Shown piece after piece: positions 1-64,000 of a DNA stretch of 64,000 bases (positions are counted from its first letter, which is position 1; the number at the start of each line of letters is the position of its first letter). Made by a program: the position numbers and the translations under genes. The notes beneath the pieces are model-generated. The model was not told the origin of the DNA. It ran no database searches and saw nothing but the letters and a program-made list of their open reading frames with translations. The DNA is from Lineus longissimus (Eukaryota; Nemertea; Pilidiophora; Heteronemertea; Lineidae), in the NCBI RefSeq assembly GCF_910592395.1, contig NC_088320.1, forward strand, positions 16,120,501-16,184,500, in the 5' to 3' direction.

Positions 1-803
1 AGTATTTATTTTTCCTTTAGTGTAAATTTCGCGAAGCTGGAAAGAATAAGGATGCTAATGTGTCGATGTCTTGTCGAACATACAGCCTTACCCAGTAAAA
101 TTAGTCCGGTTACTTTATATGATGGTGATTACTGATATATTGTTGATGGTGATGTCTTGACGAAAGAAAATGTAGCATTGGTGAAAAAAGGGTGATGCTT
201 GAGCCTTAAGATGTCGTTATAGGGTGATAAGGTGTCGTACCCTTGAGGAGGGGGGGGGGGGGTACAAGACACGAATTGATACTTGCATTAGGCTCTACCC
301 ATCGAGGCGGTAGTAGAAATCGGGTATTGTCAGGCTTGGGATCTTATTGGTGAGTAGATCCAGTATAATATTTCTGTTGAATGTGGCAAATTGTCATATT
401 GTATTGGCTGTAAAATACACAATTAACAGTCCATATTGCTTTACACAGTTTTGTTTTTTAGTAGTAGGATTTTGTCACAGCAAGCTAAATGAGCTTTTGG
501 CGCTAAATGCTATTTTAGTTTTCCATTTAAACATGTTGCCTTATCTGCAGTATTCACCTCAAGTCTACGACTATATATATAATTATACCCAATGCGGCAG
601 AAATCCATATGAAACTGGATTTGTAATCCAAATTGCAGTCCCTACACAATGTATAGAATTCTATTTAGTAGTGCAATGGTTTTTGTGGCCAAATCGATAC
701 AGTGTTTTTGTTGGTCGGTTGCGACGGTAAAATCATTAATTTGGGCTACCCTCTTTATCATCTTATTCATAATTTTAATTTACACCGTGCATGATTATTA
801 TAG
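1..803 (+). other. Left-edge intron or 5' region with a transposon fragment
   Basis: Bases 1-289 match, in reverse orientation, the interior and one end of the inverted-repeat element at 24510-24896, including a poly-G run near 250 and the end motif GAATTGATACTTGCATTA. The rest (290-803) holds open frames without recognisable protein similarity. I see no convincing promoter or first exon here. Confidence 0.5.
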
Positions 804-3800
804 ATGTTTGCGGCGGAAGAACCAACCCAAATGGAGCATGTCACACTGACATCCCCAGTGGTCGGCTGATCAGGAAGGATGGGTCGAGTGTAACCTCAAG
901 CGAAGGAAGCTGCTCATCCCCCGGCGTGTGCAATTGTAACAAAGGGTTTTACTCATTTTATGGTCTTTGCAATTGTAAGTAACATATTTTTAACTGAAAA
1001 TCTGTTTTCTTGCGAGTATTGATATGTGGAAGTGGAGATTTTGCAAGAAGTGTTATTCAGTTGCGGGTCTTTCCCAACTTTTATCATGTTCATTTTGAGT
1101 AGAACAAGGAAAATAAAGAAGAAAAGAGGCATTGTGGCATTGTCACATTAACCGCAGAACTGAAAAATAAAATATGATTAAATCACCATTACTCGACAAG
1201 TTTGACCCTCGAATCCACTCCAATGGCTGCCCACGACACAAATCCCGACGAGATTCTCATATACGATCGTGTTCAACTAAGTGTACACTAACTTATATGT
1301 ACAATTTACAACATGTTTGTCAGATTCCAAAAAATAAAAGTTATAAGATGTTAATTAGGAATCTTACCGGAATCTTGTGACGATACTGAAAAAACAGAAA
1401 TGGAGACAAGCCCATTGGCTTCCATGGTCGCAGCTGGATTATGGCTGGGGAGAAATAAAAGGGGCAAAACACGGGACTAAAACTCACCAAGGCAAAAATC
1501 CCATCACGAGGTTGAAACTGGGGAAGGGGAATCCCCAACAATGCAAAGCACAGCATGTTAGTACTTACCACGGTATGAAAAAAGTTATAGATTTCTGCCC
1601 TAGTTTACGGTAGACTACCAAGGCCCATACACGGTCACAATGTACACTGTAATAAAAAGGAAAATGTCAAAAAGCCTCTCAGTTTTCCAATAGAAATACT
1701 TCATTCTCTCTCAAACTGAGTTATTGGCAACAAGGTCAGACCAGTTCGTGTAGAATTCATTAGCTCATTTAGACATGTAGGCCTCCTCCACAAAAGTGCA
1801 AAAAGAAACGACTATGCTATGCATCAATTTAAAGAGAGCTAAACGCGTAAGGCTAGCTGCTAGCCCAATAATACAGTTTAAAGATTAATAGGGCTCCAGT
1901 CTCTGTTTTACTATATAATTATTAAATTTCAAAATGTTTGATATTTTGACCGAGGTATATTGCTGTTCTTTAACTGTTTGCATTCAAATCTAAAGAAAAA
2001 TGACCGTTGATCGTTGAGGAAGAAATAGAGCCTCCCACGAAGTGAAATAATGAACATCAATCAAATGGGCCAGCCGACCAGGGTCATCAAAAAACGGGCA
2101 AATGCAAGGCGTTTTGCAGACTTTGATCCCGCCCCGCAATCACAAGATGAACTAATTACACTAGGCCTACTTGCTAAACTTGACAGAAGTAATTTGGGGT
2201 ATTGCATCCTCTCTTTGTTTTCTTACACCGGGAACACAGTCCAATGTCTAAAGGCCTGTGTACACTAGCAACATTTTTACAACATTTCTCCAACATTCCT
2301 TGTTGCAACGCCGTGTTGGAAAAATGTTGCCAAGTGTGTACAGAGAAAATAATGTTGTAAAAATGTTGGAAATTTGTTGCAAAAAGAATTGTCTGGTCAA
2401 TTTGTTGTTGCAAGTTTTTGGTCGTGTTGTAAAAATGTTGCTAAGTGTGCACAGAGCAAAACCAGTTTTCCAACATTCTTACAACATCTAATTGATCATG
2501 TGATCTACCTGAAGTCCCTTAATTGGGTGTCTTGCTTTGCAATAAGGGGTGAAACCTTAGCAGGGAGTTCCTCAAATGCCCCCTCATCCATTCTCAGGAA
2601 GTTCTTATAGGAGGGCTTATCACTCATCTTCAACTCCCTCAGCAGGCAATGGTATGCTCCATGCTGCTGCCTCATTTGGATCCACGGCCTGGTCCACAGT
2701 CTCTTGACTTCCTTTTTCCTCCGCCTTTGCCGTCTTGACAAGACAATTGCCAAAACTGTGGCAGAAGCAGCCAAAACACATGTGCTCTCCTTGAATTCAT
2801 CCATGATTTTCCCACCAAAAAAAATTTTCCGCTCTGTTTTTACAACAAACTTCCAACATCCTCCCAACAAATTTCCAACACTCTTAAAATAGTGTACACA
2901 GGGCATGTTGTAAAAATGTTGTAAAAATGTTGTAAAAATGTTGGAGAAATGTTGCCAATGTACACCCTGCTTTATGCCGATCGAACGGCTTACAGCAAGA
3001 CAAGCCAAACCATGGCACCAAAATTAGCGGGTTGGTAGTCAAGTCGAGGAGCTTCCTAATCATGCTGGTACTGCAGAAGCAGCTACCCAATGACGAGGTC
3101 AGATTAGTAATTGTGTGCTATTGATGATGTTTGATTTTAACTCCAGTGTGTCCAGACATTAGGAACTGTGACTACGAGGAATGCACGAATCATTATGATA
3201 CGACATGTTCTATTTGTGACGGCACCCATGGACCTGAAACTTGCCGCGGCTGCAATGCATTCAGAAGGAGCCCCAGTAAAACGAGTTGCATTGGTAGGCA
3301 GAATTTATCTCCCCCATCATGAATACTCTAGACTCACCGATCAAACACCAGTTCATTATCTCGGGGCATCACCGCCCCCAGCACAATGCACATTGAACAT
3401 TTTATCAATGGAAGCTTCCCGCCTTAGGTTTTAACCGGGCAGTTCAAAACTCCTCATTTTTTATCAGCGTTTCGCTATAGGTCTCCTTTAAGCTTATCCT
3501 CCTTCTTTTGTGTGGTAAACACCACAAACCAATCGCAATATCGCAACACGTATTTCACAGATTTTTTACATGTTTTGAGAAAAAAGACTAACGAAAATAG
3601 CCTTTCTATAGAACTGAGAATTTCTTTGAATTTCTCAATTTCATCTTAAAGCCACTTTACAGGAATGTTATCAGTATGTGAGCAATCCAAAAACCTTCGT
3701 ACAAAGTGTAATTTACTTCAACCACCTGGGTCAATTGTATCTAATGTACGAGCTATTCATTCCCTTATTATCCTGTCAAAGACTTTGGCAATTTGATATA

Positions 3801-4171
3801 CGTAAAAAAATATCAACAATTTGAACACTACGTTGATGAACCCTGAAGTCTGGCGTTATACTCAGCCTTAATAAATTACCCACTGAAAAAAGAATTGAAG
3901 GACTAAAGAAGTCCTGATCTGAATTCAAGCTGCGACTCCGCATTCCTTTTTTTCATTTTTATATTATAGTTTGCTGATACCGGTAGGCCTAAGCAATAAT
4001 CTTGGCACTTACTTCTAGGAATGTATAGCTGTCACAGTTCTCGTTTTGTTTCAGAGCAATGTTCGTGGCGCTTAACCAGCACACCCTGTTGGCCAGGCCA
4101 GTGTGGATATATGGGATATAAGAACGATTGTAAATGTCATGAAGGGTTCGGAGGAGAGAAATGCTTCACAA
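804..4171 (+). CDS. Exons 1-3: cysteine-rich / EGF-like modules
   Basis: Exons 804-974, 3147-3293 and 4055-4171. Exon 1 carries a glycine- and cysteine-rich stretch ending CNCNKGFYSFYGLCNC. Exon 2 has ten or so cysteines (CPDIRNCDYEECTNHYDTTC and following). Exon 3 is the clearest EGF-like module: C, PCWPGQCG, then CKCHEGFGGEKC, the classic C-x-C-x-x-G-[YF]-x-G-x-x-C ending. Acceptors are tatag, ctccag and tttcag; donors are gtaagt, gtaggc and gtaagt. All three introns are phase 1, typical of shuffled extracellular EGF modules. An alternative donor for exon 2 lies at 3276. The acceptor before 804 means further 5' exons lie outside the window or were not recognised between 1 and 803. Confidence 0.65.
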
Positions 4172-7100
4172 GTAAGTTGCGTGAGGCTGGATATAATGGA
4201 AGCAGTCCATAAAACAGCAACTAAATGTTGATATCATCCTGACTGCCAAACGATTGCAGCAGGTACACAACGCCATGCTAAGGAGTCCAAATCCTCATGC
4301 GTCTGTTAAAGGATTCTGGTTTAAGCATTTTTTCAATATGGTTTAGGCATTCATAATGTCTTAAATACACCTTTTACATAATTCATCCAGTCCGTTTTTA
4401 GGAACTTCAGAATCTTTGATTGCCTGTATTTCTGCCTGACGATCTTAAACCCGGATCACATAATATTCTTGGCGGGTATTTCGTCCTTGGAGTTTATGCT
4501 ATCAACGAACGACGAACGACAGGTAGAAGAGACCGCTACTGCCTCAGCGATCGAATCAGTTACAACAAATGTACAACCAGTCTTAGTGACCTGTACTAAC
4601 TATCCTATCAGCTTTTCATAGAGGTATAAAGTCTGAGAGTTGCTTATTATTTGGATCCAATTCAGCAGAAATGGTGTAATGGGGATTCTCCCACTTCACC
4701 CGTTATAATTGGCGCGTTCTATTTACTTCTACTTGCAGTTACGAAGCCGCCGAGTATTTTACAGGCGGGCGTGAAACTAAGCCAGGGCATGGGAGGTGGC
4801 CACTACCGTACGTTAGTTCATAACGATCCAAACGAGGTAAAACAAGCCAGAGTTTACTGGACTAACGCGGAGGCATCACGTATCAGTGTTGACTCAAAGG
4901 CACAGTGGAAGACAAAGTTGCCTCTGAAACCAAGATACATCAGTTCTGACAATCGAAAAACTGATATCTCACTCGGAGCAAATATGAAGATAATATATCG
5001 CCAAGGTAAGATAATCTACCAAAGTCTTAAGTAATTTGCTTTAAAGAAGATTATGGTGAACTTTGAAACTGTCGATCTGCAAATATGTAGCCATTCCTTT
5101 TTTTTGTCAGTAGTAGATTTTAAGATATTTTAAAATCGTTTGAAGTACAGCTTACTTGTGAGACACCTGCGAAAAAGATCGAGATGCCGAAGCTCGGGCA
5201 CTTGCGAAAATGACAAACCTCGCCGCAACAGACGTCGCATGGTGTAAATGGCTGCCTCTGTGGGCCACTGTGTTTTTTGCAGGATGGCCAGCGTAAAATA
5301 ACGTGGCGAATAGTGGCTGGCCATAATGACACCTATTGTCCGCTCAGGGGTCGCTGGGTCGTTTAAAATGCTAACTGTGATTATAGTACAGTGCAACCCT
5401 TATCTACCTAATCTTAAAGCCTAGGTTTATTAGGTGAGGCTGAACACTACAATAGTGCTGACTGTTAAGTAAATGTCATTGTGCTTTTGGTTCACTAATG
5501 TGCAACTGCGACGATTTCTTAAATCTAATTTGGGGAACCAAGAGGATTTTTCACATTTTCAGTAACTGTATTATTCGCGCCAGTCACAGTTACAGTTACG
5601 ACCGCACTCAACGTTGCTTAACTTCTAGCCTGGACACAACGTGCAAACCATTCGGCCATTAAGGAATTCCTCCATGCCATATAACTGGGGGTGACCCGTC
5701 CTCGAATAGCCTAATATCATTAGGCCCCGCGTGGTGGCGCTGAGGCATTGCCAGCCGGGCCCTAATTCTAAATGATTTCATTTTTGTAATCCTTGACCAG
5801 AATTTTGGAATTGCAGGATCTTCGGCTAGAATAAGTTTTCGTGTTGTAACGACGCAAACAAAATCTAACAGTTGGTTTTTCATATGAGTTGTCTGTTTCG
5901 GTCATAATTTACACAAGTTTGATTGTAAGTATGGACAAGCAGATTTAATTCAATAAAATATTCCCATGTTTGAAAATCGACGATTAACTTCGGTTATATA
6001 CGTTGTCCCTACGTATAAGTTCCCGTGGCCAGTGCGTAACCACTATTGGTCATTTCCGGGCCACTCTCTGTTATGCAACCAAGAGAGAGTGGTTGAGACA
6101 CGCTAGTTCTTTACCGACACCTAGCGTCTCTGTACCGAACTACAATCCAGTGCTCGCATCGCGTGGGATCATCTGCCAGTATCTTGTATTATACGCGTGG
6201 GTCGACCATCCAAGGTATTACCGCGCTCATCGTTGCTTAACTTCTAAGCCTGGAGACAACGCGCCAATCATTCGGCCATAAAGGAATTCATCCGTGGACG
6301 GTGGGCGAAGCCTGCCATATGACTGGGGGTTCTGTACAATGACCATGGTTAAGAAATATTTCTAGGTATGCATTCTTGCACATTGGTGTAGTATATTGAT
6401 TTTGACTTTTTTTCCTCGTCTGTACTATTCATATCAAGATTAATTTTGATGAAATCTTCAGCTCATCTTTTTTCATGTAAATCTTCAAATGTGCAAAGTA
6501 TCATTAGAAAAAATCCGCCCCGGTCCGGAACCACAAAATCGTCAAAGGCCTCCATTGAATTTTATGTTTACTTGGCAAATCTCTAACATCGAAATTGTGT
6601 TGGGTCCAAATGATACTTTAAGTTGATTGAACAAAAACCGAACTTAGAAAAAATCGACCTCGCAATTTTTGCAAAGGACTGTGACATTTACTTCGGAAAA
6701 AGCCTACATGTATACATGAAGTTGACCGATCGAGGCCATAAATAGGTTTGCGCAGCCGAGGTGAATTCAAATGTGTTTGCATCTCTTCATTTTACCACAA
6801 TTTACTGCTGAGTACGTCCAATTTAAGATTTATTTTGCGTTTAGCTGCTGGAACAGGGAATACGACCCAATATGATTGCACATCCTCCCCATCACCGAAT
6901 GAAGCAAGTTGCAGCGAAGAGGTGGATTTGAGCGAACGAGTAAAGGCACATGGAAGAAGGTATGTCTCTACTAATGTCTTGTAATAGCATTCCGCGAAGA
7001 TGATGTCACTGCAGCTGCTGCCCTCTATTTGCCCATCGCTGAATTACAGGAAATGTCGGACAAACATGCGGTTTCGTAATGGATTCAGGCTTTCTAACTA

Positions 7101-10100
7101 GGGCAGTTAGATTCAATCTGGCACATGTCCGAGTGTTGGAAATACTACATAATTGTTCTGAATATTTCTCTCTCTGACTCTATGGTAGCATTCATGCTAA
7201 AAACAATGCAGGGTCAAAGATAATTGACTTTGAAATAAGCTCAAATGCGTAGAAATAAGTGTCGATGTCCGACTGTCACGTGACTAAAACGTCCTCAATA
7301 TCTTATTCAAATGACCTTGTGAGCTATAAATAGTAACGTCGCGGAATGCTATTGCATTGGCAACGATAAGGTCACTGTTTTCAAACAAAGACGTACAATG
7401 TCATCATCGACTCCTTTATTCATCTACCCGATAACATTGTTTCTACACATTGTGGCGTATGTAGGATGGAAAATGAAATAGTCACAAACTAACTCACGGT
7501 CTTTTAGTGTGAGAATGATACGTGATCCGCCGGTTACCTTGATCAGGCCTGTCAGGTGATTTAATATACATCCTTGACATTTCTAATGCCGCATTTACTG
7601 CAATTTTGTCGATAATCAATATATGTCTGTTCATCCATGTATAATGATAACGTTGTTTTTTTAGTATTACGACTGAGATAGATTATATTCTTAGTGGATT
7701 TGTAACTATTATCAACCAAGATACTCGCCAGGAAACAAAGCACAACTTCATCAGTGCCACTTCGAGATTCGTGCTAACATTTAGATGGGACCTCCTCAAG
7801 CCGTATGCTAGTCACCCACGCCATCTTACGCTATCAACGGAAAAAGCCGAATCGGTTTGTGTGATATTCAGCACTTGCAATGAACGTATTGCGGATACAA
7901 CTTCAATCAAAATTACTTTATGGTAGACCTACGCCTGATAAAAGAATCTGTTTTTTCCCTCGAAAAAGTCTATAGCTCCTTTTTTCAGTCCCACCTATTG
8001 CTCAGTCGAATGTATGTACATGGTCGGCTCAACAGCTGAGTCGCTGTGGTTCATGATGATGATGATGATGATGAAAAATATGTGGACATCAATGTAATCA
8101 AATCTAGCTGCATCTTGCAAATTAGCAAAAGCATGTCCTTACATGTAAGCGCTTAATGTATCTACCAAAACATGAATTTGATTTATAGTTATTATTTCAG
8201 TAAATTTTTACACAAGCTTTCTTAACTATATGGCACAGGCGTAACACTATTGCTTAAATGTATGATTACATTATTCCTGATGAGATCTAGCTATGCAGAA
8301 TAAAAATAAAAGAGTAAGGGGTCAGAGCCAAAACAATTTATGTCAGTTTTCGTGGTTTTGAGAAAAAGGAAATAACGTTGTAAGTTTTGGCTCTCGTCAT
8401 TTTGAAACTTCCTTTTTACTCAAAATAATTACGTTATTCTCGTTTAAACCATCCATTAATCAACTGTGCTTATTGATGGTGTTAATTATCAAAGACCAGA
8501 TCCGAGTCTTTCAGATAGATTCTTAGATCGTTCTCAGCAATATAATTTATATTGTTATGTACATGTATTTGCAACCCGAAAAATCATATGTGTACCTCAT
8601 GTGCACAGTAAATATATTTTTCGTTGAATTTTCGTCGTTCCATCACTGTTTTGCACCTCAGCTAATCTCAGTTTGCAGCTGAATAAAATAAAAAGGGCTT
8701 CATCTTGGCTTCAAGTTAATTGCCAAAGAGAGCTGTGGGATCAAAGGAATCTTGCTGTGACCTGACTCATCTTTTTTGAAAGAGTCTCTGGCCGGACTAA
8801 GCAAAATTCACAGTGGACAGATTCTGCACATGGGCTGTTTTGGCTCTGAGCTGAACAAAAGCACCATTTAAAATTATTGCAGAGACAAATGAATGCCACC
8901 TATCGACAGGAACGTCTGAGTTCTCATATCGATATATCTTTTCCAAAACTACCTATGTGGCACCAAGAATATATCTTAATCTATTATTGGTGGCACATAT
9001 AAGGTTGTTCTGGCTACGACCCCTTCATATTGTGTGTTAATTGAGTATCATGGGCAAAGAATCAGAACTCATTTATCTATTGCAGGCTAATGAAAGCATA
9101 ACCGCATATTGGAATGGCTGGAGGGACGACGATTCTGGACTCGATAATGTAACTGTTGGCATCAATCGCCTTGTCACTACGGGTGACAGTCTACAAGATC
9201 CATGTGGGGGGTCTGACGGCTTTGAAACCATGCCATATAACAATGGACACCACACGGTAAGGAGCGACAACATTCTTTTCTCTCATTGTATGTTCACTTG
9301 AAGGAGTAATACGCTAAATATTCGCATCATTACGATGCTCTACCAACAATTTCACAAATTCAGTTTGCACAGACTCTTCCGGAATTACCAGCTTGATATC
9401 ACTCCTGAACGTCTCATCATCATCATCATCATCTGTTAGGCTTCATGGTTCAGATGTGGACCTTCGCCATTTACCCCTGATACACCGTAAGTTTTAACTC
9501 GCGCCGTCGTTATAACGCAGCCAATGGAGGGTAATGACCCCAGGCTACACCGTTAACCCAAGGCTACGCAGCATTCTCAAATTCTCATCTAGATTATCTA
9601 ATATATTCACCTAGAACGACAGCATAACCGAACCTGATCAAGTTGACCAAGTTTTGTGCCAATTCAAGATTTCCTGCGGGTCGACGCTGCTAATTGAAAA
9701 ATCGCTAACACTAAGTGTGAAATCCCTTCTTCGCCAAATAATCACTGTCTCCATCTGATCGGGAATTTGAAAAAATATCGTTTATTAAGCTAGTCAGGCA
9801 TGACAAAAAAAATGTTATACACACCTGGTAACCACATAAATCTAGAAAAGGCCACATTCCTCCGTGAATATTATGGATTGTCCGTGAAAAATCTGAACTT
9901 CCCGGGATTTATCCGTGATCTTCCTAAAACAGGACACCATCTAAAACCTTCGCAGCTCCACGGCGGAGGGCCATCAGAGAAAAAAAACTCCATTTAGAAA
10001 CTCGAATATTAACTGTTGGAGTCACATTTGATGGAAAATGCCAACTTTGAAGGTCTCTAGCTCCTCCTATACGGGGTGTATCAATGCAATTGGATCTCAT

Positions 10101-13100
10101 AGTCGCTACACTGCGGATTCCAAATTGTGCGATTTCAAAGTTAAAAGTTTTTTAATAGTGGGTTTTTTGTAATCTCATATCATTTCTGGTAGAGGTTATC
10201 ATCCGAATCCCCCTCCCCTCCATCCCTGAAAAGCTTCAGTAGAACTATGAGCTGCTCAATCAGCGCTATACATCATGAGTTTTGGCGGTACCTATTAGCA
10301 CATATGGTTGGAGTAAGGCATGTTACAAGACAACGATACTTGACTAGAATCTCACGCCGACTGTGTTGGGATCGAACTGGGAACATCTTGACCGCTGGCC
10401 GAGAGTCCGAGTCACAAGGCCACTGCGGCTCCCAGCGGTATACACGCTTTCCGTAGTTTCACGTCGCCAGGTGCTGACGTTTTTCTATTCCATTTCAGTT
10501 TAATGTGTCTAAACCTGGAGTCTACTCTGTCGTTCTCACGGTGTCGGATAAGGCCGGCAACCACGAGAGAGCAAGGGCATTCTTTACCTACGATCCTGAC
10601 TCGACCATCACTATCAAAAATGGAACAAGCATCAAAATCAAAGGCGCTGTCAACAACGCAGCAATTAATTGGCTGAATGACTTGCACAAGCCAATCATCA
10701 TGACATACAGTAAAGGCCGTTATATCAACCTGAACTACGCTCATGGGAAATGGCTTGGAGGGATTCAGAAATGCTATGGTATGAATGACACATACGATGA
10801 AGCCACTGGTACAAGAACTACAGCACCAATCACCAATAACCAAGGTAAGTGTTATATGTATAGTACCCCCAGGTATATGTCACGGCTTAACCCGCCGGCC
10901 ATGAGGGAATTCCTTTATGGCCCAGTGGTTGGCGCGTTGGCCCCAGAGTGGAAGTTAAGCAACGTTGAGCGCGGTCAACCTTTGGATCGGTGACCGGCGC
11001 GTACAATACATCTGGCAGACCTTCCCACGCGATGCGAGCTCTGGATTTGTAGCTCGGTACTGAGACGCACGAAGCGCTAAGTAGGATCGCGGACGATCCA
11101 CGTTGAGCGCGGTCAACCTTTGGATCGGTGACCGGCGCGTACAATACATTATATACTAAATATATATTACCCGATAGGGCCATTGCCGCCTTGAACCACC
11201 TTGCTACTAGCCGCCACGACCGCCCTGAACCACAACATTGACAAACAAACAAACAAAAACTTACAGAACAATAATATTGTAACAGAATGTTCTACAAGAA
11301 TACAAGAAAGATTTACCTTTACAATTTATTTCAACAGTGCCCGCTATAATGTTTTTCTAAGTGAAAACATTCTTTGTTTATTACCAACTGACAGATCGAT
11401 ATCATTTTGTTGAATCAAATAAAACTACAAATGTGAAATAATGAAGAAACGTGCGTGTTAACCAAATCATTTAGAATATAAGTAATTTTAAGTACGTGTG
11501 TTTGTTATTACGCGCATGGTGATTTTGGAAATATTTTCTTTCCAACGTCTGAAATATCAGATTTTCCAAGATAACTATGCGGTGAACTATTCTTTACCCA
11601 TTGATTGATGAGTCTGACTGGCACTGATGGGCATTGAGTATAATGGCAGACCACTGAAAGCACGATTGTGTTCAATATGTATAGCAGAACAATCCTTTTC
11701 ATATGACAGGCGTTGTGAAAATGGAGATAGGCTACGCGTTATTGAACCAACCCAACATCCCCATCCGATACAGTGATGTCGACATCTTTTCAACAAAGGC
11801 ATCTTTCAACATGTCAAGGGCCGATGGTGACTTTATTAAGTAAGTACCAAGTTATAGCAATATCCTTGGGGGGTTTCTAACATTGTATCATGTATAATAG
11901 TTCCAATCTTAACCTTCACATGAGGACAGTATATATGATGACTTATGGAATGCCCAAGGAGTTAATGCCATGGGCGCCAGCATGCAGATATCACAATGTA
12001 TAAAGAAAGTGACTACTTGGCAAGCCCGGCTTACCAAACAGCGACTTTTTCTTGTCCTGAATGGAGAGCCGAACTCATTAATATTAAAGTAAAGTCTCCA
12101 GCTCGCCAAACAGGGTAGATTTTTTACCTGTTTAGCAAGCCCGGCTGGCCGAACAGGGTGGCTTTTTAGTGCTGTTTGGCAAGCGGCTCTCCAAACAGGA
12201 CAAAAAAAGATGCCTGTTCGGCTTGCCAAATTGACCCAGCCATGTATAAATACATCCAAAAAACAAATTAGTTCAAAAAACCATTCACTTAAAAACCAGA
12301 AATATAGCCTTTCTTTCGGCAGCTGTAGATTAGGCACCAGTCTACCGATTTAGACGAGTCTAGTACCGCTGAGCTGCATTTGCTCTCTACTACCCATTGG
12401 CATTTACTTCTTAGTCTTTCAGTTAAGCAATTCATCACTATGTTACATTGTATGTACAGCTGTTTTTACAACTGAGCCCAATTTTAAGGCAATGGTCCTG
12501 TTGTGTTCTTTTATCCCCTATGTGCCGCTAGTGTACACACTCATGAATAAGTAATGAGTGTTGCCATGGTAGAGCTACGCCAATCCAGTGGGTAGATTGT
12601 AAAATTGAAGGAAGTGGCTATTTGGCAAGCCCGGTGTAGAAGTTTAAAATGTCCTAGGATAAAATGTCCGGGAACAAAGGATTCTATTATGCGCTGAGCT
12701 ATTGACGGTCATTGCCTCTATAGAACCATATGCCATAATCTGTCAGAATACAATAGGCCCAGACACTTTTTCTAGGGGGACACTTTTTACTTTTACACCG
12801 GCTTACCAAACGGCGACTTTTTCTTGTCCTGAATGGAGAGCCGAACTCATTAATATTAAAGTAAAGTCTCCAGCTCGCCAAACAGGGTAGATTTTTTACC
12901 TGTTTGGCAAGCCCGGCTGGCCGAACAGGGTGGCTTTTTAGTGCTGTTTGGCAAGCGGCTCTCCAAACAGGACAAAAAAATATGCCTGTTCGGCGAGCGG
13001 CTTGCCAAATACACCCGGCCAAAAATTGAATTTAGCAATAATAGCTCACAGTGTTGAAAAATAGATTGTACTTGAATAAGTTTACTTTTGTACTTCGCAA

Positions 13101-16100
13101 CAACAAGGTTACAAGTAACACATGTGAACACTTTGTATCCTGTGCATGTAGTATTCGGTGGATAAGACCCCTTTGATGCAGGTGTGCAGTTTATAATTGA
13201 TCATGACCGTGATCTATCTGTCATCCCGTAATCATTTCAGGCCAGGTAACCATTGAAATGTGATGTCGGTTGGAACAGTGCCAGAACATTCCCTTCCATT
13301 GTTAGAACCTCCAAAAATGTGTTGACAAATTCAATGCAACAATGTTCTGTTAGCAGTTACTTAAGCTTTATGATGGACTATGAGGGCTAATTATGTTTAT
13401 TTAAGTGGATCTCGTAACCCTGACTGCAGTAATTTAATACACTCGTACTATTTGATTTTTCGAGAATAAAAAAAATCAAACTAAAGTGAACATATATGTA
13501 ACTACGGCTCTGTGATTTTACACTACGTTTCTACTACCCTAGACCACATCGGATTTATTGTTATCTTCCCTCAATAAGCATGAGCCTTATCCCTCAACAC
13601 CAAAGAATAGGGATTCACAGGCGCGGCTTTCATCAAAGGACGGAAAACAGCCGAGATCGACAAAAATACCTCACTATTATTGCTCTAAAATCGTTATTTT
13701 TCAGTCAATATAAAATTTTAAAGAGCTATTTGTGATAGGGATACATTTGTTAGCGAACTGCCTCGTTCCCAAAAGCGACACAACACATTGTTTTACCTTT
13801 TATTTCCTTAGTGACTCGGACATATTCCTGAGATACACGAACAGAATGGCCCATCAAGGGTCCCCAGGCCAATCTTGATAACAAGTACCCCTACAAAGGC
13901 TTCGGAATGGGGGTACTTACGGAATGTATAAGCAAGTTGCATTTGTAAAAATTGACAAACATGAAAAATTGACATTGACTATGTTCTCTTCTTTCAGATT
14001 CTCCATCAAGGTGACAGATTACATGGACAGATTTTTAGTTGAAAATGTAATTGTGGGGACGGACTCTACTCCACCAGTAATCAACGACTTATGGCTGACG
14101 AGGGAAGGCTCGGGAAGACTGGCCGTGCACAACTCAGATGACCTCCAATCTATGATGTAGGTGTCAGTTAAAGCGTTCATACATGATCGAACTAATTAAA
14201 CTTTAGTCCAACAAAAAGAAATACCAACATAATCATTCATTTCTGTTAGTATATCTGTATATGATTATCGTAAGAACTACATGTGAACCTAGTACCTATT
14301 TTACCCATACCTAATTTACCCATACCTAATTTACCTGTACCTACTTTACCCGTACCTATTTTACCTCGTACCTATTTTACCTCGTACCTATTTTACCTCG
14401 TACCTATTTTACCGTACCTGTTTTACCTGTACCTAATTTACCTGTACCTATTTTACCTACATTCGTGAACCTCACGTCTACAGGACGTTCGTTACGACAT
14501 CTAGGAGATCAACGAAACCAGGTGATGAACGATTGGGTAAATCTTAAAGTATTCTATAGGACCGTTTCTGATTGACATCAAGCTCGATATAATGCACAAT
14601 ATGGTCGTTCGATGTCACTCAGCAAATTCAAATTCGATCAATTATGGACAATGCATGTTGGCGTCACCATGTTGTCCATTTGTCATGACGACATTCTTGG
14701 CCTTTGTTTCGATTCCGTAGTAATACATGCATTGATCAATGCGAATCATGTTCACCCTCGTATTTAGGCATTCGACACTTTGATCGACGCCTAAAAATAT
14801 TTTGCTCGCCCAAGATAACCTAGGTTAGCTAATAATTTATTGTTCTGCCGTTCTAGCTTTGAATGGGAGGCTTATGACTTTCATTCTGGGTTGAGAGAAA
14901 TATCGTGGTGCATCTATGATAACCAAACCGACCCAAAGGGAATAATTCACCATGGCAATCAGAGCGTTGGACACCAGGGGCTGCATGAGGTCAGTAGACA
15001 GGCATCTTCAAGAGAAGCAATGAAAACATGTAGTCAATAGCATAATGGAATAGAATGATCTGGTCCTTGGTGACATAATATTTTCTTGGAGGATGCAGTG
15101 TACTTTGTTGATAAAAAAATGCAAATAAAATCATATAACTTTTGTTTCTTTTTGTCAGATATGGTTCTGGGGGAAACTTACCCTGTTTGGGATTCATTGA
15201 TTAGATTGATCCCTTTACTGGAAAAGGAATGCTGCCATCTCGTCCTAACATTTAAATATAGGGCCTACGTGTATCCGACTCCAAGGGTTCTTGAATAATA
15301 AAAAAACTTCGCTTCTTCCGATTGCCCTTACCTGTATTCGGATTTATGTCTTGTTTCAGACCCTGGCCACTTGCAAGAGTGAATATGCTAATACAAGACA
15401 CGGACCAGATTGCTACTGCGTCGCATATCTTGGCTGTTTTCATAAGGACTTCGAATTCAAACCGTTCGTCTCTGCCAACAACGGCCTCCATCCGAACCGT
15501 ACAAAAGGGCAGCACAACGGAGACTATTTCGTAGAGATCACGGCGAAGAATTGGGCCATGTTGGAGTCGAAAGTTACCATAAAGGTGAGCAATGAAAGAT
15601 TGAAATCTATGAAAGCTTCTCATTTGATGATGTTGATCAGGATTATACTGCATTTGGCTGAATTACCTAAGTCTGTACACAAACAGTTATGGAACTTGCT
15701 AGAATGAGATTATGAAATTTTCCTCTCTTTTTCATTTCGTCTGCGAGCAATTTTTTTTTCGTAATTGCAAAAATCCAAAGAAATTGATGTAGGATGCACT
15801 TACAGAACGTATATTTTTTTTCAAATTGTAAATGTAATACTTTATCATTACGTGTAGTCACTGGTAACGTTTTAATTGCTCAGAAACAACAATAAATAAT
15901 TGTCATTGACCTCAAGACCCTTGTCAGGTGAGCCAATGATCACTGACACTTTTTGCACTTCATATAGGCATGATATGTATCGTTGTTATTTTCAGGTAAC
16001 TATTGACGCATCTCCTCCAAGGCCTGGTGCCGTCGTTGATGGGATGTCGGGTGAGCCTGATGTTGACTACCAGAGTAGCCGGTTTCTAACTGCTCACTGG

Positions 16101-19100
16101 AAGGGCTTCTTTGACCATGAGAGCGGAATTGCCTACTACCAATTTATCTGGGGTACCAGCTGTGCTAATGCTAGTGTTTTCGGCATATCCTACGACAATT
16201 CAAAGGTATTTTCTTAGTCTTAGTCTTACTTAAACAAGTAGACAGTCAGGTATGTTAAGTGAGATTAATCAGACTCAACGTGTAGGACTTCAAAAACGAC
16301 TTTGTCAGGTGTATAGTACCCCCAGGTATATGGCACGGCTTAACCCGCCGGCCATGAGGGAATTCCTTTATGGCCCAGTGGTTGGCGCGTTGGCCCCAGA
16401 GTGGAAGTTAAGCAACGTTGAGCGCGGTCAACCTTTGGATCGGTGACCGGCGCGTATAATACATCAGGGAATGCAATTAAACTTTTTTTAAGCATGCACA
16501 GGGGAATACAATCAAACTTGCTGTGAGGTTTCTAACCACCTTTCGGAGCGTGACTTTCTTAATAGATCACTAACGACAACTCCGTATGACCAAAACAGAA
16601 GATTTGAAGTTAGTAAACACTTTCAATGAACTAGGCTTCTCTTAATATGTAAATTGATACCCATTAGCCTCATAACACACAAATTATTGGTTCACATTTT
16701 TTTCTTCGTCGATTTCCTCCTTGAAATCTATCATTACAGGTCTTATTATTTTGCATAGCCTAGCTAAATGTGTATGCAGGCTTGTCTCTCGTCAAATTTA
16801 TTCAGTGAATCTCTAGTTTTTGGAGAAAAGCTGTTTTTGTGGTCATTTGTCCGTTGATTTCGTTGATATTTTGGGAGATGTCCGTTTACTCGATAACTGC
16901 TTTTAAAATCAAATAAAAGGTTTTTAAGGTATGTGATATGAATTAATATTACTACTGGTCGAGTGGGATTGACGTTGGACGTTGACTGTTGAACAGTTAT
17001 GCGGAAATAACGAAAATATGTCCGCATTGTTGAGAGTATATTCACTTCATGAATTAGAACCTTTCCCTTTGAGAATGCCGAATTGTAAAATAGAACGTGA
17101 TTGACAAATCTGTCGTTTTTCGCCAAAAATGCACACATATTTCTTAATATATCGTATATATATAGCTCGGTGATTTTATTGAAAATGTTTGCAGTTGATT
17201 TACATGTTTGAATGGTTTAAAAACAAAATTTTTAGAAGCGAGAAATAAAAAAATAGTTTTTGGCGCCAATGATGTCGGCAATGGCAGATTTGAATTAAGA
17301 TTCGAGTCGATTCTTTTGGAAGCCGAAAGTGCAGATGCACAGGGCAATTGCATTTAGAAAGCTCCGCCGACTGATAGTCAAACCATTCCCTGGAGTGCTC
17401 GAAAACCTGGAATCAGTGTGTACTTCCGCTTGAAAAGTTCGCGGGTGAAGGGGTTTTCTTCATCATGATATTGATAATGACAATGATGATGATGGTTTAA
17501 GAGCGCTGGCGGATCCAGGAACTGGAAGAAGAGGGAGCGTGCGCTGCATTTCTCATCAAAATTGCTGCACTACAGGTGTGTTCCAAAATTTCATGGTCAA
17601 TTTCAAAGATTCTATAACAATCAGGGGGCGTACCTCTGGTGCACCCCTTGGATACGCCCCCGATAAACGTTCATGGATGAAAGTAGAAATAAAGCTTTAA
17701 AAAAAAACGATATAAGATTCGCCAGGGTTTGAATCTAATTCGAATCCGCGCCTGATAAACGTTCATGGATGAAAAAATGGAAAGAAGACCTTTTAAAAAA
17801 ATGAAAAAATACATTCGCCGGGATTTGAACCCGTGACCACCCAATCTAAAGCACAGCGCTCTAACCGCTGAGCTATCAGGGCGTTCATGTTTGACTTGAG
17901 ATATTCGGCAATCTGAAGACAGGCCTTAGGGTATGCGCCATGATTGTGGCTAGGTCACGCTGGCGGAAGAGTAATTGGGTGCAAATAGTTCCAAGGTAAC
18001 CGTATAACTCAATATTACTATATATATTTCTTAATATATCGTATATATATAGCTCGGTGATTTTATTGAAAATGTTTGCAGTTGATTTAAATGTTTGAAT
18101 GGTTTAAAAACAAAATTTTTAGAAACGAGGTCAACAGGGTCAAAAGAAATAAATTTTGGCGCCAATGATGTCGGCAATGGCAGATTTGAATTAAGATTCG
18201 AGTCGATTCTTTTGGAAGCCGAAAGTGCGGATGCACAGGGCAATTGCATTTAGAAAGCTCCGCCGACTGATAGTCAAACCATTCCCTGGAGTGCTCGAAA
18301 ACCTTGAAAAGTTCGCGGTTGAAGGGGTTTTCTTCATCATGATATTGATAATGATAATAATGATGATGGTTTAAGAGCGCTGGCGGATCCAGGAACTGGA
18401 AGAAGAGGGAGTGTGCACTGTATTTCTCATCAAAATTGCTGCACTACAGGTTGGTTCCAAACGCGCCAACCACTTGGCCATAAAGGAATTCCCTTATGGG
18501 CGGCGGGTTAAGCCGTGCCATATACCTGGGGGTACTATACAATGTTAACTATTCAATGTGACCGCGAGCTTTTTCATCGGTCAGCTACTTTCCCGGCAAT
18601 GTGCAAACTTGTTAAATTCCTAGAAATCTTTCGGAGTAAACTATGTCAAAATTAACCATTTCATTAGCGGAATACATTTTATTCAAAACCAGGTACTTTG
18701 ATAAGTACGAGTTTAAGCGCGTAACTAATGTATCTGTAGCTTATAATTTAGCGATCTTTGTCTGTAGTTTGACAACTTTGATTGAGTGTTTTGATCGGAA
18801 CCGTAACAACGTTAGTTCACTCCCACTCTCCTATTTATTTTCGTCTGCATGCCTGACACAAGTTTCAAGCCGGTGTAACATCTGTGGTTGTTTCCCATGT
18901 GTCAGTGTTTCCAAACAATAGGCAGCTAGAGAGACCACGACTTTTCAATAGGGGGGATACACAGAAAAACTTGTCAATCTATTTTTGAGCGTTCCCAAAC
19001 AATGAGGGGAAACACTCAAAAACAGAAACACTCAAAAACATTACACCGGGTTGCCGTAGAAAGTATTTTGCTATTTCACCAAATCAATCTATTCGTGAAA

Positions 19101-22100
19101 ATTCTGAAGTCACATCAAAGTGGCGTTCAGAAGAACAATTAGTTGAGATGAAGTTGTTGCAATGACAGCTTATGACATGACATTTGGGTTTAAGAAGGGA
19201 GTTGCTCTGTTGTGTTGTCCTTTTGACCTCACTTGGGCTGTGTCCCTCGATATTATATTAGTTTCAGTGGCCTGTGGTAACCAATCTCATTGTGAACCTG
19301 ACGCCGATAGGCTTGTTATTTTACATTCATCTTGTCTATTTTTAGGTCAAGAAAACTACAAGGGGTATCACGAGATGGATTGCACCAGCCGGCGGACGGT
19401 ATTTCATCACGGTGGTCGCCTTCAATATTGCCTTAGACCATTCTATACCTGTGTGTTCCGATGGCGTCATAGTTGATGAGACAGGCCCGGTTTTCGGTGA
19501 ACTCACTGTCGAAAACACCAAAACTATACCAGGCCTTGTCAAAGAAAATGGAACTGTGTACTTTGTTGGAGTTGATAGGAAGAAGATACGGATAAGGAAC
19601 CCATCGAAGTTGTGCATGTAGGTATACTTTAGTGTCTGAATGGTAGATACAATCTCGGTTAAGACGCAGGGAGACCAGTGACATTGTGGATAGAGCGTCA
19701 TTTTCGAAACCATGTGGTCGTTGGTTTGACTCTCGCTGTGTCCTCAAGTAACCCAATCAACCTTAAATTGCATCAGCTGAAAACGGAGGTTACATGTATC
19801 TTTGTGTCTTTACCCGGGAAAGCAAAAGACCAAAAGTGAGAATTGGTACTTGAAGTATGATCGGAGCACGTACAGAACGCCAATCCTGATTTTGCGGACG
19901 AATACTCTCCGGAGAATAACGCTCCGAAGTGCAGAGCGAAATTTGAAAAAGAAGAAGTTGACGATTAAGGCGGAGAGCCTCTTCTTCCTTTGCATGATGA
20001 GTGTAATTGATGAAGGGTTTCATGCATGTATTTACCGATCATTATTGAAGTGAATAATTCATGAATTATGTGCATCTGTAAATGAGTTTTCCAGATTTTT
20101 TACACGATGCAATATACAGTATAAGAAAAACAATGCAATCGGTGATAATCATTTTATGGTCTCCCCAGTGACGAATAAGCGTCTATACCGACCAATTACA
20201 AATATGTAGGAATATGAGATTTTCAGATCTAGAATCTGTTTCAATAATGATGAAATGGCATGAACTAGCAGGATTCAAGCACAAATCTGTGTGTATTATA
20301 CGCGCTGGTCACCGATCCAAAGGTTGACCGCGCTCGACGTTGCTTAACTTCCACTCTAGGGCCAACGCGCCAACCACTGGGCCATAAAGGAATCCCCTCA
20401 CGGCTGGCGGGTTAAGCCGTGCCATATACCTGGGGGTACTATACATCATTCCCCCCTTCGGACAGAGATGGATCGTCCTCGATCCTACTTAGTGCTTCAA
20501 GCGTCTCAGTACCGAACTACAAATCCAGAGCTCGCATCGCGTGGGAAGGTCTGCCAGATGTATTGTACGCGCCGCTCACCGATCAAAAGATTGACCGCGC
20601 TCAACGTTGCTTAACTTCCACTCTGGGGCCAACGCGCCAACCACTGGGCCATAAAGGAATTCCCTCATGGCTGGCGGGTTAAGCCGTGCCATATACCTGG
20701 GGGTACTATACACTGTGGCCATGGGTCCGTTGTTTCAATATGTAGGGCCTCATTAACATCAATGACGTTTATATGTTTTTTCTTTTTCTTCACTCACTAG
20801 CACCAATGCCACAAATACTACTGACATCACAATCTACCCAGACTCAACGTTTTCGAATGGGACGATAAAGACCGAAGGTACAGACTTCTGCGAGGCAAAA
20901 CACCCAATGTCATTAACATCGTCTACGCCATTAACAAAGGATCGTTATGTAAGTACTAAATACTCGGGTGACGCTGTTGTGTGCACGATATCTAGGGAAC
21001 AAAATATGTCACTGATTTAATAACACTATTTACTTTAGGTGATTCAATATCGTCATTCAACACGTAGGTCCGAATTTGACATTACGTTTTTCTGCCCTTG
21101 AACAGAAAAAAAACGCGTTTAGGCCTAAAGGTCTTTGAAAGCACATTTCGGATGATTTATTTAGAAAAGGTATATAGGAGGGATATATCCGAAATGTGCT
21201 TTCAAAGACCTGCAGGCCTAAACGCTTTTTTTCTGTTTATCTGTTCTTTTTATTTCGAGCACTGCTAATGCCGCAAGTACCACTGCGCGTGATAAAACGG
21301 GATTGCAAGAAACGTCCTCGTCCCTAAGATCCATAAGCCAGGCAAAAAGAAGCTGGGTGCTGTTTGTCTAGTGTAATGGCACCCAGGGTGCTTATTGTCC
21401 AGTCGATCTCGAACCTGGGTACCATTTGTCGGCACCCAGGACGACATCCACCCTTTCAGCCAAAGTGGCTATGTTCAAAAATCAACCATGCTTCCCGTCA
21501 GAGTAGTCCTAGCTACACTAAACAATGATATATATATTAAACATCGTATATAATACTGGTTATTAAAATCTACCTGGGGTGACACAAACTGCATTGTTTA
21601 GAATTAGGCTTGTTTGTCGCCTCTGGCTATGTAATAATCGCACAAAGCAGCAGTGACCCATATAGACCATGGGGCGTGCTGGAAAAAGATGCTTAAGAAG
21701 GAAATTTAATTGACTCTCTTTGCAACTACAAAAGAACACTTGTTCTTAGGTACTTTGGGGGTGCTCTTTCCAAATCTGCAATGTTCTCCTTTGTAAATAT
21801 CCTCAACTCAAAGGAGGTGTTAAACCCTGCTGCCCTCTGTTGGATTAGTAATAGGGAGGGCGGCTGATCTATGGAACAGCCTCCTTGCTATTGTTTGGGG
21901 TTGAGGAATTAGGGTCAGGCTTCGGTCGGGAACAATTGACGATTTTGAGGGAAGATAACATATGAACCGAATCGGGATCAAGGGCTTAAGAAACGTAATG
22001 GACATCAAAAGGCGGATTTGATGTCCTTCTTGTAATCATTTCTCATGACTTCATTGACACTGGAGATGCGAATGAGTCCATAAAACATATGTTTTAACGA

Positions 22101-25100
22101 TTACTACGGTGGAAATTACTGCCTTTGACGTAAAAGCTTCAAATCATAACTTCCAGATATCGGTGAATTGGACAGCGTCTGATGGAGAGAGTGGGATCGA
22201 CGGTTACCAATTCGGATTGATGACGAACCCCAATGAAAGTCAGGCCCCGGATATACTTCCATTCGAACAAACCAACTTTGGCAATGTCGGCCACCACAAG
22301 CGGCATCACCCCGGTCTTAGCGCCGGTAGAGAGTTTTATATTATTCTAAAAGCAAAGAACAAAGCAATGTTGATAACCACAAAGGTACGGTAGGCTAGAG
22401 GTAGTTAGTATTTTACTGGGTGCCTGGCCAATTCCAATTATATGTGACCCGCCATGGCAAAATGAGTCGCATGTCGCTCCTAGCCTGACAGGTTGAGGCG
22501 GACTGGTTGTTCATTTCACTATTGTCTGCCTTTTGTGATATCTGAATATATCAATTTCTTCTATTATGTCTAGGTGTCATTTTAGGCTCATCTTCTGTGC
22601 GACATGCGACTCATTTTGCCGTGGTGGGCCACATATGTGACTGAATTTCATCGCAAAATGATTTGAAATATCTTACTGAAAACATCATATTTATGATAAA
22701 TGACAATCTTAACAAAACCGGTCGTGTTCATCGAAAACCAAATACCACTATCGCATCTTTTTTTACTTGAAGAAATATATTTTTGATCATGGTCATACGA
22801 CCAAAATGAGATACACCTAAATGCTTTTGGGTTCATCATCAATTCACCTCAACCTATGTTTATTGAGTAATAAGTTATAGCATGTCTCGGTAGCCTAATC
22901 GTTATTTGAGTGGTTCCGCTTTCCCTTCTCAGGTGTTTGGTCCATTTGTGGTTGAGGTTACACCCCCGAAATTCAATGGGAAGATCATGGTTCGCGCCGT
23001 ACAGGGGGAACTTGTACCAGAATGGCACCCCATGGACTTCACTGATGGTGAATCAGCTGGTCCCCACAAGTACGAAGTTGCGCTTGGTACGTATTACATG
23101 CGACCCAACATAATTTTGTTTGTGTATATCCAATTGTCTAATCTGTAGCTTCATCTCTGATCTCATTATACAGGTATGTATGTATGTGACGTATCAAAAC
23201 TGTGTGGAGCCTAAAAATCGATGCCTCAATCGGTTTTTGCCGTTGACATAGCTTCGATTGAATTCCTTAAGGTGCCGGATTATGTTACCAAAATAGGCGG
23301 GGCATCGTGACTTAAACATTCAATTACTGCCAAGTATCACTAAATTTCAACTCTATCGAATAGCTAGATGTATGTTTCATAAGTAACAGGCACAAAAGAT
23401 TTCAAAAGAATCCTCTTATTTTGGCTGATTACTAATACAAATGCATTGCTGACAAAATTCAACTTACTGCCCTTTTTTGGAATAATGGGTGATATGAATA
23501 AAGACTAGCAAATGCTTTTATCTAAATCTCCATGTACATTTACACTAGGCCTTCCTGTACAAAACCGGAGTAAAAGCATTTGCTAGTCTTTATTCATATC
23601 ACCCATTGAATAAGAGGATTCTTTTGAAATCTTTTGTGCTTCTTCTTTTTTATGAAACATACATCTAGCTACAGTTATAGGAACTCCACTAAGGTTTATC
23701 AATGCAAAAACGGACGTTTTAGCCATCCGAAGTTTGGTGCATCACATAAATGACCCGTTTCATATGAAAAGAATGAAATTAAAATTATTATCATCGCGTG
23801 ACAGTTGTTGTCATTTTGCAGGCACCGTTCGAGGTGGAACAGACGTTGTTCCATGGTCTTCGTTATCACCAGGAGCAGGTTGTCAGTTAACTTCACCGCC
23901 AGGCTGTAGCCACATCAACATGAAGTCAGGCTCCAGGCAACTACATTCTGGTGACAGTTATTACGTATCAATCAAAGCTACCAACTTTGCTGGACTATCC
24001 GTTGTCGCAACATCTGATGTCGTACAACATTTCAGTGATCCACCTGCGAAGGGAGTGGTGATCGATATTGCACCAGCTTATGCAAGATCGGTTGAGTCGT
24101 TTCCTACTGTGAGTCCGAGGATACCTTTTCCCTATCTTTCATTCTCATGTACCACTGACAATATCTTTCAATTATCTTTCATTACTATGTCAGTTAGGTA
24201 GTATCGTCAAAAATGGTGCGGACACCCACTTTAGACGATTGGCCAATCAGATGCCACAGTAAGAGGTTGAGCCATCCGTGTGCGATTCCCAAACAATTCA
24301 AGAAGCGGAAATGAAAACGCCTATAACCCCCCCCCCCCCCTCCCCAAACCAAATCATCGACGTAATCTACAATAGTTCTCAAGCCATGAAATAGAGATGG
24401 ACAGATGTGATAAAAGTCTCAATTTATGTAGCTGCAAGTGCAAGTAAAACTGTTCGATATCATATGTAACTGCTTCCCGCATGAAATACAGTTCTTGATG
24501 ACGCCATACTTATGCAAGTATCAATTCGTGTCTTTTCCCCCCCCCCCCCCCCCTCCTCAAGGGTACGACACCTTATCACCCTATAACGACATCTTAAGGC
24601 TCAAGCATCACCCTTTTTTCACCAATGCTACTTTTTCTTTCGTCAAGACATCACCATCAACAATATATCAGTTATCACCATCAAATAAAGTAACTGGACT
24701 AATTTTACTGGCTAAGGCTGTATGTTCGACAAGACATCGACACATTAGCATCCTTATTCTTTCCAGCTTCGCCAAATTTTCACTAAAGGAAAAATAAATA
24801 CTACTCAAGCATCGGCAAAGATTAGTGGTGATAGCCTAACTACCCTTGAGGAGGAGGGGGGGGGGGGGGGACAAGAAACGAATTGATACTTGCATTAAAA
24901 TCGATAGCGCTATATACGGACAGGGGATTTTCTCATGATAACCCCAACCTTTTTTTGAGTACACACTCCGGAGAATGACTTTTCCTCAATCATGTTGAAA
25001 TATCACTGTAATTTAAGGGATCGTTTGTCATATTGACAAAATGTGGGCTGGCTTTCTTTCATTGTTGTGAGCTGAAAAAAGTTATCTCTTATCCAGTTTT

Positions 25101-28100
25101 ACTAAGATATTGCCCAATAATAGGAACACATCGAAAAATTGTTGCAAAACCAGGCATTTTGATTCAAATTTGGAAAAAAGGACACTAGGGGTGTTCTAGT
25201 TTTCTTCTGGAGGTGATTTTCTCCAGGGAGTATTCCTTCTCCAGGGCGGGCTGAGCGTTTATACGTGACACTACGGTTATGCGCCAATTAGGTTTATTGG
25301 CCTACTGATATTATACATTTTCAGCCGGAAAATGACATAGACTACCAGCTCAACACCACATCTCTGAAAGCCTCATGGTATGGGTTCGACAGACCGTACA
25401 ATTCCATTAAATATCTTGCCGCAGTAGGGACGTCTCCAGGAAGCCAAGATGTTGCTAGCTCAAGAGAAGTTACAGGCTCATTTTACCAGTTCAATGATCT
25501 AGAACTGTCAGCGTATAAGGTATAAAGACGTTTCGTTATTTGTGTTATTGTGGGATAATGACGAAGCTATATATTCGATTTTGTGACTAGGCCAAGTCGA
25601 CAATCCCGATTATCGTTTCAGATCTGATGTAGTCTCTTGTACATATGTGGTACATTGTGCAATCACCCTTACAATATTTGTGACCCGCCATGGCAAAATG
25701 AGTCGCATGTCGCTCCTAGCCTGACAGGTTGAGACGGACTGGTTGTTCATTTCACTATTGTCTGCCTTTTGTGAAATCTGAATATATCAATTTCTTCTAT
25801 TATGTCCAGGTGTCATTTTAGGCTCATCTTCTGTGCGACATGCGACTCATTTTGCCGTGGTGGGCCACATTTTAGTCAAAGATCTTAAACAAGAATCCGA
25901 CAACAGTCATGTGACGATTGCACATGTTCCTGTAAATAGGGAACTGATCTGCAACAAGAATATGATAAGACACGTTTGTATTTATAATTACGACTCGGGC
26001 ATAATGTGCTTCAGAATCTTTTAAATCTAAAAAAATGACAAACATTAAAGGTTTGTTGTTTTTAATGCTACAGTTGATCATCGATCATGTCGGTTGTGTG
26101 ACTTCTCCCAGTTATTTGAATTCTAGCATGAACGTTATTAAAAACATTGATGGGAACTAAGATCCCAACTGATACATTCCCCCCAAATGTTTTTATTCTC
26201 GACCGGGCAAGAGCTGGCAACCAGGTTGTCGACTGATAATGTCCAGCAGACTTGTCTGAATCTCTATTGTACTAGAAAAACAAAGAACAACTCAGGGAAC
26301 CATTTATTAACCCTCAGTGAAGGATAAGTTGCTTCTTTGGCATGGTTCAAGGTACAGGATATCCCTTGTTCGAATACAACTCCATGTTGCTCTGATCTCG
26401 ACACCTCAATAAATGCATTTCTATTTCACATTGCCTAATGATGATGAAGACTTACTACACGACGATTTGGGCCAGTAATGGAAATGGTGAGATAAGTGTA
26501 AGTTCTGATGGCGTCAAGGTTCTCAGGGCAAAAGAAGTGATTGCTGCCAAGGTGTATGATGGTCCAGGCACGTGTTCACCGGTTAGTATTGCATTTGACG
26601 TATGGTCTTGCCTTCAGACAACATGAGTCAAAGAGTGTGATATACTGGCTGAATGGCCTACGTTGGCTCACTCCACACCTGTTCCCATGTCATGTCGAGT
26701 ACAGAAAGAACACGAACAATGACTTCTTCGTGAAAGCGACTTGCAAACAATAGAGACCTTTCGCTACGCCGTTCTGAGAACCGCTACACCGAGAACGTTT
26801 CTCGTTCCCGATCCCGTTCCCGGAAACACTGAAACGCGTTCCGCATGGCCGTCACCGAGAAAGAGTTTGGTTTCTATGGAGATCGTCGAAATGGCGGCAA
26901 ACTTGAGACGCCTTGCAAATTTCGCAATTGAAGATGATGAATTTATGGCATTTTATATCAAAAATGAAGTCTTAGGAGGCAAGGAAAATACGTTTGCGCC
27001 AGCGTGTGCATCCAATGCATGCTGCTATAAATGACTGATTTACGACCGCTTAACATGCTTAATAGGGCGATTCGGGGCAGTATGAACTTGTTTTCCCCTT
27101 CTAAAACACAGTCTCTCCACTTTACATACTACTTCAGGTGCCTTACCGCAATAGAATCCCACAAATTCGTCATTTTTTTTCTTTAACCACTGTAAACAGA
27201 CGCCGAGAAAAACAGGCCTCATTCACGGAATCCAGAACGGGAACGGGCAAAGCTGCTCATCAATCGATGACGTCATACGCAAAACGCGATCGTTCTCGAT
27301 CGATTTCTCGGCGGAACGGCGTAGCGAAAGGTCCCTATTGACTCGATCATCGACTTCTTCATCTGATTTCTTGTCGAATTTACAAATAAGAATTTGATTT
27401 TTGATAAATCCCTGGATGGCACCGTGAACCACATACATTTTACGGGCCCGTGCAAACATCAACCTGACAAGTGAATCGCCAACAGCTGATGTCGTCAATT
27501 ACGTCATCAGATGTTGGTTCACGCTATCAGGGCTTGCAAATGACGTCACAGCGATGAAATAGATTCTGGCGGTGACGCGGCATATGACATAGGGGAGTGT
27601 CCAGGGTCTATGGTTAAGCCATTTTGAATTGCTAATCAAGTAGACCCCGGATGTAGAGGTTGGGCAAACTCTTTAGCATACAATTATGCATGCAGCACTT
27701 AGTATGTAATCCGATATATGTCGCTATACTGAATGGTATAAGGAGAGTTTTCCTCTTTCTTTTATCGTCTTTAGAGAGTCAATGAATCAACCTGTGGTAG
27801 AGATATTGATTACCAGGCTTCAGTTTCATCTTTTTCTGCCCATTGGTCAATTCCCAACAAAGTGGCGCCGTATATAACCGTGGTGTTATGGAAGATAGAG
27901 CAACAGAATGACGTCATGGACTGTATGTATAATTATATATAACTCATGTTTTTTATACCATTCACCATATTTCCAAGCTTGAACTAATTGGATAGAAAAT
28001 ATTTGGATTCGTATATATGTCGTTAAATTCTCCTTACATAAAGTATTCTCTAGCTGAACAAGAAGTTACAAAATCGAAAGTTCGTTATTTGAATAAATAA

Positions 28101-31100
28101 AGCAAACAAAACAACTATTTAATTTCAAAATCCAAGTTTTGAAGACATGTACATGTACTTCCAAACCTCCAAAGTGCCAACCAGCCTGCAGTTACTTCTG
28201 ACCGCGTCGGTGGGCAGCAAACATGCGCACTATTGTAGGTAGAACTAATGGGTTCCTACCTTATACTTTCAGCAACTTTATGGGTGACCTTTGAACCGTT
28301 CCTGAGACTACCAGTGACAAACTCAATAGCTAAGGGTAACCTTGGTCTCGTCTCTGGAAAGCGGTATCGGTCTGTGGTACGGCTGTGTCACGGGGATATC
28401 TGTTTCGATGACATCTACAGTGATGGTGTCCTCGTCCTTGCAAAGCCACCTGCTGCAGGATCTATCCATGTGCAGTACCAAGAACCTAAGACGGTAGGTT
28501 CATTTATTGCCAAGGAAAGTTATTTCATAGCTGTTACGCTTATATCAGTTGTCATGCGAATAGGTATATACATTTCCAATAGCTTCTTTACGTTTTAGCA
28601 GCTAAAGTTAGCATGCGAGAACATATTGAGCTGGTTAATGCATAGTTGACTGTTATTGAGAGCGCAGGGCCTGCCCACTTTTGTCGACTCGAAGTATGAT
28701 GAAGGCTTTGCGTCGAATTTGCATCCAGTTTTATTGTAAGCATTTTCTTACAGATAAATGTGATGTTTGATAGATTTGTAGACGTCGACATTCCGGAGTT
28801 GTACACCGATCTTTCCCGTTCTGTAATTGACGTCTACGAATGGACAGTGGCAGCGAGCAGGGCTCCTGGTCAACATATTGCGGACTGGAGAAAAATAGAG
28901 GTTAACGTCACAGACATAAAAAAGGTAAGGGCAACGTATGCAGTGATAAATATTCAGTGCAATTATTAGGAGGAAAAAACAAAACATGTAGCATGTAATT
29001 GGTGCTGTTTGGATCATTCATTATTTGATACATTATTTCCGGCTGGCTACATCCTTGTACTTGGACAGCAACAATATCATCAGTTATTGGACAGAGGACA
29101 CACATAAATCGTCTAACTCTGATTGTGGTGCAGGCCAATATTACGACTGTTGGAACATTAGATTTGTTGAACTTGAATAATAAAAAGACAGGATAATAAT
29201 CTGACTCGATTATAAAAATAGTCAGGATAGTACCGGTCTTAAATGTAGCCATATTCGACGTGAGTCCTCAACACTCCATATCAGATAATGTACAGGCTAA
29301 ATAAACCATAATACACTTGCTTTTGGCAAGATCCGAACACCTCAAACGTACGTATTCAGAAATTACTATACACCATTGACTGTCAATTCGGCGGGGGGGG
29401 GGGGGGCTTTTGAACATTTATATATTACGTGAAACAGCGCCTCACAGATTTACCTTTAAGGCTGACGTTACATAGGCCTCATTCGTTCACTTCCCACATG
29501 TCACGTTCCAGCTTTACTTAACGTTCCTCGGTGAATGCACGGCCTTGTGGCATGCATTCAGTGAGGGACGAACGCATTAAGGGGAACGTGACATGTGGGA
29601 AGTGAACGAATGAGGCCTATGTAACGTCAGCCTAATCACTGTGTTACTTACTTACTTTCTTACTTAATCGTTTCATTGTTTTATAACTTCATATTCCTTT
29701 AGGCTGAATTCGTTGCGGTCCTAGACCAATCTCTATCTTTCAAGACCTGCAACCGACTTGTCTTGCGTGGTTTCTCAAAGGCTGGGCTAAGCACAACAAT
29801 ATCGAAAGATATCAAGAACTGCAATGATATCAAACCGCTAGCACCGGTAGTCATAGATGCATATGGCCAACCTGTCCTCGAGAAAGGTAATAGTTTTGGT
29901 AGATTCCTAGATTTCCTCTGGAACTGAAAAGTTACTGAATTGTGCAGACCATTCAGTTTAGAATTTTGGTTTTGCAGTCGAATAATGGAAAAGAAAAAAT
30001 CTATTTTTGAAACGGCACGTTTTTCATTCAATTGGAAATCATTCATGCTTAGCAATATAGGTAGGCCCTTGTCCTTTTCACCCATTATAATGTCCTGCAA
30101 TTTTCATTGTATTGTCGTGGATACTTGAGAAATTAAGACTGTTAAAAAAAGTCTTTAAGGTGGAGACTTCGCATCGCTACGGTGTCATCTTTTTGTTTGT
30201 TTTTTGATTCAAACTTCTAGGTAAACCTGTTACACCAAGAAGAAGTACACCGATAACGAAAAAATCTAATGAGCCCTGGCCTCACCCTGACCGAGATTTC
30301 ACGCCGTACGCCAACATGCTCTCAGCTATCTGGCCTAGTCTCCGCCACGGGAACTTCACATACGCTGTCATTTTGGATGATACCTTGAATGCCTTCTCCC
30401 ACTATCATCGGCCAGACAAAATGGTCTACAACGATCCATGCTCCTTACCCACTGCAATCAAATGTGGAACCACGGGTAAACAAGGAATTTTATTTTCAGG
30501 GAAAGCTAAACACCATGATAACAATAAAATCCCGTTGCTAGATAAAACAGACGTAAAATAACAATATCACTACTGTGCATGCGCACGTACAGGCAATTGA
30601 CCATGCTTTTTAATAAATTCTAAAGTAGTCCTTCAGTATATCTGAATGGGGGAATTCTTCGATTTTGATTAAGGTTAGGTCCTCACCAGTTACAGTTAGC
30701 CGCATGCAGTTATGCTTTCGTAACCGCTTCGAAATGAACTCGCTGCAAGGAAGGTACAATAGTTTCAAGCTGCGTAACACATGAAAACGCAAGTCATGTC
30801 GTACAATGTCGTAGGTATTCATATTGTATTATACGCGCCGGTCACCGATCCAAAGGTTGACCGCGCTCAACGTTGCTCAACTTCCACTCTGGGGCCAACG
30901 CGCCAACCACTGGGCCATAAAGGAATTCCCTCATGGCCGGCGGGTTAAGCCGTGCCATATACCTGGGGGTACTATACACATATCTAATCTGATAACTTTA
31001 TCTTGCTTATTCATAAAATAATTTGATCGTGGACTTGAATTTAGAAATGTTGTTTTTGTGTTTTCACTGCATCATTATTCTGTTGAACCCGCATACCACT

Positions 31101-34100
31101 CCACGCCGCATTAATTTGATTTTACTTGTTGCAGGCAGGAAATTTCAGAAATAACTGATCTCTTGCAGGAAACAAGTATGCCAACATTGCCTTTGACGCG
31201 GGGACATTAGTGCATGGGAAACGATATTACATATGTATCCACGCTACTGCTGTGAACCACAAGTATGAGGAGTGGACAGAAACGCTACCTGAGGTCAACG
31301 CGTGTAGTGATGGCATCACATTAGATCTGACCGACCCCAAGCCAGGGAATGTATGGTTTGGTACTGATGAAGTCACAGAGTCACACTTTCATGTATGTTA
31401 TCATATTAGCTCTTTATGTGATTTCGAGTAAATATGCCTCGCAAAGTTATATAACTTCCCGCCGCTCTTACATTATGATGACGATGATTACTCAGACGAT
31501 TTGCTTTTACCTCCGCTCTTACTCCAAGACATGTTAACGACTCAGGTCGGCTTGATAAGCATTTTTCTGAAATATCAATCAACATACATGTTATACTCAC
31601 ACATGAAATGATAACATGTTCGCAGTGTCTGTTTGCACTTCTTTTTAAATTGTATTCTAAAACAACTTGGTTTATAATGAACTGCACATTAGATTGTAAA
31701 ATGCACTGTGCGCCAATGAAGCCTCGTTTTGAATTCAGTGGTTATGGTTCGGCAACCATAACCGCTTGGAACTGGCTATTCGAACCGCCACGGTGTATGG
31801 GGGCATTGTTTCCGGTCTTATTCGCACCGTCAGAAACACCGTTACGGTGAAAGGTACCGTATCGTGTTGGTGCGAATAATACGGAGTGAATAAATAGATC
31901 GCACCGTGGTGACATGGGTGATGGTGGGTAAGGAAAGTAGGCCTAATTCATGATTGAGGTGGTGTTTGTTTGTGACGAGTGTTGGAAGTGCCTTTACTCC
32001 TGGCTCCGGGTGTGGGTAGGGTCCATGACTTCCAGCTAGGCCAGCCGGCCTTGTCACGGTACGAATAGCCACGGCCTAACCGCTTGGGTCGGTGCAAAAT
32101 GTGGAAGCTGAAATATTGGCCGAAACCTCGGCTACGCCTCGTGTCGTGTTCACATGGTCACATCCTGTCTTCGTGTCTTCGGCGACCCTTAAGATGGGTC
32201 CGGCCCAGGTGCAGTTGGTGCAGTTGGCGCCGCACGATTGGAAAATATTAATAATCATTGTTGTAATTCGGTCAATAAACGTCGTTTTAACGAGTAATAA
32301 ACGGACAAGACAAGTTAACGCAAAGCCGAGTTCGACATTATATTCTTTCAACGTGATAACGCGACACCTCGGTTAGGTCTAAATTTAAGCTCTACCCTCG
32401 CGGTTTTGTGATACAACCAATATCTCCAGTTCGGTATCAATTCCTTCAACGTTACACCGCTACATTGTATAAGATTGACTTCATGATTAAATTCTGCAAG
32501 TGAATGGTCATATTTCAGTTCCATAAAAAAGCATTATTCCTCTTATTAACACTACCTTAATCTAACTAATTAAATATAATCAAATTGCTAATCAAATTAA
32601 CTCTTTATTGTTAATTAGTTGGCAATAACCATCACAACAAGAGATGTATTGATATTGATATTAATGTTATTACACGGTGTTAGTGTTTAAAACGTTGTGC
32701 AATATTCACGAAGTAATGAACAAAAAGTAGTCACAACTGTTGATGGTATAGGCCTACCACCATCACATAATTAATGTTGAGTGTTACCTTTCCAGACGTC
32801 GAAAACAGAACTGGCTCTTCACTGGTCTAATTTCGTGGATGTTGAGGAGGAGGGACAATCGCCATTCAACACAGGAATAAAGTATTATGAATATGCAATC
32901 GGTAAGCTCTTCTCCGTTATAAACTTAATTATAAATCTTTATGTACAGTATAACCTCTCTATTAAGGACACCAGCGTTTAAACTCGATGTTTTTAAGATC
33001 TACATTGTTTGTCACGTATCACTAAGTGTTAGCTGAGAGATATGCATTCCTAAGTGCTTGCAAAACACAGATCCATCATAGGGGAGGAGGGTGTCTGTCC
33101 CGCCGTCCCGTGCACATTGCTACAATAGCTCGTGTTCGTCCATGGTGGATGCCTCGCATGACATGCGCGTTCAAAAAAGTAGGGCAGTGCCGAAAATAGG
33201 AACATATGCGTCCCCCAAAACACCAACTTTGAATAGCATTCCGCGAAGTTACTATTTATAGCTCACAAGGTCATTTGGATAAGATATTGATGACGTTTTA
33301 GTCACGTGACAGTCGGACATCGACACTTATTTCTACGCATTTGAGCTTATTTTAAAGTCAATTATCTTTGACCCTGCATTGTCTTTAGCATGAATGATAC
33401 CATAGAGTCAGAGAGAGAAATATTCAGAACAATCATGTAGTATTTCCAACACTCGGACATGTGCCAGATTGAATCTAACTGCCCTAGTTAGAAAGCCTGA
33501 ATCCATTACGAAACCGCATGTTTGTCCGACATTGCCTGTAATTCAGCGATGGGGAAATAGAGGGCAGCAGCTGCAGTGACGTCATCTTCGCGGAATACTA
33601 TTAAGCTATTTATTGTATGTTACATGTTGTAGGCACACGAGCTGGCGTACCGGACCTTGTAGGTTTTACCAATGTTGGAATGACGGATCATGCTATGTTA
33701 CATGGACTGAGGCTGCAGGATGGTCATACATACTACGCTATGATAAGGGGTAGGGTAGAATGGGGGTAATTGTAGCCCCTGTTTATGATATTGATTAATA
33801 TCCCAATGCATGTAATTGTAGCCCCTGTTTATTTGTAGCCACTGCATTGTTTGAAGCATGGGGATATCAATCAATATCATAAACAGGGGCTACAATTACC
33901 CCATTCTACCTGATGTAGAGTTAGACATATACGTTGATGAACAGCAATAATATTACTGTCTATCTCGGCCTGTACTGGTTTGAGCAGGATCGTCTGTTTT
34001 TAAATACGATTTTAGTTTGTCAGTTCAGAATATCCTATTGCTTCTGGTGCAATGATGAATAAATACTTTCCACTTTGTTTCCCTTTGATCTGTAATATGG

Positions 34101-37100
34101 TTCTCCCAAGCTACAATTGGGAACTGCAGGGATAACAATGAGCAGAGTTCAAATCGACTTATAATGTCATGTTTAATTTATTTATTTATCTATTCAAAAC
34201 CTCCTAAAAGGAGAACATTACAAATGAATCAATGGCACAGAAAATAATAAAACATACATGCGATGCAAGATAATGCAATAATCATTTAAATGGTGCACTT
34301 GATTAAAAAGCTTTTGTAAGTAACTTGGCTTGGATCATTTCAATAGAATAGGCTTATTGTAGCATTTGCTAAATATCAAGGACCAGTGAGTCCGTATCAC
34401 CATCAGGGGTATTCGTACCTGACTTTAAAACTCGCTTAACTGTAAATGCGGCTGTAAATTGTGAAAGGCCCTGTATAGAGTCCATAAGGGTACCGTTATT
34501 AGTTCCTTTTATGATTTTCAGCGACGGATTACGTGAATTTGACGACTACAGCAGTCAGTGCTGGTGTGACAATTGACACAACACCACCAATAAAAACACC
34601 AGCAAGGTTAAAGTCTGAACACAATGGTACTATCGCTGCAAGGTAAGCTCATACCAGCCTATACATGCTTCCCGAAATTGGTGGCTTGCATTGGAACTAA
34701 CTTTTTCCCCCTTGTCCGTCATTGAAGGCATTCAAGTGTGTTGGTCAACCATGACTATCTCCTTTGTCCCTCCACCATAAGGACTAGTTTCCCCTTATGA
34801 CATCACTATTTCGGACACTCAGCGCCCCATTTCTGAAAAGGTGTATAGTCCGTCGAATGTCAATCTTCACAACCTCCTCTCATTTGCTCATGGCTTTTTT
34901 TCCAGGTCGAAAAATGATGTTAAATATCATCTCAATAATACTAATACCATATTAGGTCTATTAGGTCACTTATTTTCCTCGGATGCCATTGTGTGGTGAC
35001 CGTTGCGGTTTTAAATTAGCCGTTCATAAGCAAATGACCAAATCAATGCTTTGCCGTTCCAGTTGGGATGGCGTATTCTCAGACGCCGAGTCTGGCATAT
35101 CACATTATGAATGGTCAGTGGGTTCCGAGGAAAGATATGCGGACATCCTACCATACACAAGGACAAACCAGACCTCTGCTTTCACTGGGACCCACCTCAA
35201 CCTACATGAAGGTCATGTCTACTACATCTCAGTAAAAGTAAGTTTGTTGACGTTTTTCACATGCAAGAATGCAACTTGTACTTGTCGATATAAACCTTTA
35301 GCCTCGACTTATCCACACTGATTATTCAAATTAACATAGTCAAATAATATCCGTGGAATTCAGATGATATCAGTGGACGAGGTTGCACGGCCTATGCCTG
35401 TGTTCCTCATTTTCCACCTCAGCATTCGAGCTTTTATTCTGCCTCAGGTTAAGTTCTGGGTCCAAAGAGTATGGTGACGTCACAAATGACCAAGAAATAT
35501 CTACTTTTAAGACTAAATGTAACTTGACAAAGCGTCTTGAACGATGAATAATTATTTTTTTTGCACAATAAATGAACATGCTGATTATCCAAACCGATGG
35601 TGAATCATAGGCACCATCGAGTAAGCCTATGGACAATAATCTGTTTCGCATTTTCTCTCCCAAGGCCTTCAACAAAGCAAGTCTTTCTTCCCTGGTCGCC
35701 GCCTTGCCTGTGATGTACGATGTATCTCCACCACTCAAAGGTTACGTGTTTGACGGGAAAAGAGACCAGGCAGCTGCGAAACACAAGGACAAGAACTTCC
35801 AGTGGGACGCCGACCATATCTGGGCTCACTGGGATGGCTTCACCGACCCACATTCGGGCGTAGTGTCCTACAGCTGGTCGGTTGGGACATGTGTTGGTTG
35901 TGGTGACGTTCTTAGAGACCATCCACTTGGGGCGAACACGGGTGAGGATTCAATTATTATTCCAATTTAGAAAGATCTTTAATTCACATAACGATGTGTT
36001 TACAGGTTGACCACCAGGTGGTTTTCGTCTGAAAACAAAATACTTCTTTACCTGCCATTTATTCTAACCACGTGTCCTTGGTTTCCTTCCCAGTGTCTGC
36101 ATATAACGGCCAATGGTTATGTTAATACTGTTGGTATCACAGTCGTCACACTTGCCACTTTGTAATGGATTGATTATTAAGACATGCCAATAAAAAATCT
36201 ACTAAACTCCTATTAGTTTCATAATCTCATACTCTACTCTTACTTTCAAGATGCTGTCACCACGGATTCCGAGGTAACGCCTCGACCAGGACAGATTTAT
36301 TACGTAACAGTTACTGCCTGTAATGCTGTAGGACTATGTACAAGTGCCTCGTCAGATGGTGTACTAATAGATAACACGCCACCTGTCGTCGGTTGGGTAC
36401 AAGATGGAATTGACCTCAGGGACACTGACTATCAGTTGTCAAGGTAAGACAAATCTAGCTAAAGAAATGTGGTATTCTCTTAAAGGACCATTGGCATTAT
36501 TAAGGGCAATATAACCCAGCCGTCGGCTGCCCAGTCATTTCATTTTCTACACATTAAGTAGTTTCCATCCGCAAATTCGAAAAAAAGGAAAAATTCAAAA
36601 TCGGACTGAATTATCGCGCTTTTCCGATGTTGACTCCGATAAGACCCGAGTTAACTCTCCACGCATCGACTCTTTCCTCGATGCACCAGTAAGGCGTTTC
36701 CTGGAGCAAGGATCTACCCCTTGACGTCAGGGTGCTGATATCGATTTTTCCAACGTCACGTTGATGGCGCTTGATCACCCCGCAACTGCGACGATAAATG
36801 GAAACGACGTTGTGTCTTAATAGCGGGGAGACGTGAACTCGGATCTCGACGTGCACTCCCGATCACGTGGCGGGAATGGTATTTCGCGCCAGGACTTGTG
36901 CGTACTGGAAAAAACGATTAACGCGTTTTTCTACTTTTTAAGAGCTGAAACAAAATTGGAAAAGCATCAAACACGTTTAGAAAAATAATTTACCGATGAA
37001 CCAACAGAAGAACCAGCATACTGCAATAATAATGCCAATGATCCTTTAAGTAATGTAGTGCGCACTTAATTACACCACTCGGATAGCTTTCTTCTGTATA

Positions 37101-40100
37101 TTCATTACTTCGTGCATTGCTCACAAAGATGGCCACTTTAACCTTTATTGTGACCGTTAACGACTGAATGAACTTTTAGACTGGAAGAGTCTCGGTATTT
37201 CAGTCGAAAGAAGTAGCACTTAAATAGCGTAAATGTGAAATGGATCGGAATGGAATAGCGGAAATATGATGAAAGGCAACCACGCATGTCATCGTCCATA
37301 ACCCAGTTGCGCTTCGATTCTGCAGGGATAATGTTGGGGCGAAATGGTGGGGTTTTCTTGACCCACATAGTGGTATATCCCACTACTCCTGGTGGATTGG
37401 CACGACCCCTGGTGGTGATGACCTAATGAAGGAGGAACGCCTCCATCACACACAAATGGTATTCTTGCGACAGCTACCCGGTGGAGTAAGACTTCCAGTT
37501 GATAAAGACATCCACGTCACAATCGGTGCAACTAATCAAGTTGGTAAGTTTAATTTTCATTCACATAGAAATCGTGCAAAAGCCAAATATAATTTTCCCG
37601 ACATGATTTTTCTGTTGTGATTGTTCACTAAGGATTCCGTTACCTAATCAATTTCTCATCACCATTAGCAAGGTGTGATATTCAGAAATATCCTTAATAC
37701 GAACACAAATTTATCTGGCTGTCAGATCGATGCTTGTCGTTTTAAAATAACAATAGTACTCCATGGAATATTCCGCATGACAGTTTCTGAGACAAATCTA
37801 TTTTTAACAGTTGAAATAACTGATTAAGATTTGATCAATATTTAGACTTGATCTACATTATGCTACTAAATGATAGTTTGAAGTATGCTTAGTAATGTGC
37901 GTTACCTGGGATATATCATGTTGCCCTTTAACCCGTTATTATCGATTGGCCTTTTGAATTGTATGGAATTTCTAAAAACCGAGCAATAATTATTAGAAAT
38001 GATAAACAATACGTCGATGATTTCAAAAAGAGTCCAATAAGCAAATTTTTCATCTTGAAAAAAATCCGCATATATTTTATTGGAAATGGCTATTTGGCAA
38101 GTCCGGCTTACCAAACAGCGACTTTTTCTTGTCCTGAATGGAGAGCCGAACTCATTAATATTAAAGTAAAGTCTCCAGCTCGCCAAACAGGGTAGATTTT
38201 TTACCTTTTTGGCAAGCCCGGCTGGCCGAACAGGGTGGCTTTTTAGTGCTGTTTGGCAAGCGGCTCTCCAAACAGGACAAAAAAAGATGCCTGTTCGGCG
38301 AGCGGCTTGCCAAATAGACCCGGCCTATTTTATTTTGAAAACTACTTTGAATATCACCGTGATAATTGATGTGTAAGTAGACATTGGTAGTAGAAGCCAG
38401 ATGGCGCTGTTATCTCAATTTCAGAAAAATTGCAGATTGGTCAATTTGTGAAACTATCGACGAATAATCATAGCCATCCTGACTCGCATGCGTTTGCGTC
38501 ACCGCTATCGAACTCCACAAATGCATGACGGATTCCATAAATTTTCTTGTTTTCTCTGCACGCTCTCAGCGCACTCCAATCACAGCGCTGATATGAACAT
38601 TTAAATAGTGCAAAGGGCAACGCCGATCGCACGTTGTCCAACCTCGTCGCCTGTTTTGGCAGTGGTCCAACTGATGCAATTGTTAGTGTATTTTTTTTAG
38701 AATCCGTCTAATGGGTACTGGGTTGTAGGCAGAAACTCGTTCTCTTGGGATAGCCAAGACAAAAACTAGCTTTATCCCAACAAATTCTAAAGTACTTTTC
38801 ATCTACTGAAACTCGTTCTCTTGGGATAGCCAAGACAAAAACTAGCTTTATCTCCACCAATTCTAAAGTACTTTTCATCTACCTGTCCCCTGCGGCATGG
38901 GAAAACATGAATTATTACACTTTTAAATCGTATTGTCGTGGATATTTCAAAACGTATTGTCGCTCAGAATCGGATACTACTGCAGTTGCTGAGATCTTTC
39001 CGTAAGATATGTTCCGATAGGTTCAAATTCAAGGCTACTTGCATGGGCCCAAAAAACTGCTTCTGATGAGGCGGAACATGTCAAGATTTTGGGTAAATGA
39101 TTTAGCGATCTCATAATATTGCGGGTCAAGATGATTCATAGCATGATTTTGCTATATTTTAGGCATGTCTTCCAACGCGACCTCCAATGGATTCAAAGTG
39201 GTCACCTCCGCACCAGTCATAGTTCAGCATCCAACACATCTCCGATCAATGGGCTCTTTCTTCAGAAACACTCAAATCTTAGGAACCGCATTTGGTGTCG
39301 CATGGAAATTCACAGACGCCGGTTGTCCGATTGGAGAGCAATACATTCGACTGGGAACTGATGGAGTACACATGGAAGATGTGCCAACCGTTCGGGTAAG
39401 AGCTAAATGAGCTTAACAGTCATGTTTCCGAGCCTCGCGAAGCACGTCGTTGCAATGCATCAATTAGCGATTAGCGCAAAGACGATTGGTTTCATGATCG
39501 GAATAATACTGATAATTCCGTAGTTTTTCTTTTCCGCTTTCCCGCTTTCCTTCAATTTGCTGGTGGAAACTAATAATGTATAGGAGGCCGGGCACAGTCC
39601 ACAACTGGGTAATATTAATAATGACCCTTTTTACTCCGTTGGCCTGTTTTGTTTAATACTATAATATGCTGTGTATTATACGCGCCGGTCACCGATCCAA
39701 AGGTTGACCGCGCTCAACGTTGCTTAACTTCCACTCTGGGGCCAACGCGCCAACCACTGGGCCATAAAGGAATTCCCTCATGGCTGGCGGGTTAAGCCGT
39801 GCCATATACCTGGGGGTACTATACATCATTCCCCCCTTCGGACAGAGATGGATCGTCCTCGATCATACTTAGCGCTTCATGCGTCTCAGTACCGAACTAC
39901 AAATCCAGAGTTCGCATCGCGTGGGAAGGTCTGCCAGATGTTTAGTCTCCCCCGTCACGATCCTTGGGGAGGCCAGGCCCTCCATTTGTAACAGTTTTCG
40001 TGGCCAAAAAGACACGGGAATACTATTTCTGAACACGATATCTAATACTGCGAATTTGTCAATCTTTACAATATCGCCGTAGGCGATTACATATTAGTTA

Positions 40101-43100
40101 ACACGTGGGCGCATGGCGGCACCACCAGACGGCCAGGAGCGCGATATATGAAATACCATACATCCTGCCACAACTTACTTTTTCAGATTGGCAATACCGT
40201 CAGAAGCTACTACTTTACGAACGTCAGTCTACACGATGGGACAATTTACTATGCGTCTGTCACAGCGTGTAACCTAGCCAGAAGTTGCACTACCAGCACC
40301 AGTGAGAAGGTCCTCGTAGATAATACCCCTCCACTTACAGGCGAGTGTGAACAAACCGCTTACCAATTTCAGACAAATCGGTGTGATTGTCGGAATATCG
40401 CAGCAGTTTGAATTAACAAGCCATTTCCTCACTTATGGTTACAGTGTGCAATTAAAAAGCAGATCTGCCAAGCCGACACGCTTAGCTGTCTATTCAACGA
40501 TACTTTGGAATTTAACAACGGCAATTACTTTAACCCTTGCATGTATGCGATTTTCGTCAACTTTACACGCCACAACCCTGATCAACAGGCAGAGCCATCT
40601 GAAGTCAAGTAGCTGAACTAAAAAAAAAAACAATGTGAGGCACCTACAACTGTCAACATCAGGACATGGCTCTTCAATGTTTGGGCAGAAACGGTCTGGC
40701 GTTTCCCATGTTTGACTCATTTCAGGCTCAGTGAGGTGTAATATAACCATGAACAAGGTGTATTTTTTTAAACCATGTCTTCCCACTTAATGCAAAATAC
40801 ATGGAATTCAAGTAGGAACGCTTTTCTAATTTTACGTTACTGCGTTTTCTGTTGAAGGGGGTTTTACAAATGCCACGTACTTCACCTGGAATTCTACAAG
40901 CTTGTCATTGTCTCTAACTGGTTTCTTTGACATCCACTCCGGCATAAGACATTACGATATTGGTGTGGGAAGCAGCTACGGGGCAAGAGACATCACCGTA
41001 CGTATGTTTGTTTACCGAGTTTCCGCAAATCTCACAAATACGAGCTACAAATTACGAACTTATAGATCCATTTTTTCGGAACCGACCCGGGTTGGGTTTA
41101 GGTCGGTTCGGTTTAACACACTGTGTAAAAAGGCCTAATTCTTTCGACACATCCTAGAACACCCACTACTTCCCACTACTATTGTTATAACATTCTGTTT
41201 TTAATATTGTATCATTTCCACAGTTGAGACATTCTGCCTGTAATATTTAAAGCCATAATCTTAGAAGAATATTGTGAAAATCGTACTCCATGTACACTTT
41301 TTTAAACTAAATACGTTACAAGAACAATAGTGGGACTTTCGTCATGTGATGAGTTCTGAAATCAACATGCATGCGCACTAATTTACCTCACTCGGATGCA
41401 TCTTCCTTCGCAGAATGGAACACTCATTCGATTTCATCATGTGTCGTCCAAGCAACTGGAACAATTTGATGGTGACGTGCAGAGTGTTGTACTGATTGGG
41501 AGCAATATCACGAAGAACCTGTCGGCTGGAACGTATATCTATGTTTCTGTGACTGGTACTAATGGGGTAAGTTTTTTCATTTGACTACCATCTCTTGCAA
41601 TAAAAAAGACAACCTTTGGCCAACTCGATTTAAAAAAAAAAGTTTAACCTCTTTAGGGCAGAGACCTGTATTCATCCACGACCGGAAGTGTGGCACAGTC
41701 ACATAGAGCCTATCAAAATGTCAAGTTGTGGTAAATACATGGCTGGGATGGACCAAAGTGGAATTAATTCTCAATCTGTGGTTGATTCTTAATCTACAGA
41801 GTCAGGCCATCACAGAAAATTGTTTTTTTGATAATATATTTAAGAAAATGTGGTCTTACTGGTCAGTTTAGAACTTGTACTTTGACAGGGCCATATCAAT
41901 GCGCCAGTGACGTTTTGATGGATATGGTGTACGGAAATCTTTTTTTCTCAGGCAATCGGTATTGGAATTTTTAAAAACTTTATTATGCTATTGGCAAAGG
42001 GTTCTTCTTGACACATATAAAATTTTGTGCAGATTGATTGGTCCAATGAGTACTTTTTTTACCAAAACCTATGCACAACAATGTACACGTAATGTACACA
42101 TGTTTTAATAGAGGACTATGGCCTTTAATTCTGTATTATGGTAGGGCCTTCGTTATGTAGGGCCTGCGTTTGCGGCACTTTCAATTCAAGAGCCTTGTTT
42201 TCGTAATGTCCGTACTTATCTTGAGTTGCCTCAGTAGAATAAATTGTCAACACACAACATCATTAACAGTTCTTTGTCTACCAGGCCTGTTTCTCAAGTA
42301 CCGTTTACACGCGTTTTTCTACTATCTCTAAGAGCTGAAACAACATTGGAAAAGCATCGAACACGTTCCGAAAAAAGTTTACTGATGAACAAGAAGAACA
42401 TACTGCAGTACAAAGCCGACCAAGTCATTTTAAAAATATTATGCATTTCCAGCTTACACTTCCTGAGTTCGACCCATGATTTCCTCAGGATGAGCTTATA
42501 CCGCTATTTCAAAATAATGTTTACTTTATGCAAAATACATTTAATTGAAGTAAGAACGCTTTTCTAATTGTACGTTACAGCGTTTTCTATTGAAGGTTTT
42601 TGTTACAAATGCCAGGGGTTTACAATACAACAACTGTCCAACACTATAAAGTAAAGTTTGTTTATGAAAGTGTCATCCCAATGAAAGGGCCAGCCAGCTT
42701 TTTGGCTTATGAGACACTCTTCACTTCCAAACTCCTATCTCTAATGCCAGGCGCCTGGCGAGAAGGCAGTTTGTACCCTATATTTAACTGGCTGGCGGCT
42801 AACCAACCGACCGCATCGGAAAGAGGTTACCAGCGGGCCTCGAACCTTCGACCTTCCGTTCACGAGGCGGGCGCCTTAACCACTAGGCCATCGAGATATT
42901 TATTGCTATTTCTCACAGTTGTGTCAAATTCAAGGTTCTTGCTGATAAGATATGTCATCACTTGTGATTTGCGTTTCATATATTTTCAGGTTGGATTAGA
43001 GAGTGATGTTTTACAAAAGAAGTTCAGGTTGTTGGAGGGCGGTGGCCTTGCCCTTATTAGGCAATGTGAAGCAGAGCTGTGTGATGGTCATTGTGTATGT

Positions 43101-46100
43101 TCGCCACAAAATACAAAGTGTCCAAGATCAACGAAGGAATGTTCAATAAGTAGAACCGGTTAGTTTACTATCTGCTGATAATGGAGACATACTGCAGCCT
43201 TGCAATTTGACTGCCTCTGTGATTTCCTTAAACCACTTGAAGCTGAATGGTTGGTGTACTGTACGCGCCGGTCACCGATCCAAAGGTTGACCGCTCAACG
43301 TTGCTTAACTTCCACTCTGGGGCCAACGCGCCAACCACTGGGCCATAAAGGAATTCCCTCATGGCCGGCGGGTTAAGCCGTGCCATATACCTGGGGGTAC
43401 TATACATCATTCCCCCTTCGGACAGAGATGGATCGTCCGCGATCCTACTTAGCGCTTCATGCGTCTCAGTACCGAACTACAAATCCAGAGCTGGCATCGC
43501 GTGGGAAGTTCGCCAGATGTATTGTACGCACCGGTCACCGATCCAAAGGTTGACCGCACTCAACGTTGCTTAACTTCCACTCTGGGGCCAACGCGCCAAC
43601 CACTGGGCCATAAAGGAATTCCCTCATGGCCGGTGGGTTGAGCCGTGCCATATACCTGGGGGTACTATACAGTTGGAATTAAATCAGCTTTTGTCTGCCG
43701 TTGATCATTCATTATTCAACGTTGATAAACATTCATTGCAACTCCCCATCCCCCCCCCCCCACCACCACCACCCACACTCATGATCACGCACACAGACAC
43801 ATCTAAAGCAAATGTCTTAGACATGTGATGGGGTTTGGGGGGGGGGGGGGCTGGGTTCAAAACGAAATGTAAGCAACATCCGAACTGGTTTGATGAATCA
43901 CAATTACCATTTTTCCTAATTTTTTTTATGTCCATTTCTGCAACGTTTCAAAATAAGCCCGTGCCATATTTTGTTGACATGCATGTCAGATCCGTCAGCT
44001 TGCTTTGACAGAGGTAAAATGATCAGTTATCAAGGTCAATGTTCGAAAAACAATGTTCTTGGAAATTTCGTTGGCCATGGGATCACTACGAGAATCCATC
44101 TGGAATCTCGATGTGTACATAAGAACAATGATTTTTAAACCTTGCTTGTGAAAAAAACCTGAAACTAGAATAATTATTTGGAAGTGACTACTTGGCAAGC
44201 CCGGCTTACCAAACAGCGACTTTTTCTTGTCCTGAATGGAGAGCCGAACTCATTAATATTAAAGTAAAGTCTCCAGCTCGCCAAACAGGGTAGATTTTTT
44301 ACCTGTTTGGCAAGCCCGGCTGGCCAAATAGACCCGGCCATAGTATTCACAAGGTGTTTCACTTGTTCAATGCAGATGCGGTCAATTTAACGGTGTTTGA
44401 TGTCATCGACTTCCGTGAAGATTCCACTCTTCTAGACATAGATTACAGCCCTTCGACATGCCTGATGGCAGCGCGCTGGAAGTTAGATCCGTCATCAACA
44501 ATGACGCCAATCAGGTAAGAAACCGCTCTCCCGCGGTTGAAATTAACGAGCACTCTATCATGCATACATATCACACCGTGTGCATTGCATACTCTAGACT
44601 CACCGATCTAAGACCGTGTTGGAATATGCAAACCAAGCCCCATATATAGATAATGCCTTTTGTCGTTCGATGCCATTCAACATTGTTTATCGACATAGCC
44701 ATAAGGGGGGGGGGGGGGGGCGACACTAAGTTGTGTAACATTTCTGATGGTCATGACACCATGTCCTGCCCTTGTCATTTTTGTGTCGATTTCACAGCAA
44801 GGGCTCAGAATGTCAGGCGGATAGGCCCTGAGCCGATCAGATATAGAGGGGCCTTGCCTGTTCAATGTGTGGTGTAGTGGCTTGGACTCTCAACCAGCGG
44901 TCAAGAGGTCCCGGGTTCGATCCCCACTGTCGACGTGAGACTGTAGGCTGGCCTCTCTGTCTTACTTGCCTCTCTGCACCCAGGTGTATAAATGGGTACC
45001 GATGTGCAAGGGATAGTAGTCCTAGGGCTGATAGTCCGTGTAACAATAGCCCGCATTGCTAAATGTTTTGGTTAGGGTTAGCGGTACAATAGATCATGCT
45101 GCTTAATTGGTCAAATACAATGCTACCGGACTATGACTCCAGGGGGACTATATCCGCTGTCACACCGGTCAGAAATGCACAGATTATAGCGCTGGTCGAG
45201 CCGCTCATCTCTGGTCTACTGAAAGGTTTCAGGACAGACCGGGGTTGAACTGAAAGTCGGATGATAACCTATATCGTATTTGATATCAGACTATAAACCC
45301 TAAACTTTAACTTTTTTAACTTTATTGTGCCGGGGGCGGTCATGCCTCGAGATAATGAGCCGGTGTTAGATCGGTGAGTATTGGTTCCACGGTTCATCGC
45401 CATTTCGCCTATAATCATTTCGCCTACAATCATTTCACCTACCGCCATTACGCCTACCAGAAAATGCCATTTCGCCTACAGCCATTTTGCCTACAGTCAT
45501 TTCGCCTACAGCCATTTCGCCTATTTCCCATTTCGCCTACTTGTCATTTCGCCTACCCGCCATTTCGCCTACTCGCCATTTCGCCTACTGCCATTTCGCC
45601 TACATACAGAAAATGCCATTTCACATAATTATGAATATATTTGTTTTAAATCCTACATATTCATACCAGTATCAGTAATAATATATGTTACCAGGCCTTA
45701 TACCTACTGTTGCAAAGGATTTGCAAATCCACCACATTTGTTTGGTATCTGTCAAAAATATATGTTTGGCCATATGTAGGCCTACTGTAGCAGAGGATTG
45801 TATCCCATTTCCCTTTTAGAGTCCCAATCATCATACACTAATTTGTTGTTGTTGAAGCTCAATTTTGGTTACTCGATTAATTACTGGATTAATTGGATCA
45901 CTATAAAATGTGTCACACAACATAAGCAGACTAATTAAGCCTATGAAAGGATTCACAGACAATAGGAAACTGAACAAAACGGCTTCGGTGGTAGAATTAC
46001 TTGTAAGGGGTGAGATTTAAAGAGAGCTTCATTGGTCACATGTATCTGGGAGATATGAGTACAGTCACTATACCACATGTGGGTCTAATGACTACAAACT

Positions 46101-49100
46101 TATGGATTATCAAAAAGTAGGTTGACAAATAGGGCATAATGTTCCATAATTCATAGGTTTGTAATCAATAGCGCCACCTGATATATAGTGACCGTACTTC
46201 TATCTGCCAGCTAAAAATTTGCCTCAAACCACCTCTGTTCAATACAAATATCCAGAAAGTCCTACTTTCCTTCCAATTTATAAAAAAAACAAAAATGGCA
46301 GTTAAAGTAGGCGAAATGGCTAGTAGGTGAATTGACAAGTAGGCGAAATGGGTAATAGGCTAAATGGTTATAGGCGAAATGGCTGTAGGCGAAATGGCTG
46401 TAGGCGAAATGATTGTAGGTGAAATGGCTGTAGGCGAAATGATTGTAGGCGAAATGGCGATACACCGTAATAAACAAATGGTATTCAATCATACAGACTA
46501 AATAAATTGAACAAATTGAAGTTGAATTCAATTGATTAAGTTCAATTGACTCTGCTTAGATCAAAGGGAACTCTTTGCAACGGCTTCAAAGAAAGTAAGC
46601 TGGCTGTTACATGCAAGTAACACGATATGATTCACTGAGCTTACTCAAATAGTTGAGCGTTGTTTTTAATAATCATTTCAGTTATGATGTTGCTGTGGGG
46701 CTTGCCTCCTCGTCGGAGCCGGACGGGTTACACATGAAGGGTAACATCGTGTGGCGCAATGTTGGGCTCAGCAACCATGCTATACACACACGAGGTCAAC
46801 ATGGTAAGCGTTATTTAGCACCAGCATGCCTTTTAATTCCTTGTGAATCGGACAAAAATAGCTCATCGTTGTTAATTTCACTTTGCAACGACTCTTCTGG
46901 ACTATTCAGAAACAACGTGGCGCTTTGTTTCAGTATTTGACAGGATTCAACGAGACAAGCGCTTCTCTTCTCTTCGCTTCTCTTTGCTTTGCTGTGATCG
47001 GTGGTTTGTTGCAAGTGAAATGTACGCGTAGAAAAGCCAGAAAAATTGCTTTCTGGTTGACGAGTTATGGATTGTTATCAAGTATCAATTCACCATCACA
47101 CACAATTCACAATTAATTACATATGTTACTGTTTGATTCTTGTTTTTTCTAATGACAATAACTAATTGTGACCCGTCACAGCAAAACCTGGCGCATGTCG
47201 CACAGAAGATGAGCCAAAATGACACCACGAGATAATGGAAGAAATTAGTGTGCTCATATTTCACGATAGGCAGACAATAGAGAAATGAACAAACAGTCCG
47301 TCTCAACCTGCCAAGCTCAGAGCGACATGTGCCTGGTTTTACTGTGACGGGTAACAATTATGTCGGCCTACAAATATGAGGTATCTATCAGATTTGATGG
47401 GTGCTGTCAATCAGTTAATCGCCTAATGAGTCAAATTTGTTTTAAATTTGAGCTGGGTTTGGTTTGCCGCTGGTATTATTGTCAATGACAATCACTATTA
47501 AAAGTAATGTACATGTACATGTGCCAACAGATACCATATTCACCCTTGCTTCGACGCGCGTCCAATACCTTGATTAAAATACATGCAATCTATTTCAAGC
47601 TGAAGTTAATCAGCTATTACTTACTCATAAACGGCATCGCTGTACACATTGTATAGTAGTACCCCCAGGTATATGGCACGGCTTAACCCGCCGGCCATGA
47701 GGGAATTCCTTTATGGCCCAGTGGTTGGCGCGTTGGCCCCAGAGTGGAAGTTAAGCAACGTCGAGCGCGTATAATACATCTGGCGCGTATAATACATCTG
47801 GCGCGTATAATACATCTGGCGACCTTCCCACGCGATGCGAGCTCTGGATTTGTAGTTCGGTACTGAGACGCATGAAGCGCTGAGTAGGATCGAGGACGAT
47901 CCATCTCTGTCCGAAGGGGGGAATGATGTATAGTAGTACCCCCAGGTATATGGCACGGCTTAACCCGCCGGCCATAAGGGAATTCCTTTATGGCCCAGTG
48001 GTTGGCGCGTTGGCCCCAGAGTGGAAGTTAAGCAACGTTGAGCGCGAACCTTTGGATCGGTGACCGGCGCGTACAATACATCTGACAGACCTTCCCAGGC
48101 GATGCTAGCTCTGGATTTGTAGTTCGGTACTGAGACGCATGAAGCGCTGAGTAGGATCGAGGACGATCCATCTCTGTCCGAAGGGGGGAATGATGTACAG
48201 TAGTACCCCCAGGTATATGGCACGGCTTAATCCGCCAGCCATAAGGGAATTCCTTTATGGCCCAGTGGTTGGCGCGTTGGCCCCAGAGTGGAAGTTAAGC
48301 AACGTCGAGCGCGGTCAACCTTTGGATCGGTGACCGGCGCGTATAATACACACACAATGGTAACAAGTTAGCGTGATGCAACTGACCATCGCTATTGTTC
48401 GATCAGCTATCTGATATCTCGGCACGTGCAGCTTTTTGTGTCTCATTCAAAAACAACAATATGCTTCGCATTGAAACTTACGCAAGGTCTAAAGAAGATT
48501 AAATGGGCACACCATGTGAAGTTGTTTTAAAATCCAGTTTATATTAACAGCGCAGTGGCCATGGGAAGTGAGGTATGTGTGATCGAAAAACGGGTTCACC
48601 ATATACTGCTTTATTTACCGCATTGAAATAGTACCCCTCTGCAAAGTTTCATGCTTTCTTGAAGAAGTGAACGATTTTTATGCTTAGCCGCTCTACTAAG
48701 TGTACATTGCATACGGTAGAATCAAAATGCGCCGCGACGAGTCAAAAAGCGGGGTGTTTTTATTGATTGTGCTGTTTTTTTATGTTACTAGTGTTTTCTT
48801 CTCTAAATAGCTCATTAAACGCGGCGGTTACTGAATAATCAAGGCAAATAATGTGTTTTGCTCATGCATAACTAATTGAGTTCACTACCCTACTTTTGCA
48901 GTAGTTCAGAGAAACAGATGAGGTAACGGCTTTTTATGTAATCACCCGTCACCCCTTCCATTAACGGGGTGAGCCGTTCGTAATTACTGGTGGTCGAGGA
49001 AAATAGAAATGCAAGAGGTCCGTCGCGTGTCAAATCGTCGCACGGGTATTGCATGTATGATATACACTAATATACAGGTTATCCTTGCCTATATCGTCTT

Positions 49101-52100
49101 CTATACCTTCTTGTACAACTGAAGATGTATCATACATTTAATTAGGCCCTTAAAGGGGTATCACCAGGAGTGGGTGTGAATACTCAAGAAATCTTTGTAG
49201 CAGACTCCGACCTCTAGGCCTAGACCCTCATTGCAATGTCACCAAAATACGTTAAAGGCAAAGATAACCTGTATGTCTAACCTTAACCCTAACCCTAACC
49301 GTTAACCCAGCAATCTGATTTGCTCCGACGATCTTGCACTGGACACTAGTGGCAGTTATACAAGTTCAAATTCAAATTCAAATTCAAATTGGTTTATTGT
49401 TGCCTTATAAAAGTTATATTTCATATCAGCAGAAGTTTAAAAAAAACTGGTGTAAGGTGAAAATAAGACAGGTTAGAAGGTATTGAAGCATGCTGAACAT
49501 CAGACCATATAAAGAGAAGTGGAGTGGTGCAAGACTTGGTTTAGTACAGTGGAACCTCCCTTAGCAGACACCTCTCTATTAAGGACAACCTCTCTATTAA
49601 GGACACTAGGTTTGTTCCTGTAGCCCATGCTTTGGGGCCATTTCCAGTGTTTCAATTCAGTCGAAAGGGCGATAGTTTCTGATGGTATAACAAATTCGAT
49701 TTATTCACAAAACACGCAGTTTATTATTTTGGGTTTGAATCACAACCGGTGTGCAAGGGATAGTAGTCCTAGGGCTGATAGTCCGTGTAACAATAGCCCG
49801 CATTGCTAAATGTTTTAGTTAGGGTTAGCGGTACAATAGATCATGCTGCTTAATTGGTCAAATACAATGCTACCGGACTATGACTCCAGGGGGACTATAT
49901 CCGCTGTCACACCGTGATAAAGAGTGTACGTGAGTGTACGTTTCTGCTTAGTTTGCTAGTAGCCAGGGGCGGTCTCTTCACTTTTGCCACAAACTTAGTT
50001 TTATTTCGGGAAAATGGTTGCTGTTACAGCATGTTATCTTTGTTTCTTACCATTTCAGATCATTATTTATATGATTACGTCAAGTACAGTTTCTTCGTGA
50101 AGGCCTGGATCAGTAGGACAGAGTATACACTTTTCAAATCTGACGGTGTATACCCATCAGCCCGTCCACCAGCTCTGGCAAAGAAACAAGCAGCTCATGT
50201 GAGTGGTTAAATATCACATATCGGGTTGGTCGTTATCAATATATCTCCATTCTTATTAGTGTTCGAAATACTGTAGAGTATGCATTATCCGGTTGTCTAA
50301 AGAACAGCGAATCCGTATTGATTCATTGAATATCCATGTTCAGGGGCTGGGCGTGCCTGATCATCAGTATCAGCATCACCATGTTTCATGGGAAGAACTC
50401 CGTTGAGAATGAAAGCATTTGCTAATCTGTATTCATGGTGGTGGTGGTGGGGGGGGGGGGGGGGTTGATATTACTCAAGGAGGCATTAGAAACCTTATAA
50501 ACCTGTAACCGCCCGCGAGGTGCTAGTAGAGCCATCTACAGGACGTTTATCTAACTAAAAGTTGTTATATAGGTCATTATATAGGTCACCGCATCCTGAT
50601 CGAACGTACGGAAAGATGTTTAACCACAAGTAATTTGCCACCATCTTGAAAGCAGTACCGCGGATATAGAAAAGGAAAAAGTCGATTTGCAAAGAGGCTT
50701 TATCGCGTCACCAGTAACCCCGCGAAAACGATTGCTGCCCTACGCTGCATTTATAGTTCTCCATAAAACAAATTTAAACCCCAACATAAAGTGTCACGTT
50801 TTATTTATAAGGATCATATTTTGTTATTTATTAATAAAATAAACCGTCTTCTGAGAAAAAGTGGCACTGATTTCTGAATAAGACTCAATTACAGTCTGAT
50901 CTGAACTGGTGACGCAGTGTATGACGTCGGATTATCAAACATGCCGATATCAAAATGGCGGCAATTGATCAATTCCAGTGTCTGAATTTTTTTAATTTCG
51001 GCACTGTGCGAGTTTGGCTGAGTAGCTAAATAGCTTTGCCGCCTCTCCGATTGCAACCGTAAGGCAGGTAAGTTTAAATGAGATCAATGGTCATGGCGAC
51101 GAGATATTTTTAATTAAGTGAATCTCAGGGACGCAAGGTAACCTATTGTCAGTACAAAAAATAAAAGTGAGATCGCAATACCTGTAGTATATGCATCAAC
51201 AGTTGGGTAAAAACGACTATGAATATGGTGATTATGTGTGTATTTCCAAATCTGTTGATGTTTCCAACCGGCTACATTCTCATTCAGGTGAAGGATTGCC
51301 GCCAAGACGACGTCAATAATGGAACTCCCAAGGCCAAGGATGTGGACTGGTATAACCGACCGAACTACTTTTGTGTGTCTTGGAAGAACGCCTTTATGGA
51401 CAGAACGTCTGATCATTGGGACAGGTATTACGTATCGCTAAGCACATTTCCTGGCGGTAAGTACAAACTACAATTTTAGATGTTGTGGTTCACTGTTGAG
51501 TGCAATACTTGCCGAATCGGATCCTGTATTGTGTATACGATTATAATGACATACTCGAGACTCACCGTTCTAAGACCGGTGTAAAAGTAAAAAGTGTCCC
51601 CCCTGGAAAAAGTGTCCGGCCCTATTGTATTCTGCAATATGGTTCTATAGAGACCCTGACAGTCAATAGCTCAGAGATTGAAGCGCATAATAGAATCCTT
51701 TGTTCCCGGACATTTTATCCTTGGACATTTTAAACTTCTACACCGGTTCATTACTTTGAGACATGGCCGCCACCAAAATGATATGCATTGGACACGTCAC
51801 GGTCCCTTCTTACTGATTGGCTCACGCTTGTCGGTCTTCAGGTCGTGGTAAGTTGATGAAAAGTGCAGTTGGCTTTGGGAATGAACTGATCACTTGTGGC
51901 CTAGATACGGTAGTTATGGTGTGGTTTATCATTTTTCCCGTCTATTAGCCAAGGTCTATTGACAAAGAATACTCAATACAATAAATCGCATTGATAATAC
52001 AATAAAATGTTTAAGTGCCTACCATCCTGAATGTTAACTATGACTCGAAATTGATGCAAAGGCAAAAGGCATAACCATTTAACAACGGGTGTCGCCTGCC

Positions 52101-55100
52101 CATTACTGTCCATCCTTTGAATGGCATTCGACAAAAATGCGCATAATATCTAAGGCCGAAGTTACATAGACCTCATTCGTTCATTTCCCAGGACTCATTT
52201 TCCCCTTTTGCTTTCGTTCCCCTGTAAAAGCACGGCCTTGTGGCGTGCATTCACCGAGGAATGAAAGAAAAACCCGGAAAGTGACTCGTGGTAAATGAAC
52301 GAATGAGGTCTATGTAACTTCGGCCTAAGGGGGCTCGGCCTGCATATCCAGAAACAATGTTAGATCGGCGAGTCTAGAGAATTGACACTTTGACTCCTCT
52401 ACAGTATGTCTTATACCATAACAATCCACAGCTGTGTTGTTCTTTGGAATAAAAGTACATGGAACCGATTCACTAAATCCGAACTTTCCAGGAAGTGTTA
52501 ACTAAGTGTCAACTTGGTACTAGCTTAGTGTTAACTAAGAGTTGATCTGTAGCGGGGGTTAAGGGCAGGGTATCTTTACTTTCCAGGGTTACACTTGGGT
52601 AACCGTTGTGCCAGATTAACTCTGATATGACCTCGCGCAATGTCAGAAGTCTGAGAGCCGTTTCGACGGGCATTTTGGATGGGGTTTTCCGTGCGGGTCT
52701 CGAATATCGGCTATAAGATTTACTCTTTATCAATTCAAGGGGAAGACATAAAACCTCAACAGGAATCAACATCGTCATTTATGGAATTCCATAACTTGAG
52801 TCTTACTCCTGGTAGACAGTATTATAGCAACGTGAGGGCGTGTAATAAGGCCGGACTATGTAACGAGAGACATTCAGATGGCGTTATCATAGACCTCGAA
52901 CCTCCACTGGCTGGGGTTGTTCTGGATGGACCAGGTAAGCTAATAGTTTATTTCAGTTAAATAAAATGTTCTGTACCACGTGTTTAGATGAAAATACAAG
53001 CAGAGAATGTAAGACGTATCTGATGTGTTCGAGCCTGATAATCTGTAATATTTGGTGATTGTGACGTCTCGTTGAAATACAACCTATCACGGAGCGGCCC
53101 GGTATAACGCCAACTCCATCCAACCCTTCCCGGGCCGCTACGTAGCGCCCCGGGACAATGCCATCTCCAAACAATCTGTCCCGGGTCGCTACGTAGCGCC
53201 CCGGGACAAAGCTATCTCCAAACAATCTGTCCCAGGGCGCTAAGTAGCGACCCGGGTCACTATCTAGGCCTATTTTACTGCTGGGGTAATTAGCGCTATC
53301 TATCAATATACATGTATATATACATACAGTGACTACTTAGTTAACTGGTGCTTGGTCTAAAATTTTCTAAGTCACTAATAGAGGCCCAGAATGGGATATT
53401 GTCGATTTACGACCATGTAGGGCCTATACTAATCACATTTCAATGAAGAAAATGACAGAGTTTTGATTACATGTTCATTTCTTGATCTGGTCTTCTGTGG
53501 CCAATTTTATCAATCAATGGTTGGTATGAAAGGCAATTGCAGTTGTGTAATTTCCTAGGCCCTTTACCCTAACAATCATATTGGTCATTCCTGTAGAAAG
53601 TTCAAATCATGAGGAACACAACGTTGTTGTTACTGCTGATGCTTTCGCTCTTTGTCATGTGTCAGTCAATGATGGATGCTGGCAATGATGACGATGATGA
53701 TGATGATGATGCCGATCAGCAGAATGGTGCTGCAGCAGTTGGTCTCCCTCGACGATGTAACAGTTACACTGTTGAAGCCAGGCTGCGACATGCCTTGGAT
53801 TGCCAAACAGCAATTGAACATGGCCGCATTCTAAATGTCAATGAGTATGCTAGGCGCTATCGACTATCCCCAACAACGCTCAGGAGATGGATACAGAACA
53901 TCGATGAAATGACGGATCAAGTGGAGGAAAATGCAGAACGCCGGCGAGTCAGAACCGACCATGATGGTTGTTGGCCGGAAGTTGAGAATATCGTGCACCA
54001 GCATTTTCAAGAACGGAGGAATATTGCCCTGCCCGTTTCTCGGTCGGACATTGTTAATGATGCAACGATTGAATTTCAGAACTGGTGGGGCCAACTCCCA
54101 CACAATGAACTTGAGGACATTGCAGCACGTCGCCCCGAAAGGTCCCAGTTTTCTGCATCAGTGGGTTGGGTTACAAATTTTATGAAACGGAAAAAGATTG
54201 TTTTCCGCCGTAAAACGAAAGATTCCACCACTGTACCGGCTGATGCACCACAGAGAGTGAGAGAATTTCAGACTGGCGTTAGGCAAACTGTAGCTGACAA
54301 CCATGTCCACACGCTCTTGAACTTTAACGAAACGTTTGCTCAGTTGGACTTCCCTCCGATGTATACAGCTGAGACCAGAGGTACAGTAGATGTAAATGTG
54401 AAAACATCGCGAGGAAATGCCAAACTCGGGTGCACCGTTGGATTGACAGTTGGCTCCAACGGAGAAAAACCGCCTGCTCATGTTGTTTTCAGGCAGCCGG
54501 GCTTCGTGCGTCAGATTAGAGATTTGAACAACATTCCAGATAACGTACTGGTCACATCCTCGAGGTCTGGTTGGGAGAATGGAGAGACACTGCAACATTG
54601 GTTGGACAATGTTCTTTTCCCTTACATTGGCGATTTTGACTTTAATGACATCCTTCTGCTTTTGGACAGATTCCGACCGCATCAAGCAGAGGATTTCTGT
54701 TACCCAATGGTTGAAGCAGGCATACTGTTAGACAATATTCCTGCTAGGTGTACATCGCTGGCTCAGCCGTTAGATCTCACTATTATGAGGGGATTTAAAG
54801 CTATAATGCGAAAGTATTGGAAGTTATGGAAATGTGATGCAACTGAGGCTGACGGAAATTGCCGCAAAATTACATTACAGGATGTACTCGGCATTATAAG
54901 TAGAGCATGGAATGATGTAGCTCCTGAGTCTGCGGCTAAGTCATTTCAAGTGGCTGGCTTAACACCTCAACCAGATGGTCATTATCGTGATGATGTTGCA
55001 GATGATTTGTTGCTTGGTGAAAACGAATTGTCAGACTCCGATAATGATGATGATAACTTAAATTTTGACGACAACTTGGAATTGTAAAACAGTTGTAGTG

Positions 55101-58100
55101 CAAAGTAGTGAATAAGTAAATGTTGTTAATGGCATCGGTTATGTAAGTGTTAGTTACTTTACCCCCCAAGTTAAACTTTTGGGCAAAAATCTCACATCCC
55201 CTCCCTGATTCAAATGCCACTTTTTTTAGGGTTTACCCTGTAAAAAGTTTGTAACGACATTCATTTTCCATGAAAAGCACTGGCCAGTGATCGTAGTCTT
55301 GGATGGACTTTCTGCATGTCGGATTTCAAGCTATTAAAACTTTCTGAGTACTTGATGAAAGTGATCATAGTCAATAGGTATCAATGCCGACATGTGCAGT
55401 AGGCTCAAGTTGTCATTATTAGCCCATTTATGCTTCTCAAAAGGAATGTAGGCCCTGCACAACCCATCTGGGCCTAAAATGCATATTATAATGACCTATT
55501 ATGGACTTAGAAAATTTTAGACCAGCACCAGTTAACTAAGTACTCACTGTATATAGTTTATTTATCGTACTCTTGTACATTTTACAGTATTGTGCATTGT
55601 GCGCTTACAAGAAAAGGTGCATTGAACAAGACAAGAACGTAAAAACAAAATACATGTATCAAAGTCTATTTATGAAAGAAAAAAATCTCATGGATCCTCT
55701 GCCGCGGGGGGGGGCAAAGGTCAACTTATCATTCGCATGCTAGATGCGTAATAGCATCTGACAGCTCATCTCTATCAAAGAGGTGATAGTCACCCCTGTC
55801 TCTCATCAGTATAAGATCCCTGATCACACTGCCTATGTCATTCGTTTCGATATCACCAACTTTGTTACCCCTTCTAATAAGGTTGTCCCTATCGGTCCCT
55901 ATCTTCTCACATAGTACATTGATGTTTCCCCCGACGGAGGAACTACTTCCGTAAATGACTAATTTCGCAGACAGTTCAACCAGTTCATTATAACTTCTCA
56001 GAGCAGTCTTAAAAAATTTTAAAAACCTGCTGTGCATCTGAAATTCCGGATTGATATCCCGGCATATAGTAGGCAACAAATTTGAGTGTGTCCGATACGG
56101 TAATTTGAATAGTTTCCTTATACATTTCCTCCAGGTCGTAAGCAGTCTATCCATGTGCCTAGAAGAAAAATCCCACAGTACGCTGCCGTATAAACACATG
56201 ACATATGTTTTGAACAGGCGATATTTTACATCAATGTCGCAATGACCAAATGCAGAGACAAGTGCATTAGTTCGGGCAATCATGTTTCCAATAGCTTGAT
56301 CAATAAGTGTCTGCTCGGCGTGGGGGCCTATGATATGGCCCAGGTGATTTGCTATATCTTCTACCTCAAGTCTGTTGTTTTGCCACCTTAAAAAAGTATC
56401 GGCTGCTTCTTTTCCAAACAATAGGAAGTGTGTTTTAATGACATTGAACAATAATCTATACTCCTCTGAATATCTATCACAAATCTTAAGCATTTCCTGC
56501 ATGCCATGTCTAGTGGGGCACAATAGAACTACATCATCGGCGTACGCCAATGCCCCTACAAATTGTTGGCCAATATAACATCCGTAACTCGACTGTTTCA
56601 AGTCCAGTAGCATTTCATCCGAGTAAATGCAGAATAAAATAGGGGACATTACTCCACCCTGCTTTATACCATTTTTTACATTAATTACCCTACTTAGAGT
56701 GTCCTTCCATTTTACTTGGACATATTGACACGTGTACAGCGTTGCCAGAAATTTCACAATCAGTGGACAACATTTCTTTTTTACTAACAAGTTGAACAGC
56801 CTGGTGTATTCAATCCTGTCGAATGCACGACTGGCATCTAATAACGTCACGTAAACATTACTTCCATGCGAGAGATAATAATCAATAACTTCTTTGAGCA
56901 CAAATGTACACTGGGTGGTAGAACTCTTTTTCTTAAACCCAAATTGCAGATCAGATGTGCAAAAAACCTGAGGGCATTTTTCCATAATGATGTGGTCTAA
57001 CACCTTACATAAGACACTACTTAATGCGATTCCTCTATAGTTATCAGAATCGTTTATAGACTTTCTCTTGTTCTTGGGGATAGGAATTATAATCGACCTT
57101 TTGAACGCCTCTAGTATGTAAGAATGGGACAACATGAGCGTGAAAAGCTCCGCTAGCTTCTTGTCGAGTACCTCTGTACCATGTATCAAATGGTCACTAA
57201 ATAGAGTCTTCCCACCATCATGTTTTCCTTTGTTCAGTTTGAAAATTGCAGATCGAACTTCAACTGCTGAGATAGTGTGGCTAATGCACCCACATCTGTT
57301 AGTTTTACATCTAGAGTCTATGTCGTTGTCCAAGTCTTTAATTATATCACTCATCTGATCCTCGTCGTAACCAACCGATGAATATAAAGCCTCATATTTA
57401 ACAGCAAACCTATCCGCGATGGATCTGTCATCCATAGCATCATCAATTCTCACTGCGTAGGTCTGTTTCTTCTTTTTTCCCCTATTGATCAACTTCCAGA
57501 AGTCGCTGTCATTCTTTTCCAGGTATGCCATTGCTATTCTATTACTCTCAGCTACCTTATTCTCCTTTTTGGAGAGTTTGACGGCATGGTGGTATCTCGC
57601 CCTAGTCGTTTTACGGATCTCGAATACGACCCCTTGCCTTTGCGACCCCCCGGCCTTCCAGATGTTGTGCCAAAGCAGCGCCCTTTCTCTAAGCTCTCTA
57701 ATGTTTTCGTTCCACCCTGGAAAAGGTTTCCGACCTTTTGCCTGAGCATTGACCTGACTAGGAAAACATTCTTCCCCTGCAGTTAAACATGCACTAATGA
57801 TATCATTGTGTAAAGCCTCGATCCCTTCCTTGTGGTCATTACATTTGAATATATTACAATAGTCGCGTGCCGTTCTTTCAATGGCGTTCACCTCCCTGTC
57901 TAGATTAAACTTATATTGCACCGGGCCTAGAAATTCTTTGTGATTACGACCATTGTCATGGAGTTTTATCTTATTTTGTACCGGGAGTCGACCTCATGGA
58001 CTGTAAGAGCCGTGGTGACGGACTTTTGTTCCACTTTGACCGTGGGTCGCAGATCATTTGATAGGGGCAGTACCGGTATTGATGTTGGTAGACATATGCC

Positions 58101-61100
58101 GAATCCCAGAAATAATAAATCCCAATCCATTTAATAGACTGTTCCGATTGCAATACAACCAAATGTTTTACAGGAAATGTTGTATTTGCCTGTTTGATAA
58201 CGCAGTCATCCAGTCAGAGGGTAAAGGGGCTGAGTGCTGCAGGATCCATCCATTGGATTGCGATTCTAGCGAAAACTACCCGGGCGGTTTTTCGGAAATA
58301 ATTTGTTCACTATGTTGAGGAGTTTGTCATGGCGATTCGTGTGCAATGTCTAAAAATGCAAAGCTTCTACTATTTTACCTTTCGTTTTTTGGGTTTGAAG
58401 CAAGACAAAACATATCAATTAGGTCAATTTCAGTTCTTTACTTTACCATAATTAATGTTTTGGGCCATGGTGTCATCCATTCATTTTCTTCATAACAAAT
58501 CGCCTTGGTAGTTTTTGCTAGAATCACAATCCAATGGATGCATCCTTAAGCACTCAGCCCCTTTAATTCGTCCCTGTTAGCTGGGAGCGGGCTCATTGTG
58601 TTTTTTCCTCCCTACTTCAATATTGAGCACCGCGTCCTTTCCTTCGCTTTCTCTTTGTCAGGTTTGCACGACGAGCAGTACCAGAACAGAACACACCTCG
58701 TGGCGGCACACTGGAACGGTTTTGTAGACCTCGGCTCCGCTATCCATTATTACATGTGGTGTGTAGGCACTAACCAAGAGACTGATGAGTGTGATGTGTG
58801 GCCTTGGACAAATGTTGGATTACACACAAGAATAAGGAAAACGGCAACATCTCATTTACCAGCTGGTAAGTACTAAAACAGAAATCTCCAGTCTTGTTTC
58901 GGCTCACAAAGCCAAATGTGGTTTTCATGCAATTGCGACCAGTCCCGACCTTTTGTTGAAATTCATGATCAATACTCAACCATTATTTTATGCGTCACCT
59001 CGGTCAATGCCAGTAATTGTTGTCAGGTATGTTTCCAATCACGCATTGTACGTTAATAGCACTTGATCCATTCGTAAATACGATAGGACATGTAGCATTA
59101 CTATTACAAGCAATTGCAACCTGTCTTAATAATCAGTGCTAATTCCCATTCGACTCCATGCTTCTTCCAATACAACTGATAATAAGCATAACGCTAAAAG
59201 GGTAAATTTCGTCCTGGGTGACCCTACATTAAGTGCACCCAGGACCAACCTGGGTGTGCTTTGACAGCACCCAGGATGATCCTTGGTGCACTTAAATATC
59301 CTCATGTGCACCCAGCTGGAAATTCGCGGCGATTAAAAACCTGTGTCCGAGGTTTGGTATATGTGCGTTTAGCTGAACACGAATTGTAAACGAGGCATCA
59401 AAATGTCAGTCCGGGTTCCGCCAACATAGCAGAATAACATCAGCGGGTCATCATCATCATCATCACCATCACTTTAGTGATAATTCTGCCGTATTAAATC
59501 CATATTTGTAAACTTTTCAAGGGAATAAATGAGAAAGATATTCGGCACGAGATTTCGTGATTTGCAACAACACAAACATACCATTTTCAACCTTGGAAAC
59601 AGGTTTTTAATTGGCGTGAATTTCATGCTGGGTGCAGATAAGCATACTTAAATGCACGTCCACATGGTGGTCCTGGGACCAATGACGGTGCACCCAGGGC
59701 GACATTTACCCTTTTATCGATAATAAATACACCTGCAACAAAAATTCCAAATTAGTCAACATTTAGTATGTCCTATTTTATAATTCATCATTGACGTATT
59801 CTCTGTCGATTTTCAGGACGTAAGATCTTCAACAAAGTTTACGCAGTAGATTCCGCCGGATACCACTCACGTGTTGCAGTCTCCAATGGCGTAACTGTTG
59901 ACATCACACCGCCTGCCATTCTAACCAAACTTAAGTTTGGAGACAACATAGTAAACAACCCATCATTTGAAGAAGATCAGGGAATCAGTATGGCAGCTAT
60001 AGCCAACGTCACTGCGAGTAGCTCACCACAGCAGATCCAGGGTTGGCAGGCCAATAAAACGGCCACTGCCTTCTCAGTGAATGAGGCGGCATTAGCCAGG
60101 GAAGGTCGACAATTCCTATTCCTCATTGGTTCGCTCTACCAGAAGTTGTCTGGCCTCGTGGTCGGTGAAAGATATATCATGGAGTTATATGTCAGCAAGA
60201 TCCTGCTACTCAAGTCTCGAAATCCGTCTCAAGGCGGTAGAGAAGGTACAATTCGACTTCCAGATGGCGAGGAGTATGTATTCAAGGTGAGAAGCAGGAC
60301 AGGCCACCACGACACCTCCAGCGGAGCAGCCACCTATTGGATCAAGCATATATATTACTTTAAAGCTGAGTCAGCTACTGGGAACGTCATTATTTCGACT
60401 GCTGGGCAAGGAAATGCTATTGCAATAGATGACGTTTGCATTAAACAAGTCCAAGATGGCCAGGAATCGGAGGCAAGCAGTGAAATGATGGAGTCGTCAA
60501 TGCATGTGCAGTATGTGTTCACAGCTGACTGGATGTCTCTTCATGTTGCCTGGGAATTCGAAGATAATGAAAGTCCAATTGTAGAGTATAAAGTAGCAGT
60601 TGGTAAGTTCTAACCCATTTTTGTTCATAGTTATTATAGACCCCACATACAACAAATGTGGGGTCTATATTGAGATTACTAGGAGAAGGTACTAGGCTTC
60701 TGCATTCTTCCCAGGTTATATTATGGAGGTAGTCCAGCAAAACTGCTATTTCAACGGAAAAACTGTCAACCCTGTCCAATCAAACTAAACTCGATCTAGT
60801 GCACCTGGCAAAGATTTTTTCGAAATTCGGATAATTTTGATGACTTTGAAGCGTTTTTATGCGCCGATTTTCTTCTGATTTGCTTTCAAATCTCCGACGC
60901 GATTCTGTCAATCACACGTACATTAGCATAAGCTCCGCCCCGTAACGGTGACGTCATATCCTCATGTATCATGGCGGCGGTATCTCTTGTCGAAGTGGCG
61001 AGCTGTCGAGTATTTTGAGCAAAGAACGACGGTTGAATGTAGGAATAACATAAAGGAATAGCCTTAAATGCTTATCGATGATCCATCCTGCCCATCTGAA

Positions 61101-63811: not shown

Positions 63812-64000
63812 GTAGGTTAAGTCTTTAAAATCAATAAGAAAATCGCCTATATAGTGATTTATGCCAAATAGGAACGCGAGTATTCTTTAATCACATAGGT
63901 ACACCGCCGTACCGGAGTCGCGCTCAGACTCTCATTACATTGTGGTTTAAGTTCAGTTTTCTACCATGTCGAAACACGGTAAGTTCCTTAAACTAATGAT

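Follow-up and report, generated by a model that had tools for sequence, protein, structure and literature searches.

Background

What is the 421-bp element that lies at the focal locus of this 64-kb stretch of Lineus longissimus DNA (the window), and has an LTR element in an animal taken up a 5S rRNA promoter in the way that Cassandra has in plants? An earlier note on the same DNA had described a TRIM, likened to Cassandra, with a 5S-derived promoter piece in its LTR, a description that both the structure of the element and its alignment to 5S rRNA support. The same note held that Cassandra had no animal counterpart, which is out of date, since Ajax was published in 2024 (PMC10886601). The papers cited here are cited from excerpts of their text, and what we say of them applies to those excerpts.

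Architecture of the focal element

The sense strand of the focal element is the minus strand, on which its LTR starts with TGTATAG and ends with ATACA (Table 1). The two direct repeats (20292-20445 and 20559-20712) are 94% identical and differ at 9 of 154 positions. A polypurine tract (PPT), GAAGGGGGGAATGA, forms the 3' end of the internal region and abuts the 3' LTR, while a candidate primer binding site (PBS), TGGC, begins two bases beyond the 5' LTR, the internal region beginning TC-TGGC. The repeat coordinates bear out the dimensions first proposed for the element (LTRs of 154 bp with TG...CA ends, an internal region of 113 bp, 421 bp in total), and we also see, as had been claimed, the PPT against one LTR, the TGG start two bases from the other, and the target duplication CTGTG on both flanks. 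As a TRIM we counted an element with two LTRs, a PBS and a PPT, shorter than 1000 bp and without mobilisation proteins; here a 154-113-154 arrangement of 421 bp carries a PPT and a PBS-like TGG, and it leaves no room for mobilisation proteins because 421 bp is too short to code for them.

Table 1. Features of the focal element and of the other family loci, in positions of the window
Feature	Position	Strand	Remarks
Focal Ajax-like TRIM	20292..20712	-	421 bp; CTGTG flanks both sides
5' LTR	20559..20712	-	154 bp
Internal region	20446..20558	-	113 bp, between LTRs
3' LTR	20292..20445	-	154 bp
5S promoter-like segment, 3' LTR (box A, intermediate element, box C)	20306..20351	-	LTR positions 95-140
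5S promoter-like segment, 5' LTR	20573..20618	-	LTR positions 95-140
tRNA box A / D-arm-like motif, 5' LTR	20633..20651	-	Pattern match and tRNA comparison
tRNA box A / D-arm-like motif, 3' LTR	20366-20384		Same motif as 20633..20651
Second two-LTR copy	43255..43671	-	417 bp; duplication GTTGG
Tandem array LTR-int-LTR-int-LTR	47650..48350	+	Middle LTR shared; flanks CACAT/CACAC
Internally deleted copy	10857..11148	+	Duplication TTATA
Solo LTR	16310..16463	+	Duplication TCAGG
Solo LTR	30825..30978	-	Duplication CATAT
Internal region and 3' LTR	39672..39941	-	Only last bases of 5' LTR remain
LTR start only	18460..18541	-	First 82 bp; stops short of 5S segment
Divergent, truncated copy	6123..6338	-	LTR 76% identical to focal; part of internal region
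Divergent LTR fragment	5567..5676	-	About 76% identical

The family in the window

BLAST of the window against itself finds ten loci of the family, the number first reported, so that copies of a TRIM with a 5S promoter are dense here, at ten loci per 64 kb. The LTRs of the second two-LTR copy show 4 mismatches over 152 positions, along with 2 gap columns; because both LTR pairs have diverged, neither this copy nor the focal one is brand new. The internally deleted copy retains its 5' LTR, 90 bp of internal region and the final 49 bp of its 3' LTR. Independent target duplications and solo LTRs are the traces that integrase-mediated insertion and LTR recombination leave. Among the six of ten loci that keep both ends, and on which the count of duplications rests (39672, 18460, 6123 and 5567 are truncated), five have perfect 5-bp duplications, all of them different (CTGTG, GTTGG, TCAGG, CATAT and TTATA); the sixth, the tandem array, agrees at four of five bases. 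By our own arithmetic, one perfect 5-bp duplication has a chance of about 1 in 1000 per locus. The four duplications listed beforehand for loci other than the focal one (TCAGG, CATAT, TTATA, GTTGG) are each perfect at their own locus.

These duplications bear on whether the family is instead a 5S-derived SINE (SINE3) or a MITE that happens by chance to stand in tandem pairs. SINE insertion proceeds by target-primed reverse transcription, and the length of the duplication varies. Those of HsSE3.1 and HsSE3.2, for instance, measure 19 and 8 bp (PMC3272025). A SINE3 has a 5S head, a LINE-like tail, duplications of variable length and no LTR; a 5S head is indeed typical of SINE3, and a SINE3 is the ancestor that Kojima proposes for the 5S segment of Ajax (PMC10886601), but the present family has paired LTRs with TG...CA ends, a PPT and perfect 5-bp duplications at five of the six testable loci. 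The earlier note had reasoned that copies lacking paired LTRs and 5-bp duplications would mark a SINE or MITE; we looked for constant 5-bp duplications and for solo LTRs as the signs that refute such an origin, and both are present among the copies of the window. We consider the SINE or MITE reading to have next to no probability, and treat the family as LTR elements.

Two copies show further peculiarities. In the tandem array, the first LTR (at 47650-47830) has an 18-bp unit, GCGTATAATACATCTGGC, as three successive copies instead of one; the repeats span the junction of LTR end and PBS and replace the box C region, and they may stem from slippage or from a template switch as reverse transcription began. 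At the internally deleted copy, a GTAAGT site resembling a splice donor (10845-10850, counted by hand) lies 6 bp upstream of the start of the copy and within the open frame 10478-10993 (+), and the copy may sit right where an intron begins.

A 5S rRNA promoter segment in the LTR

Positions 95-140 of the LTR align without a gap to positions 48-93 of 5S rRNA, and these 46 positions span box A, the intermediate element (IE) and box C, as the colinearity described in the earlier note would have it. That note had named a lack of significant similarity to 5S rRNA over 40 or more bases as grounds for refutation. Measured against 2000 dinucleotide shuffles, with human and Drosophila sequences as the 5S references, the majority LTR scores 32 against Drosophila 5S (antisense 17; equalled by 0 of 2000 shuffles) and 24 against human 5S (antisense 16; equalled by 5 of 2000). 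With the same references, the focal 3' LTR was equalled by none of 2000 shuffles for Drosophila 5S and by 1 for human 5S, and the focal 5' LTR by 0 and 85 of 2000, respectively; the resemblance of the focal 5' LTR to human 5S is weak. When the window was scored as about 3194 tiles (154 nt, step 40, two strands), the 40 best 5S-scoring tiles all fell in the family and covered nine of its ten loci, the tenth (18460) ending before the 5S segment.

Both motifs that the earlier note had quoted from the 5S segment, and had placed at fixed spacing in each intact LTR, are less uniform than this suggests. Among 12 LTRs aligned and read by eye, the two are letter-perfect in four (16310, 39672, 10857 and 47927), and in 47927 the spacing between them is three bases shorter. 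The others depart: the focal 3' LTR has the variants GTCGAGC and GACCAG, the focal 5' LTR has TTTTGATCGGTGAGCGG, LTR 30825 has GAAGTTGAGC, LTR 43255 lacks two bases, and in the tandem array the first LTR no longer has box C.

Rfam reports nothing at the gathering threshold over the whole window and, with E up to 10, neither 5S nor tRNA in 20200-20800, where two sub-threshold snoRNA matches lie outside the element or touch only its edge. From the lack of a 5S match in Rfam we conclude that a whole 5S is absent and that the promoter part alone remains. A 28-base pattern from the 5S region had 0 matches in IMG/VR, in a scan that may omit records near the genome of the window.

It could be argued that the resemblance to 5S is due to chance and that the TRIM, like ordinary LTR elements, relies on pol II. 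The 85 shuffles that do as well as the focal 5' LTR against human 5S, the silence of Rfam on 5S and the lack of TTTT in the majority LTR all fit such a reading, as does the lack of clear extra conservation: the divergent copy 6185 (locus 6123-6338) retains 37 of 47 positions of the 5S segment and 36 of 47 immediately upstream. The divergent fragment 5567 points the other way, with 39 of 44 positions retained in the segment and 34 of 47 immediately upstream. Because only 5567, and not 6185, keeps the segment better than the stretch upstream, selection on the 5S segment is not demonstrated. Against chance stand the absence of any equal shuffle for Drosophila 5S, in the majority LTR and in both focal LTRs alike, the gapless course of the alignment across box A, IE and box C, and the confinement of the best tiles to the family. 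We therefore judge a chance resemblance to be very unlikely, and take the segment as derived from 5S rRNA.

A putative box A of tRNA type ahead of the 5S segment

Ahead of the 5S segment lies a stretch, LTR positions 61-84, that is similar to the D-arm and box A of tRNA-Leu and agrees with human Leu-TAA at 20 of 24 positions. Among 15 human tRNAs compared, Leu-TAA gives the best score with the majority LTR (28, with a best antisense score of 22); 3 of 1000 shuffles do as well, and the largest shuffle score is 37. The divergent copies, which carry ATGGCCGAATGA or ATGGCCGAATGG, also fit Leu-TAA best, 6185 with a score of 21 (antisense 20; 96 of 1000 shuffles as good) and 5567 with 23 (antisense 14; 29 of 1000). 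A pattern made for the motif has 12 matches in the window (20633-20651 and 11 others), all within family LTRs, a count for which an expectation of zero overstates the case, the pattern having been composed after the motif was seen. A GGTTC box B is absent from the majority LTR as read from the alignment of 12 LTRs. Support for a putative tRNA-Leu-like box A ahead of the 5S motif is modest, and the excerpted text of PMC10886601 does not mention such a feature for Ajax.

More speculatively, and on balance we doubt it, the LTR might be a composite pol III promoter, in which the box A of a type II tRNA (Leu/Ser-like) begins 33 bp upstream of the 5S box A-IE-C block. If so, the ancestor of Ajax would be either a SINE chimeric between tRNA and 5S or a Helenus in which 5S had replaced the 3' half of the tRNA, and two modes of pol III start would be possible within one LTR. 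Comparable chimeric SINEs are discussed for moths, where a 5S head is joined to a tRNA-derived SINE body and tail (PMC3272025). Kojima traces the stretch upstream of box A in Ajax to a diverged SINE3 and reports a longer similarity of Ajax to CsSE2 and SINE3-1_ChrCul (PMC10886601); a tRNA, or a SINE that joined tRNA and 5S, may have supplied this upstream region, which would refine the SINE3 derivation.

A proposed life cycle

We infer, as Kojima 2024 also does for Ajax (PMC10886601), that the LTR is transcribed by pol III. TFIIIA and pol III would begin transcription some 47 nt before box A; by 5S geometry, +1 would then fall near LTR position 48, so that U3 would correspond to LTR 1-47. The RNA would end within the 3' LTR, a tRNA would prime the first strand at the TGG site and the PPT the second, and an autonomous LTR retrotransposon would supply the reverse transcriptase and integrase that insert the product.

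The majority LTR contains no TTTT terminator, its longest T runs being of three at positions 58 and 125, and termination in the 3' LTR would therefore call for a terminator that is weak or out of the ordinary, or for a different polymerase; the excerpted text of PMC10886601 has no treatment of termination without a T run for Ajax. In the focal copy the 5' LTR does have TTTT, at LTR position 125, together with one altered letter in box C, and because of these two changes the copy is probably dead or weak.

Primer and mobilising partner

Eukaryotic tRNA-Leu normally ends in ACCA, for which the expected PBS is TGGT. The PBS in the window is TGGC in six of seven internal copies and TGAC in the seventh, and the tRNA-Leu primer reported for Ajax (PMC10886601) sits poorly with TGGC because an ACCA end calls for TGGT. 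Comparison of the PBS with the 3' ends of the 15 human tRNAs, three Leu among them, gave no convincing match: the best for the shorter PBS variant was Arg-ACG (12 of 18), and for the longer variant Asn, Ile and Ala (9 of 18). Anywhere in those 15 tRNAs, the longer variant matches Ser-GCT, Leu-CAG and Leu-AAG best (12 of 18), at an offset of 12 bases from the 3' end, and these internal matches lean weakly toward the published Leu.

The 64-kb window contains no tRNA genes, and no autonomous partner was found there among the eight open reading frames scanned, of 26 listed at a length of at least 120 aa. Two of the eight have Pfam matches, one to a DDE_1/Tc5-type transposase and the other to a LINE-type reverse transcriptase. 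The transposase occupies a long open frame at 53597-55087, whose closest database relative is 80% identical; among its 7 matches, one is named as Lineus longissimus, at 38% identity. The reverse transcriptase frame (754 aa, 55729-57993, minus strand) has a closest relative at 62% identity among 120 matches listed of 636; it may be truncated, because it shows no endonuclease domain and many of its relatives among the matches listed have one.

Comparison with known systems

Three families of TRIMs whose LTR contains the promoter of a small RNA, Cassandra, Helenus and Ajax, are grouped as class TRIMp3 (PMC10886601), and Helenus and Ajax are also mentioned in a 2026 meeting report (PMC12859917). 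Helenus shares with the focal element its TRIM architecture and a small-RNA promoter within the LTR, and like Ajax it is found in L. longissimus and Notospermus geniculatus; it differs in having tRNA boxes A and B rather than 5S, and 4-bp duplications in animals (PMC10886601). The present family has 5-bp duplications, and its majority LTR has a box A-like motif alone, with no GGTTC box B. The lepidopteran SINE3 elements HaSE3, PxSE4 and CsSE2 likewise carry the 5S boxes A, IE and C (PMC3272025, PMC8010984), but they are SINEs, moved by LINEs and without LTRs.

Cassandra is the closest parallel in architecture, being a TRIM with a 5S promoter within its LTR (PMC10886601), and the long tandem arrays reported for it (PMC7215508) have a likeness in the array at 47650-48350. 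Membership in Cassandra, whether through descent or through horizontal transfer from plants, nevertheless appears highly improbable. As published, and it is by this description that we set the two apart, Cassandra measures 565-860 bp, has plant hosts and carries 5S sequence with promoters and terminators (PMC10886601), whereas the present element is 421 bp long, has only the promoter part and lacks TTTT in its majority LTR. The 5S segment also scores higher against Drosophila than against human, the only references compared, which points away from Cassandra, and Kojima regards independent origins of Ajax and Cassandra as "almost certain" (PMC10886601).

Ajax comprises TRIMs of the nemerteans Notospermus geniculatus and Lineus longissimus, with an LTR whose 5S rRNA portion is confined to box A, IE and box C and with 5-bp target duplications (Kojima 2024, PMC10886601). 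The focal element agrees in TRIM structure, partial 5S and duplication length, and its total length equals to the base that of Ajax-1_LiLo (421 bp; Ajax-1_NGe has 434 bp). We are highly confident that the element belongs to Ajax as one of its copies, an assignment made by the published description (architecture, partial 5S, lengths of duplication and element); its most likely identity is Ajax-1_LiLo of Lineus longissimus or something closely related to it. No difference from Ajax was seen; the PBS begins TGGC, a doubtful fit to tRNA-Leu, and the excerpted account does not mention a box A of tRNA type ahead of the 5S segment. Ajax being already in print, the focal element is no discovery but an instance of a kind already known, and it agrees with the view that animal LTR elements have acquired a 5S pol III promoter in parallel to Cassandra in plants.
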